The notes under the pieces were generated by a model. The model worked only from the letters and a program-made list of their open reading frames with translations, had not been told where the DNA came from and did no database searches. A stretch of DNA of 64,000 bases from assembly GCA_026545225.1 (NCBI GenBank), contig CM048852.1, positions 13,860,146-13,924,145 on the forward strand, given 5' to 3'. Origin of the DNA: Cornus controversa (taxonomy: Eukaryota > Streptophyta > Magnoliopsida > Cornales > Cornaceae). A program made the translations under genes and the position numbers. Positions 1 through 64,000 of the stretch are shown piece by piece. Positions within the stretch are counted from its first letter, which is position 1; every line of letters starts with the position of its first letter.

Positions 1-3000
1 GTTTATTATTAGTTAGATAGTTAGTTAAATAATTTATTATTTATGCCTCATAGTTTATTATTAGTTATACAGTTTGATAAATAAATTATTTTTTATGCTA
101 CATTCTTTATTATACATTTATTAAATAAACTATTATTTATATTACATAGATTATTATTAGTTACATAGTTTGTTAAATAAATTATTATTTGTTACAGAAT
201 TTATTATTAATTATATATTTGTTAAATAAATGTTTAATAATGCTACAAAATATTAATATTATTTTATTATTTATGGATTCGGGATTCCTGTTCGGCTTTA
301 GCTTAGTTTATTATTTATGGTCATTAGTTTTTAATTCATAATAAATTATTATTCATTCTACATAATTTGTATTTAATAATATTCTATTATTTATGGTGCA
401 TAGGGTATAGGGATTATGGATTTGGGGTTTTTAATTACATAGTTTGTTATGGGTTTTAGGATTCAGGTTTTCGTGTTTGGAGTTTTAGGTTCTAGGTTTC
501 CGATTCGAGGTTTCGGTTCGACTTTAGTTTAGTTTATTATTTATGTTAAATAGTTTTTAATTCATTAAAAAAATTTATTTATGCTAAATAGTTTATTATT
601 AATTATTTAATTTGTTAAATAAATTATTATTTAAGGTAGGTAGTTCATTAATAATTAGATAGTTAAATAATTATTATTTATGCTTCATAGTTCATTATTA
701 GTATGTAATCCGTTAAATAATTTATTATTTATGCTTATCAGATATTAATTTAATAAATTATTATTTATGTTACATACTTTATCATTAGTTACATAGTTTT
801 TTAATTACATAGTTTGTTAAATATGTTATTATTTATGCTATATAGTTTATTATTGTTACATAGTTTTTTAATTACATAGTTTGTTTGGGGTTTGAAAATT
901 TGGGTTTTTGTGTTTCGGGTTCTATGTTTGAGATTATATAATTCGTTTGAGGTTTGGGGATTCGAGTTTTCGTGTTTCAGGTTCCAGTTCGGCTTTAATT
1001 TATTTTATTATTTATGTTAGAAAAAAATTAGTTACTAATAAATTATTATTTATGCTACATAATTTATTATTGATTATATAGTTTGGTAAATAAATTATTA
1101 TTTAAGCTATGTAGTCAATTATTAATTAGATAATTAGTTACGTAATTTATTATTTATGTTTCATAGTTCATTATTAGTTAAATAGTCTGTTAAATAAATT
1201 ATTGTTTATCTTGCATAGTTTATAAAATATCTATTTAATATATTATTATTTATACTGCATAAGGGTTATGGATTGGTGTTTCGTGGTTTAAAATTTAGGG
1301 TTTATTATTAGTTACATAGTCTAATAATTACATAATTTGTTTGTGGTTTAGGAATTTTGGTTTTCGTGTTTCGAGTTCTAGGTTTGTGGTTTAGGATTGA
1401 AAGTTTCAGATCGGCTTTAGTTTAGTTTATTATTTATGTTAAATATTTTTTAATTCATAAGAAATTACTTTATATTGTTTGTTAGTTAGATAGTTAGTTT
1501 AATAATTTATTATTTATGCTTCATAGTTCGTCATTAGTTATTTAGTCTATTAAGTAAATTATTATTTATGCTACATAATTTATTATTAGTTAAATTGTTT
1601 GAGGTTTCGGGGATTAGAGTTTGTGAATTCGGGGTTTAGGGTAAAGGAGTTATGATTTATTATTAGTTAAATAGTCTTTTAATTATATAGTTTGTTTGGC
1701 GTTTGTGGATTCGTGTTTTTGCGTTTTGGGTTTTGGATTCCTGGTTCTGGTTCGACTTTAGTTTCATTTATTATTTATGTTAAAAAGTTTTTAGTTAATA
1801 ATAAATTATTATTTATGATACATAGTTTATTATTATTTATATAGTTTGTTAAAAAAAATTGTTATTTAAGCTACCTAGTCAATTATTAGTTAGATAGTTA
1901 GTTAAGTAATTTAGTATTAAGTGTCATAGTTCATTATTAGTTATATAGTCTGTTAAATAAATTATTGTTTATCATGCGTAATTTATCAGATATTTATTTA
2001 ATATATTATTATTTATACTGCATAAAGGTTATGGATTGGTGTTTCGGGATTTTGAGTTTGGAATTTAGGATTTAAAATTTAGGCTTTATTATTAGTTACA
2101 TAATCTATTAATTACATAGATTGTTTGGGGTTTTGGGATTCTAGGTTTGAAGTTTAAGATACGGGTTCCGATTCGGCTTTAGTTTAATTTATTATTTAAG
2201 TTAAATATTTTTTAATTTATAATAAATTACTTTTTATGATACATATTTATTATTAATTATATTATTTGTTAAATAAATAATTTAAGCTACATGATTCCGT
2301 ATTTGTTAGATAGTTAGTTTAATAATTTATTGTTTATGTGTCATAGTTGATAATTAGTTATTTAGTCTGTTAAATAGTTTATTATTGGTTACAAAGTTTG
2401 TTAAATAAATTATTATTTATTATCAACTACATAGTCTTTTAATTACATTGTTTGTGTTTGGGATTCGGGTTTTTGTGTTTTGGATTTAGTTTTGGTGTTT
2501 TAGATTCGGGGTTCCGGTTCGGCTTTAGTTTAGTTTATTATTTTTGTTAATTAGTTTTTAATTCATAATAAATTATTATTTATGCTACATAATTTGAATT
2601 TAATAATATATTATTATTTATGGTTCATAGGGTTTAGGGATTGGTGTTTCGGGGTTTGGAGTTTGTGGATTCAGGGTTTGGGGTTTAGGAATTATGATTT
2701 ATTATTAGTTAAATAGTATTTTGATTATATAGTTTGTTTGAGATTTGGAGATTCGAGTTTTTTTGTTTCGGGTTTAGGTTTGGGGTTTCAAATTCGGGGT
2801 TCTGGTTCAGCTTTAATTTAGTTTATTATTTATGTTAAAAAGTTTTTAGTTAATAATAAATTATTATTTATGCTACATAGTTTATTATTAATTATATAGT
2901 TTGTTAAATAAATTATTATTTAAGCTACCTAGTCAATTGTTAGTTAGATAGTTTGTTAAGAAATTTATTATTTATCCTTCGTAATTCATTATTAGTTATA

Positions 3001-5188
3001 TAGTCTGTTAAATAAATTATTATTTATGCTACATTTTTTTTCAGATATTTATTTAATATATTATTTATACTGCATAGAGGTTAGGGATTGGGGTTTCTTG
3101 GTTTTGAGTTTGGGGATTCGGACTTTGGGGTTTATAATTTAAGCTTTATTATTAGTTACATAGTTTGTTTGAGGTTTGAGATTTGGTCTTGTTTCAGGTT
3201 CTAGGTTTGTGGTATAGGTTTCGGAGTTTCGGTTCAACTTTAGTTTAGTTTTTTATTTATGTTAAATATTTTTTAATTCATAATAATTACTATTTATGAT
3301 ACATATTTATTATTAATCATATAGTTTGTTCAATAAATTATTATTTAAGTTACATGGTTCCTTATTAGTTACATAGTTTAATAATTTATTATTTATGTTT
3401 AATGATTCATAATTAGTTATTTAGTCTGTTAAATAAGTTATTATTTATGCTACATAGTTTATTATTTGTTACATAGTTTGTTAAATATATTATTATTTAT
3501 TATTAGTTAAATAGCCTTTTAATAAAATAGTTCATTTGTGTTTGGGAATTTGGGTTTTTGTATATTCGGTTTTAGTTTTGGGGTTTCGGATTCGAGGTTA
3601 TGGTTGGGCTTTAGTTTAGTTTATTATATGCTATTTAGTTTTAATTCATAATAAATTATTATTTATGTTACATAATTTGTATTTAATAATATATTATTAT
3701 TTATGGTTCATAGGGTTTAGGAATTGTGGTTTCAGGGTTTGGAGTTTGTGGATTCGAGGTTTGGGGTTTAGGAGTTATGATTTATTATTAGTTAAATAGT
3801 CTTTTAATTATATAGTCTGTTTGGGGTTTGGGGATTAGAGTTTTAGGTCTCGGGTTTAGATTCGGGGTTTTAATTCAGCTTTAGTTTAATTTATTATTTA
3901 TGTTAAAAGTTTTTAGTTAATAATAAATTGTTATCCATGCTGCATAGTTTATCATTAATTATATAGTTTGTTAAATAAATTATTATTTAAGCTACGTAGT
4001 CAATTATTAGTTAGATTGTTAGTTAAGTAATTTATTATTTATGCTTCACAGTTCATTATTATTTATATAGTCTGTTAAATAAATTATTATTTATGCTACA
4101 TAGTTTATCAAATATTTATTTAATATATTATTATTTATACAGCATAACGGTTAGGGATTCGGGTTTCGGGGTTTTGAGTTTTGGGATTTGGGGTTTAGAA
4201 TTTAGGCTTTATTATTAGTTACATAGTTTGTAATTACATAGTTTGTTCGGAATTTGGGGATTTGAATTTTAGTGTTTCGAGTTCTAGGTTTGAAGTTTAG
4301 GATTCGGGGTTCTGGTTCAACTTGAGTTTAGTTTATTATTTATGTTAAATATTTTTTAATTTATAATAAATTTTTATTTATCATACATATTTATTATTAA
4401 TTATATAGTTTGTTAAATAAATTTTTATTTAAGCTACATCGTTCCTTATTAGTTTGACAGTTAGTTTAATAATTTATTATTTATGCTTCATAATTCATAA
4501 TTAGTTATTTAGTCTATTAAATAAGTTATTATTTATGCTGTATAGTTTATTATTAGTTACATAACTTGTTAAATAAATTATTATTTATGATTATTACATA
4601 GTTTTTAATTACTTAGTTTGTTTGGGTTTGGGGATTCGGTTTTCGTGTTTCATGTTTTAGTTTAGGCGTTTCAGATTATAGGTTCCAATTCGACTTTAGT
4701 TTAGTTTATTATTTATTTTAATTAGTTTTTAATTCAAAATAAATTATTATTTATGCTACATAATTTGTATTTAATAATATATTTTTATTTATGGTTTATA
4801 GGGTTTAGGGATTGGTTCTGGGGTTTGGAGTTTCTTGATTCGGGGTTTGGGGTTTAGGAGTTAAGATTTATTATTAGTTAAATATTCTTTTAATTATACA
4901 GTTTGTTTAGGGTTGGGCGATTCGAGTTTTCTTGTGTTGGGTTTTAGGTTTGGGGTTTTGGATTAAGGTTCTGGTTCTACTTTAGGGTTTAGGATTTATT
5001 ATTAATTATATAGTTTGTTTGAAGTTTGGGGATTCGAGTTTTCGTGTTTCAGGTTTTAGGTTTGGGGTTTCGAATTCATGGTTCTCGTTTGTCTTTAGTT
5101 TAGTTTATTATTTATGTTAAAAAGTTTTAGCCCACGAATAAATTATTATTTATACTATATAGTTTATTATTAATTATATAGTTTGTTA
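1..5188 (+). repeat. AT-rich satellite, left (forward) arm
   Basis: A tandem array built from variants of a few words: TTTATTATTAGTTACATAG, GTTTGTTAAATAAATTATT and ATTTATGCTACATAG, alternating with short G-rich islands such as GGGGTTTGGAGTTTGTGG. A landmark containing TACTGCATAA and GGGATTGG recurs near 1255, 2015, 3060 and 4135, so the higher-order unit is about 0.75-1.08 kb. A second landmark close to GGTTCGGCTTTAGTTTAG recurs about every 300-450 bases. The plus strand is poor in C. No coding potential is seen. The array continues past the left edge of the window. Confidence 0.9.
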
Positions 5189-5260
5189 AATAAATAATAA
5201 TTTATTTAATAAGTTACGTAACTAATAATAAACTATATAGCATAAATAATAACTTATTTA
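5100..5260. other. Orientation switch point of the satellite
   Basis: Repeat orientation and GC skew both flip here. The turn lies at about 5188 in the word AAATAAATAATAATTTATTT, which both orientations share. The 5105-5188 stretch also has its closest mirror at about 6880-6965 rather than directly across the turn. The junction is therefore not a simple perfect palindrome centre; about 600 bases (4590-5188) lie between the closest-matching arms. Confidence 0.75.
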
Positions 5261-8200
5261 ACAGATTAAATAATTAATTATGAATTATGAATCATAAATA
5301 ATAAATTATTAAACTAACTGTCAAACTAATAAGGAACCATGTAACTTAAATAATAATTTATTTAACAAACTATATAATTAATAATAAATATGTATGATAA
5401 ATAGTAATTTATTATGAATTAAATAACATAAATAATAAACTAAACTCAAGCCGAACTGGAACCCGAATCTGAAACCTCAAACCTAGAACTCGAAACACTA
5501 AAATCCAAATCCCAAGCAAATTATGTAAAGAACAATAATTTAACAGACTATGTAACTAATAATAAAGCCTAAATACTAAACCCCAAATCCCAAAACTCAA
5601 AACCCCGAAACTCAAATCCCTAACCGTTATGCTGTATAAATAATAATATATTAAATAAATATATGATAAACTATGTAGTATAAATAATAATTTATTTAAC
5701 AGACTATATAAATAATAATGAACTATGAAGCATAAATAATAAATTACTTAACTAACAATCTAACTAATAATTGACTACGTAGCTTAAATAATAATTTATT
5801 TAACAAACTATATAATTAATGATAAACTATGCAGCATAGATGACAATTTATTATTAATTAAAAACTTTTAAATAGAAATAATAAATTAAACTAAAGCCGA
5901 ACCAAAACCCCGAATCTAAACCCGAGACCTAAAACTCGATTTCCCAAATCCCAAACAAACTATATAATTAAAAGACTATTTAACTAATAATAAATCGTAA
6001 CTCCTAAACCCCAAACCTCGAATCCACAAACTCCAAACCCCGAAACCACAATCCCAAAACCCTATAAACCATAAATAATAATATATTATTAAATACAAAT
6101 CATTTAACATAAATAATAATTTATTATGAATTAAAAGTAAATAACATATAATAAACTAAACTAAAGCCGAACTAGAATCTCGAATCCAAAACCCCAAAAC
6201 AAAAACCGGAAATACGAAAACCCAAATCCCCAAACACAAACGAACTATTTTATTAAAAGACTATTTAACTAATAATAAGTAATAATGTATTTAACAAACT
6301 ATGTAACTAATAATAAACTATGTAGCATAAATAATAACTTATTTAACAGACTAAATAACTAATTATGAACCATTAAATATAAATAATAAATTATTAAATT
6401 AACTATCTAACTAATAAGGAACCATGTAACTTAAATAATATTTTTATTAACAAACTATATGATTAATAATAAATATGTATCACAAATAGTAATTTATTAT
6501 GAATTAAAAAAGATGTAATATAAATAAAAAACTAAACTTAAGCCGAACCGGAACCCCGAATCCTACACCTCAAACCTATAATCCGAAACACACAAACCAA
6601 AATCTCCAATCCCCAAACAAACAATGTAATTATCAGACTATGTAACTAATAATAATCTAAAATTCTAAACTCCAAATCCGGAATCCCCAAACTCAAAAAC
6701 CCTGAAATCTCAATCCCTAACCCTTATGCTGTATGAATAGTGATTTGTTACATAAATAACTGATAAACTATGTACCATAAATAATAATTTATTTAACAGA
6801 CTATATAACTAATAATAAACTATAAAGCATAAATAATAAATTACTTAACTAACAATCTAACTAATAATTGACTACGTAGCTTAAATAATAATTTATTTAA
6901 CAAACTATATAATTAATAATAAACTATATAGCATAAATAATAATTTATTCATGTGCTAAAAACTTTTTAACATAAATAATAAACTAAACTAAAGCCAAAC
7001 GAGAACCACGAATTCGAAACCCCAAACCTAAAACCTAAAACACGAAAACTCAAATCCCAAACCCCAAACAAATTATATAATTAAAAGACTATTTAACTAA
7101 TAATAAATCCTAAACCCCAAACCCCGAATCCACAAACTCTAAACCCCGAAACCCAAACTACGTAACTAATAATAAACTATGTTGCATAAATAATAACTAA
7201 TTTAACAGACTAAATAACTAATTATAAACTATGAAGCATAAATAATAAATTATTAAACTATCTTACTAATAAGGAAGCATGTAGCTTAAATAATAATTTA
7301 TTTAACTATATAACTAATAACAAATATTTATCAAAAATAGTAATTTATTATGAATTAAAAAATATTTAACATAAATAATAAACTAAACTAAACTCAAACC
7401 TAAACTCCAAAACCTAAACCACAAACCTAGAACCTGAAACAAGAAAACCCAAATCCCAAATCTCAAACCTCAAACAAACTATGTAATTAACAAACTTTGT
7501 AACTAATAATAAAGCTTAAATTCTAAACCGCAAACTCCGAATCCCCAAACTCAAAACAATGAAACCCTAATCCCTAACCCTTATGCAGTATAAATAATAA
7601 TATATTAAATAAATATCTGAAAAACAATGTAGCATAAATAATAATTTATTTAACAGACTATATAACTAATAATAAACTATGAAGGATAAATAATAAATTA
7701 CTTAACAAACTATCTAACTAATAATTGACTAGGTAGCTTAAATAATAATTTATTTAACAAACTATATAATTAATAATAAACTATGTAGCATAAATAATAA
7801 TTTATTATTAATTAAAAACTTTTTAGCATAAATAATAAACTAAACTAAAGCTGAGCCAGAACCCTGAATCTGAAACCCCAAATCTAAAACCCGAAACAAA
7901 AAAACTCGAATCTCCAAATCTCAAACAAACTATATAATCAAAATATTATTTAACTAATAATAAATCATAATTCCTAAACCCCAAACCCTGAATTCGCAAA
8001 CTCCAAACCCCGAAACACCAATCCCTAAACCCTATGAACCATAAATAATAATGTATTATTAAATACAAATTATGTAGCACAAATAATAATTTATTATGAA
8101 TTAAAAACTAATTAACAAAAATAATAAACTAAACTAAAGCCGAACCGGAACCCCAAATCCAAAACACCAAAACTAAAATCCAAAACACAAAAATCCGAAT

Positions 8201-10716
8201 CCCAAACAATAACAATGTAATTAAAAGACTATGTAGTTGATAATAAACAATAATTTATTTAACAAACTATGTAACCAATAATAAACTATTTAATAGACTA
8301 AATAACTATTTATTAATTATGAAACATAAATAATAAATTATTAAACTAACTATCTAACTATTAAGGAACCATGTAACTTAAATTGTTTATTTAACAAACA
8401 ATATAGTTAATAATAAATATGTATCATAAAAAGTAATTTATTATGAATTAAAAAATATTTAACTTAAATAAGAAACTAAACTAAAGCCGAACCGGAACCC
8501 ATATCTTAAACCTCAAACCTAGAACCCGAAACACAAGAACCCAAATCCCAAAATTAATAAAGCCTAAATTTTAAACTATAATTCCAAACTCAAAATCCCG
8601 AAACACCAATCCCTAACCCTTATGCAGTATAAATAATAATATATTAAATAAATATCTGATAAACTACGCATGATAAACAATAATTTATTTAACAGACTAT
8701 ATAACTAAAAATGAACTATGAAACATAAATAATAAATGACTTAACTAACTATCTAACTAATAATTGATTACGTAGCTTAAATAACAATTTTTCTAACAAA
8801 CTATATAAATAATAATAAACTATGTAGCATAAATAATAATTTATTATTAACTAAAAACTTTTTAACATAAATAATAAACAAAACTAAAGCCGAACCAGAA
8901 CCCCGAATCCACAAACTCTAATCCTCGAAACCCCAAACAATTTAACTAATAATAAACTATGTAGCATAAATAATAACTAATTTAACAGACTAAATAACTA
9001 ATTACGAACTATGAAGCATAAATAATAAATTATCTAACTAACAAACTATATAAAGTAATTTCTTATTAATTAAAAGATATTTAACATAAATAATAAACTA
9101 AACTAAAGTTGAACTAAAACTTTGAATCCTAAACCACAAACCTAGAACCTGAAACACGAAAACTAAAATTCCTAAACCCCAAACAAATTATGTAACTATC
9201 AGACTATGTAACTAATGATAAACCCTAAATTTTAAACCCCAAATAACCAAACTCAAAACCACGAAACAACAATCCATAACCCTTATGTAGTATAAATAAT
9301 AATATATTAAATAAATATCTTATAAACTTTGCAAGATAAACAATAATTTATTTAACAAACTATCTAATTAATAATAAACTATGAAACATAAATAATAAAT
9401 TATGTAACTAACTATCTAATTAATAATTGACTACATAGCTTAAATAATAATTTATTTACCAAACTATATAATTAATAATAAATTATGTAGCATAAATAAT
9501 AATTTATTATTAACTAATTTGTTTCTAACATAAATAATAAAATAAATTAAAGTCGAACGAGAACCCTGAAACACAAAAACTCGAATCCCCAAACCTCAAA
9601 CAAATTATATAACCTCAAACATAGAACTCGAAACACAAAAACCCAAATTTCCAAATCCCAAACAAACTATGTAATTAAAAGGTTATGTAACTAATAATAA
9701 ACTATGTAGCATAAATAATAACATATTTAACAAACTATGTAATTAAAAAACTATGTAAATAATGATAAAGTATGTAACATAAATAATAATTTATTGAATT
9801 AATATCTAATAAACTATGTAGCATAAATAATAAATAATTTAATGGATTACATACTAATAATGAACTATGAAGCATAAATAATAAATTATTTAACTATCTA
9901 ATTATTAATGAACTACCTATCTTAAATAATAATTTATTTAACAAACTATATAATTAATAATAAACTATTTAGCGTAAATAAATTTTTTTAATGAATTAAA
10001 AACTATTTAACATAAATAATAAACTAAACTAAAGTCGAACTGGAACCTCGAATCAAAAACCCTGAACCTAAAACTCCAAACACAAAAACCTGAATCCCAA
10101 AACCCATAACAAACTATGTAATTAAAAACACCAAATCCCCAATCCCTATACCCTATGTACCATAAATAATAATATATTATTAAATACAACATATGTAGAA
10201 TGAATAATAATTTATTATAAATTAAAAACTAATGAACATAAATAATAAACTAAGCTAAAGCTGAATCGGAATCCCGAATCTATAAATCATAAAATAATAT
10301 TAATATTCTGTAGCATTATTAAACATTTATTTAACAAATATATAATTAATAATAAATTTTGTAACAAATAATAATTTATTTAACAAACTATGTAACTAAT
10401 AATAATCTATGTAATATAAATAATAGTTTACTTAATAAATATATAATACAGAATGTAGCATAAACAACAATTTATTCTAACTAATAATAAACTATGAAGC
10501 ATAAATAATAAATTATTTAACTAACTATCTAACTAATAATGAACTATGTAACTTAAATAATAATTTATTTAACGAACTATACAACTAATAAAGAACTATG
10601 TATATTTAAAAAATAATATAATTACTAATAAACTTTGTAGCAAAAATAATTATTTATTATAAATTATAAGCAATGTAACATAAATAATAATTTATTTAAC
10701 TAACTATTAAACCATA
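5189..10716 (-). repeat. AT-rich satellite, right (inverted) arm
   Basis: The same satellite as the left arm but reverse-complemented. Words become CTATGTAGCATAAATAATA and AACCCCAAATCC, and the plus strand is now poor in G. Segments pair with the left arm: 5190-5560 is the reverse complement of about 4210-4580, and 5600-5650 mirrors 4125-4165, including the rare landmark CCTAACCGTTATGCTG. The landmark recurs near 5625, 6715, 7585, 8605 and 9280. Repeat character fades at about 10716, giving the only array end inside the window. Confidence 0.88.
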
Positions 10717-11099
10717 TTAATACAATATACTACACAATAAATTATGCATATAAGTTTTCCCATATTTTAATTTAATATTTATTAAATTTAGAGAGAGCTA
10801 GATCCATATGACTTTTCATATTTAAATTGGAGACCTTTAAATAAGAAAATTTTCAAAAATATCTACTTTCTAGATAAATCAAGTCCAATTTAAATATTAA
10901 GTCAAAATTTATCAAACAAATTACTCTCTCATAATTTAATAATTACCAACTTAAAACATGTTATTTCATGAATCATCATGCATCAACATAACATAATGGC
11001 TATACATTTATAGATACATAAAATATAAGAGATAAATCCATAGATGAAGCCCATCTAACCTATATCTCTAACCAACTAAAAAAATTAATCTCTACGGGA
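10717..11099. other. AT-rich intergenic DNA
   Basis: Non-repetitive AT-rich sequence between the satellite and the LINE. No ORF, RNA gene or repeat is recognised. Confidence 0.6.
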
Positions 11100-11104
11100 T
11101 TCTT

Positions 11105-12872
11105 CACGAGCAATTCTCCTCACGAGATGTGGATGATGCAATGGTTCCTGATCTCAGTCAGTATGTTCAAAACCCTTTAAATGAAGATCAGATTATGTTA
11201 ATGCAGAGGAAAGTGACTGAGGAAGAGTTTAAACAGACCTTTTTCTCTCTTAAAGATGATAAATCCCCAGGGAGTGATGGGTATAATGCTCTATTTTATA
11301 AGAGAACCTGGCATATTGTGGGTAATGAGGTAACTAAGGCTGTTATGTCTTTCTTCCTGTCTGGGAAGTTACTAAAGGAGATTAATTCAACCATTATTAC
11401 TCTTATACCTAAAGTGGAAAATCCTACCTATGTTGCTGAATTCAGAGTTCAGGCCTATTTCAGTGTGTAACACCTTGTATAAGTGTATTGCAAAAATTGT
11501 GGCTAACAGAGTTAGAGTGGTGCTGCCTCAATGTATTAGCATGAATCAAGGTGCTTTTGTGGCTGGCAGGGATATTGTTGATAATATTCTTCTTGCCCAA
11601 GAGTTAATGAGAAATTATCATAGGAATTCTAAGCCTCCTAGAGTTGCTATGAAGATTGATTTGAGGAAAGCATATGATACTGTCTCTTGGGATTTTATCC
11701 AGGCTACATTAGTAGCTTTTAAAGTGCTTGAGGTAGTTATCAAGTGGATTATGGTGTGTATAACTACAGCAAAATTCTCAATTAATATCAATGGTGGGCT
11801 GGAAGGGTATTTTGCTAATGGTAGGGGTCTGAGACAAGGGGATCCTATGTCTCCATACCTATTTGTAATGGTAATGGAGATCCTAACAGGCATGATAAAT
11901 TCTGAAATTGGTTGTGGTGCTTTTGACTACCATTGGAAGTGCCAGAAACAGAAGCTGTCCAGCCTCAGTTTTGTAGATGACCTGTTGTTATTTTCTGCAG
12001 GAAATCTACTTGGAGCTTTGCCAGTCAAATATTTAGGGGTTCCGTTAATCTCCCCAAGGCTTAAGAGTAAAGATTGTGAAGAGGTGATAATGAAGATAAC
12101 CACTAAAATCAAGGCCCGGACTAATAGATTCTTGTCCTTTGCTGGAAGACTTCAGCTGATTAAAGTTGTTTTGTTCTCTGTTTAGGTATATTGGGCCTCA
12201 ATTTATGCTCTTCCGAAAGCTATTTTAAAAGAAATAAATTCTGTTATGAGAAAATTTTTCTGGAAGGGTCCTATGATGCAGGAAGGGGGTAATCATATTG
12301 CATGGGATGAAATTTGCTATCCAAGAGATGAAGGAGGTTTGGGAATAAAAGATGTTAATGTATGGAACTCGACAGCTATGGCTAAACACCCGTGGAAAAT
12401 GTCTCAAATAGAGTCCTATTCACTGTGGGTTAATTGGGTGAAACAGAATTTGCTTAAGAATAGGAACTTTTGGGAAGTGAAAGTACCTAAAGAAGCATCA
12501 TGGACATGGAAGAAGATTCTTAAAACTAGGCAAAAGTTTTGGTCTGCTGTACAACATATCATAGGGGATGGTCAAGATACTTCTTTATGGTTTGATTGGT
12601 GGCTTCCCAGTGGTCCAATCTGTCTGCAGGCAACTAAGAGAATGATTAGAGATTTAGGTTTGCGTAAGGAAGCTAGAGTTTCTGAAGTCATTCATAACAA
12701 TGCTTGGAAATGGCCTTCCACAAATACGCTGGAGTGGATGAACTTTAGACAGAATGTTCGACTTGATTGGGTTCCCCATTGTGATATAAAAGATAAGGTG
12801 ATATGGCAGCCTGCCAAGGGTGATTTTATAATAAGATCTACATGGGATAATGCTGAGGCTGAAAGAAAGTAA
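11105..12872 (+). pseudogene. LINE ORF2 reverse transcriptase (broken)
   Basis: Reverse transcriptase of a plant L1-type LINE, which copies the element's RNA at a nicked chromosomal site. Motifs in order: DDKSPGSDGYNALFYK, EFRPISVCNTLYK, KIDLRKAYDTVSWDF (first catalytic aspartate), GLRQGDPMSPYLF and FVDDLLLF (catalytic DD), then PVKYLGVPLISPR. The reading frame shifts at about 11450. An in-frame TAG lies at 12183-12185 and a second frameshift at about 12865. Between the FVDDLLLF and PVKYLGVPL motifs only a few residues remain where about 80 are usual, so roughly 240 bases were lost near 12000. The first codon of the open stretch at 11129 is GTG, an internal codon rather than a true start. Confidence 0.85.
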
Positions 12873-13395
12873 AGTTCCATGGGATGATATTCTGTGGTTC
12901 CCTCAAGCAATACCAAAACATGTCATGTTTTGGTGGCTGGCAATCAAGGATAAATTGAAAACCAGATATAGGTTAATGGAATGGGGAGTTTTGGTGAAAT
13001 GGAATTGTGTATTTTGTAGCAGCAGATGTGAGGACAGGGACCATCTATTTTTTTATTGTAGTTTTACATCAAGGATTTGGTCTTTCAGCAGGTCTAAATG
13101 TGCACTGCAGTGGCCTTCTTCAGATTGGGGGTCTATCATCCATTGGGCCACTTTCAATTTAAAAGGAAGATCTCTTGTTGCTGTCATTAACAAGCTTGCC
13201 CTTGCAGCAACTGTGCAAGGAATCTGGATGGAACGGAATAATAGAATTTTTTTAAATGAGTTTAAAACTCAGGAAGCTGTGAGATTGTGTAATCTGTTCG
13301 AGTTATGGTCTGCTCTTTGAAGAAGTTGCAAGGTTCTCATATAAACCTTTGGTTGCAAAAGGAGTGGAGGTTACCTAAAACATTATTTGTTGATG
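12850..13395 (+). pseudogene. LINE ORF2 C-terminal zinc-binding domain
   Basis: This is the C-terminal end of ORF2, in a different frame from the reverse transcriptase. It matches the plant zf-RVT type: PWDDILWFPQAIPKHVMFWW is followed by a cysteine/histidine pattern CVFCSSRCEDRDHLFFYC with W at the end of the module. This domain follows reverse transcriptase in plant LINEs and in many solo reverse-transcriptase-like genes. The main open stretch ends at 13318-13320. Similarity to a LINE C-terminus (a WLQKEWRLP-like stretch) continues in another frame to about 13395, suggesting one more frameshift. Confidence 0.8.
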
Positions 13396-13489
13396 TTGTG
13401 CAATGACTTATTCCTGGATGGCAGTTTGCTATACAGTGATCTGTTATGAATTATATGCTGATGATATATTAGGTGCTGTTGTATTTGCT

Positions 13490-14300
13490 TTAACTGATGC
13501 AAGTTTGGGGTTGTGGTTAGCTGGCAGTATCTATTCCTTTAATTCTGGGGGTGTTGTTATTGTTTTATGTCTTATGTGCCTACTGTAGAGGCTCATGCTT
13601 TGAGGTGTGTTTGGGTTGTATTTGGTTTTTTGGTGTGTTGATGAGGTGTTCTGTGTTGCTATGGTGTTTAGTATTATGATTGGTAGTCCAATATACATGT
13701 TTTAGGTTATGAATTCTATGCTGCTGATGTTTAGGTTCTGGTGTATTTGCTTCAACTGATGCAAGTTTCTTTGAAGCTTAATTGACAGCACCTATTCTTT
13801 CAGTTTTGGGTGGTGGTGTTGCATATTTCATCGGTTAAGGATCTGGGGCATTTGCTTTACTGGTGCAAGGCCATTGGTACTTTTTGGTGTTGTTGTGGTG
13901 TATAGTAGTCTGGACGGGTGTTACACTTAATCTGGTGCAAGGCCATTGGTAGTTGACATTGAACTATCTCTGGACAGCACAATACTGTACAATGATCTGC
14001 CTTGAGGAATTTATGTGCTAGGCCATTGGTAGTTGATGGCAGATTTCTTTAAAGTGATTTGCCTCGAAAATTTATGATGGTCGTCATATTAAAGGGAGAT
14101 GGTGCATTTGCCTTTTTCTGGTGCAAGGTCCTGTGGTGTTTTGCTGGTAGTGACTTTGGGTGGGGTTGTAATTGGTTGTTTTGGTGTGTTGCTGTGGTGT
14201 TTAGTAGTCTGGATGGTAGACTATTTTAGTGTTCTGCTACAAATTCCATGATGGTTGTCTTACCTAATGGTGATGGTGCATCAGCTTTTATGTTGCAAGC
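13490..14300 (+). repeat. Degenerate repeats in the LINE 3' untranslated region
   Basis: A motif close to CTGGTGCAAGGCCATTGG recurs in degenerate form near 13495, 13755, 13860, 13935, 14015 and 14115, often followed by TAGTTGA. Spacing is irregular (about 75-260 bases). There is no coding potential. This is unusual length and structure for a LINE 3' untranslated region. Confidence 0.6.
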
Positions 14301-14688
14301 CCAGTGATTTCTAGATATTAGCTCCTATCAGTTTTGATGGTGTTGTTGGTTATCAGATGGGTGCTCAGGATTAAAAGGGGTTTTTATAGGTAGATTTATT
14401 ACTGTTTGCGTGGTATGGTAGCAGGAGTCTTATGTTTTAAGGGAGAGGTTCTAGCTGTGTGGTGTTTTGGGTGGGGTCTGTAATGTTTTGCTTTTCATTG
14501 ACTTTTACCTGGGTTTTTTTTAATAGACTTGGGGAGTCCATTTTTGTTGTTCCCCCTTGGGGTATGCCCCAAGTCATCCTGTTCAGTTGGCTTTTGTTGA
14601 ATAAATTTCCCGCTTACCTTTCAAAAAAAAAACAATCAGAAGCATACTACAATTATCAATAAATAGAAACGATATATGATATCACAAA

Positions 14689-14710
14689 TATATATATATA
14701 TATATATATG
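14689..14710. repeat. (TA)n microsatellite
   Basis: Uninterrupted TA dinucleotide tract directly abutting the hAT-like fragment. Confidence 0.9.
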
Positions 14711-14850
14711 GCGCAATCGAGCCCAAGCCGGAGTTCACCAAGACACGGCAAAGCCGAGTTCAAGCTTGGCTTGCCGATCAAGCCCGGACACCTTCCTGAC
14801 TATGGCAAACCGAGCCTAAACATGCTCAGCTCGATTCATTTGCAGCCCTA
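14711..14850 (-). mobile_element. hAT-like non-autonomous transposon fragment
   Basis: Read on the minus strand it starts TAGGGCTGCAAATGAATCG and continues with GAGCTGAGC and GGCTTGGGCTCG-type words. This is the terminal-repeat style of a widespread plant hAT-related dispersed element. The matching other end is missing, and the fragment stops at the TA microsatellite. No 8-bp target duplication was found. No coding capacity. Confidence 0.55.
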
Positions 14851-15182
14851 AATGCACTGATTTCCCATCTCAGTATATCATAGAAGAAACTTAGGTGTCA
14901 AAAACGAAGTTACTCAGTGAGTAAACCCAATTACTTATTTATTATTACTATCTCTACAAGAATCTAGAGCTCAATAAAACTTGAAAAAAAAAGGTGAAGT
15001 AGCTTTAATCAATATAATTTTATCCATAGTGGAATTTGGGAGGCAAATTTTAGAGAACATAATTAGTTCAATGGCAGATAAAGCATCAAAAATCATATGC
15101 AAAGACGAATTAATATAAAGTTCTGAACACAATAGCTCATTGTTGACAACTTGTGAAACCTAGTAAAACAATTGCCGCACTA
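14851..15182. other. Unannotated intergenic DNA
   Basis: AT-rich sequence with no recognised gene, RNA or repeat. Confidence 0.5.
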
Positions 15183-16059
15183 GCTCCAATGCCTTTGAAC
15201 AAATGACTTCAACTAAACCACAGAGGAAGAAACCATATTCTATCGAGTAGAATACAGATGTCCAAAGACGAAAGCCACCAATTTTGAGTCATACAACCCA
15301 ATTAGTCAAGAAGCAATTGCTCTAATGCATTTGAACAAATGACCTCAAACTAAACCACCGAGGAAGAAATAGGAGTGGTAATTTTCTCCTTCCCGCCCCA
15401 CCCCTTCCCTTAGTAGGCCCCTAAACGGGATAGGGGCAGGTAAGGTATTTTGATTTAAAACTCGACTCTGGTTTGGGGGCGGATTTATAGTTAAACGCAT
15501 CCCGATTATATATAAATATATATATACCCTTAGTTTTATTAAAATATTCCTTTACTACCCTCATATATATATATATATACATAGTATACTACAATTTTAT
15601 GTATTCAATTCATCATTTTCATCCTAGACCTAGAGACTTGACGAGATAGAGAGAACACCAGTTACGCCGCTATCCTCACTAACCTCTCCCACTCTCAAAG
15701 TAGCCTTCTATCAGCAATTCATGCCATTTTGGTGAAGGTATTCTCTCTCCCTCGGGTCATGGCTTAGAGTTCCAGTGAGAACTCTCTACCTCACACTCTC
15801 TATCTCGTTCTAACCATGGTCCATGGCTTAGACGCTTAGAGTTCCTGTGAGAACTCTCTCTCTCCCCCCCCTCTCTCTTTCTCTCTCTCTCTCTCTATCC
15901 AGTTATATATATATCATCTTTTATGTCTATGTTTCTGATTTTTGCGGTGATTTTTTGTAGGGTTTACATGATTCATTTTTAAAATTTTAGAGTTTCTAAA
16001 AATAAAAAAATTTGAGTCTTAAATGGGGCGGGACGAGACGTCGAGGGAGGGACAGCATT

Positions 16060-17478
16060 TGATGTGGCTAAACTCGAATTATATTGTAAGCTTAATTTTG
16101 CCCTTTTTATCAAAATATAATTTAACCACTCGCAAGAGCACGAATCTTTATAGATACGATTCTATATAGAGGGTATCGATCCCACGAGAACTAGTCGCAA
16201 TTGTTTTAAAGAAAGATTATTTCTACTTTAATCCTAAAAACAGGTTTTTGAATTTTTGTTTATAAACTATTGCATGAATGTAATGACAATAAAATTAAAG
16301 AGTAAAGGATGGGAGAGAGAAATAGGGTTGGTTTCCACCACTAGCCATTCACATGTTCATAAGTGTAGCAAGCATGTGATTCATTAATTAAATGCCTAAC
16401 AATGTCATTAGGCTTGTGACCTCAATGACATATCAAAAGATCAATGTGTTCGTCCACCTATCATAATCCATCTTCAATAAGCATAGCTCTTCAACCTAAC
16501 TAACTATCTAATTACCCTAATCTCTAAGTGAACATACATTCATCCAAACTACCTTATCTTGGCATGGTTTATACAAACAAAAACAACACATTCATTTAAA
16601 CACCATTATCTAGCCATCATTTGCACTTCTTGTGGAATATGCAAATGTTGTGCATTCACATGAATATTATACTCTAAGACAAGAATAAAACCAAAATCAT
16701 ATGAATATATAAAAGAAATGTATTAGTGTACATGATCACTAGGCTAAATAATCAACATTTAATTACAAATCCCAAGTGCTACAAAGATGAACAAGTTTAC
16801 ATGGCTAGGGGTTGAAACCAACACCCTAGTAGAAGAGTTAGTTGCTCATGGTTGCCTTACACTCTTCCATTGATGAAGAAAGTGAAGCTTCTTGGTCTGG
16901 TTCAGCTTCTCCTCTTCCTCTCCCGAAGGTCTCTCCTTGGATAATCTGATGTGTGTTGAGAGATATGTGAGATGTGTGGCTTTTTAGTGCTTTAAGGCTT
17001 CCTTTTTCAACCTTGGGGCCCACCATATATATATATATATCAATATATATATCCCTTGTATCAAGAAGGTCCCCAAGGGTCTTGTTCAAGTCAGACAATC
17101 CCCCTAAGTCGTGCAAAAAGGGAGATTTTGTTGCAAGTGGGAGAGCAGGTGAGCAAGTGGGCAAGTGGCTTCTGCAGAATCTTGATCAATCGAGATTGGA
17201 TCTCGATTGATCGAGATTTCGATCAATCGAAATGAGATCTCGATCAATCGAGATCTTGATTGATCGAGATCAACATCTCGATTGATCGAGATGCCTTTAG
17301 CTGCATTTTTGACTTTTCTCTTCAGCTGTAAAAAACCTTCAAACTTTGCTCCATTTACTACAATACCTGCAATACATCAAAAACACAAAAATACCGTAAA
17401 CATATCTCGGTAATCATAAAAACGGAACTAACATAGGCAATAAAGAGGGTTCAAATGCATAGAATTGAACACTTATCA
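16060..17478 (-). mobile_element. Solo LTR of an Athila/Tat-like Gypsy element
   Basis: A 1.4-kb LTR fossil on the minus strand, beginning TGATAAGTGTTCAATTC and ending GCCACATCA, nested in the hAT-like element. It shares its start and overall plan with the LTR at 49496-51035, which begins TGATAGGCGTTGAATG. Common internal words include CACCCTAGTAGAAG/ACCCTAGTGGATG and a GGTATCGAT(C/A)CC-like segment. No internal coding region accompanies it, so it is probably the product of LTR-LTR recombination. The flanking 5-mers resemble each other only imperfectly, implying age. Confidence 0.65.
17183..17292. repeat. Palindromic TCGATCAATCGA-type array inside the solo LTR
   Basis: Six to seven copies of a 14-16-base near-palindromic motif (TCGATTGATCGAGAT and its complement ATCTCGATCAATCGA) sit every 20-24 bases, in alternating or ambiguous orientation because the core is self-complementary. 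Confidence 0.85.
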
Positions 17479-17622
17479 GTATCCCAATTACCTTCCTAGG
17501 GCGAGGATGCTATTGTTACCAAAACCCCGTCCCGGGGTAAGGGCATGGTTGTTATGCTTGATTTTCTAACGGGGCAAGGAAGGGTTAGCCAAACCCACCC
17601 CGTTGACATCCCTAGGAAGAAA

Positions 17623-20600
17623 ACATAATCTATTGAGTAGAACACAGATGAAGAAAACCACCAATTCTAGCCATACAAGCCCATTAGTCAAGAAGAACAA
17701 TGATACCTTTTAGAAGAACATCAAACAAAAAATGAATCCCATCTCTTATATCCAAGTAGTAGAAAAGATAGGAGGGGGGAAAAGGATCCTTCTTCCGAAT
17801 TCCAAATATGGTAAACAAGACAATTGCTCAAGATATACATCCAATACATTACATGTTTCACTTACATTTACTAATTCAATGATTCACAATATAGTTCAAA
17901 GCAATAAACATGAATCAAGCAGATTCTTGCAAGATATCTAATACCAGGCATAAATTGCTGATTAGCATAAGTCTCAATATCAAAACACCTTACAAACAGA
18001 ATCACTTTATAGTATCTAAAACCTTATAATTGAGCACAATCAAAACAAAGGAAGTCTCAATGGTGTAATGACCTCACCTTACACTATAGGATTCATAAAA
18101 ACAGAACAAGCATGTGCTAGCAAAGAGGTTGTAGTCAGAGAAAAAGAAAAGCTGTTAAGAGATAAAACATTAAATCAATTAGAATTTAACATCTTATTAA
18201 GTTAAAGTGAAATTGAGATTATTGAAAGATATCTACTAATTCTAGAAAGTAGGAAAATAAGAGAGAAAACATCATTGTTATTCTCATTTTTCTCTTTCTG
18301 AATCCATACTTGAATCACAAGAGTTTGAACGCTAAACACATGCAAGAAGATCATAAAAGTAATAGTGGAGATAATAATATTACTTATCTAGCTATCATTT
18401 CACGTATTGGGCTTCTGTTACAATAAATAATTGGATGTTTTGTTAGGGGCCACTGGCCGACAAGCAGGAGAATGCAGGTCTAATTATAAATGCTGCCACT
18501 TTACACAAAATAATGCTGAGAGTTTATCTCCAGGCTTTTCCTATCAACACCTCGAGTAGGGCATGTAGGCAAGACTAAACTGGGTAATATATGTGTGTGT
18601 GTGTATTTGTTCTTTTTGAAGATTTTCTTTAATCCCAATCCTCCATTATATTCACTAAGGTCTGTATATTTTGTTTCTTATGTTTTGGTTTCTACGTCTT
18701 GTTAGTAATTTCTCTCCTTCTCCATTTGACAAAGACTGACCTTCCTTAAACGGCGCCAATTTTTTCTATTATACTATTGGACAAAAATTGGATATATAGC
18801 CAAGTAAAAAATCTAGTTGCAATTCACATGCAGCAAAACACAAAAAGAAAAAACGATGAAAAAAACCACAACTCCAGATACAATGTCTGTAATATGAATT
18901 TTAATTAAATGCATCTAAGCATTTTAAATAGCAAAAAATTGCTTATACTTAAAAATCCAAGTACTAAGTAATAAATAGGATGAACTTATAACAACAGAGG
19001 AATATATAACTTAATGCCAGCATACATGATAAAATAAAATAAACAAAATTCAAAGCAAGTTTAAATTACTTTAAATTGATTACATATAAAGTAAACCTCT
19101 ACCAAATGGAGTCTAACAAAATACCAAACACATTTCCAAAAAAAAAATCAACAAAAATATTCAGATCCTTTATATCAAACCCAAAAACCCTATTTCGTAT
19201 TGAATATAGAGATCAGATACATGAGAATTAAATACATTAGAACCACATAAATATGTGAAGTGCCACTTGGAAAAAAAAATGGTAGATTAAGAAATTAAGA
19301 TTCCTTGTGTAAAGAGCATTAGTTCATTAATATAGCTATTTTATTTTCAGGATGATATCATAAATGTAGTTGGAACATGATATGTTAGGGGCATTAGTTT
19401 GTACATATGGCTGTTCTAATTCCAGGATGGTTTAGGCAAGCGTTTCAAGAGAATGTAGGTCAACATGCTCTCAATTTAGCTATTTGTTGCATGACAAGGT
19501 AAGCTCGGAGACAGTGAATAAAATAAAAAAGGAAACTTTAAGCTCTTTTGCATGCGGAAAGAGAGCATCATTATTTTTTCCTTCTGTTATTTGCTATTTA
19601 AGTGATTTGGGGGCAGAAAGATCATATATTGCAAAATCATATATTGCAAAACTTAAGAATTAAGGCCATTGCTGACTTGAGATTAAGTCTAATCATTCAT
19701 ATGGACGTTGAAAAATCAAATCATATGTTTTTGTATGACACTTAAAACAAGAAGTGAAATTTTTTTTAATTTACAAAAAGTAAGCCTAGAATTATCTTTT
19801 TCCAGCAAGAACCACATACATTTAAACCTCTAACACTCAACTTAAGAAAGCCTTATCATAACAGCACCTAGAGTAGCAGCTTGCAACTGCTACACCAATG
19901 AAACTACAACTCCTCGGCTGCATTTAAAAACAACATACTACATTTAACTAGCATCTCCCTGATTCAATTTCAAAAATGACAAAATTCATATTTTTTTAAA
20001 TAGACAGTCGATAACCAGATATCGTGCCACACTGAAGACACTTGCATTAACCAAGTTTGAGAGATAATTTATAAAAGCTTTTATTTATGAATAACTGATT
20101 TATAAAAACATGGAACTCTACAAACTTGTAGTGGGCATTTATATACTAGTGTAGGCAATCCAATAGAAGGTTCCAAGGTACTTTGCAAGCAGATCAAAAC
20201 AACTTTGTTTATGTAACTTCTGATAAGATGACTTCGAATCAAATCCAATTATTTTGGCAGCCATAAAGAAAGACTAACTAAAATGAACAACTCTAGCAGA
20301 AATTACTGCTTTAATCAATTCCTAGCAAATTTCCATTTAAACATCTTGAGTTAAAAGGAAAATGAAAATGAAAATCTAGAAGACAGGAACCCCAACTTAT
20401 TGGAATATCTCAATCAATGTATTTAATCTAAACCAGATCAAATCAACAATAAATAGCAAAAAGTTAGTAACCCATTCCAGTCAAATCCCCATTAAATCAC
20501 TATCGTTGCCGGAAAACAATCAAATTATGTTTCTCATTAGCAGATATGGCTGGAGATTTCAGAAATCCAAAAGCCAAATTCAATAAGAAGATCCTTAATC

Positions 20601-21112
20601 AGCTAATTAAAACACAGACTAGTTCAAAAACAACAATTCCAGCATATACAATTTAATTCTATATTAAAAACCCACATGCAAAAATCCATACTAAATAGAC
20701 CCAACGAGTGAATCAAGCCCTACCCAAATCGAAACCAGAACACACAACAAAAATTGAGGGATAGTTTTTAGAAAAACAAGAAATTTCCACGGGAAGAATT
20801 TGCTATAAAGCTTCAAATAAAAACACATCCATATATAAGAAACCCACAAGCACAAACGCACACAGAACACTCTCAATCAATAAATCAATCCTAATCGAAT
20901 TAAATAACACAAATTGAGAGATGAAAATATACACAAGAACAAGAAATTCCCACACAAACATCTTATTGCTGAGATTTAGATGGAAAGGAGAAAGTTGATA
21001 AAACCCAAAGCCCAGATTCATGGAAAGACTGCAATCGATAAAAACTAAACTCTAAAAGTCCAAACAACTATCAATTGATACAGCTAAGAAATGGGTAAGA
21101 AAGAAACATTAC
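17623..21112. other. AT-rich noncoding DNA, possibly intron of the rhomboid pseudogene
   Basis: No coding similarity on either strand. It lies immediately downstream, in the minus direction, of the GT splice donor of the rhomboid-like exon, so at least the right part may be old intron. It holds a (TG)n run near 18587-18604. It also holds a diverged duplication around 19315-19440, where AGCATTAGTTCATTAATATAG and GGCATTAGTTTGTACATATGG are followed by similar words. Confidence 0.45.
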
Positions 21113-21137
21113 GTTGAAGAGGAAGGGCCAAAGAGAG
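21113..21137 (-). pseudogene. Rhomboid-like (RBL) exon 1, 3' end
   Basis: The last bases of the exon split by the Tat element. On the minus strand it reads CTCTCTTTGGCCC and on to TCAAC, encoding FGPSSST, followed by the intron start GTAATG at 21112. In plant RHOMBOID-like proteins the string NPLFGPSSST occurs just before the first long membrane part. The upstream half, ending KDNPL, is at 30124-30228. The GAGAG at 21133-21137 is the left target-site duplication. Confidence 0.75.
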
Positions 21138-21446
21138 TGTAGCACAAGAAAATCGCCGCATAACACGTGTAATCAACAGGATACGTGGCAGCCATGTCAT
21201 CCCCGACAAAATAACGTAGACATAAAAGAAATTCCGAGATCTCCTCCCAAATTGCCAACATTTGAGCACTGAATTCCGGCAGCCAATAAAGGCATAATTT
21301 CATCCTATTAAACGAAGAAATTAAGGGCACAATCAATGTATTCATGACACTATTTAAATGATGGAAAAGAGAATGAAAAGTAGATATTTTTTGGAGAGAA
21401 AGAAAATTTCTCTGTTAAGTGTAGTAGCATTTTTTCTGTACCTACA
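21138..21446 (+). repeat. 5' LTR of the Tat element
   Basis: Starts TGTAGCACAAG, ends CTGTACCTACA. Matches the 3' LTR over its whole 309 bases as far as can be read. A TATA-like TATTTAAAT lies about 90 bases before the end and is a plausible promoter element. Confidence 0.93.
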
Positions 21447-21448
21447 CT

Positions 21449-21467
21449 TTGGCGCCGTCTGTGGGAA
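21449..21467 (+). other. Primer-binding site of the Tat element
   Basis: TTTGGCGCCGTCTGTGGGA directly follows the 5' LTR. TGGCGCC complements a tRNA 3' end of the GGCGCCA type, as commonly used by plant Tat/Athila elements. The exact tRNA is not determined. Confidence 0.7.
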
Positions 21468-21479
21468 ACGAAACAGTCT

Positions 21480-23505
21480 AAAGATTCCTGAGGAGTTTAT
21501 GCCTGTACAGCTACGTTCCGGAACCATAACGGGGCAACCGTCACCCTCACCAGATCACTCGATGGACCAGAATCAGACACAAGAACAACTCCTGCAGGAG
21601 ATGCGGAAACAGTTGGAAGAATCCAACCGAAGGAACGAACTACTACAGGAAAAGATCGCCCGACTCACTGAAAAAAGACCGGAGAACGCTTCCCCTGAGA
21701 GGGGGGCATCGGTAGAATATAATTCTGCTCGAGACGAAGGACGGACAGCTGAACTACCAGGATCCCAAACCACCAGACCGGACGTCAGTTACGACGCACT
21801 GACCAAGCGACTGGAGGAGGTTAACGCCGATATCAAGGATCTGAAGAACCTGACCCCCGCGGATCTGGCAACACAGGTCGCTAGCAAGGTGATACAGTCT
21901 CCTTTTTCAGACGAAATAAGAAAGTCTCCTAATCCGAAGAAATTCACTCTCCCGAGCTTCATCACCTTCGACGGCACGACCGACCCTGTTGACCACCTTT
22001 TTCATGTGCAGCAAAGAATGACTCTGTACGCTGAGGACGAAAACCTCATGTGCAAGGTGTTTCCAACTAGCCTGTCCGGAGCGGCTCTAACTTGGTTTAA
22101 ACAACAGCCTTCAGGAACAATTCCCAGTTTCACAAAACTGTGTGAGCTTTTCATCGCTCAATACATCGGTAACCGGCGACAGAAGAAAACAATTTCTTCA
22201 CTTTTTACCATGAAGCAAACAAAGGGGGAGACCCTGAAATCCTTCATGACCAGATTCAATCTGGAAATGTCTCTGATAGACGGCTGCGACCAGGCCGCGG
22301 CCGTGGAAGCCTTCAAAATAGCCATGATCCCCGGTTCAAAATTCCACTCATCCTTAGTCAGGAAAACTCCCAAGACTATGGGCGATCTAAATGCCAAGGC
22401 GCAGGGATATCTCAGCCTCGAAGAAGATGAAGCCCTGAGACAGCAAAGGACAGCACTGATCAGCGTGGGGTCCATGCCCAAGGACAAGGGCGATAAACCA
22501 AAGACTCAAAGCAGGATACCCCTCGTACCTTCTACATCAGGGAAACGACCCAGGATCGAAGAAAAGAACACGCCACTGAAATGCACCCTGGCAAGATTAT
22601 ATCAAGAAAACAAGGGCCGGGGCATATTCCGAACACCTCCACCGATCCGAGTCCCAGCCGAACTCAGAGATAAAAGCAAACACTGCGCGCTACACCAGGA
22701 TTACGGCCACACCACTAATGAATGCCGGAATCTCAGAGGCCAGACAGAGGCGATCATCGCCAAAGGAGGTCTAGCGGAGTACGTGGTGAAGGGACAACCT
22801 ATTCAGAACGAACGCAGTGCTCCAGACCGAAGAGAGAATCTGAACCAGAATCCAGTCAGGACGATCAATACAATACACGGCTACGCAACCAAAGTGGACC
22901 AAGGATCGAATCGATCCGTCCTTCGCCAAGCAAAAAGAATACAGAAGATGGTGGAAATAAATTCTATTCAAACCACAGGTTCCGCCACCCAGATTACATT
23001 CGGAGATCCAGACCTAATGAGGGTACAACTCCCTCATGAAGATCCACTGGTGATTAGTCTATTGGTGGCCAATTGTTGGGTCAAGAGAGTACTCGTCGAC
23101 GCAGGGTCGAGCGCAAATGTAATGACACTGGAGGTATTCAAGCAGCTAGGAATTGGAGGCGACCAGATCAAGCGAGCCGAAGGTCCGCTAGTAGGATTCG
23201 ACGGAAATAAAGTACTCCCAACTGGAACAGTAGCACTGTCTGTGACGGCAGCGCTAAGGACGCTCAGGGAATCATTTGTGATAGCAGACGTACACTCTTC
23301 GTACAACCTTATAATGGGAAGGGGTTGGATTCACAGAATGCAAGGAGTGCCATCAACCCTGCACCAAGTGATGAGATGTCTAACTCCTAATGGCAAAGGA
23401 ACAGTGGACCTTCGGGGTGATCAGGTAGCCGCGAAGGAATGCTACTCGCTCACCATCAGGAGCACACCGAGAGATGAGAAAACTTCAGAAGCCAACAACC
23501 AATAG
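21480..23505 (+). CDS. Tat element gag-protease region
   Basis: Gag builds the virus-like particle and the protease matures it. An N-terminal coiled-coil stretch (around QEQLLQEMRKQLEESNRRN) is followed by the capsid-type gag domain with GTTDPVDHLFHVQQRM and GAALTWFKQQPSG, typical of plant Retrotrans_gag. A CALHQDYGHTTNECRNL segment follows at the position of a zinc knuckle. The aspartic protease has VLVDAGSSANVM as the active-site region and YNLIMGRGWIH as the flap-distal motif. The reading frame extends back into the 5' LTR, so the true start is uncertain. It looks intact. Regulation would be by the LTR promoter. Confidence 0.88.
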
Positions 23506-23506
23506 C

Positions 23507-26277
23507 AATCACAGAAACCCAGTGTTCCCGAGGGACGGGAGGTCACGGGCATAGCACAACCAGTCGAGCCACTTTTAGAAGTCCAACTAGGCGACCCAGG
23601 AGAAAGCAAAAGTACACGTATCGGGACCTTACTATCAAAAAAGGAGAAGGAAGAGCTGATTGAAGTATTGAGAAGAAATAGAGATGTGTTTGCCTGGACC
23701 CACCTCGACATGCCAGGGATGGACCCCAAATTGGCAAGGCATACATTGAACGTGGACCCTAGCTGCATACCCGTTAAACAAAAGCAGAGGAGGTTTGCCC
23801 CGGAGAGAAACCAGATAATAGCCGAAGAGGTACAACGCCTGCTCCAAGCAAACCTTATCAGAGAGGTAAAATACCCAGAGTGGCTTTCCAACGTAGTGGT
23901 GGTTCAGAAGAAAAATGGGAAGTGGAGGGTCTGCATCGACTTCACCAACTTGAACAAGGCTTGCCCGAAGGATAGCTTCCCACTGCCCAAGATAGACCAG
24001 ATGGTAGACGCTACCGCCGGCTACGAACTACTAACCTTCTTGGATGCATACTCAGGCTACAACCAGATCCCAATGGATCCGAGGGATGAGGAGAAGACCT
24101 CGTTCATTACCGAACGAGGGACTTACTGTTATAAGGTAATGCCTTTCGGCTTGAAAAATGCGGGAGCGACGTACCAACGAATGATCAATCGTGTCTTCAA
24201 AAAACATATTGGCAATACTGTAGAGGCATACATTGACGATATGGTGGTCAAAAGCAAAATGAGACTACACCATCTGCAACATCTACAGGAGATATTCAAA
24301 ACCCTCAGAGAGCATCGACTGAGATTGAACCCATCAAAATGTACTTTCGGAGTATCATCGGGTCAATTTCTCGGTCACATGGTTAGCCAGACAGGAATAG
24401 AAATAAGTCCTTCCCAGGTGACAGCACTAATCCAGATATCAGAGCCGAAGACTCAACGAGATGTCCAAGTCCTAACCGGACGAATCGCCGCACTCAGTAG
24501 ATTCGTATCACGCCTATCGGATAAATGCAAGCCCTTCTTTGATGTTATCCGAAAGAAAAAGGGCAAAGTTTGGGGAGCAGAACAGTCGGAAGCTTTAGAA
24601 AGGCTGAAATTATACATGTCCTCGGCACCTATACTAGCAATACCAAAGACGGGGGAGAAATTACATCTATATCTGGCTGTGTCCAAAGTATCGACAAGTG
24701 CCGCCCTAGTCAGAGAAGAGGACGGAAAGCAGTATCCGGTATACTATTCCAGCAAAACCATGACTGATGCCGAAGGCAGATACTCGAAAGCCGAGAAACT
24801 GATTCTGGCCTTGGTGCACGCAAAGAAGAAGCTAAGACACTACTTTGAATCACATCAGATAGTTGTCCCAACCAATCTACCGCTTAAGGCAATCCTTGGC
24901 AAGCCAGACATGACGGGGAGAATGATGAAATGGGCAATGGATCTCAGCGCTTACGACATCCTCTTCATTCCTCGAACGGCTTGCAAGGGTCAGGTGTTGG
25001 CCGAATTCTTGTTGGAATACGACGACCCAGATGAAGAAGCAGAAAGCTTGTCGCACTGGAGAATATATGTAGATGGATCGTCAAGCCAGAGCGGGGCAGG
25101 AGCCGGGGTAGAAGTAGTAACCCCCGACGGGATTACTTTACACCATGCCGTCCGATTTGATTTCGATGCCTCTAACAATGTAGCAGAATATGAAGCCCTT
25201 CTCGCCGGGCTCCGGCTAGCAAGGTCATTACAAATCAAAAGGCTAGCGATACTCAGTGATTCACAACTAATAGTGAATCAAGTAAACGGGGAATTCCAAG
25301 CTAAGGAGGATAAGATGAACGCGTATCGAGAAGTCGTGCTCGAGATCATGAAAGAGTTCGACGAGGTAGCCTTAAATCACATTCCACGTGAGGAAAATGA
25401 GGCAGCCGACAGGCTGGCGTACTCGGCTTCTAGCGCGGACGAATCTTTAACCAGAGTGTCATCCGTAGAAGAATTGACGGAACCGAGCATCGGGAAACCA
25501 TCGGAAGTATTCACAATCCCCAGAGAATCAAGCTGGATTGATCCAATAGAGGCGTACCTAAGGAACGGAACCCTTCCCGAACAGAAAAAGGAGGCAAAGA
25601 AGCTGAAAATGAAGGCTCTGAGGTACACAATCGTCAACAACCACCTTTACAGGAGATCATTCTCAGGACCATTATTAAAATGTCTAGCACCATCCGAAGC
25701 CAAGAAGGTCTTGAAAGAGATTCACGACGGGGTTTGTGGAAACCATTCTGGGGGCCGATCTTTAGCTCACAAAGCCTTGACAATCGGATATTTCTGGCCA
25801 TACATGTCCCGAGACGCAGCGGAATACTCCCGAAACTGTGACAAGTGCCAAAAGCACGCCCAGCTGCTACACCAGCCACCGGGAGACTTAAATCCAATGA
25901 CCAGCCCCTGGCCCTTCGCCCAGTGGGGGATAGACATGGTGGGACCCTTGCCAATAGCAGCGCAGAAGAAAAAGTACGTTCTCCTAGCAACGGACTACTT
26001 CACCAAATGGGTCGAAGCCGAAGCATACGCATCTGTGACCCACGTGCAGGTCATTAAATTCATTTGGAACCATATCATATGTCGCTTCGGCATCCCCTCG
26101 GCAATCATCATGGATAACGGAAAAAACCTAGACAATCATCATGGATCATGGGAAGGTCCATTTGAGATAATCGAGGTTATTGGAAAAGGAGCATACAGGT
26201 TACGAAGGGTACACGGCAGTGAGGCCATGGTCGAAAAACCTTGGAACGCAACGCATCTAAAAAGGTACTACGTGTAA
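23507..26277 (+). CDS. Tat element pol polyprotein
   Basis: Domains in order: reverse transcriptase (WRVCIDFTNLNKACPKDSFP, FLDAYSGYNQIPM, KVMPFGLKNAGATYQR, catalytic AYIDDMVVKSK); the ordinary RNase H region; a second archaeal-type RNase H (IYVDGSSSQSGAGAGV, NNVAEYEALLAGLR, SDSQLIVNQVNGE); and integrase (zinc motif with CGNHSGGRS and CDKCQKHA, then WGIDMVGPLPIA and TDYFTKWVEAEA). The dual RNase H is the hallmark of the Tat group. The protein copies element RNA and inserts the DNA. It follows gag-protease on the same strand. The integrase region appears somewhat shorter than usual. Confidence 0.88.
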
Positions 26278-26490
26278 GCCTTTGGGCATTTTCTTTTTAT
26301 GAACCTGGAAATCTATTCATTGATGTTGTCCCACACCGGATGAACATTGAATCACGGTACTCTTAATATAACGGGATCCACCCATCCCACCCAAAGGCAG
26401 TGGAATTGAGCGGCAAAGCCAAAAATTTGCCGCGCAGTGCCACTGTCTTAAATAATTTTGGCAAACACCTTCACATGTATGGAGTGAACT

Positions 26491-27276
26491 TCGGCATGAC
26501 TAGCCGAACGTCTCAAATGAATAAAACCGGCCAAGGCATGACCAGCCGAGCGCCACAACTGAACGAGAAACTTCGGCATGACTAGCCGAACGTCTCAAAT
26601 GAATAAAACTGGCCAAGGCATGACCAGCCGAGCGCCACAACTGAACGAGAGACCTCGGCATGACCAGCCGAACGTCTCAAATGAATAAAACCGGCCAAGG
26701 CATGACCAGCCGAGCGCCACAACTGAACGAGAAACTTCGGCATGACTAGCCGAACGTCTCAAATGAATAAAACTGGCCAAGGCATGACCAGCCGAGCGCC
26801 ATAACTGAACGAGAGACCTCGGCATGACTAGCCGAACGTCTCAAATGAATAAAACCGGCCAAGGCATGACCAGCCGAGCGCCACAACTGAACGAGAGACC
26901 TCGGCATGACTAGCCGAACGTCTCAAATGAATAAAACCGGCCAAGGCATGACCAGCCGAGCGCCACAACTGAACGAGAAACTTCGGCATGACTAGCCGAA
27001 CGTCTCAAATGAATAAAACTGGCCAAGGCATGACCAGCCGAGCGCCACAACTGAACGAGAGACCTCGGCATGACTAGCCGAACGTCTCAAATGAATAAAA
27101 CCGGCCAAGGCATGACCAGCCGAGCGCCACAACTGAACGAGAGACCTCGGCATGACTAGCCGAACGTCTCAAATGAATAAAACCGGCCAAGGCATGACCA
27201 GCCGAGCGCCACAACTGAACGAGAGAACTCGGCATGACTAGCCGAACGTCTCAAATGAATAAAATTGGCCAGGGCA
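26491..27276 (+). repeat. 82-bp minisatellite of the Tat element
   Basis: About 9.6 copies of an 82-bp unit. Each unit contains two similar halves: TCGGCATGACTAGCCGAACG plus TCTCAAATGAATAAAAC, and AAGGCATGACCAGCCGAGCG plus CCACAACTGAACGAGA. Copies differ at only a few positions, mainly AAACTT versus AGACCT at the unit border and C/T in AAAACYGG. It lies between pol and the antisense ORFs. Retand-type elements are known to carry an amplified tandem repeat in this place. Confidence 0.95.
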
Positions 27277-27470
27277 TCAAATGAATAAAATTGCTCTTTA
27301 GCATGAAATACGCCATTAGAACGGCCAAATATGGATGAAAGTGCAGAATACAGAAAGTAAAGAGGAATGCCGGAAAAACAACAGAGATACCGAAAGAAAA
27401 AAGTTGTATTCCATTATAATAGAGTCTTCAAGAAATACATATACACAAAAATAAGAATACAATGGCAAAA

Positions 27471-28076
27471 TCAATCCGCTGAAGGGGCCGCTGCAGAAGC
27501 ATCGCCCTCATCAAAAATACTGGCGATCTCTTTCTCTTCATCTCCCTCCTCTGGATCTTGATAAGGGGGCCCTTTCAGATTCATCTCTCGGTCATATTCG
27601 TCGGGTCCACCCGGATAAGAGCGATCGTCCTCGGGAGCCCCCGCATCATCAAAGCCTTGACGATACGCTTCGGCATTTCTGATCTGGACAGTACGAGACA
27701 ACCTATCAAACAAAGCTTTGGCACCTTTCTCCAGTTTGATTGATCGTTCTTGCAAAGAATTAACATTCATCTCCGCCTCAGATATTCGGGACTCAATCAA
27801 AGCCCTCTGGAACTCAGCCTCCTCTTTCCTTTTGGAAAGATCTTCCACCTGAGACCTCAGTTGTTCATTCTCCAGCAAGAGAGCCTGAGACTTTGCCTTC
27901 TCACTGCTAACTTCGCTCATGGCGGCCCGAAAATCAGCTTCAGCTTTCCTGACCCGAATATCGGCCTTCTTAACTTTGATGGTAGCTTGCTCCACCAACT
28001 TACACATAGTCATGACGCCGAACATATTCTGCGAAAACGCAAAGTTATTAAAAGAAAGAAGACAGCAAGAAAACAC
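27471..28076 (-). CDS. Antisense coiled-coil ORF of the Tat element
   Basis: A 201-codon antisense ORF. Its middle is strongly heptad-like and charged (SEKAKSQALLLENEQLRSQV, then KRKEEAEFQRALIESR), predicting a long coiled coil. The C-terminus is acidic (DPEEGDEEKEIASIFDEGD). It lies just downstream of the larger antisense ORF. The short gap between their similarity regions has GT and AG borders, so the two may be exons of one antisense transcript. Tat relatives are known to have antisense ORFs here; the function is not established. Confidence 0.65.
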   Translation of the reverse strand: MFSCCLLSFNNFAFSQNMFGVMTMCKLVEQATIKVKKADIRVRKAEADFRAAMSEVSSEKAKSQALLLENEQLRSQVEDLSKRKEEAEFQRALIESRISEAEMNVNSLQERSIKLEKGAKALFDRLSRTVQIRNAEAYRQGFDDAGAPEDDRSYPGGPDEYDREMNLKGPPYQDPEEGDEEKEIASIFDEGDASAAAPSAD

Positions 28077-29532
28077 GAATCAGAGTTAAAAGCGTTTTCA
28101 CCACCTTCAGTTCCGCTTCAGGACAAGACTCCAGAAGACTGCCAACGGAGAGGTCTAGCATCATCTTTGCATCCTTAGGAGGCCACATCTCCTTCAAGAA
28201 TGCCTTCATGGACTCCCTGTTTTCAAGTAAGGAGTCCTCAACAGATAGGGGCATACCGTTGGTTTTCACCATTCGATGGACCCATGGCTCCGAAGCCGAA
28301 GAACTTGGGATATCCGATCCCACCACTGTCGCCCCAACGACGGGGGACTCCCCAGGTACAGAAGTAGAAGGGGAAGCCAAAGTCGTCACCTTCAGAGATT
28401 TTGGAGGTGGGGCAGCCTCCTCCAACTCAATCACTTCGGTGGGGCATGACCTCTCGGCCTCCACTTCCTCGGAATGCCTTTTTCGCAAGGCCGACGCCAC
28501 CACCATCTCTTGCTCGGTCGGCGGATCACCAAGGTTGTTCACCTCGGTCGACCTTCTGGTCTTAGTGCGTGTAGTCTTAGGAAGCTTCATCTCAACAGCT
28601 ACCGCACCTTTAGAGATAGCTGCGAGTACACCCGAACTCAAAAGAGAGGAAGACTTGGGAACGCTTTTCCACACCTTCTCTCTCAGAGTCTTCAATCGCG
28701 CTGCTAATTCAGAGCGGGGTAAAAGATCCCTAACTGCACCAGCAAAACACCGAATTTGATTAAACAACGAAACATCACATATAATGCAGTTACAATGAGG
28801 GTCAGAAAGGAAATCAGGGGACGGGATACCTAATCCACCAAACGACCAGGAAATGGGGTACTTATCAGAAGAGGGAACTCTCCATTTCCCCCCAACAACC
28901 ACAAGCTGAGCCTTCCAGCCCTTGTCCGATGAGGGATGACCAGTGCAGAGCGACCTGCCTGGGCGGGGGAAGAAATGGAAGCGATTCCTCTCGTTCTTGG
29001 TAGCACAGACTTGGTAGCAAAGGAGAAGATCGTCAAACCCCAACTCGAGGCCACGAGTATAGTTAAGCGCAAGGACGCTGGAAACAACCCTAAAGAAATT
29101 AGGGTTAACTTGCAAAGGGGCCAGATGCAATTGGTTAAGTACAAGGTGATAAAAAGGATGAAGAGGAAACCGAAAGGCTGGGAAATGCCTAGCCGAAAAG
29201 AGCATTTCACCCTTGTTCAAATGCTCACCCGATCGAAAATCGGAATCAAGAGGGTAATTCCTAAGAGTGACGTCAGACGGAACCTCACAGTCAATTCTGA
29301 GTTTACCCAAATTTACAGGAGTCCTAACTAGGTCCCGATCGACGTCCTCCAAATCAGAGTCTGAAGAACTCTGATCCCCGGAAGGATGAGGTTCAGCTGC
29401 TGTCGAAGGGACAGAGGGATTCTCCGGCGGAACCCGGCCATCAACACCCTCAGCCAAGAACTCGTCAGTCGACTGATAACGCTCCAACGGCCCAAATTTA
29501 TCAACAATCTCTACACCTTTCATCCTACCCAT
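28048..29532 (-). CDS. Antisense ORF with gypsy-type 'putative transposon' domain
   Basis: A 494-codon antisense ORF. The stretch around FRFPLHPFYHLVLNQLHLAP, then VSSVLALNYTRGLELGFDD and FFPRPGRSLCTGHPSSDKGW resembles the plant domain named putative gypsy type transposon (Transposase_28). That domain occurs in antisense or accessory ORFs of Tat-type elements. N- and C-terminal parts are low-complexity and acidic or serine-rich. It ends just before the coiled-coil ORF. The start at 29532 is the first methionine and gives MGRMKG. Transcription would have to begin within or near the 3' LTR on the opposite strand. Function is unknown; DNA cutting is not implied. Confidence 0.65.
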   Translation of the reverse strand: MGRMKGVEIVDKFGPLERYQSTDEFLAEGVDGRVPPENPSVPSTAAEPHPSGDQSSSDSDLEDVDRDLVRTPVNLGKLRIDCEVPSDVTLRNYPLDSDFRSGEHLNKGEMLFSARHFPAFRFPLHPFYHLVLNQLHLAPLQVNPNFFRVVSSVLALNYTRGLELGFDDLLLCYQVCATKNERNRFHFFPRPGRSLCTGHPSSDKGWKAQLVVVGGKWRVPSSDKYPISWSFGGLGIPSPDFLSDPHCNCIICDVSLFNQIRCFAGAVRDLLPRSELAARLKTLREKVWKSVPKSSSLLSSGVLAAISKGAVAVEMKLPKTTRTKTRRSTEVNNLGDPPTEQEMVVASALRKRHSEEVEAERSCPTEVIELEEAAPPPKSLKVTTLASPSTSVPGESPVVGATVVGSDIPSSSASEPWVHRMVKTNGMPLSVEDSLLENRESMKAFLKEMWPPKDAKMMLDLSVGSLLESCPEAELKVVKTLLTLIRVFLLSSFF

Positions 29533-29784
29533 ACCTCAGAAGTAAAGAAGAAGAAAGAAACAGTAGTAATGAAGAAAAGGATGGTCACTAACCTCAACAG
29601 GCGAGAAGATAACCCTTGAAATGGTCCAGAGTCTACAGCAATCCAGGAATAGGAAATCAAGTACAAAACATTTATGAGGAAATGACGTTAAGGCGGCCCA
29701 ACGAGGGCACAAAACCCAAACACGGTCTGGCGGTGCAAACGAAGCGGCATCCATAATGGAAAAACCCTTTCAAATTCCTTCCAA

Positions 29785-29809
29785 TTCAAAAGGGGTTTTT
29801 GGGGCAAAG
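29785..29809 (+). other. Polypurine-tract region of the Tat element
   Basis: AAAAGGGGTTTTTGGGGCAAAG ends at the 3' LTR start. This is the usual place for plus-strand priming, although here the purine run is broken by a T tract. Confidence 0.55.
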
Positions 29810-30118
29810 TGTAGCACAAGAAAATCGCCGCATAACACGTGTAATCAACAGGATACGTGGCAGCCATGTCATCCCCGACAAAATAACGTAGACATAAAAG
29901 AAATTCCGAGATCTCCTCCCAAATTGCCAACATTTGAGCACTGAATTCCGGCAGCCAATAAAGGCATAATTTCATCCTATTAAACGAAGAAATTAAGGGC
30001 ACAATCAATGTATTCATGACACTATTTAAATGATGGAAAAGAGAATGAAAAGTAGATATTTTTTGGAGAGAAAGAAAATTTCTCTGTTAAGTGTAGTAGC
30101 ATTTTTTCTGTACCTACA
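29810..30118 (+). repeat. 3' LTR of the Tat element
   Basis: A 309-base copy of the 5' LTR from TGTAGCACAAG to CTGTACCTACA, followed by the GAGAG duplication. Confidence 0.93.
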
Positions 30119-30535
30119 GAGAGGGTTGTCTTTGAGAGGCTCAAAAGATAATCTCCCAAGAAATTTGGCCACGCAAGCACCTTCGAACCCAAGATTGTTC
30201 TTGGGGCAATTGTTGACATACATGATTCCACGATAGAAATGCCCGAACTCCTGTCTATAGAGATCTTTCTGCTTGGGCCAATCTCATCCATCCTAATACT
30301 GGATCAAGCCTGTAATTGAACGAGACGAGTCCCTTCCCCGAAACCCCTTGGCGATGTGGAAATAAACTGATATCAATGTCAGGTATCTCAAGAATGGGAC
30401 TCTGCCGACAGAAATAGATAGAGATGTTGAAACCCGGTTCCTTGCGGAAACGAGGGATTACAACGAACATAGCAATACTGGCCACCACAATCATAGGGAC
30501 CAACCATGAAGTCCATTGAGTTTCTGTGGACTCTA
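30119..30535 (-). pseudogene. Rhomboid-like (RBL) exon 1, 5' part
   Basis: Rhomboids are polytopic intramembrane serine proteases. This is only the region before the catalytic helices. On the minus strand it encodes ESTETQWTSWLVPM, IVVASIAMFVV (first membrane segment), then after a 228-bp insertion [26 protein letters not shown] and FEPLKDNPL. The CPKN and KFLGRLSF...NPLFGPSSST strings are characteristic of plant RBL proteins. Joining KDNPL here to FGPSSST at 21137 across the target duplication leaves the host frame unbroken, so the Tat insertion cut an otherwise continuous exon. The 228-bp insertion ends with an in-frame TAG, so the copy was already dead or dying. No exon with the catalytic GxSG or His motifs was found in the window. 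Confidence 0.75.
30228..30455 (-). other. 228-bp unidentified insertion within the rhomboid-like exon
   Basis: The sequence splits FVV from IMYVNN and is flanked by GATT on both sides (30224-30227 and 30456-30459). In the host frame it stays open for most of its length, with IPRFRKEPGFNIS, EIPDIDISLFPHRQ and [14 protein letters not shown], and then stops. It is GC-richer than its surroundings. Its ends do not form clear inverted repeats and it has no A tail. I do not recognise the source; organelle DNA or another captured gene fragment are possibilities. Confidence 0.6.
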
Positions 30536-30675
30536 CATAGAGAACGGTGACGGAGGAGACGATGGTGGTGAGAGGATCTGGGCAGAGAGTGCCGTAGACC
30601 TTGCGTATGAAACCTTATGACAATTGGTTCTCTCCATAGCCAAGATCTTGGTCTTCTTGTCAAAAAGTATCAGAA
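30536..30675 (-). pseudogene. Lifeguard (LFG, BI-1-like) N-terminal fragment
   Basis: On the minus strand, in the same frame as the rhomboid-like piece, it encodes QEDQDLGYGENQLS, a TAA, then GFIRKVYGTLC and TTIVSSVTVLY. Plant Lifeguard proteins (Bax-inhibitor-1-like membrane proteins of the ER/Golgi) have YGENQLRWGFIRKVYG, then AQ(I/L)LLTT(I/L)VS at this point, before the first membrane helix. A neighbouring frame reads SAQIL where AQIL is expected, so a small frameshift pair is likely. The fragment runs straight into rhomboid-like VESTETQW. It is a fragment, not a working gene. Confidence 0.65.
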
Positions 30676-30739
30676 ATAGGGCTTGGCCTTCAAATCGCCA
30701 GAGGAAGTTGTGCGAGAGGAGAGAGAAATTTTGGTGGGA

Positions 30740-31120
30740 AATGAGCAAAGTTGTTTTCAGCTTTGATTTTGTGTGATGCGATTAGTGAATAGTGGGTTAA
30801 GTGCTTCCTTGCTACAGTGCTGACATGTAATTGGGCAGAAAATTTATCAAAACATAACACTATCATGAATTTTGGGCCTCTGTGGTTGTGTTTTTGTTGC
30901 AGGCCCACTATAGTAACTAAAATTACACTCAATACATGTTTGGTGAGATTTGTTTTGTTGTGCATAGTTCTGTAACATTTCAAATAAAGCTGCCCAAATA
31001 CAAAATAGCCTTGGGCTGTTTTGCGGAGTTTTAGCATTGTAGCGGGCGAAGTGGTCCAACACAAATACTATAGCAGAGGACACAAAAAGCCCAAAATTCA
31101 CAACAAGTATATAGGGCATT
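30740..31120. other. Unannotated DNA upstream of the chimeric pseudogene
   Basis: No coding similarity or repeat recognised; moderately AT-rich. Confidence 0.5.
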
Positions 31121-31124
31121 TTTG

Positions 31125-31535
31125 GTCGATCCTTCTCTCCTTTGTGATGGCGATTGTGGTTAAAGGAGCACAACTCACACTAGGTAACATTTCTGAGTCG
31201 CCGATCCATTCTCTCTCCTCTGTGGTGGCGATTGTGGCGAATCGCTACTCTTAAACCCTAGTTCGTGTTGAAGGAGCACAACTCGATCCAAGTGGACCAA
31301 GTAATGATTATGAGTTGTCGATCCATTCTCTCTCCTTTGTGGTGGCGATTGTGGTGATTCGCTACTCTGAAACTCTAGTTTGTTCGTGTTGAAGGAGCAC
31401 AACTCGATCCAAGTACACCAAGTAACAATTTTGAGTCGTCGATCCATTCTCTCTCCTCTGTGGTGGCGATTGTGGCGATTCGCTACTCTAAAACCCTAGT
31501 TTGTTCGTGTTGAAGAAGCACAACTCGACTGGTTC
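31125..31535 (+). repeat. About 120-bp minisatellite with telo-box-like words
   Basis: Three full copies start near 31194, 31313 and 31433, with a partial copy from 31125. The core is GATCCATTCTCTCTCC, then TGTGGTGGCGATTGTGG, then GAAGGAGCACAACTCGATCC. Each full copy carries AAACCCTAG or a close variant and, on the plus strand, looks like a plant 5' untranslated leader. No ORF follows it. Confidence 0.88.
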
Positions 31536-31559
31536 CTTTGGATTTCTGCCGTAAATTCA

Positions 31560-32515
31560 ATCCACTTGTTGGATATACAAATAGGTTTAATTTATTTCAT
31601 TTTATGGGTAATTATAGAACCGTTAGGATACTCGTTGAATGCTTTGTTTGATGTCAATAAATAGACAATCTTTACTTTTTAGGATCTCTCAACTATGTGC
31701 CACTTTAAGTCCCACCTATGAGAATGTTCAAAATTTCTTATTCCTTGCTGGATTGAAAACTTCTTTCTTCTTTGTTGTTGATCTATAGATGTTCATTATT
31801 TGGGGTATGCTTTTTCTGTGGAGTTGATGTATTCTTATGTTCATTACAAATTCTTGAGCTTTGAAAGTTATAGATTCACCTCATTCACATATTTTCTTTT
31901 GATGACTCTGTTTGGTTGCTAAAGAATTGAGTGAAAGAAAATTATTAGACATATGAATTCTTACTTATACTGAAAATGAAAAAAATGAACTCTTAATGTA
32001 TAGATCTGGAAGAATTATTAGTTGACTTGATTATTAATTTATTTGAATGTAAAAATAACAAAACTTTTTTTGACTTAAGTTTCCTTATGTTTTATCGAGA
32101 ATCAAAACAATGAAAACTTTTTTATATTTTACTGTAATATTTTAGAAATCCAATACTATATGGTTGATCAATCATTTTTTAGTTACATTTCTATAATTTG
32201 TATTTGAATTGATGGGTCTTGGAACTGTTAATTGCTATGTTAATTGCTATTTGATTTACGTAATTAGAGGGTCTGATGTACCTAAATTCCAAGATTCTAT
32301 TAGTGCTCTTTCTCTCTCTCTACTTCATCTCTACAACTCAATTTCTTTTAATTTTTGTACATCTTGTTATTTGATATTATTGGTTCTGAATTCGGGAGTC
32401 TTGCTCTTTAATTTACATCATTAGAATTTTTGATATACTCTTCCATCATGAACTGCTCGAACATTTTACTATTGGTCTTGAATACCTCCACTAGATTTTA
32501 TGGAATCATATCACT

Positions 32516-32576
<61 letters not shown>

Positions 32577-32785
32577 CTTAAACAGGAAACTGCAATAAAA
32601 AAACAGAATGGAATCAATGACTATAAACTAAAAATTTGAACGAATTTCGAGTGCGACAAAGTACAATAGTAAAAATATATCTAAGCATCTCTATCTCTCT
32701 CTCTCTCTCCTAATATATCTAAGCAGCTCTCTTTTTCTCTCTCTCCTCTTTCTGTCTCTAATCTAAATACTTATTTTTTTTTTTA
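31560..32785. other. AT-rich spacer with microsatellites
   Basis: No gene recognised. It contains a compound (TA)n(GA)n tract at about 32517-32573 and CT-rich runs at 32690-32750. Confidence 0.6.
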
Positions 32786-35700
32786 CAAAAGTGATATTTC
32801 TTGTTACTTACTTTAGTCATGGAAAAGGTACAGAGCTAAGAGTGATGCTCAGAGAGGGGAAGCCTCTACTCATAGGAGACAGAATGGGGTACGGTAGGCA
32901 GGTCAGGTTCAGTCATAGGGAAACCAGTCGAGGAGGCCTACTACTATGTTCAAAGGACATTGTTACGGGTGTGGTGAGTTAGGACATTCAGCTAAATATT
33001 GCCCTCACACCAATCAAGGACAACTTGGTCAGTAGGGACAGAGACAACAACCACCTTTCCTAGTACTGCAAGTTCCACAAATTCAAGCTTAGCATCATCC
33101 ACCTTTACACACACCACCACCGCCCGCGGGGCAACTGGGTCAGCATATGCATTATGGGAGGGTCTACAACGCCATGCCATATGATGTGTAAGCTTCTCAG
33201 GTGATTGAGGGTATGTTTCTGATCAATGGTAGATTTGTCCGTGTCTTATTTGATACTAGTGCATCTCATTCCTTTGTATCTAGAGTATTTGCTAACTTAT
33301 TTGGTATAGACATTTTGCTATATAGTTCTCCACTTACTATAGCTACACAGTTGGGGTTTAGTACGGTTTTACGAGAACACGATAGTCAGGTCCCTATAGA
33401 CATTGGCAGACTCAGGTTCTTGGTAGACTTATTGATCTTGGATATGTATTTCTATGATGTCATACTCGGGATGGATTGGTTATCACATTACCATGCTCAA
33501 GTTAATTGCCATGATAAGAAAATTTTTTTTTGCTATGCCAGGTCAGGAAATGTATTTGATTGTTATGCCATAATCAAATGGAGGGTCTAGTACGCACTTG
33601 TTCTTTATCAATGAAGAGTCTCCAGAAGGAACAACAATATCTTCAGATTCCATTCCAGTGGTATAAGACTTTCAGGATGTATTTCAGGAGATCCCAAGGT
33701 TACTACCGAGTCGTGAGATAAATTTTGTGATAGATTTAGCTCCAGGCACTAGGCCTATTGCTAGGGCCCCATATAGAATGGCACCTGTGGAAATGAGGGA
33801 GCTAAAGGATTAGATTCAACAACTTCTTAGTCAGAAATTTATTCACAGGAGTACTCCACTGTGGGGAGCATTGGTGTTGTTTGTGAAAAAGGAGGATGGG
33901 TCTCTTCACCTTTATATTGACTATAGAGAATTGAATAAGGTCACAATTCGCAACAAGTACCCGTTGCCTAGGATTGATGATCTGTTCAATCAGTTGAAGG
34001 GAGCCACCTACTTCTCGAAGATAGATTTGAGATTCGTGTATCATCAGCTTCGAGTTAGGGAGTAGGATGTACCGAAGACAGCCTTCCTTACCAGATATAG
34101 GTTGTATGAGTTTCGAGTTATGCCTTTCGGGTTAACAAACGCCCCAGTTGTCTTCATGGATCTAATAAACAGAGTGTTCAGGGCCAACTTAGTTCAGTTT
34201 GTTATTATTTTCATTAATGATATTGTGGTTTATTCTAGGTCAGAGGAAGATTATGCCAGACATCTTCATTTCATTCTGCAGACACTGAGAGATCATCAAC
34301 TATATGCAAAGTTTGAGAAGTGTGATTTCTGGTAGAGGGAGGTGAAGTTCTTGGGTCACGTAGTATTTGAGAAAAGGATAGCGATCGATCCAAGTAAAGT
34401 ATCAAAGGTTTTGGAGTGGGGACAGCCTACCTCACCTTTAAAAATTCACAGCTTTCTTAGGTTGGCTGGTTATTATCGTCAATTTATTCAAGTTTCTTTA
34501 AGATTGCTAGCCTACTCACCCATTTCACTAAAAAGGGTATGTCTTTTGTTTGGGATGACTCTTATCAGGTGGTGTTTGACGAGTTGAAGAACTTGGTATT
34601 CACCGATGCGTCATTATAGGGTCTCAGATGTGTGTTGATGTAGGAGGAGAGGTTGATATCTTATGTTTCACGTAAGCTTAAGCCTCATGAGCTTAATTAC
34701 CTGACTCATGCAATCGTGATTTTTGCTTTGAGGATTTGGAGGCATTACCTTTTGGGTGAGACTTTTAAATTGTTTAGCGACCACAAGAGTTTACAGTATC
34801 TATTCTCACAGAAGGAGCTGAATATGAGACAGCGTAGGTGGTTGGAGTTCGTGAAAGATTATCATTTTTCCATCTAGTAACACACAGGGAAAGCGAACGT
34901 AATAGCTAGTACACTTAGTCGCTAACCCTATGCTAGTCTTTTCGCTCTATTTGAATCAGAGTGGAATGACTTGAGCAACATTGATGCCTTAGCTGATGCC
35001 TTTGTAGCATGTGTAGTGGTTACACCTGCTATCATTCGGAAGGTAGTTATAGATCAGCTTATTGACCCATAGTGTGTAGAGTGGCTGAGTTGAAATCTGG
35101 AGAGGTACTATTTTATACAGTGATATAGATGGAGGATTGAGGTACAAGGGGCGGTCAGTGGTCCCCCTCACAATGATGACTTGAGGAGGGCAGTGATGAG
35201 TGAGGCCTATAGTTCTCACTTTTTGGTACACCTGGGAGGGGATAAGATGTACCAAAACATAAAATGATAGTTTTGGTGGGCAGGTATAAAGAGGGACATT
35301 GCTATATTTGTCTCCAAGTGTAGCACATGTTAGATGATCAAGATTAATCATGAGAGATCGCCAGGATCTTTGCAGCCACTGCTTATACCAGAGTGGAAGT
35401 GGGAGAGCATCTTCATGGATTTCATCGTGGGACTTCCCACCTCACAACAGAATCATGATGCTATTTGGGTGATAGTGGACAGGTTGACAAAATCAGCCCA
35501 TTTCTTACCCGTACGCTCAAGTTACACCTCAGAGCAATACGCAAAGCTTTACATTGCAGAGATAGTGAAGATTCATGGCGTGCCTTTGTCCATTATATCG
35601 GATAAGGATTTGAATTTTGTATCAGGGTTTTGGGAGAGTTTTTAGTAGGCTATGGGTACAGCTCTGCATCTTAATACAACCTATCACCCTTAGACTAATG

Positions 35701-36496
35701 GTCAAACTGAGAGAGTTAATTAGATTTTGGAGGAAATGTTGCGAGCATGTGTACTCGACTTCAAAGGTATTTGGGAGAGTTACTTGCTGCTAGTTGAGTT
35801 TTCCTATAACAATAGTTATCAAAAAACTATTGGTATGGCACCATTTGAGGCTTTGCATGGCCACCCGTGTAGGTCACCGGTATGCTGGTTGGAGGTTGGA
35901 AAGAATAGATTCTTGGGTCCTAAGTTTATTTAGGACACATAAGAGAAAATTGCTCTCATTAAAGACCGTATACGGATTGTGCAGAGTAGACAAAAGAGTT
36001 ATGAAAATCAAAGAACTCAAGCACTAGAGTTCAAGGTAGGGGATCAGGTTCTACTCAAGGTTTCTCCCATAAAGGGAGTAATGCAGTTTGGGAGAAAGGG
36101 AAAGTTAGCACCTCATTTTGTAGGTCCTTTTATAATTACGGACAGGATTGGGGCGGTAGTGTATAGACTGGCATTACCAGACACGATGCACAAGGTGTAT
36201 AATATTTTTCATGTCTCTATGGTGTGGAAATTCCTTAGAGATGAGGATATTTACCAGCACATTGATGTTGGAGAGATTGAGTTGCAACCAAGTGCAACAT
36301 ATATGGAGCAGCCTTACTATATTCTTGACCGTAGGGACCAGGTTCTTTGTTCTAAGAGTATTCCATTAGTTCGAGTTCAGTGGAGCCACCACAATGAGGC
36401 AGAATTCAATTGGAAAAAGGGTGGATAAAATAAAAGCAAAGTTTCCAAAGCTTTTTCTTTAGGTATGGGGTGAATTCCGAGGATAGAATTCCTCTT

Positions 36497-36516
36497 TTTA
36501 GGGGGGGGGGGGAGAA
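36497..36516 (+). other. Polypurine tract of the Tekay-type element
   Basis: A run of about a dozen G residues followed by AGAA lies directly before the LTR start TGTAATACCCCG. Confidence 0.8.
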
Positions 36517-36825
36517 TGTAATACCCCGTAAATTTTGAGGATATTTAAATTGGGTTTCAATTATTTAATTGGGTTTTATTTATTTATTATTATTTAGTGG
36601 GTTTTAATTTTTTAAATGGTTTTAGTTAAAATTTTGTCAATGCTTGTTTTATTTGTTTAATGTGGATGTTTGAATTGTTTCTAAGTGTTGATTGATTTTA
36701 ATTGTGAGTGAAATATTTGTTTTAAATGAATTTTTTTTCTTTTAAATAAAATATATGGGTTTTTGGGTTGCAAGTTCTTTAATTTTTAATTTTTCTCAGG
36801 TTGGGCTAGACTGTTGGGTTGGGCT

Positions 36826-36867
<42 letters not shown>

Positions 36868-39120
36868 TATAGGTGGGCTAAGTATTTTATATTTATTAAT
36901 ATAATTATTTAAGAATTTTTATTTTAGTTTTCTAGAAAGAAAATTAAAATAAGAGAGAAAAAGAAAAGGGGGTTAGGGTTTCTGTCGTTTACACGTACAG
37001 AGACCGAAAGAGCGTAGACGTAAGTGAGAAGGGAGAGAAGAAGCGATTCATCGGGACGAGTTCGTGTTCGCCAAAAAGGCAAGTTCGAACCTTTATATTT
37101 TTTTATTATGTATATATGTTGCTTGTATACGTATATTCATGTATTTAATTGTGAAATTGTATGATTATGCACGCTAAGAATGATTCTGTGGATTAAACAT
37201 GAAGAATCTAGGGGTTTAGTACTATTATAGGGTATTTTTCCATATATATATGCATGTATATATGACTGTATAGGCGGGTGTGTATATATATATATATATA
37301 TGAACATGAAATTGGGTTTAATGCATTCATCATTTTTGAAGGTTTTTGTTCCAATTAATAGGTAGATCTCGCTTTCCCGAACAATTCTTGAAAGTTTGGT
37401 TGCGAACCATTGGGTAGATTGACTGAGTTTAAAATTTTAGAATTTTCAAACTTGAAATTGGGCGTTTTTGATTTAGGCTGTGAGAGGGGGTGATTTTGGT
37501 ACCAATGTGTAGCATAGATTGGGATAAGTTAAATGGTATATTCATACGCGCAATTCGGTGCCCAGAAGTGGCCGTAAAGTTTCGGCTCCATTTTTGAACG
37601 TGAGTTGCAGGAAGAAGGAAAAGAAAAGAAAAAAGAAAAAAAAAGGAGGAAGAAGAAAAGGGGGGTAGCGCCCCCATGGGCACCGCCGGCGCGTGGGGGC
37701 ACTTACCGAGGGCGGCAGTAGCCCCACTCACCCGGGGCCCTCCTCTTGGCCCAATTTGGGCCAGTCCGGGGTATTTTTATTTTTTTTTAAATTTTAAAAT
37801 TGATTTTTAAAATTGAAAATTTGGAAAAACAGTTTTTAAAATTGTTTTTAAATTCCAAAAAATTCTAAAAAAATTTGGGTAATCTTTTGGGGACAGAATG
37901 CACTTGGGTTTTAAATATCCAATCAAAATGGGGTTCTCTTGTGGTTTAAGTAGTATAAAAAATGTGCCTTAAAGTAGGATTTTTATTTTCTTTCATGTTG
38001 GAAAATTTTTCAAATTTCTGAAAAATTCTAGAATAATTAAGTAGGGTTCTTAGGAACAGAATAGGTCCAGAAACCTAGATTAGAGTTAGGTTTAGACTCC
38101 CTCGATGATTTAGGTACGTTGGAAGTTTGGTTGTGTGCTTGCTTATATAATTAGTGGTTGTATTATTTTTATTCCCTTAATTGTATTCTTTGAAATTATA
38201 ACTATTCATGATATACTTGATATAAGTTTCATTGTTTATGAGTTATTTTATTGTGGTGATTAAACTTTTGTTAAATTAAATTATTGTGCTAAGTAGGTTA
38301 GATCTTTTGTTTTGGTTTAATAGGTTAGTTATAGAGGCATGTAAGGATTGCCTGGGGGCATGTCAGGATTGCCAATACCTAATAAGGTATCTAGGGTTAG
38401 TTAGGGAGGCATGTAAGGATTGTAAGGGGACATGTTAGGGTTGCCAATACCTAATAAGGTATTTGTGGATAGTATAGGAGGCATGTCAGGATTGCCTAGT
38501 TTAATAAGGTATTATATTTGTGCCTTTGATTTGAACTTAGAAATAGGTTCTACACTTGTGTGATAGGGGTTGAATTGGGATGTTATATAGGACGACTTCT
38601 ATTCGGAGATATGAGATAGATAAGGAAATTATTGTATATGATTATATATATATATATTGGTTGTCCCTCATATAGAGGGTATGTATATCGCTTCTCTAAT
38701 TGGGTTGTAGTACTAGAGAGAACTTGCTTGTGGGTTTAACCCACTTTGTTGATATTTCAGGTTCGAGGCTGGTTCCACTGAGAGGATAGAGTCTTGGGTT
38801 AGTTGATTATGGCAGACATCTCCTCTCATCAGTTTTCAAATTAGGAACCCATTCTCTTCTTAATGTTCAGCATATGAACTTTATTGAGACATTGGCTATT
38901 TTGTTATTTAATTTATAGTAATAACTCTTGTTCCTTCTGGTTAAGGGGTCCTTGGGTTACAAGACTTCCAAGTTATATTGTTAGACATGTACTTTATTTA
39001 CTTAACATTTTATTATTTCAGATGGACTTTCTATTCTACTTTAAAATTTGTATTCTATGCTTGTTGATATCAGTTGTAAATATCTCTCAAGTTTTGTGTG
39101 TTAGACAGGCCACCGCATGC
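36517..39120 (+). repeat. 3' LTR of the Tekay-type element
   Basis: Starts TGTAATACCCCGTAAATTTTG. Long and noncoding, with TA microsatellites at 36828-36862 and 37280-37300. A GC-rich core at 37660-37770 resembles 63600-63760. Diverged repeats of GGCATGT(A/C)AGGATTGCC lie at 38335-38500. The 3' limit is taken where the RTE fragment begins and is approximate. Confidence 0.7.
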
Positions 39121-39124
39121 GCGA

Positions 39125-39475
39125 AATTTTGTAGGGGGATTTCAATATCTCTAACATTTTCCTCCACGCCTAAACTTCTTATATGGTTTTCATTTAGCAA
39201 TTTCTCAAAATAGCTTTCCCATCTTTCTTTAATTTCATCGTCCTTTACTAAAACCCGTGAATCTTCACTCTTAATACATTTAATATGGCTAAAATCTCTA
39301 GTTTTCCTCTCCCTTAGCATGGCAAGTTTATATATATTCTTCTCCCCATCTTTTGTACCTAGTTTAGAATAGAAATAGTCATATGCTCTATGGTTTGCCT
39401 CACTTACAACTTTCTTAACTTCTTTATTTGCTTTTTTGTATTTGTTAGAGGTTTCACTATTCCTAGTTTTTTTGC
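39125..39475 (-). pseudogene. RTE-type LINE fragment
   Basis: On the minus strand it encodes RNSETSNKYKKANKEVKKVV, then AYDYFYSKLGTKDGEKNIYK, LRERKTRDFSHIKCIKSED and IKERWESYFEKLLNEN. This is the linker between endonuclease and reverse transcriptase of plant RTE-clade LINEs. The catalytic domains on either side are missing. It sits between two Tekay-type LTRs that point toward it. No A tail or target duplication seen. Confidence 0.75.
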
Positions 39476-39479
39476 CAAA

Positions 39480-41067
39480 TTTTATTGCATTAAACAACCG
39501 AATCAAAACAATTCCTTCTATTGACATACAACAGAAACCATTTAACCACATACACATATGATTGCAAGGAAAAGAAAAAAAATTAAATAAATAAATAACT
39601 AGATACAAAAAGTCCCAACATAATGAAAGCCTGCTTGCTAATTATATCACAAGTGTAGCTAAACCTAGCTCTAATCGATGATTCCATGCATATTCTGCCC
39701 TAAAAAGGCACACATAATTTTCTGGCGATTTTTTGGAATTTATTGGTAATTTAAAATAGTTTTTCCTATTTTCTACATTTTAAACAAATGTTTTAAAAAG
39801 AAAAAAATACTTTTACACACTTACTGGCCAGAGGTTGGGCTCGGTGAGTGGGAACGGACCACCATTTTTTGGATCTCAGTCGGCCACCGAAAAAAGGGCG
39901 CACACGCCCCCATGCGCCTACAATGCGTGTGGGTATTGTGCTGCCCTGCGCTAGGGCTCCTTCTTCCTCAGCGCCCCTTATTATGCAGCGCGCACCAGCC
40001 CCCCTCCGACCACCATCCCCCTCATTTTATACACCAAACTTCTACTCTTCATCTAAGCTTCCTATTGGCACAAAAATCTCCTTCATCCATGGCCTAAATG
40101 AAAAACCCCCAATTTCAAGTTTCTAGAGTTCTTAATCTAAAACTTTAAATTCTATCAAATTTCTCAACAATCTACATCCCAGTGATCAAGGATCATTCAC
40201 AGAGGTCAAATGAACACATTGTTCGGATCACATTCCATCAAACACAAATTTAAATGTTCATATACGAATAAACATATATGCATATATATGTACACACACT
40301 TATATATCGTTACAGTAACCTTTCACATGAATTTACATATGTATTTAAATAGAATTCCATACCATTATACATGTTCATACATAAATCCATATATATATAC
40401 ATGTATACATATACAATCAAGCAACACAAACATTAATCTATGTTTATAAGCACAAAGGGGAAGTGTAGAAAATCAACTTGCCTTATGATCTGAACATTAA
40501 ATCGCTCCTCTCCCTCCTCTCTTGCGTCTACTATTCTCTTGCTCTTTGTACGTGAAAGCGACATAACCCTATTTCTTTTTCTCTTTATTTTTGTTTTTCT
40601 TTTAGAATTACCAATATAATTACTAAAAGAATTAAAAAAGAAAAAAAATAACAATTATAAATATATATATATATATATAGACCAACACCTAAATAATTAT
40701 AAAACAACCTATATAGTAATGATCTAGCCCAACTCAATAATCCAGCCCCAACTCCCCTTAGCCCAATTCTGAAATAAAATTTAATAAAAATAAAAGAAAT
40801 ACAATACTATGGTCCAGCCCAAAAAAATAAAAATATCCACCTATTTTATTTTAAATACAGGCAACCAATCACTTGGCATCATATAAATCAAACTTCTACA
40901 TTAAACATACAACAATAGACTTTAACAAAATTTACCTAAAACATTTAGCATTTAAACAAAAAAATAATTTAAACAAATAGAGCATTTAGCAGTTAAAACA
41001 CACAATAACAATTTAAATAAATAAGAAGCACCCAAATTAAATAACCTCAAATTTACGGAGTATTACA
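39480..41067 (-). mobile_element. Tekay-type LTR, minus orientation
   Basis: Read from 41067 on the minus strand it starts TGTAATACTCCGTAAATTTG, matching the 36517 LTR start. It continues through similar AT-rich, TA-microsatellite (40659-40678) and GC-rich sections (39850-40010, with GCCCCCATGCGCC). No polyprotein is attached. Broken or partial; diverged from the 36517 LTR, so the two are not the pair of one recent element. Confidence 0.7.
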
Positions 41068-44000
41068 GTTCCCAATTGGAATCGGTAGACCTTTGTTCTC
41101 TCTAGCCTTAATTGCCAGTGGTGTGTTTTTTTCAGCCATTTCTCTGCCCATTATTGGCCTTAATTGTCGAAGTTGTGATTCATTGCTGAAACTATTTTCT
41201 TCTCTTGTTCTCCTAATTTATTCATCTTTTCGCATATAACTAAATTCTCTATCCTTCTATTCAAATAGCCTACCATGATGAAAAAATCAGATGCCTCTGC
41301 CACCACCGTCACCCAAAACACCACAAACACTCAAAATCCAAGTCCAAATCCCGGAGAATTCCAGAATATTTCTGCCTCATTCAAACTTAATGGAGGAAAT
41401 TATCTTGAGTGGTCACAATTGGTGAAAACATACATGAAAGGAAAAGGAAAGTTGAGCCACTTGCTTCGATAAGAGGTAAGCAAGAATGTGCCGAAGTTTG
41501 ATGTCTGGGATCAGGAGGCTTCTCAAATCATGTCCTGGCTATGGAATTCGATGCAGCAAAAAATTAGTAGAACTTGTATGTTCCTTTCTACACCTAAAGA
41601 GATTTGGGAGGTTGTTGGTCAGACATACTCTAAGGTTAGAGATGCTGCTCAAATTTATGAACTTAGGACTAGGATTCACAATACCAAGCAAGGTACCCTC
41701 TCTATGATTGAATATTATAATTTTATACGTGGTTTATGGCTTGAATTAGACCAATATCAGAATTTAAAATGGAGTGTAACAAAGATACTACTATGTATCA
41801 ATAATTTATTGAAAGAGAGAGTTTCTGAATTTTTGGCTGGTTTGAATAATGATTTTGATAAGATCAAAGTCCAAATCCTTGGTAAAGAGATACTTCCTTC
41901 TTTGAGGGAAGCTTTTTCAATTGTTAGGGGTGAAGAAGGCCAAAGGGTTGTTATACTAGACCAAAACTCCTCGGAAGGCTCAACCTTGGCTGTTGTTCAT
42001 CCCCAAACCAATACCACTACAACTGCTGCCCAAACAATGTGTACAGCTGTCACTGCCACAACAGCAAATTTAGGAAGGAACGAGGGTAGAAGACCAAGTG
42101 ACAAGGACTCACAATGCTGCACCTATTGCCGAAAGCTGAGACATACCAAAGAGACATGTTGGCAACTCCATGGAAAGCCACCAAATGTTCCTGGGAGATG
42201 GAATGAAGGTCGAGGAGGAAATAGGGGTACAAACCTAGGCTAATCTTGCCAACACAGAAGAAAAACCCATAGATAGTAATGTTAGTCAAGAGGGAGATTT
42301 GAACAAAGAAGAAGTCGGAAAACTGAAGCAATTGCTATCACGACTTGAAAAATTGGGTGGGGCAGCATGTTTTGCTTAGACGGGTAAGTACTCTCTTGCC
42401 TTGAATGCCTTAAAAGAATAGTTTTTAAGCCCCTTGGTCATAGACTTAGGAGCTTCGGATCATATGACCAATTTTTCAAGATAGTTTTCAACCTATAGCC
42501 CATACCCTAGAAATAAAAAAATTAAAATAGCAGATGGAACCTTCGCCACCATATCTGGTCAAGGAAATATTTCCTTGACAAAATATATCATCCTTGAAAA
42601 TGTCTTACATGTTTCGAAACTCTCTGTTAATATGTTGTCTATCTTTAAGATCACCAGAATTGCTCTGTGAATTTTTCATCTTTTGAATGTGTTTTTTAGG
42701 AACTTCATACAAGGAAGATAATTGGACGTACAAGAAAGGAGGGCCTGTACTTCCTGGAAGCTGAAAATGGCATAGTTGGCACAACTCCTCTTTCCTATTT
42801 GTTTGAAAGTTTCGCATCAAATAAGACTTAAGTTTGGTTGCTTCATTTCCGTCTTGATCACCCACCTTTTCCTTTGTGAAAAAGAATGTTTCCTAGTGTG
42901 TTTGAAATACTAGATGTTCAAAATTTTCATTGTGATGCCTATGAACTTGCTAAACACCATCGAGTGTCTTTTCCTTTGAGCAATAAAAGAAATTATGTTC
43001 CTTTCAGTATGATTCACACAGATGTTTGGGGACCTACTAGGGTCAAAATTATTTTTGGGGCAAAGTGGTTTGTGTATTCGTTGATGAGTGTAAGAGTGTT
43101 ACTTGGGTTTCCTTATGAAGCAAAAATCAGATGTTAGTACCATATTCCCTATTTTCCAGAAAATGGTGAGCACCCAATTTAATACAAAAATTCAAACTCT
43201 AAGATTTGATAATGGGAGAGAATACTTCAACCAATACGTATCACCTATCAGCATACTTACAAAAAGAGGGCATTTTTCACCAATCTTCCTATAATGATAC
43301 CCCATATATAGCAGAATGGGATAGTTGAGCGAAAAAATAGACACTTGTAAGAAGTTACAAGAGCCTTAATTTTCCAAATGAATGTCCCTAAGATTTATTG
43401 GGGGGAAGTTGTACTTACTGCTGCTCATCCTATAAACAAGTTACCCTCTTGAGTTCTAGATTTCAAAACACCCATGAGTCAATTTATTCATTTTTACCCA
43501 CACTTTGATGGTTACAGTCATATCCCTCCCAAAATTTTTGGTTGTGTTGCATTTGTTCATGTATATACTCACCAAAGAACAAAACTTGACCCTAGAGCCC
43601 TTCGATGTGTGTTTGTCGACTACTCTCCAACAAAAAAGGGATATAAGTGTTATCATCTAGCTTCTAGAAATTTTCTTGTGTCTATGGATGTCACTTTTAA
43701 TGAGCACCAACCTTTTTTCTCTCAACCTTATCTTCAGGGGGAGTCATTTGTAGAAGATAAGGAGTTTTTTCCTTCTTTTTTTTCCAGATCTGTACCCTCT
43801 ATCTTTTGATCCCTCTAAAATAGTGTCTGCAGCTATACCTGTGAGTTCTGAGAGCTTCCCAAATCCACCTGTGCTTAATCTCTCCGAGTTACACCTACTC
43901 GAGTCCATGGAACCTCAGTCTGTTCAATAGAGAGAGAGAGAACCATGCTACACCACTCAAAGTGTACTCCAAAAGGATACAATCAAGTCCAGAACCACTA

Positions 44001-46050
44001 ACTGCTGCTCCAATTATTAAGTCTGAAGAAGGTACTGAGAAATAACTTGATTCTAATTCTAATGAGTTTAAAGATCTCCATCTGCCCATTGTTGTTACGA
44101 AAGGTAAAAGACATTGCACCCAACATCCTTTAACTAACTTGGTTTCATTTTATAATCTTTCTACATCTCACAAAGCATTTGTTACCAAGCTTAACTTCAT
44201 TGATATACCTAAAACTATTCAAGAGGCACTAGGGAATGAGAATTGGAGGAAGACTATGCTAGAAGAGATGAGTGCGCTGAAAAAAAAATAATACTTGGGA
44301 GATTGTTGATCTTCCTGCGAGAAAAAATAGGTTGGATGTAAATGGATATTTACCATGAAATATAGGGCGGATGGGTCACTTGAGAGGTATAAGGCAAGAT
44401 TAGTGGCTAAAGGCTATACTCAGACTCACATGATAGTTTACCAGGAAACCTTCACTCTAGTGGAAAAAAGAACACTATTCGTATATTGTTATCTCTTGCT
44501 ACTAACCTTGGTTAGCCTTTGCAGCAGTTTGATGTAAAAAATGCATTCTTTCATGGAGATTTAGAGGAGGAGGATTATATGGAGATACCATCTGGTCTAG
44601 AAGGAAATTTCAAAGGGAACAAAGTTTGTAGATTGAAGAACGCTTTATATGAACTTAAGTAGTCACCTAGAGCCTGGTTTGGGAGGTTAGCTAAAGCAAT
44701 GAAGAATTTGACATATACCCAGAGCCAAGGGGATCATACTTTGTTTGTTAAACACTCTGGTCAGGGTAAAATAACTGCTCTCATTGTGTATGTTGATGGC
44801 ATTGTTGTAATAGGGGATGATTTAGAAGAAATAGGGAGATTGACGGAGAGACATGCAAAAGAATTTGAGATTAAAGACCTAGGAAGACTTAAATACTTTC
44901 TAGGAATTGAAGTTGCTCAATTAAAAGAGGGAATAGTAATTTCATAGCAGAAGTATATATTAGATCTCCTTAGAGAAATTGGGATGTTGGGGTGTAGGCC
45001 GGCGAATACTCCTATTGAGGTTGGTCGCAAGCTTGATGAAGGAATGAACAGTGCTCTAGTTGAGAGGGAGATGTATCAACATTTAGTGGGTAATGGGTAA
45101 ACTAATCTACTTATCGCATACTAGGCCTGATATAGCTTATGATATGAGTGTGGTAAGCCAGTTTATTCATAATCCAAGGAGATACATGTGGAGGCAGTTA
45201 TTCAAATACTTAGATACTTGAAGTTAACTCTCGGTAGAGGCAGCTTGTTCCAAAATACTAGAAGAATGGCACTTGAAGTTTATACAGATGCTGATTAGGC
45301 AGGGTCAGTTACAGATAGAAGGTCGACATCTGGCTACTGTACTTTTTTGGGAGGGAATTTGGTGACTTGGAGGAGTAAAAAGCAGTTTGTAGTTGCCAGG
45401 TCTAGCATAGAAGCAGAGTTTTGAGCTATGGCACATGGGCTATGTGAGCTCCTTTCGATAAAGATCATACTTAGTGAGCTTAGAGTGAGCTAGGAAGGTC
45501 CGATAAAGCTCTATTGTGACAACAAATCGACTTTAAGTATAGCTCACAATCCAGTTCAACATGACTGAACTAAGCATGTTGAAGTTGATAGCCATTTTAT
45601 CAAGGAGAAGCTGGATAGTGGGTTAGTATGCACTCCCTACATATCCTCAGAAAGACAGTTAGCCGACATATTAACCAAGGGACTTGCAGCTCGACCATTC
45701 CAATCTAACACAAGAAAGTTGGAAATGAAGAACATTTACTCACCAACTTGAGAGGGGGGGGGGGTTGGAGAATATGTGCATTAAAGGGCTAGATTACATG
45801 ACCCATATATGCTGTGATAGAGCCTGGATAGGCTGGATATTTCCTTTTTTGTAGTTTCCTTTTCTTGAATAGTTGACTTTATTTGTTTCTTGTAATTAAT
45901 GATTTCCTAGAATAGGGTAGTTTCCTTTTCCTTTTCCTGGAAAAAGCTATATAAATATCTTGTAAAAACTCATTCAATGATTCAATGATGATAATATTTT
46001 TTCTAGAAACTCTTCTTTATTTACAATTTTTTCATGATTCAATCTCATAT
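41068..46050 (+). mobile_element. Decayed Ty1/Copia retrotransposon
   Basis: Parts in order: gag (about 41275-42240, with FKLNGGNYLEWSQLVKTYMK and zinc knuckle CTYCRKLRHTKETCWQLHG); a GAG-pre-integrase and integrase region (about 42880-43450, with MIHTDVWGPTRV); reverse transcriptase (about 44200-45000, with YKARLVAKGYTQTH, catalytic VYVDGIVVIGDD and KYFLGIEVAQ); RNase H (about 45270-45700, with DRRSTSGYCTFLGGN and HFIKEKLDSG); then a G-tract and 3' LTR. Integrase before reverse transcriptase is the Copia order. No 5' LTR was found; the element starts at the edge of the Tekay-type LTR. Broken in roughly ten places, so old. Confidence 0.85.
45765..46050 (+). repeat. 3' LTR of the Copia element
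   Basis: Follows a run of G residues at 45751-45762 and starts near TTGGAGAATATGTGC. A TATA box (TATATAAATA, about 45949-45958) is present. The 3' limit is approximate because no target duplication was found. Confidence 0.6.
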
Positions 46051-46201
46051 CTGATTTCCTCAGAAGATGAAAATGTAATATAATTTTATTAAGTTATTAT
46101 TACTTTTATATATGCTAAGCTATATAGTATTTTATAGATAAACTAATTAAAATATAATATGATGTTAAGTTATATTAATAATGAAACAATAGTTGGTGTT
46201 G

Positions 46202-46270
46202 ACTAGCATGTTTACCTCCCAAAAAAAAAAGGAAGAAAAAGAGAAATAAAATGGATACTAGCATGTTTAC
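46202..46270. repeat. A-rich filler bounded by 14-bp direct repeats
   Basis: ACTAGCATGTTTAC occurs at 46202-46215 and 46257-46270. Between them are 41 bases, mostly A and G, with a run of ten A residues. This looks like a target-site duplication around a poly(A)-only retrotransposed scrap. Confidence 0.7.
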
Positions 46271-46289
46271 GATCAAGGAATGAACATAT

Positions 46290-47571
46290 CATCTATCCAC
46301 AATGCCTTATGACCACATGAGTTGGGATTTTCTAATATATCTTTTGGAGAGGATGGGGTTTGGTGAGAGATGGAGGGGATGGATCCGATTCTATATTTCT
46401 ACAGTGAAATTTTCGGTGATGGTCAATGGGTTCCCTTCTGGTTTTTTTGGCAGCTCCAAAGGGTTGAGGCAAGGGGATCCCCTTTCCTCTTTATTATTGT
46501 GATGGAGGCATTTAGTAGACTGATGAGGTGAGAGATTGATTTGGGCTTCTTTAGAGGGTTCAGGGTAGGTAGGGATCCGCTCAACCAGATGGAGATTTCT
46601 CACTAGCTCTTTACAGATGACACCATAGTGTTCTGCGATGCCGATATAAGTTAGCTGGGGTACCTGAGTGGGGTCTTGATGTGCTTCCAGGTGGTTTCGG
46701 GGCTAAAGGTTAATCTAGGGAAAAGTGAGGTTATGCTTGTGGGAGTGGTTCAAGAGGTTGAACACTTGGCTCACATTTTGGGATGCAGAATGGGATTCTT
46801 TCTGATGACCTATTTGGGACTTCCTTTGGGTACCCAAGTGTGGAGAGGGTCTTCTTGGGACCCAGTGGTGTAGAGGTTTGAGAGGTGCTTGGCTGGTTGG
46901 AAGAAACAGAACTTATCGAAAGGGGGGTGTCTGACTTTGATGAAGAGTACTTGACAGGTGTCTGAATTTGATAAAGAGTACTCTGTCAAGTCTTCCTACA
47001 TACTTTCTTTCTCTGTTTCAAATTTTTGCCTTAGTGGTGGAAAATATAGAGAGACTTCAACAAAAATTTTTTTGGGGTGGTATGGAATATGAGTTCAAAT
47101 ACCATCTTGTTAATTAGGAGCATGTTTGTAAGCCGGTCCAGTTGGGTGGCTCAGAGATCAGGAGATTGGGGCCCTTCAATAAGGCTCTTTTGGGGAAGTG
47201 GTTGTGAGCCTGTGGAGGTTTGGGGTGGAGAGGCCGAGTCTGTGGAGAAGGATTATCTCTTGTAGATTTAGAGAGAAAAGGGGAGGTTGGTGCTCCTTGG
47301 AGGTGAGGACCCCAAGCGGGGTTGGTGTTTGGTGGTTTATCCGGAAGGGGTGGAAGAAATTTCTAAACATATTTGTTTTAAGGCTCGAGTTGGTAGGGAT
47401 ATCCGCTTTTGGGAAGACTTTTGGTGCGATGACTGTTAATTGGTTGGCCTTTTCTTAAGACTTTTTTGGATTGCTTTTGATAGGTATGTCTTGCTTGTCG
47501 ACTGTTATCATCTCGATAGCGGTAGGATGACTTGGGATGTGCGCTTCATGAGGCATTTTCAGGATTAGGAG
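46290..47571 (+). pseudogene. L1-type LINE ORF2 fragment, second family
   Basis: Reverse transcriptase middle and thumb of a plant L1-type LINE. Motifs: [39 protein letters not shown] followed by QGDPLS, a catalytic LFTDDTIVF (FTDD rather than FADD or FVDD), GLKVNLGKSEVM, TYLGLPLG, then downstream GGWCSLEVRTPSGVGVW. Several frameshifts and stops separate these pieces (at least four between 46500 and 47460). It lacks the endonuclease and the zinc-binding end. Motif spelling shows it is not the same family as the LINE at 11100. The right end is cut by the LTR at 47572. Confidence 0.8.
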
Positions 47572-49495
47572 TGTAGAGACCGTGACCAATTTTGGCCGAT
47601 TTCCATTTTTCATGTCATAATTGCTATAAATGCATTTTGAGTGATGATTAACATGTTTTGAGTGTGGGGAACATGTTTGGGAAGTGTTTTAAAGGTTTTG
47701 GTAATTTTTTAGAAGATTTGGAGAAGTTTAACTTTTTGGTCAAACTAGGGCTCGGGATACGACTTAAGTGGGCTCGGGAATCTGAAAAATTTTCAAAAAT
47801 ATTTATTTTTGAGAATGGCTTAGACGAAATGTTTAGAGAGAGGAAGTGATTTCGAGGCCATAGGAGTTTTCAAAATTGAAAATGGAACCCGGGAAGGTAT
47901 GTTAAGTGGCCCGGGGTGAAATAGTCATTTCGCGCCCCAAACCACTTTTAAAACATGTGGCTGAGTGAGATTCAGTCATTCTCATGGCTAATCTTCTCTC
48001 TCTAACATTTCCCTCTTCTCTTCTCTCCCTTTTTTCTAGATTTCGGGTAGCTTTGGTGGTGATTCGGGTTTCGTCGAAGAAGGGAGATACGTAGGGGACG
48101 ACACGAGCTTCAGTTTGAATCGAACAAACACGAGTTCCAGCAAGGTAGACATCACTAGAATTTTGGTGAAGTGCTTAGAAGGATTTCAATTTCGAGGTAG
48201 GAGTTCTCCTTCTTGCTTAGATGTCGATTCTAGGGTTTCAGGTAAAACGGTGGGAGGTGAGGTTATGTATTGCATGATTAAGAGTGGTGAGAGCGGTGGG
48301 AGGTGGGTCTCCCCCTTACCTTGAGTCTCTTGTATACAAATGATATATATCTTATAGTATACATGATATGAGGGGTAAATGCACAAAAATGTGGAAGGAT
48401 AGAGCATATATGCTTATGTGCCTAAATGTGATGTGCATATGTAATGAAGCGCATTTGTGTAACATATATGTTTATGTGTTGATATGGGGAGTGTAAATGC
48501 ATGCAAGCCAATTGTTGTAAATGTATGCATGGTATGTAGCATGACTAAATTGTGCTACTTGGTGATTTTTAGCATATGTGAATAGTATGCTAGGATTTAC
48601 ATGTATAGGTGATTATATGTGTGGTTTGAGGAATGAGATGCATACTATGTGTTTGTGATAACTAGCTTATGCATTATGAAATATGAACTCTATATGATTG
48701 ATCATTATGTGTTCAAAATGCATGTATGGGGTCGTTGTGAGGAAACGGGGGGAAAGTGGTCTAATCACCTTTTGTCAAATTATGCTCGGTGGCGGTTCTA
48801 AATGGTCTAACCACTTTGAACCATCTAGTACTTGGTGACAGTTCTGAAATGGTCTAATCACTTTGAGTTAAATTATGGTTGGTGGCGGTGCTGAAATGGT
48901 CTAACCACCTGGAGCCAATTAATAATCGGTGGCAGTGCTGAAATGGTCTAATTACCTTGAGTAGACATATATATGGTGATGGTTTTGAAATGATATATTC
49001 ACCAATGGGCAAACCAAAATATTGCCCCAGGAGTACGACACTGGCGGTGTAGGTCAAAGTTGTGGAGTGGTTGTGGGAGGCGACCCAGGTCATATGATTG
49101 GTCTAAATTATATTAAGGTATCAGGTTGAGTCTGAGAGAGATAAGGTTATGATTTTGCTTACATGGTTATTTGTGAATCATACTATGTGTTTAATGCATT
49201 CCTTTAAATATGCATGTCTTATGAATGAACATGGTATATGCTGGATGATACGTGTAATGTAGTGACATTTGAGATGTAGGTTGGTGTCGAGTCAGCACCT
49301 AGGTGGGTTTGTGTATCTCTACTGAGCCGCTGTGGTGCTCACCCCTTTTTTTCTAATCTTTTTACAAATAAGACACGCATAACAGACAAGAATTGAGTGA
49401 TCAAGCGGAGTCCCTTGTAGCATTTTTGCTTATTTTGGGATATTATAGATATGGCTATCCGTGTCGGCTTGTGGCACATTGACTTACACTTTCAT
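47572..49495 (+). mobile_element. Long Gypsy LTR, probably Tekay-like
   Basis: Starts TGTAGAGACCGTGACCAATT immediately after the LINE fragment. It is noncoding with a leader-like CT-rich part (47990-48045), a tandem repeat block and the phrase GAGTCAGCACCTAGG near its end. The plan (leader, repeat block, promoter-distal region) is that of Tekay-like LTRs, but it does not match the 36517 family closely. It is cut on the right by the minus-strand LTR starting at 49496. Confidence 0.5.
48735..49005 (+). repeat. About 47-bp tandem repeat within the LTR
   Basis: Five to six diverged copies of a 46-47-base unit: CGGTGGC(G/A)GT(T/G)CTGAAATGG then TCTAA(C/T)CACCTTGAG. Starts lie near 48787, 48832, 48880, 48926 and 48972, plus a weak first copy near 48740. 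Confidence 0.85.
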
Positions 49496-51035
49496 TGTAG
49501 TTGATTCGTGTGTGAGTGTGACTCAAAAAGTATATCAATTAAAATTTTCCACACTTCGCAATAGAACGAATTCCTTGCAGAATAGGGCTATCGAAAGGGG
49601 TATCGTACCTCAGGGATTATGGTCTGATGAGTTGGAATACGGAATTAATTCTAATTAAATTTAGAAGAAAAGAATTCTGATTTTTTAAACTAAATTAATT
49701 AAAAAGGAAAATAAAATAAATCAAAGTAAATAAGATAGTGGAGATAATAGGAGAGAAATCTAGGGTGTTTGACTTCACCACTAACTCCACAATCAATGGT
49801 CAATTGAATCAACTATGGGGGAATTACATCATGCATAAGTGGTGTCGGTGGCTACAAGCTCACCTTCATTCATCAAGAAGATAACATATGATTAAGGCTA
49901 AGCCATGGACTATCTTCGATTGGCATGGGCCATCTGCCTAACTACTCTAATCTAGGATGCAGTATGGTTCATCTTCTCTAGGCATAATCCATCAAAGCTC
50001 ATAACAATATATTCAGTGATTACCATTGTGTAATAATCTCTCTCATGATCACAGAAAACAAGAGAGATTGAGTTCAATAACAACAACTAAATATCTAAGA
50101 CAAGATAAGAAATCATTGAGATTGAATTTACAAGACTTTTATTGCTCAATTCTATAATAAGAATCCTCTGAATTACACAATCTATGCATGTATATAAAGG
50201 TCCCCAATAATTAAAACAATCAAACCATTGATGCTTTGTTAGGGCTACATCAAAACCCTAGTGGATGAACTAGCCGCTCATGGTAGAAGAAGAAGCTTCA
50301 ACTGTTGAGGAAGAAGAAATCATCTTTCTGAATTACGCGTATGACTTCGTTCTCCAATGGCTCTGTAATATGTTTATGTTCTCTTCCCAGCCTTCTCAGA
50401 CTCTCCAATCTCTCCTCTGTTATCTCTCTGTAATCTCCCCCCCCCCCTCAATTCATCCTCCAAGTCTTCACTTTATTTTCCAAGAGAATACACCAAAGTT
50501 CTAATCCAATTAGGAATAAATTAGGGTTTCCCGCAGCACAAATCAGGTGGGTTTTTCCTGCTGACTTCGGCCCAACATTTGACCCACTAGAAGTCCGATT
50601 TACGGAATTTTCGTGAAATACAAAAGTGTGCAGAATCAAATTTCATTCACCCCTTACACGAGAATTATGTCGATTTGAGGCTCATAAATAAGACTTTTGG
50701 TCCGTTTTTCAAAACGGGATTAAGACTGTATTATGCGCAGATTTGGGCTTCAGGCCCGAAACCTTCTTAAGCAGTTGTAATTCTCTTGGACCTCTTCCTT
50801 GAGCTGATTTGAGTTGAAATAAATGGTTGAGTGAATCTCCTTGATGTAGGCTTCATCTCACCATCTTGGATGTCTTCTTTAAAAACCCAAAAGTTTGGTT
50901 TTAACTGAAATAATCATTAAGGCCCTGAAAATACAGAAAACACTAAAACAAAGTAAAATAACAAAATAATCTATCACTAAGAGAATAAAATACATAAGTT
51001 AAGAGGCTAGAATGCGTAACATTCAACGCCTATCA
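49496..51035 (-). repeat. LTR of the Athila/Tat-like element
   Basis: On the minus strand it begins TGATAGGCGTTGAATG near 51035 and ends near 49496 at GAATCAACTACA. It contains a C8-C10 tract near 50438 and the leader-like ACCCTAGTGGATGAACTAGC segment also seen in the solo LTR at 16060. The far end is inferred from the CA terminus only. Confidence 0.6.
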
Positions 51036-51037
51036 CA

Positions 51038-51049
51038 CCCCCAAACTTA
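51038..51049 (-). other. Polypurine tract
   Basis: Minus strand TAAGTTTGGGGG directly before the LTR start. Confidence 0.75.
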
Positions 51050-52324
51050 CATATTGCTAGTCCCTTAGCAATAGAATAAAACAAAACTAAAACAAAAGAA
51101 GCTAACAAATACTAACTAAACTACCCAACTCCACTTTCGTAGGAGAAACGATTGCATTTAGCATATGCAATAAGCTTTTAAACCCCTAGGTTCCCCCTAG
51201 TGGACGAGTATAGTCTCGTGAGGGTTTCCAGAAATGTTACCCACAAACATTCAAAATTCTGTTTCAACATTAATTCAAGAAGAAGATTACAATACATAGT
51301 TACAAACTTGCATTCAAGAATAATTTCAAACTTTCAAATTCTATAATTCAAATCAATGGTCCCCATGCATAATTCACATCAACATATCTCAAAATAATTA
51401 ATTCTAGCTCCCCCGTGTAAAGTGAACTAGCAGTCCTCTTATGTAGCATCAGCAAGCTCTGAATATATTAAGGCACATACCCTTTCAACTCACTAGCTCC
51501 CCTTATTGAAATCATACTTCCAAACATGAATACATGACTTTTTCCTTCTTCTTTTTTTCATCATTCCCTTTTTTTTTTCATTGCTTTATTGGTTGTGCAA
51601 TGTCTTGATCTATTGAGCTTTCTGAAAGATCCATGTAGCAAGCTTTCAGTCAGTGACTCCCAAACCAGATGGCTTTAGGGCACTAGGCTTTAAGATACCC
51701 TGAAGACCTAATTACTCGAATCAGTCAGGCTACAAATCAAGACAACCAATGCTCATCTTTTCTCACCCTTTCACTTTTGACGCGAACACTCCGTGCTTCC
51801 TGAGGCATAGAGGCCCGGTTACTCATGAAAAGGATCAATTTGATTTGCTTATTCATCACTTTTTTTTTCTTCTTTTCACTTCTTTTCTTTCTTTTTTCCA
51901 TTGAAGTCAAGTAAAACACATTATCGGTACTCATTCTCAAGAGATACTAATTAATATCAAGCATATGTAACTCAATAACTTAAAACCAAAGTATATACCC
52001 CACAAGACTATGCTAGTGTGTTTGTGCATGTAAGGAAACTAAAATTAATCACTCCAAAGCATGTTATTGCAAACCATGATTAAAACCACATAATTTAAAC
52101 CACAGTTTTCAAGAAATTAAAACATACTCAAAAATTGCAAGTTAAGCACCTACATAAGGTATTAATCCTTTGAATAATGTCAAAACATTCTATCTAAAAA
52201 CAAAATAAAATAAAATAAAATAAACAAACTAAGAAAATAAAATAAAATAAAATCCTAATACAAAAATATTTTCACACAAATTTCCCCCCATATTGCAATA
52301 AAGCACACAAATAGGCATCGCCTC

Positions 52325-52361
52325 ACCCCCAAACTTAAACTGTACATTGTCCTCAATGTAC
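52325..52361 (-). other. Second purine tract with adjacent hairpin
   Basis: Minus strand carries AAGTTTGGGGGTG next to an inverted repeat, plus strand TACATTG-TCCT-CAATGTA. A third CCCCCAAACTT copy lies at 52484-52494 after a long C tract (from about 52467). This palindrome-plus-PPT pair recurs in Athila/Tat-type elements of many plants. Confidence 0.6.
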
Positions 52362-52698
52362 TATCAATTAAAGCATAGAGAAGAGTAAGAACGATGTTAC
52401 CAGAAATCTGGAGTAGTGGAAAGAAAATAGAGTACATCACTAGCAGGAAGGCAATGCAAGCATACCCCCCCCCCCCCCCGCCCCCAAACTTGGATGTTAA
52501 AACCTGTCAAAACAAACCACTATACCCCAAAGATCAAGTGAAAATAGTATGGGTGAAAATAAATATGAAAGAGAAAAACCCTAAAAAAAAATAAAATATT
52601 TTTTTCATTTTTCATTTTTTTTTAATTACAAAAAGAAAAATAAAAAGAAAAATAAAAACTAAAAATAAAATTAAATACAAAAGATGATTACCTTCTTG

Positions 52699-53040
52699 TC
52701 AAGGGTGTGGTGGTGACTGAGCATCTGGATCCAAGTTTGCTTGAAGCATCAGTGCACGCATCATCCTCCTCATCTCTAGTTGCTCTTGGCGAGTGTCACG
52801 AAAGTGATCCGCCATCTCTGTTCTCATTGCACCAAACTGTGTGGAGACCTCTGTCTGTAGGGTGCCAAACTGGGCTGTTAAACCAGCAATCTGCCCTTCT
52901 AAATATTGATAATCATGGCCACCAGCTTGTGCATGCACTTCCTCTTCCTCAGCCTCCATCTCCTCTAGATCTTCCACCGGTGGTGGTATATCTATATGCT
53001 CTCCTCCTTGGGCCAACCGAGATACCTCACCAGGTGCCGC
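52699..53040 (-). CDS. Accessory ORF fragment of the Athila/Tat-like element
   Basis: Minus-strand ORF encoding an acidic stretch ([19 protein letters not shown]), a coiled-coil-like [20 protein letters not shown] and a charged [17 protein letters not shown] end. It resembles the C-terminus of the accessory plant transposon protein found 3' of pol in Athila/Tat-type elements. The frame stays open upstream of the first methionine-like codon at 53016 to about 53040, so the N-terminus is missing. Confidence 0.5.
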
Positions 53041-56000
53041 TACTTCTGACCTGATGCCAGAGGATCTTCCTCCTGGGCTACCGCCTATGAGGGATATTCA
53101 GCATCAGATTGACCTTGTTCCGGGGTCCAGTTTGCCTAATCGACCGGCGTATCGCCTCAGTCCCAAGGAATCTGAGGAGTTACAGCGGCAGGCGGTAGAG
53201 TTGCCGGAGAGGGGCTACATTCGTGAGAGTATGAGCCCATGTGCAGTTCCTGCTTTGCTAGTGCCGAAGAAAGATGGCTCTTGGCGTATGTGTGTTGATA
53301 GCCGAGCAATCAACAGGATTACAGTGAAGTACAGGATTCCAATTCCCCGTCTGGATGATATGTTAGACCAGCTGTCCGGTTCTAAGGTCTTCTCAAAAAT
53401 TGACCTTAAAAGCGGCTACCACCAGATCAGAATAAGGCCCGGGGATGAGTGGAAGACAGCGTTTAAGACGCAACATGGGTTGTATGAGTGGATGGTCATG
53501 CCTTTTGGGCTGTCCAATGCGCCCAGCACATTTATGAGGTTTATGCATCAGGTTTTACGGCCTTTTATGGGAAAATTCGTCATAGTTTACTTTGATGACA
53601 TCCTCGTCTATAGCCCGACATAGATGTCACACTTTGATCACCTCCGTGCTGTCTTTGATTTGTTGAGGACAGAGCACATGTTCGTCAATCAGAAAAAGTG
53701 TATTTTCTTCACTACTTCTATAACTTTTCTGGTTTTTGTGGTGTCTACTGATGGTGTTCATGCAGATCCGTCGAAGATAGACGCGGTTTTGGAGTGGCCC
53801 AAACCGAAAACCTTGCACGATGTTCGAAGTTTCCATGGATTGGCATCTTTCTACCGTCGGTTCATCAGAAACTTTAACACTCTGATTGCTCCCATCACAG
53901 AGTGCCTCAAGGGACGTGATTTCCATTGGTCCGAGGAGGCAGAGGCCAGTTTTCATCTGGTCAAGCAGAAGATGACAGAGGCACCAGTTTTGGCACTTCC
54001 CGACTTTGAGAAGGTGTTTGAGGTAAACTGTGATGCATCTGGGGTGGGCATTGGTGGTGTTCTGAGTCAGGAGGGGCGTCCAATAGCTTTTTTCAGTGAG
54101 AAGCTATCAGGATCGAAGAAAAATTATTCCACCTATGATCTGGAGTTTTATGCCATCATTTAGTCCCTAAAGCATTGGCGTCACTACCTAATACAGAGGG
54201 AATTCATTCTCCTCACTGATCATGAGGTCTTAAAATACATCAATGGCCAGCACAAACTGAGTAGACGGCATGCCAAGTGGGTGGCATACTTGCAAGAGTT
54301 CACATTTGTGCTGAGGCACCAGGCAGGGATCTGAACCGTGTTGCAGATGCACTGAGCCGTCGTACGTTGCTCCTCACCACCATGAGCACTAGAGTTGCAG
54401 GTTTTGATACATTCTCTGATATGTATGCTGTAGATCCTTCCTTCGGGAGGATAATTCAGGAGGTAACTGATGGTCAACGCCATGATTTTATTTTGCACAA
54501 TGGTTACCTGTTTCATGGATTAAAGTTGTGTATCCTAGATTGTTCACTAAGGCAATAGATTATTAGTGAACTTCATAACGAGGGTCATTTTGGACGAGAC
54601 AAGACGTTGGATCTGATCTCTTCCAACTATTATTGGCCCAAGTTGACCAGTGACGTGGCTCATTATGTGGAGCGTTGTTATATGTGTCAGCGGTCCAAGG
54701 GAGTTCTCACCAATGCGGGCCTGTACACACCTTTACCGGTCCCTAAAGCTCTTTGGCTTGATGTCAGTATGGACTTTGTGTTGGGCTTACCTCGTACCCA
54801 ACGAGCCATGGATTCTATTTTGGTTGTGGTCTACCGGTTTTCCAAGATGGCCCATTTTGTTGCTTGCAGGAAAACAATGGATGCTGCCCGGGTCGCTCAT
54901 CTTTACTTCAAGGAGATTGTGCATTTACATGGTGTTCCCCAACCCATTACTTCAGATCGTGATACCAAGTTCATGAGTCAATTCTGGAAGAGTCTATGGG
55001 AGAAACTGGGAATGAAGTTGAATTTTAGCAACGCCTACCATCCTCAGACAGATGGTCAGACAGAGGTGGTGAACCGGAGTTTGGGGAACCTTTTGAGGAG
55101 TTTGGCAGGAACTAAACCAAAGCAGTGGGATTTGGCATTACCTCAAGCAGAATTTGCTTATAATAGGTCGAAGAACAGATCAACAGGAATGAGCCCATTT
55201 GAGATTGTTTATGGTCAGAACCCATCTGGGGTGCTTGACTTAGCCCCTATTCAGCGTGTGGGTCGTTTCAATCGCAGAGCAGATGAGATGGCAGAACATC
55301 TTCGAGGTATCCATGAGCAGGTCAAGCTGGCCATTCACGAGAGTAATGCCAAGTACAAGGTTCAGGCTGACAGCCACCGTCGTCAAGTACTTTTTGACGT
55401 TGGTGATTTTGTTTGGGCGGTATTAACTCGTGATCGTTTCCCTGTTGGAGAGTATAACAAGCTAAAGGAGCGAAAGATTGGTCCCTGTGAGATCCTGCAG
55501 AAGATCAATGATAACACCTACAGACTGCGCCTCCCCAGTCATTTGAGGACTTCTGATGTCTTTAATGTGAAACATCTGAGTCCTTGTTTTATGGATTCCA
55601 ATGAAGCTGTTGTAAACTCGAGGACGAGTTCTTTCCAACCCGAGGTGACTGATGCAAGAGCATCTGAGTCAGATGATGCTGAGCTGTCAGACAACACGTT
55701 GATGGCACTGAAATATCTTGAGTTGGCAGATCAGCGTAAAGATGGCAGGAAACCGTGACCTTATCACTAATTAGGGTATTTTTGGATGCGTTTCAGTATT
55801 TTGACCATAACTTTGGCTACAGGTGTCAGAATCGCCTTTATGACCACAATTCGAAAAGCTTGGTTCGGCGCGCACGTCGTGGGCACCAAGCTAAAGTTGG
55901 GTGTGCATTTTCTCGAGGCCAAAATCCTCTATTTTCCCCTCCGAATCCCTAATTTTAGTTATTTCTTTCCTTTTTTGGTAATATTTATTTTTGTTGATTA

Positions 56001-56290
56001 GGAAGAGATTCTGGGTTTGATTTGGGCCAGATTTCTAGCAACTTCCTTCTTTTATTTCGTATTTTATTTTGGAACAAATATTAGGTTTTTGCTATTTTTG
56101 GTAATATTGACGAAGTTCAGCTATATAACCCGGCTTGTGGGTTGATTCGAAGGCACTTTGATTTTGAATACTAACATTGAATATCAGAGACTTTTCTCTG
56201 AGTTTTTGGGCAATTCTCGTGCTTTCTTTCTGTTTATTTTCTGTTGCCCTTAGCCTACAAAATAATCACTATTCTGTCCGGCGTCATCTT
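53040..56290 (+). mobile_element. 5'-truncated Ty3/Gypsy chromovirus (CRM/Reina-like)
   Basis: Pol and 3' end only. Reverse transcriptase (about 53054-53620: [61 protein letters not shown], catalytic [10 protein letters not shown]); RNase H (about 53950-54370); integrase (about 54560-55500: SMDFVLGLPRTQ, HGVPQPITSDRDTKFMSQFW, YHPQTDGQTEVVNRS); C-terminus with RTSDVFNVKHLSP and no full chromodomain. The spelling fits the CRM/Reina side of chromoviruses. Gag, protease and the 5' LTR are absent. About three to four interruptions, so younger than the Tekay and Copia fossils. Confidence 0.85.
55765..56290 (+). other. 3' noncoding/LTR remnant of the chromovirus
   Basis: After pol come TTGACCATAACTTTGGCTAC and GGTGTCAGAATCGCC, then a TATA-like CTATATAACCCGG near 56120. 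This is noncoding, LTR-like DNA. The border with the Tekay-type LTR to its right is not sharp; CT-rich sequence from about 56290 already looks like the reverse complement of a Tekay-type leader. Confidence 0.45.
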
Positions 56291-56449
56291 CTCTCGGCTG
56301 CCTCTTTTCTCTCTTTAAAACTTCTCTCTCTTAGGTTTTCTCTCTTTTTATTTTTTTAGAGATTCTAATCAAATCCCCAATAAATGGAAGAGGAAACAAT
56401 AATAAATAAATAAATAATACTTAACTCATATTAAAATACATTAACCTAA
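56290..56449 (-). mobile_element. Tekay-type LTR, minus orientation, distal half
   Basis: CT-rich leader-like sequence followed by ATTTATTTATT-type AT-rich DNA, in the order expected for the reverse complement of a Tekay-type LTR (compare 36900-36990). It continues at 63005 on the far side of the non-coding LTR element. Confidence 0.5.
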
Positions 56450-57000
56450 TGTGGGGGAAGAAAATTCCCACCAATAGGAAGAAGACACCTGAGCATAAGA
56501 AAAGTCAACATGGTACACATGGACTGATTTGGGTCAGTACTGAAAAAGATACGTGAAAATTAATTATGCTAACGTGGACATCACATGTGGCAGCTACAGT
56601 CAACCGGTCAAAGAGAGATCATCAAATCAGGTTCAAATTAGGAAATATCAGATTCTTTCCTTGAGAAAAGGGACTGATATAAATCAGCCTCAAATCAAGG
56701 GAGAATCACGGAGTAATCGGCACCAAATCAGCACTAGAATGGAAACACTCCTTGTATAAATACGTATAGAAAATCCCCTCACAAGAGGAGAGGCCGGAGG
56801 TGGCTAGGTGAGGGAAATCCTGAGTGCAATTCTTGTAATATCTGATGAAATGAAAAGAAAGTCTCCTCTCATCCATGGACGTAGGCCGAATTGTGCCGAA
56901 CCATGTAAATCCTGTTTGTCTCCTTTAATTTTTTCAATTATTGAGTGTTATGTGCTTATTAATTGCTTGATTTTACGTTGGGCAATTTTGTGTACTTACA
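56450..57000 (+). repeat. 5' LTR of the non-coding element
   Basis: Starts TGTGGGGGAAGAAAA, ends GGGCAATTTTGTGTACTTACA-like sequence, and carries a TATA box at 56755-56762. Nearly the same length and sequence as 62449-62999. Confidence 0.93.
56755..56762 (+). promoter_or_regulatory. LTR TATA box
   Basis: TATAAATA within CCTTGTATAAATACGT, about 245 bases before the LTR end. The same word is at 62754-62761 in the 3' LTR. A usual core-promoter position for plant LTRs; activity not shown. Confidence 0.6.
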
Positions 57001-57002
57001 TT

Positions 57003-57021
57003 TTGGCGCCATCTGTGGGAA
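57003..57021 (+). other. Primer-binding site of the non-coding element
   Basis: TTGGCGCCATCTGTGGGAA right after the 5' LTR, almost the same as in the Tat element at 21450. Confidence 0.75.
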
Positions 57022-57129
57022 CTGATATGAATTCCCTCACTTTGTTCGCAACCATGTGTTCTCTCTGGCTAGAAGAATAAGGTCATTCTTATGGATCTAT
57101 ATTTAGGGGACAACCATTAGAATCATAGG

Positions 57130-57298
57130 AAAAATATACAGAGTGTTGTCAAAATCTGATAACAAGGCTTTCTGCGGTTTCTTGGGACTGATTGGGTGCG
57201 GAATCCACTCTGTTTGATCAAATTATTCATCAGTGAATCACTATAAAGATAAGTTTTTTCAAAGCCAAGTCATTCTCTTTTAATATGTAAAGTATGGA

Positions 57299-57336
<38 letters not shown>

Positions 57337-58870
57337 GACATGAGATAGTGCGAACTACATATTACCTACCTTGCAGCAAAATATGGAGTATAATATCACC
57401 TATTTATATACGTGTTTATATGCAATTATGTATGTATGCACTGAAGTATGTATCTTTGTTTGTTTTATATGTATATAGAATTATATATACTTGCAGCCAT
57501 GCTCAGAGATCAAGCATGAAGGCCATCATTGGTGGTGCACTTAGGATGGCGTGAGAATCAGAGGTACATCGAGGTAGATCAAAAATGAGATCTCTTCGGT
57601 AGATCTAGTCATTGGAATGAAGATCAAACATACCTTTTGGATCAGTACCAATCTGATTATAAATTGACAAATGGGCTCATCACCGAACATGGTTTCCCAG
57701 CCAAAACCATCAACACTGATGGTTTCATCTGGAAGGTTATTTTGTTTATATCTACATTTTCCATACAACAATGGTAAAACAAGAAGAAAGCAAGAAAAGG
57801 GGGAAAACCACCAGTTTGGTCCAGATTTTCCTCTCCAATCCACAATATTTATGACCAAAATATAGCCAGAATCACACCATTGATCAAGAGATTTATGCTC
57901 GTGCTTATCGGCGATGGATCAATTTCTCACATTTTATGATGCATATATATGTATGTATATATACATATTAACAAATATGTACACATGAGAAGTTTGGCCC
58001 TGCTATTATTCACATTGGTGGTTGATCTACAACCTATTCTCAAATCAATGTTTTCAAGCATGTCGTATGCCATTTGACTGATCATGCCATATATATATAT
58101 ATATACACAACATGATTGATCAAAGGATTAATCGGATGATCAGGCCATGCCCAATCAGATTCTCAGGCACAAGTCCAAGTTATACTCATGCCAGTGGCGT
58201 GTATGGGTTGTATATTTTATACAAACCATATACTACGGGCATAGATAACAACGGCTTGCAATGGCAATCTTCACCCAGTTCTTTTGTTCACAATCACCAT
58301 TTCAATTGATGATCTGCAATTCTTGAACATCTAACAATTTAACTTGGAACATCTAATTCTGCCAATTGAACATAACACATGTGAGAACGTGTATGAAGTC
58401 AAACATTCTCGACTCATAGTGAGTCTCTCGCTCCATTCACAATTTCTTTGCCGACATATTCTATGACAGTAAGAATGAGGCCTTTGAAGGCCAGTACAAT
58501 ATCGCTCCATTGAGTAATATACAGAGTGTTGTCAAAGACTGGCTTGATCCGAGTGAGTCTCCTGTCAATTTCTCGAGACCAACAGGCGCGAAAGTTCATC
58601 CGATCAGATCTTTCATCAATGCTCTATAAGAAAGATAAGTTTTTTCTGTTCAAAGCTAAGTCCTATTGTTTCCATATATAAAGTATGTAGTATCACATAT
58701 ACATATTTACATATAAATATAAATATGTAATATAATGTGTGACAATAAAAATTGTAGATTGCCTCATCTCCCATCTGTTTATGTTTATATCTACAATTAT
58801 ATATGTGTGCACTAAAGCATTTATCCATGTCTGTATGGAATGCATACAGAATCATATATAAGCGCAACCA
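57130..58870 (+). repeat. Diverged 1.38-kb duplication inside the non-coding element
   Basis: ATATACAGAGTGTTGTCAAA at 57136 and at 58519 begins two similar stretches. Both run through a CTTGGGACTGA/CTCGAGACCAA-like part and AAGATAAGTTTTTTC with TTCAAAGC(C/T)AAGTC. Both later contain a TGCACT(G/A)AAG(T/C)AT plus AGAAT(T/C)ATATATA segment (57430-57490 and 58805-58860). The DNA in between is unusually rich in GATC and CGATCA words, noncoding and unrecognised. Confidence 0.65.
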
Positions 58871-59099
58871 ATGTGGGGTTAATTATTGAAGATGAGGAAG
58901 AATTGGACAGGGGCCCTGTTCGCTTTGGTGAGGGAGATGATTCTATGCTATCTAAAAATCATGCAATTCCTGAACAGGAAGAGAGAACAATTTGCCCATC
59001 AACCATAATTGAGGCTGCCGATCCGCAATCAGATTTAAAAGGATTAGCTCGTGCGACCGAGGAGGTCAAGTCACAGAGCAAACAATTGACTATATAATT

Positions 59100-60330
59100 C
59101 TGTCTATTCGAGTGAATCTCCGAACAATGCCTCTCTCATATGAAAGTCTGGGCTTCAATTGTCTATCAAAGTGATTACAAAAGCCGCTACTCACTCCAGA
59201 ACGTGCCGAGTCGATCGGAGTTCTGAAGTCAGCAAGAGCAACATCCAAAAGTTTATAGGAAATTCCTCCATTTTTGTCTAGAAAGAATTCAAGAAGCCCA
59301 TGCCATGTTTGATTAGATTCGTAGTGCCGATCTGAAAGTTCCAGTTTCATGGCTTTTATAACATCCATGGTCAGATCATGTCGGCCTTTGGATCATCGTT
59401 ATGCCCGATCAGTTCTTCAAATTATCATTTTGCTGATCATTGGTTCGAATTATTCAATCATGGATGTTGTCGATCAGCATCTTCATCAACCAACGATCAG
59501 CATAACATCAACAAATCGAGTGGCCGAACTCCTATAACTTCATCATTGATCAGTGGTCGGACCCATGCTCTGATCCGTCAATACCAAATGTCTAGCGTGA
59601 GATGGTGGTACAAATTTGGACTTCATTCAATTGGGTGCCTGAATCTGTCCTCTGAATCAGAAACTCCATCACAAATTGAAACATTTCATCATCAATTACA
59701 ATCTTCGTAATTAGATTGATTGAATCAGTCTTCATCACCAACGATCAGAATATTACCAACCAATCTAATTATGAATGCTGATTATGGATGCTTTCGGTTG
59801 GTCTAGTCGTCATCATCGATCGATCGGCAAGAACAATAGCCGAACGAGCAGAAGATCGTTTATCTTCGACACACCTGATCATTCATGTTCGAACGCAATA
59901 CCTTCTTCATTCTCGATCCAAATCAGCCGTTCTTGATCGCATGTCAACCAAGGATTAACATATTTATCGATCAAGTCCACTGATCTTTAGACTATGACAT
60001 CCGGTGGCTTATTCCTCCCGCTCCAATGGTGAAGGCAGTTGATGGATCGGTGGTTTAGATCGATGATAATGGCTTCCTAGCCAAAAGCATCATCGATCAG
60101 GAAAACTTGAACCATTAATGCCGGTCGGTACTCTACAATTTCATTACCAATCGAAGCACACTATCACCAATGACAATCCCCATAACTGCTAAGGCTGAAC
60201 GAGGTTTGCTGGTAACAACAATGAATGGTCACCGGACTTTGGAATTATGAATTGAAGTTGCCTTAGCAGGGAAGCCATGGGAATATGCAGAAATACATAG
60301 AATCTCGATTCTCAACTCTGGTATGCTTAT
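59100..60330 (+). other. Unrecognised GATC-rich interior of the non-coding element
   Basis: Short open stretches but no domain. Words such as TGATCATTGG, CGATCAG and GATCGATCGG are dense. No gag, protease or reverse transcriptase motif on either strand. Confidence 0.5.
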
Positions 60331-60336
60331 ATCTGC

Positions 60337-60337
<1 letters not shown>

Positions 60338-60392
<55 letters not shown>

Positions 60393-60670
60393 AAATCTCA
60401 GTTCAATAATTTATTTAATTAGCAATAGACATAAACATACAAGGCATATACAATTACATGTCATGTATGTATATCAGAACATACAAGGCATATACAAATA
60501 CATGTCATGTATGTATATTAGACACACAATCTCTTATACTCTCTTGCCCACTAAACTCAAGTGGTTTTTTCAGAAACCAACTTTATATATATATATATAT
60601 AGTGGTTTTTTCAGAAACCAACTTTTTCAGTTTCAAAGAAGCTTGAATTTAAAAAAAAAAAAAAAAAAAG
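60338..60670. repeat. Microsatellite and short duplications
   Basis: A long (TA)n tract (about 60338-60391). Then a tandem pair of AACATACAAGGCATATACAA plus TACATGTCATGTATGTATAT (about 60433-60522). Then a pair of AGTGGTTTTTTCAGAAACC about 40 bases apart (60560-60625). Finally an A tract of about 20 at 60650-60669. Confidence 0.85.
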
Positions 60671-61229
60671 AGGAACTCAAATTTGTACAAAAATCTGACA
60701 CTGAATCGTCTTTATACTCCTAGTTGGTTTACACAAAAACACACAAACTCAATACTAGTATTTTAAGAGTTTATGTGGTGTTAACCTTTCAAAAGGACGC
60801 AATAAAACATATGGATATGTTTGAAATTAATACACACATAACTGTCAGGCCTCTCAAAACTTATGGTTTTAGTGAAAAACATATTGTCTAACTTTATTAG
60901 AAGAGTTGAGATTGAGCTTAAATAATTGGCGAATTTATGTGAATGAAAGAAACCAGACTATTTTAATTTTTCTAGAGTCAACATGAACTTGAATAGATTG
61001 CTTGCTCATTTAGTAGCTTCTGGTACCATTTTCGGGATTAATAACTTTATTGACTAGCATGGCTCATGGTCATAGCTAAATATGGTGGAAGAGACTATCA
61101 ATCTTCAGTGCAAGTTTTTGGAAGGGACCATCAGCCTTGAAGCTACACAACAATTAAAGTTGTATTCGCAATCCAATTTGTTTCCTGATAGAGACAATCC
61201 AAGAGCACAACAACTATGCCATTACCAGC

Positions 61230-62350
61230 AGAGCACTACAAACACTACAAACAAATGGCTAAGGCATGGCCAGCCGAACGCCAGAAAGAAAGTCTCGATA
61301 TAACTAGCCGAGCACTACAAACAAATGGCTAAGGCATGGCCAGCCGAACGCCAAGAAAAAAGTCTCGGCATGACTAGCCGAGTACTACAAACAAATGGCT
61401 AAAGCATGGCCAGCCGAACGCCAGAAAAAAAAAAAGTCTCGGCATGACTAGCCGAGCACTACAAACAAATGGCTAAGGCATGGCCAGCCGAACGCCAGGA
61501 AAAAAGTCTCGGCATGACTAGCCGAGCACTACAAACAAATGGCTAAGGCATGGCCAGCCGAACGCCAGAAAAAAAAAAGTCTCGGCATGACTAGCTAAGC
61601 ACTACAAACAAATGGCTAAGGCATAGCCAACCGAATGCCAGAAAAAAAAAAAAAAGTCTCGGCATGACTAGCCAAGCACTACAAATAAATGGCTAAAGCA
61701 TGGCCAGCCGAACGCCAGAAAAAAAAAGGTCTCAGCATGACTAGCCGAGCACTACAAACAAATGGCTAAGGCATGGCCAGCTAAACGCCAGATATTAGTG
61801 GAAAGACATCGGCATGGTTAGCCAAGAGTCTTAGATGAATGAAATTGGCTAAGGCAAGGCCAGCTGAACACTAGAATAAAAAAAAAAAGGCCCCAAGAGC
61901 CGAACGAAAAACTAGCTAAGGCCTGATCAGCCGAACGCTAAGGCCCAAGAGCCAAATGAATAAATAGGCTAAGGAACAAGATTCTAATTACCAAAAATAA
62001 TAAAGCCTTAAGAGCCAAACGACCTCAAGAGCCAAATGGTAAATTGGTTGAGGCATGACCAGCCGAACTCCAATAAATAGTGGTAACAAGCCAAAGGGGG
62101 CTGATCTCGAGTAAAATGGCAATGGGGGTTGACCGCCAATAAAAAGGCAAGACTAGCCGAGCACCAAATATGAATAAAATGACAAAGGCATGACTAGCCT
62201 AACATCATAAAAAAGTAACAATAAGCCAAATGGGGCTGATAGCTAATAGCACAGGTGGCTGATCGCCAACAAAATGTTTGAGTGACAAAGGGCCAACCCT
62301 GTGGTTTGAAGAACCGAACAACAAAAAAAGGGCTAAGACATGGTTAGACA
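61230..62350 (+). repeat. 70-bp minisatellite of the non-coding element
   Basis: About eight regular copies from 61257 to 61800: ATGGCTAAGGCATGGCCAGC, CGAACGCCAGA, an A run of variable length, AGTCTCGGCATGACTAGCCG, AGCACTACAAACAA. Period is about 70 bases plus the A-run variation. Copies become degenerate through about 62350, with AGGCATGACCAGCCGAAC still recognisable. The core matches the Tat-element minisatellite at 26491. Confidence 0.9.
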
Positions 62351-62448
62351 AGAGCACCCCTATCTCCATAATGATTAGAAGCATGAATTTGTATAAATTC
62401 CCTCCAGTTGAGACTGTTACGTCCAACTAAAGGGAATTGGGGGCTGAG

Positions 62449-62999
62449 TATGGGGGAAGAAAATTTCCACCAATAGGAAGAAGACACCTGAGCATAAGAA
62501 AAGTCAACATGGTACACATGGAATGATTTGGGTCAGTACTGAAAAAGATACGTGGAAAGTAATTGTGCTAACGTGGACATCACATGTGGCAGCTACAGTC
62601 AACCGGTCAAAGAGAGATCATCAAATCAGGTTCAAATTAGGAAATATCAGATTCTTTCCTTGAGAGAAGGGACTGATATAAATCAGCCTCAAATCAAGGG
62701 AGAATCACGGAGTAATCGGCACCAAATCAGCACTAGAATGGAAACACTCCTTGTATAAATACGTATAGAAAATCCCCTCACAAGAGGAGAGGCCGGAGGT
62801 GGCTAGGTGAGGGAAATCCTGAGTGCAATTCTTGTAATATCTGATGAAATGAAAAGAAAGTCTCCTCTCATCCATGGACGTAGGCCGAATTGTGCCAAAC
62901 CATGTAAATCCTATTTGTCTCCTTTAATTTCTTCAATTATTGAGTGTTATGTGCTTATTAATTGCTTGATTTTACGTTGGGCAATTTTGTGTACCTACA
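62449..62999 (+). repeat. 3' LTR of the non-coding element
   Basis: A 551-base partner of the 5' LTR, preceded by a purine-rich AAAGGGAATTGGGGGCTGAG and followed by the CCTAA duplication. Confidence 0.93.
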
Positions 63000-63004
63000 C
63001 CTAA

Positions 63005-63334
63005 CATCTTAACAATTATACTCCAACTCAAATTCAATATTTCAACCCAAACTCTCCCTAACCCAATTTGAAAAAAATTAATGAAAATAAAATAATAGAA
63101 AGTACAAAACTATGGCCCAACCTAAAGAAAAAAAAAACTAAACAACCAGAAACATTTATCATTTAAGACACCCAATAACAATTTAAAGAAGTAAAACATT
63201 TAACATTTAAAACACTCAATCCACAATTTAAACAATTAGAACAACACCAAATTAAAATTACATATCACTCAATTTAAACAATTAGAAAAACACTAAATTA
63301 AAATTACATAACCTCAAAATTATAGGGTATTACA
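63005..63334 (-). mobile_element. Tekay-type LTR, minus orientation, proximal part
   Basis: On the minus strand it starts TGTAATACCCTATAATTTTG at 63334 and resembles the starts at 36517 and 41067. It was split from 56290-56449 by the non-coding element. Confidence 0.75.
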
Positions 63335-64000
63335 ATTAATTTGTTCCTTTCAGTGTTGTTCTTGCTCGAGTAAATGACCCTTGAACATTTGGAATTAGAT
63401 AATAGAGAAATTTGGGTTTAAATTTTGAAATTGTGTTGAAGAACCCTAAAACTTGTGATTTGGGGATTTTTGATTCAGGCCATTATTGATGGGGCTTTTT
63501 TTTATCAATAGGTAGATTAGACCAAGAGGAGAATTTGGGTATAAAATGGGGGTAAATGGTGGTCAAAAACTGCTGGAAAGTGGCCGAAAAAGCGCTGGAC
63601 GTGTTGTTGCGCTCAAGAAGAAAGGGAGTAGGGCAGCACATGCTCACGCGCGCTGCCAGTGTGTGGGGGCGCGTGCCACTGGCTCCAGTGCTGGCTAGGG
63701 CCGGGGAAAGCTCTGTTGGGCCCCACTTGACGAGGCCCACCAATGGGCCAGTTTGGGCCCAATCCGGAGTGTTTTAATATTTTTTATTATTATTTTAATC
63801 TTTAATTCATTCTTTTCAAATGTAGAAAATGAGGAAAATGTTTTAAATTACTTTTAAATTCTAGAAATTTTTTAAAATTCAAATTTATCTTTTAGGGGCA
63901 GAATACACTTTGATTTTAAATTTCAACATGAAATAAGTTCCCCTTGTTTAGAATTAGTACAAAAGTATGCTTCAAACTTGGATTTTTATTTTCTTTTGTT
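63335..64000 (+). mobile_element. Tekay-type LTR inner segment, plus orientation
   Basis: Similar in order to 37330-37990. An ATTTTTGATT(C/T)AGGC stretch is followed by a GC-rich core with GGGCCAGTTTGGGCCCAATC. Then come AGAATACACTTTGATTTTAA and GGATTTTTATTTTCTTT. No coding region. It continues past the window edge and abuts the oppositely oriented LTR at 63334. Confidence 0.65.

Follow-up and report, generated by a model that had tools for sequence, protein, structure and literature searches.

Element B, a gene-less LTR retrotransposon insertion at positions 56450-62999 of the window (the whole stretch of 64,000 nucleotides analyzed here), has only three things in common with element A, a young gag-pol Tat/Retand insertion at 21138-30118: the primer binding site (PBS), the tip of the LTRs, and a minisatellite whose units can fold as stem-loops of about 42 nt. 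Relatives of B retain this repeat while their middles are swapped, and A-type copies change its length by whole units. A cis-acting role of the repeat in RNA would fit these observations best. We tentatively propose, at slightly under an even chance, that the B lineage moves on Retand proteins and that its 3' stem-loop array is a cis signal kept in the RNA. A sequence-only reading of the window had described two elements about 26 kb apart, with different LTRs, one of them gene-less, and with a common PBS and minisatellite. This description is borne out by blastn, TRF, and motif searches (Table 1), the gap between A and B being 26.3 kb.

Table 1. Features of elements A and B, with positions in the window.
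Element	Feature	Position	Strand	Description
A	5' LTR	21138..21446	+	TGTAGC...CCTACA; self-blast; TSD GAGAG
A	gag ORF as listed	21358..23505	+	Retrotrans_gag, E 8.3e-14; first ATG inside LTR
A	Primer binding site	21449..21467	+	TTGGCGCCGTCTGTGGGAA; motif search
A	pol ORF	23668..26277	+	RT, RNase H, second RNase H (RVT_3), integrase (Pfam)
A	Minisatellite	26487..27277	+	TRF 82 bp x 9.6; 19 core motifs, two per unit
A	Antisense ORF 1	27471..28076	-	ORF list; no Pfam match
A	Antisense ORF 2	28048..29532	-	Weak Transposase_28 match
A	3' LTR	29810..30118	+	Self-blast; no difference from 5' LTR
B	TSD CCTAA	56445..56449 (5' copy); 63000-63004 (3' copy)		
B	5' LTR	56450..57000	+	551 bp, TGTG...TTACA; self-blast, pairwise alignment
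B	Primer binding site	57003..57021	+	TTGGCGCCATCTGTGGGAA; motif search
B	Middle	57022..61230	+	Non-coding, exchangeable; absent from several copies with near-identical LTRs
B	Hairpin minisatellite	61243..62201	+	Regular array 61243-61792, then degenerate units; TRF, fold
B	Stem-loop	62396..62448	+	AATTCCCT...AGGGAATT; runs into polypurine tract; fold z -4.9
B	3' LTR	62449..62999	+	Starts TATG, ends CCTACA; self-blast, pairwise alignment

Between RNase H (RT_RNaseH, residues 330-429 of pol) and integrase (Integrase_H2C2, 675-730), element A carries the second, archaeal-type RNase H by which Retand elements are recognized (RVT_3, 468-586). The end of pol and the 3' LTR are separated by 3.5 kb (26277 to 29810). 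The match of the second antisense ORF to Transposase_28 (PF04195) falls short of the cutoff (20.4 bits; 26.2 required). In its second RNase H, its 3.5 kb between pol and LTR, its antisense ORFs, and its tandem array, A resembles the Retand elements as described in the available text of Vicient 2025 (PMC11963269).

Element B measures 6.55 kb overall, with 5.4 kb between LTRs that are 98.2% identical (9 transitions and 2 transversions). Its regular array (70 bp x 7.6 by TRF) stops about 0.7 kb short of the 3' LTR, and degenerate units continue to about 250 bp from it. In A, the array directly follows pol, 2.5 kb upstream of the 3' LTR, with both antisense ORFs in between. These positions correct the earlier placement of the minisatellite before the 3' LTR. 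The gag, pol, and antisense ORFs of A gave no tblastn match in the B middle. The idea that this middle consists of captured host genes was dropped, since Pfam was silent on seven hand-picked open stretches from the middles of B, L009, L010, L014, L020, and L021; the longest open stretch listed has 140 aa, and short gene fragments may remain.

When positions 15000-36000 were compared with 55000-64000 by blastn, the minisatellites were the sole similarity (67-71% identity, up to 683 bp). The LTRs of A and B gave no blastn match to each other and are alike over their last ~10 bp only. The reading that B arose from A by deletion is rejected, as the similarity is confined to PBS, LTR tip, and repeat. 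The PBS TTGGCGCCRTCTGTGGGAA occurs exactly at 21449 and 57003 and nowhere else in the window, and a search with three mismatches returned the same two sites alone (0.01 expected). Each of the two core motifs is found in both arrays, and the core at up to two mismatches was absent from both strands of the remaining window sequence, 48,240 bp once A and B are excluded.

Since retrotransposons can acquire satellites, one might suspect a coincidence, or that the two elements had separately picked up a convergent satellite of the genome. We find this hardly credible. Genome-wide, the PBS has 712 matches and the core GGCATGRCCAGCCGA has 853, and the reversed patterns have none. Of 37 motif clusters, 15 have a PBS on their own strand no more than 14 kb away, against an average of 0.36 and a maximum of 8 for shifted sites, the clusters being drawn from the matches listed (the first 100 motif places, on C1 below 69.4 Mb). 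All ten fetched clusters without a nearby exact primer site sit in A- or B-type elements; they were hand-picked, mostly as the larger ones, from 22 unlinked clusters, another of which lies in L017. A repeat widespread outside the Tat group, which would have refuted the sequence-only reading, thus did not appear in these ten.

To describe the lineage of B, we used a sample of 17 LTR pairs (B and 16 relatives) obtained by scoring the top 40 of 449 candidates. All 17 have the PBS (up to four mismatches allowed) and 7-34 core motifs, and in six of them LTR divergence is under 0.01. The expectation that mobile non-coding copies keep the minisatellite was thus upheld, and no young non-coding copy without it turned up among the 17. 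None of these elements matches the gag, pol, or antisense ORFs of A by tblastn, and no gene-bearing element with B LTRs is found in this sample drawn from the best 40 candidates. The 3' part of the stem-loop leading into the polypurine tract of B has 44 exact copies in the genome (reversed control, 0). An array was present at 15 of the 16 such B-type sites seen, a set in which two sites belong to L026 and in which L042 and L045 had been chosen for their motif. L026 has 45 motifs (up to three mismatches) ahead of its 93% LTR, and at its other 3' end the sequence stops ~200 bp before the expected array position. L007, with only ~1.1 kb between its LTRs, has the PBS and four 85-bp units with a variant core. 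Three single LTR matches (L025, L027, and L028) lack both the primer site and the motif and have the appearance of solo LTRs.

Recombinants, which the sequence-only reading had suggested looking for, were found in the form of swapped middles. Among 136 B-type pairs, 47 have less than 10% of the middle in common, and none has less than 10% of the minisatellite plus tail in common. Certain pairs with LTRs 95-97% identical have hardly any of the middle and nearly all of the minisatellite and tail in common; between L009 and L010-L013, for instance, the values are 96.7-97.1% for the LTR, 0% for the middle, and 98-100% for the minisatellite plus tail. In the 47 pairs, 5' homology ends 21-70 nt beyond the LTR, right after the PBS, so that the common signal is not in the leader farther downstream. 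What is kept across the B lineage is the LTR, the primer site, the 3' array, and the polypurine tract, with a replaceable middle.

The array might itself be a hot spot of recombination or strand transfer: paired repeats would stall reverse transcriptase and offer homology, and the resulting chimeric cDNAs would keep the array and shuffle the middles. This would agree with array lengths that change unit by unit and with swapped pairs in which homology resumes about at the array (905-1015 nt before the 3' LTR in L009 compared with L010-L012, the L009 array starting at 1002). However, breakpoints also occur elsewhere, as the middle next to the array is partly common between L009 and window B (33%) and between L010 and L015 (61%), and a hot spot alone leaves the complementary arms unexplained. 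We consider this explanation unlikely. It is compatible with any of the others.

The A-type family comprises at least 20 LTR pairs at 97-100% identity (best 40 of 182 candidates). Its copies differ in length in steps of whole 82-bp units: of 20 lengths, 18 fall within 0.1 unit of an integer, and in six copies with 3-17 motifs the length tracks the motif number at 41 bp each, to within 8 bp. A young copy, with both LTRs 99% identical to those of A, has only three core motifs; A-type mobility thus does not require a long array. Such stepping is what one would expect if the repeat was passively inherited, as a hypervariable 3' UTR of the ancestral Retand 3' end that is remade by slippage or strand transfer, with swaps sparing both ends. 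Tandem repeats in the 3' region of Tat elements are indeed described as common and family-specific in the available parts of two studies (PMC11963269, PMC7004042), and as the B-type array lies near the 3' LTR, it may persist merely because swaps occur upstream. Passive inheritance accounts less well for retention of the repeat down to 86-90% LTR identity among B-type pairs, or for its retention across A and B, which otherwise have no internal blastn match. Moreover, 2.5 kb of other sequence separates the A array from the LTR, so that a B keeping the extreme 3' end alone would have lost it. This account is quite possible, if somewhat doubtful.

Group II of the Tat elements shows the same pattern with an unrelated repeat, common to coding and gene-poor copies, a recurrence that also counts against passive inheritance. 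Each of four coding elements in this group has 4-6 copies of CCCTACGGGG, compared with 7 in L030 and 20 in L036, both of them gene-poor. The A/B repeat is thus ruled out as a Tat-wide marker; it is also lacking in L031 and L034, the two coding elements of an eight-site sample whose LTR ends resemble those of A, for which the full LTR pair was absent from the 10 kb read of each. One could go further and see the minisatellite as a portable Retand mobilization signal that, combined with an LTR, a primer site, and a polypurine tract, would suffice for helper proteins to carry any cargo inserted between. Each group would then have its own array, conserved in structure and not in sequence, and its own gene-less riders whose middles can be exchanged. 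This we hold to be rather unlikely.

Covariation in the repeat units is suggestive of stem-loops. Among 53 units, both sides are changed in 39 cells, against 15 ± 3 in shuffles, and the score is 0.353 against 0.218, neither value being reached in 500 shuffles. Slid versions score at most 0.110, a comparison that favors the chosen pairs because these were picked after some sequences had been inspected. With one unit per element (28 units), scored in columns left out of unit finding, pairing amounts to 82%, against 69% in shuffles and at most 37% in slid versions. Overall, three of five measures lie above every shuffle, which argues against passive inheritance. The other two show no excess and speak in its favor: double-change pairs (4 vs 4.5 shuffled, reached by 473 of 500) and further pair types (13 vs 12.5, reached by 244 of 500), which according to the covariation tool are those least inflated by relatedness. 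The idea of a cis signal, put forward in the sequence-only reading, therefore stands in part: retention is strongly supported in the sample and the stem-loops make a cis role plausible, but the stricter measures do not exceed shuffles.

Fold z of the arrays ranges from -0.7 to -5.1. Of the 15 control arrays in the window, eight derive from one satellite, and two have values of -4.5 (at 60434, within B) and -7.8 (at 17179); fold z was therefore dropped as proof of structure. The stem-loop before the polypurine tract, with its z of -4.9 in B and -2.5 in L007, is no better than shuffles in A, L044, and L029 (the L029 cut missing one arm), and was dropped as a feature common to every family. As hairpins are alike on both strands, action in RNA would look the same as action in DNA or antisense; counts of G-U vs A-C, judged by eye and confounded by CpG decay, are mixed as to the strand and were dropped as evidence for it. 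An antisense role, also raised in the sequence-only reading, in which the array would work within antisense transcripts or serve to start or terminate them, would suit the A array, which lies just past both antisense ORFs on the antisense strand. Yet B-type elements without a match to these ORFs still hold the array, and we regard such control as very improbable.

For the proposed cis signal in RNA, we infer that B most likely uses the proteins of gene-bearing Retand copies of the A-type family, putative helpers that match B in primer site, LTR end, and stem-loop repeat. The RNA of B would carry stem-loops in its 3' region, and these would act in packaging or export, marking the RNA for uptake by Gag or the particle, or for export when unspliced. 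A gene-less RNA that keeps them would then still be carried. The earlier suggestion that the Tat element can mobilize B is unsupported for the window copy of A, which is probably not autonomous: its integrase core match covers positions 4-78 of 102 (Pfam), its integrase region is ~490 bp shorter than in L029, L031, and L035 when the same aligned residues are compared, and the element is ~0.5 kb below the size that its array length predicts from the six A-type copies.

B would then be a non-autonomous LTR retrotransposon with kinship to the Retand branch within Tat, a placement as tentative as the mechanism of which it is part. LARDs and Dasheng/RIRE2 are large gene-less LTR elements with terminal signals in common with a helper, and B is like them in its size, its lack of genes, and its helper-like termini. 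Its 5.4 kb interior agrees with a LARD, but its LTRs (551 bp) are much shorter than the very long ones of barley LARDs, and its link to the putative helper includes the 3' stem-loop array. TRIM and SMART elements are very small, which rules out a B of 6.55 kb. B fits a Retand-1-like partner in its LTRs, PBS, polypurine tract, TSD, absence of gag-pol, and a repeat common with a gene-bearing element, and departs from it in having an LTR unlike that of A, for which reason we call it Retand-like and not a derivative of A. The LTRs of Silene Retand partners are highly similar to each other, whereas those of A and B have no blastn match and B-type copies carry several swapped middles.

In Silene latifolia, as here, a gene-bearing element is accompanied by a gene-less partner with a tandem repeat (Retand-1/Retand-2): autonomous Retand elements are described alongside non-autonomous ones made of LTRs and an expanded tandem repeat alone (PMC12477314), and the Silene elements carry antisense ORFs (PMC11963269). 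Ogre/Tat minisatellites lie between the coding region and the 3' LTR (PMC7004042; PMC3305785 for Gmr9/GmOgre) and occur as well in non-autonomous elements that have lost large segments (PMC7004042); the available parts of these papers treat such hypervariable 3' UTR repeats as a source of satellites and leave a cis role untouched (PMC7004042, PMC3305785). Vicient 2025 gives Retand repeats as family-specific, with origin and function unknown, and the available text of that survey describes neither a repeat common to different LTR families nor a hairpin analysis (PMC11963269). Hence, gene-less Retand partners with expanded repeats are already known; the present case adds a repeat common across unrelated LTRs and swapped middles.

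The reason for the 3' minisatellites of Tat/Retand elements was thus still given as unknown in 2025 (PMC11963269). Copies whose LTRs are 94-97% identical but whose middles are unrelated offer a natural test of their role, in a genome where two unrelated repeats are each found in coding as well as gene-poor elements. Should the stem-loops prove to act as a signal in cis, this would account for the use of a helper by gene-less elements whose LTRs are foreign to it, and for the repeated regeneration of such satellites in plant genomes.

The window corresponds to C8:13860146-13924145 in a 772 Mb plant genome and includes a gag-pol Tat/Retand element (A) and a gene-less LTR element (B). The coding part of A consists of gag and pol ORFs, the latter spanning reverse transcriptase, two RNase H domains (the second being RVT_3), and integrase. 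A minisatellite with an 82-bp unit lies downstream of pol, as do two antisense ORFs; one of these ORFs has a weak, sub-threshold match to Transposase_28. This arrangement is the Retand layout, as given in an excerpt of PMC11963269. The LTRs of B differ from each other at 11 of 551 sites, and tblastn of the A proteins against B gave no match. When A and B were compared by blastn, the minisatellite was the sole matching region; the 19-nt primer site (PBS) and the LTR tip ...TGTACCTACA (...TGTACTTACA in the 5' LTR of B) are also common to both. The sequence-only reading, in which the two elements keep the PBS, the LTR tip, and a minisatellite before the 3' LTR, is confirmed. It has to be corrected for the position of the array, which in A lies 2.5 kb upstream of the 3' LTR. 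This distance argues against the chief rival explanation, that the array was kept passively because it is near the 3' LTR: it is retained between A and B although it is far from the LTR in A.

Features of the window, in window coordinates
Feature	Position	Description
AT-rich array	1-10700	~52-bp units; one strand to ~5.14 kb, reverse complement from ~5.19 kb, hence two inverted halves of one satellite
37-bp repeat (ATCTCGATCAATCGAG...)	17179-17292	strongly self-complementary; fold z -7.8
Element A	21138-30118	both LTRs identical; TSD GAGAG
Broken gypsy-type pol	53054-55758	immediately upstream of B; RT, RNase H, integrase with Tf2-1-like SH3
Element B	56450-62999	LTRs 551 bp; TSD CCTAA; primer site; polypurine tract
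Interrupted stem-loop, 13 bp	62396-62448	3' arm is part of the B polypurine tract; z -4.9; predicted in most of 17 B-type copies
Start of B 3' LTR	62449	TATG (5' LTR starts TGTG)

The A-LTR query returned, among the best 40 of 182 candidates, 20 LTR pairs with 97-100% identity, window A included. The lengths of 18 of these 20 differ from 9233 by whole 82-bp units (within 0.1 unit). Six A-type arrays with 3, 7, 11, 13, 15, and 17 core motifs correspond to copies of 8819, 8994, 9151, 9241, 9315, and 9393 bp, respectively, which agrees to within 8 bp with a step of 41 bp for each motif. Since one copy has three motifs, A-type mobility does not need a long array. Window A, with 19 motifs in 8981 bp, is around 0.5 kb shorter than predicted from these six copies, its pol is ~490 bp short in the integrase region relative to three other Tat loci (L029, L031, L035), and its integrase core match ends at 78/102. 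Hence, window A is young yet integrase-defective. Longer A-type copies are present in the genome.

Using the 5' LTR of B as a genome query, we obtained 449 candidates, and the best 40 yielded 17 LTR pairs, i.e., B and 16 others (L009-L024). Each of these 17 has the primer site (up to 4 mismatches allowed); the core motif (at most 2 mismatches) is present 7-34 times upstream of the 3' LTR, and none of the 17 had a tblastn match to the gag, pol, or antisense ORFs of A. LTR divergence ranges from 0 (L009, L023) to 0.059, being below 0.01 in six elements, and 13 of the 17 have an exact 5-bp TSD. Four single hits were also examined: three (L025, L027, L028), where neither primer site nor motif was found, look like solo LTRs, and the fourth, L026 (C5:9109792-9118792), has two oppositely facing B-type 3' ends, one with 45 core motifs and the other cut ~200 bp inside. 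A genome search with the polypurine block, in which the repeat was not used, gave 44 sites (reversed control: 0). Sixteen of the 44 fall in loci retrieved by the other searches, and the array was found in 15 of them, including two selected by motif (L042, L045); the remaining one is the truncated 3' end within L026.

All 136 pairwise comparisons of the 17 elements were scored for how much of the middle (from primer site to array, 1.7-6.9 kb) and how much of the array plus tail is covered. Coverage was below 10% in 47 pairs for the middle and in none for the array plus tail. For example, L009 and L010-L013 have LTRs 96.7-97.1% identical and array plus tail 98-100% in common, but 0% of the middle. 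In the 47 pairs, 5' homology stops 21-70 nt past the LTR (median 42), right behind the primer site. Hence, the B lineage retains the LTR and the primer site along with the array, tail, and polypurine tract, while the remainder is exchanged. Strand transfer at the array would account for the swapped middles and may hold alongside the other readings. Seven hand-picked open stretches from the middles matched no Pfam family.

We then assessed where the repeat occurs. Among the matches listed for C1 below 69.4 Mb, 15 of 37 exact-motif clusters have an exact primer site within 14 kb upstream on the same strand, against a mean of 0.36 for shifted sites (largest 8) and 0 for the opposite strand. Conversely, of 82 exact primer sites, 12 are followed downstream by an exact motif. 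Ten of the 22 clusters lacking a linked primer site, hand-picked and mainly larger ones, were inspected and all lie within Tat elements: eight adjoin antisense ORFs of A type, with amino-acid identities of 37-90%, and the other two are upstream of a B-type LTR. Sampling every tenth of 80 primer sites gave eight, six with LTRs of another type (group II) and two (L031, L034) with A-like LTR ends and genes. In the latter two the motif was not found, nor was a full LTR pair within the 10 kb examined. Hence, the repeat marks one Tat subgroup and not Tat as a whole. At another locus, L040, the exact core motif occurs despite antisense proteins only ~38% identical to those of A, in an array of two blocks ~1.5 kb apart.

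Each ~42-nt unit is predicted to form a stem-loop (in B, for example, AGTCTCGGC-ATGACTA-GCCGAG-C-ACT). Across 514 units (412 distinct) from 28 elements, the three outer pairs are formed in 83.4%, compared with 75.2% for shuffled 3' arms (largest 76.9%) and at most 33% for slid ones; the chief arm types are GGC/GCC, GAC/GTC, and AGT/ACT. Restricting the analysis to a single unit from each element and to columns unused in unit finding gives 82% paired (shuffled 69%, slid at most 37%). In 53 units, pairing (87.1% vs 78.7%), cells changed on both sides (39 vs 15 ± 3), and the covariation score (0.353 vs 0.218; slid at most 0.110) were reached by none of 500 shuffles. The measures least inflated by relatedness, according to the tool description, did not exceed shuffles in these units: double-change pairs (4 vs 4.5; matched or exceeded in 473 of 500 shuffles) and further pair types (13 vs 12.5; matched or exceeded in 244 of 500). 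Double changes occur in all four outer pairs, and the three inner pairs have one-sided changes only. The covariation is suggestive, given that the pairs were picked after viewing some sequences, that the units are related to one another, and that few arm types occur. The pairing of the unit arms speaks against passive retention. Arrays fold more stably than dinucleotide shuffles (z negative in 13 of 13 samples, -0.7 to -5.1). Of 15 further tandem arrays in the window, 13 had values from -1.95 to +0.98; two self-complementary repeats, one of them inside the B middle, fell outside this range. In six elements, a fold as good as the array mean was reached in 0-21% of the windows placed outside the array. 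A variant unit such as GAGGCAACTGGCATTATAAGCCGATCGCCTAA, whose outer arms (AGGC/GCCT) pair with a shift of one column, occurs in L017-L020 and L024.

Passive retention is further disfavored by a second case, in group II, involving an unrelated repeat (CCCTACGGGG...). Four coding elements (L029, L032, L033, L035) have 4-6 copies downstream of pol; five group I loci tested had none. Two gene-poor elements with a gag remnant have 20 copies (L036, 3.8 kb, LTRs 99.7% identical) and 7 copies (L030, no LTR pair called). As L030 has two primer-site matches, at 521 and 3326, it is perhaps a nested or tandem insertion. The small L007, with ~1.1 kb between LTRs, has the primer site and four 85-bp units with the variant core GGCATGATCAGCC; its LTRs are 89% identical, and it is therefore not young. 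A 2006 paper on Silene Retand reportedly described gene-less partner elements. The gene-poor, repeat-bearing elements found here echo the gene-less Silene Retand elements with expanded repeats between LTRs that appear in an excerpt of PMC12477314.

According to the 2025 survey (PMC11963269), Retand repeats are family-specific, with origin and function stated as unknown. For Gmr9 minisatellites, PMC3305785 puts the association with Gmr9 at 90% and that with other retrotransposons at 9%. Our literature search, with subscription papers mostly outside its scope, found no report of hairpin covariation in these repeats or of their sharing across LTR families. The best description of element B is that of a Retand-like element without genes, in which the cis parts are what is conserved, the 3' stem-loop array among them. 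Retroviral 3' elements offer an analogy for an RNA role of such an array. Most likely, we infer, the stem-loop array would act in the element RNA, either in particle uptake or in the export of unspliced RNA.
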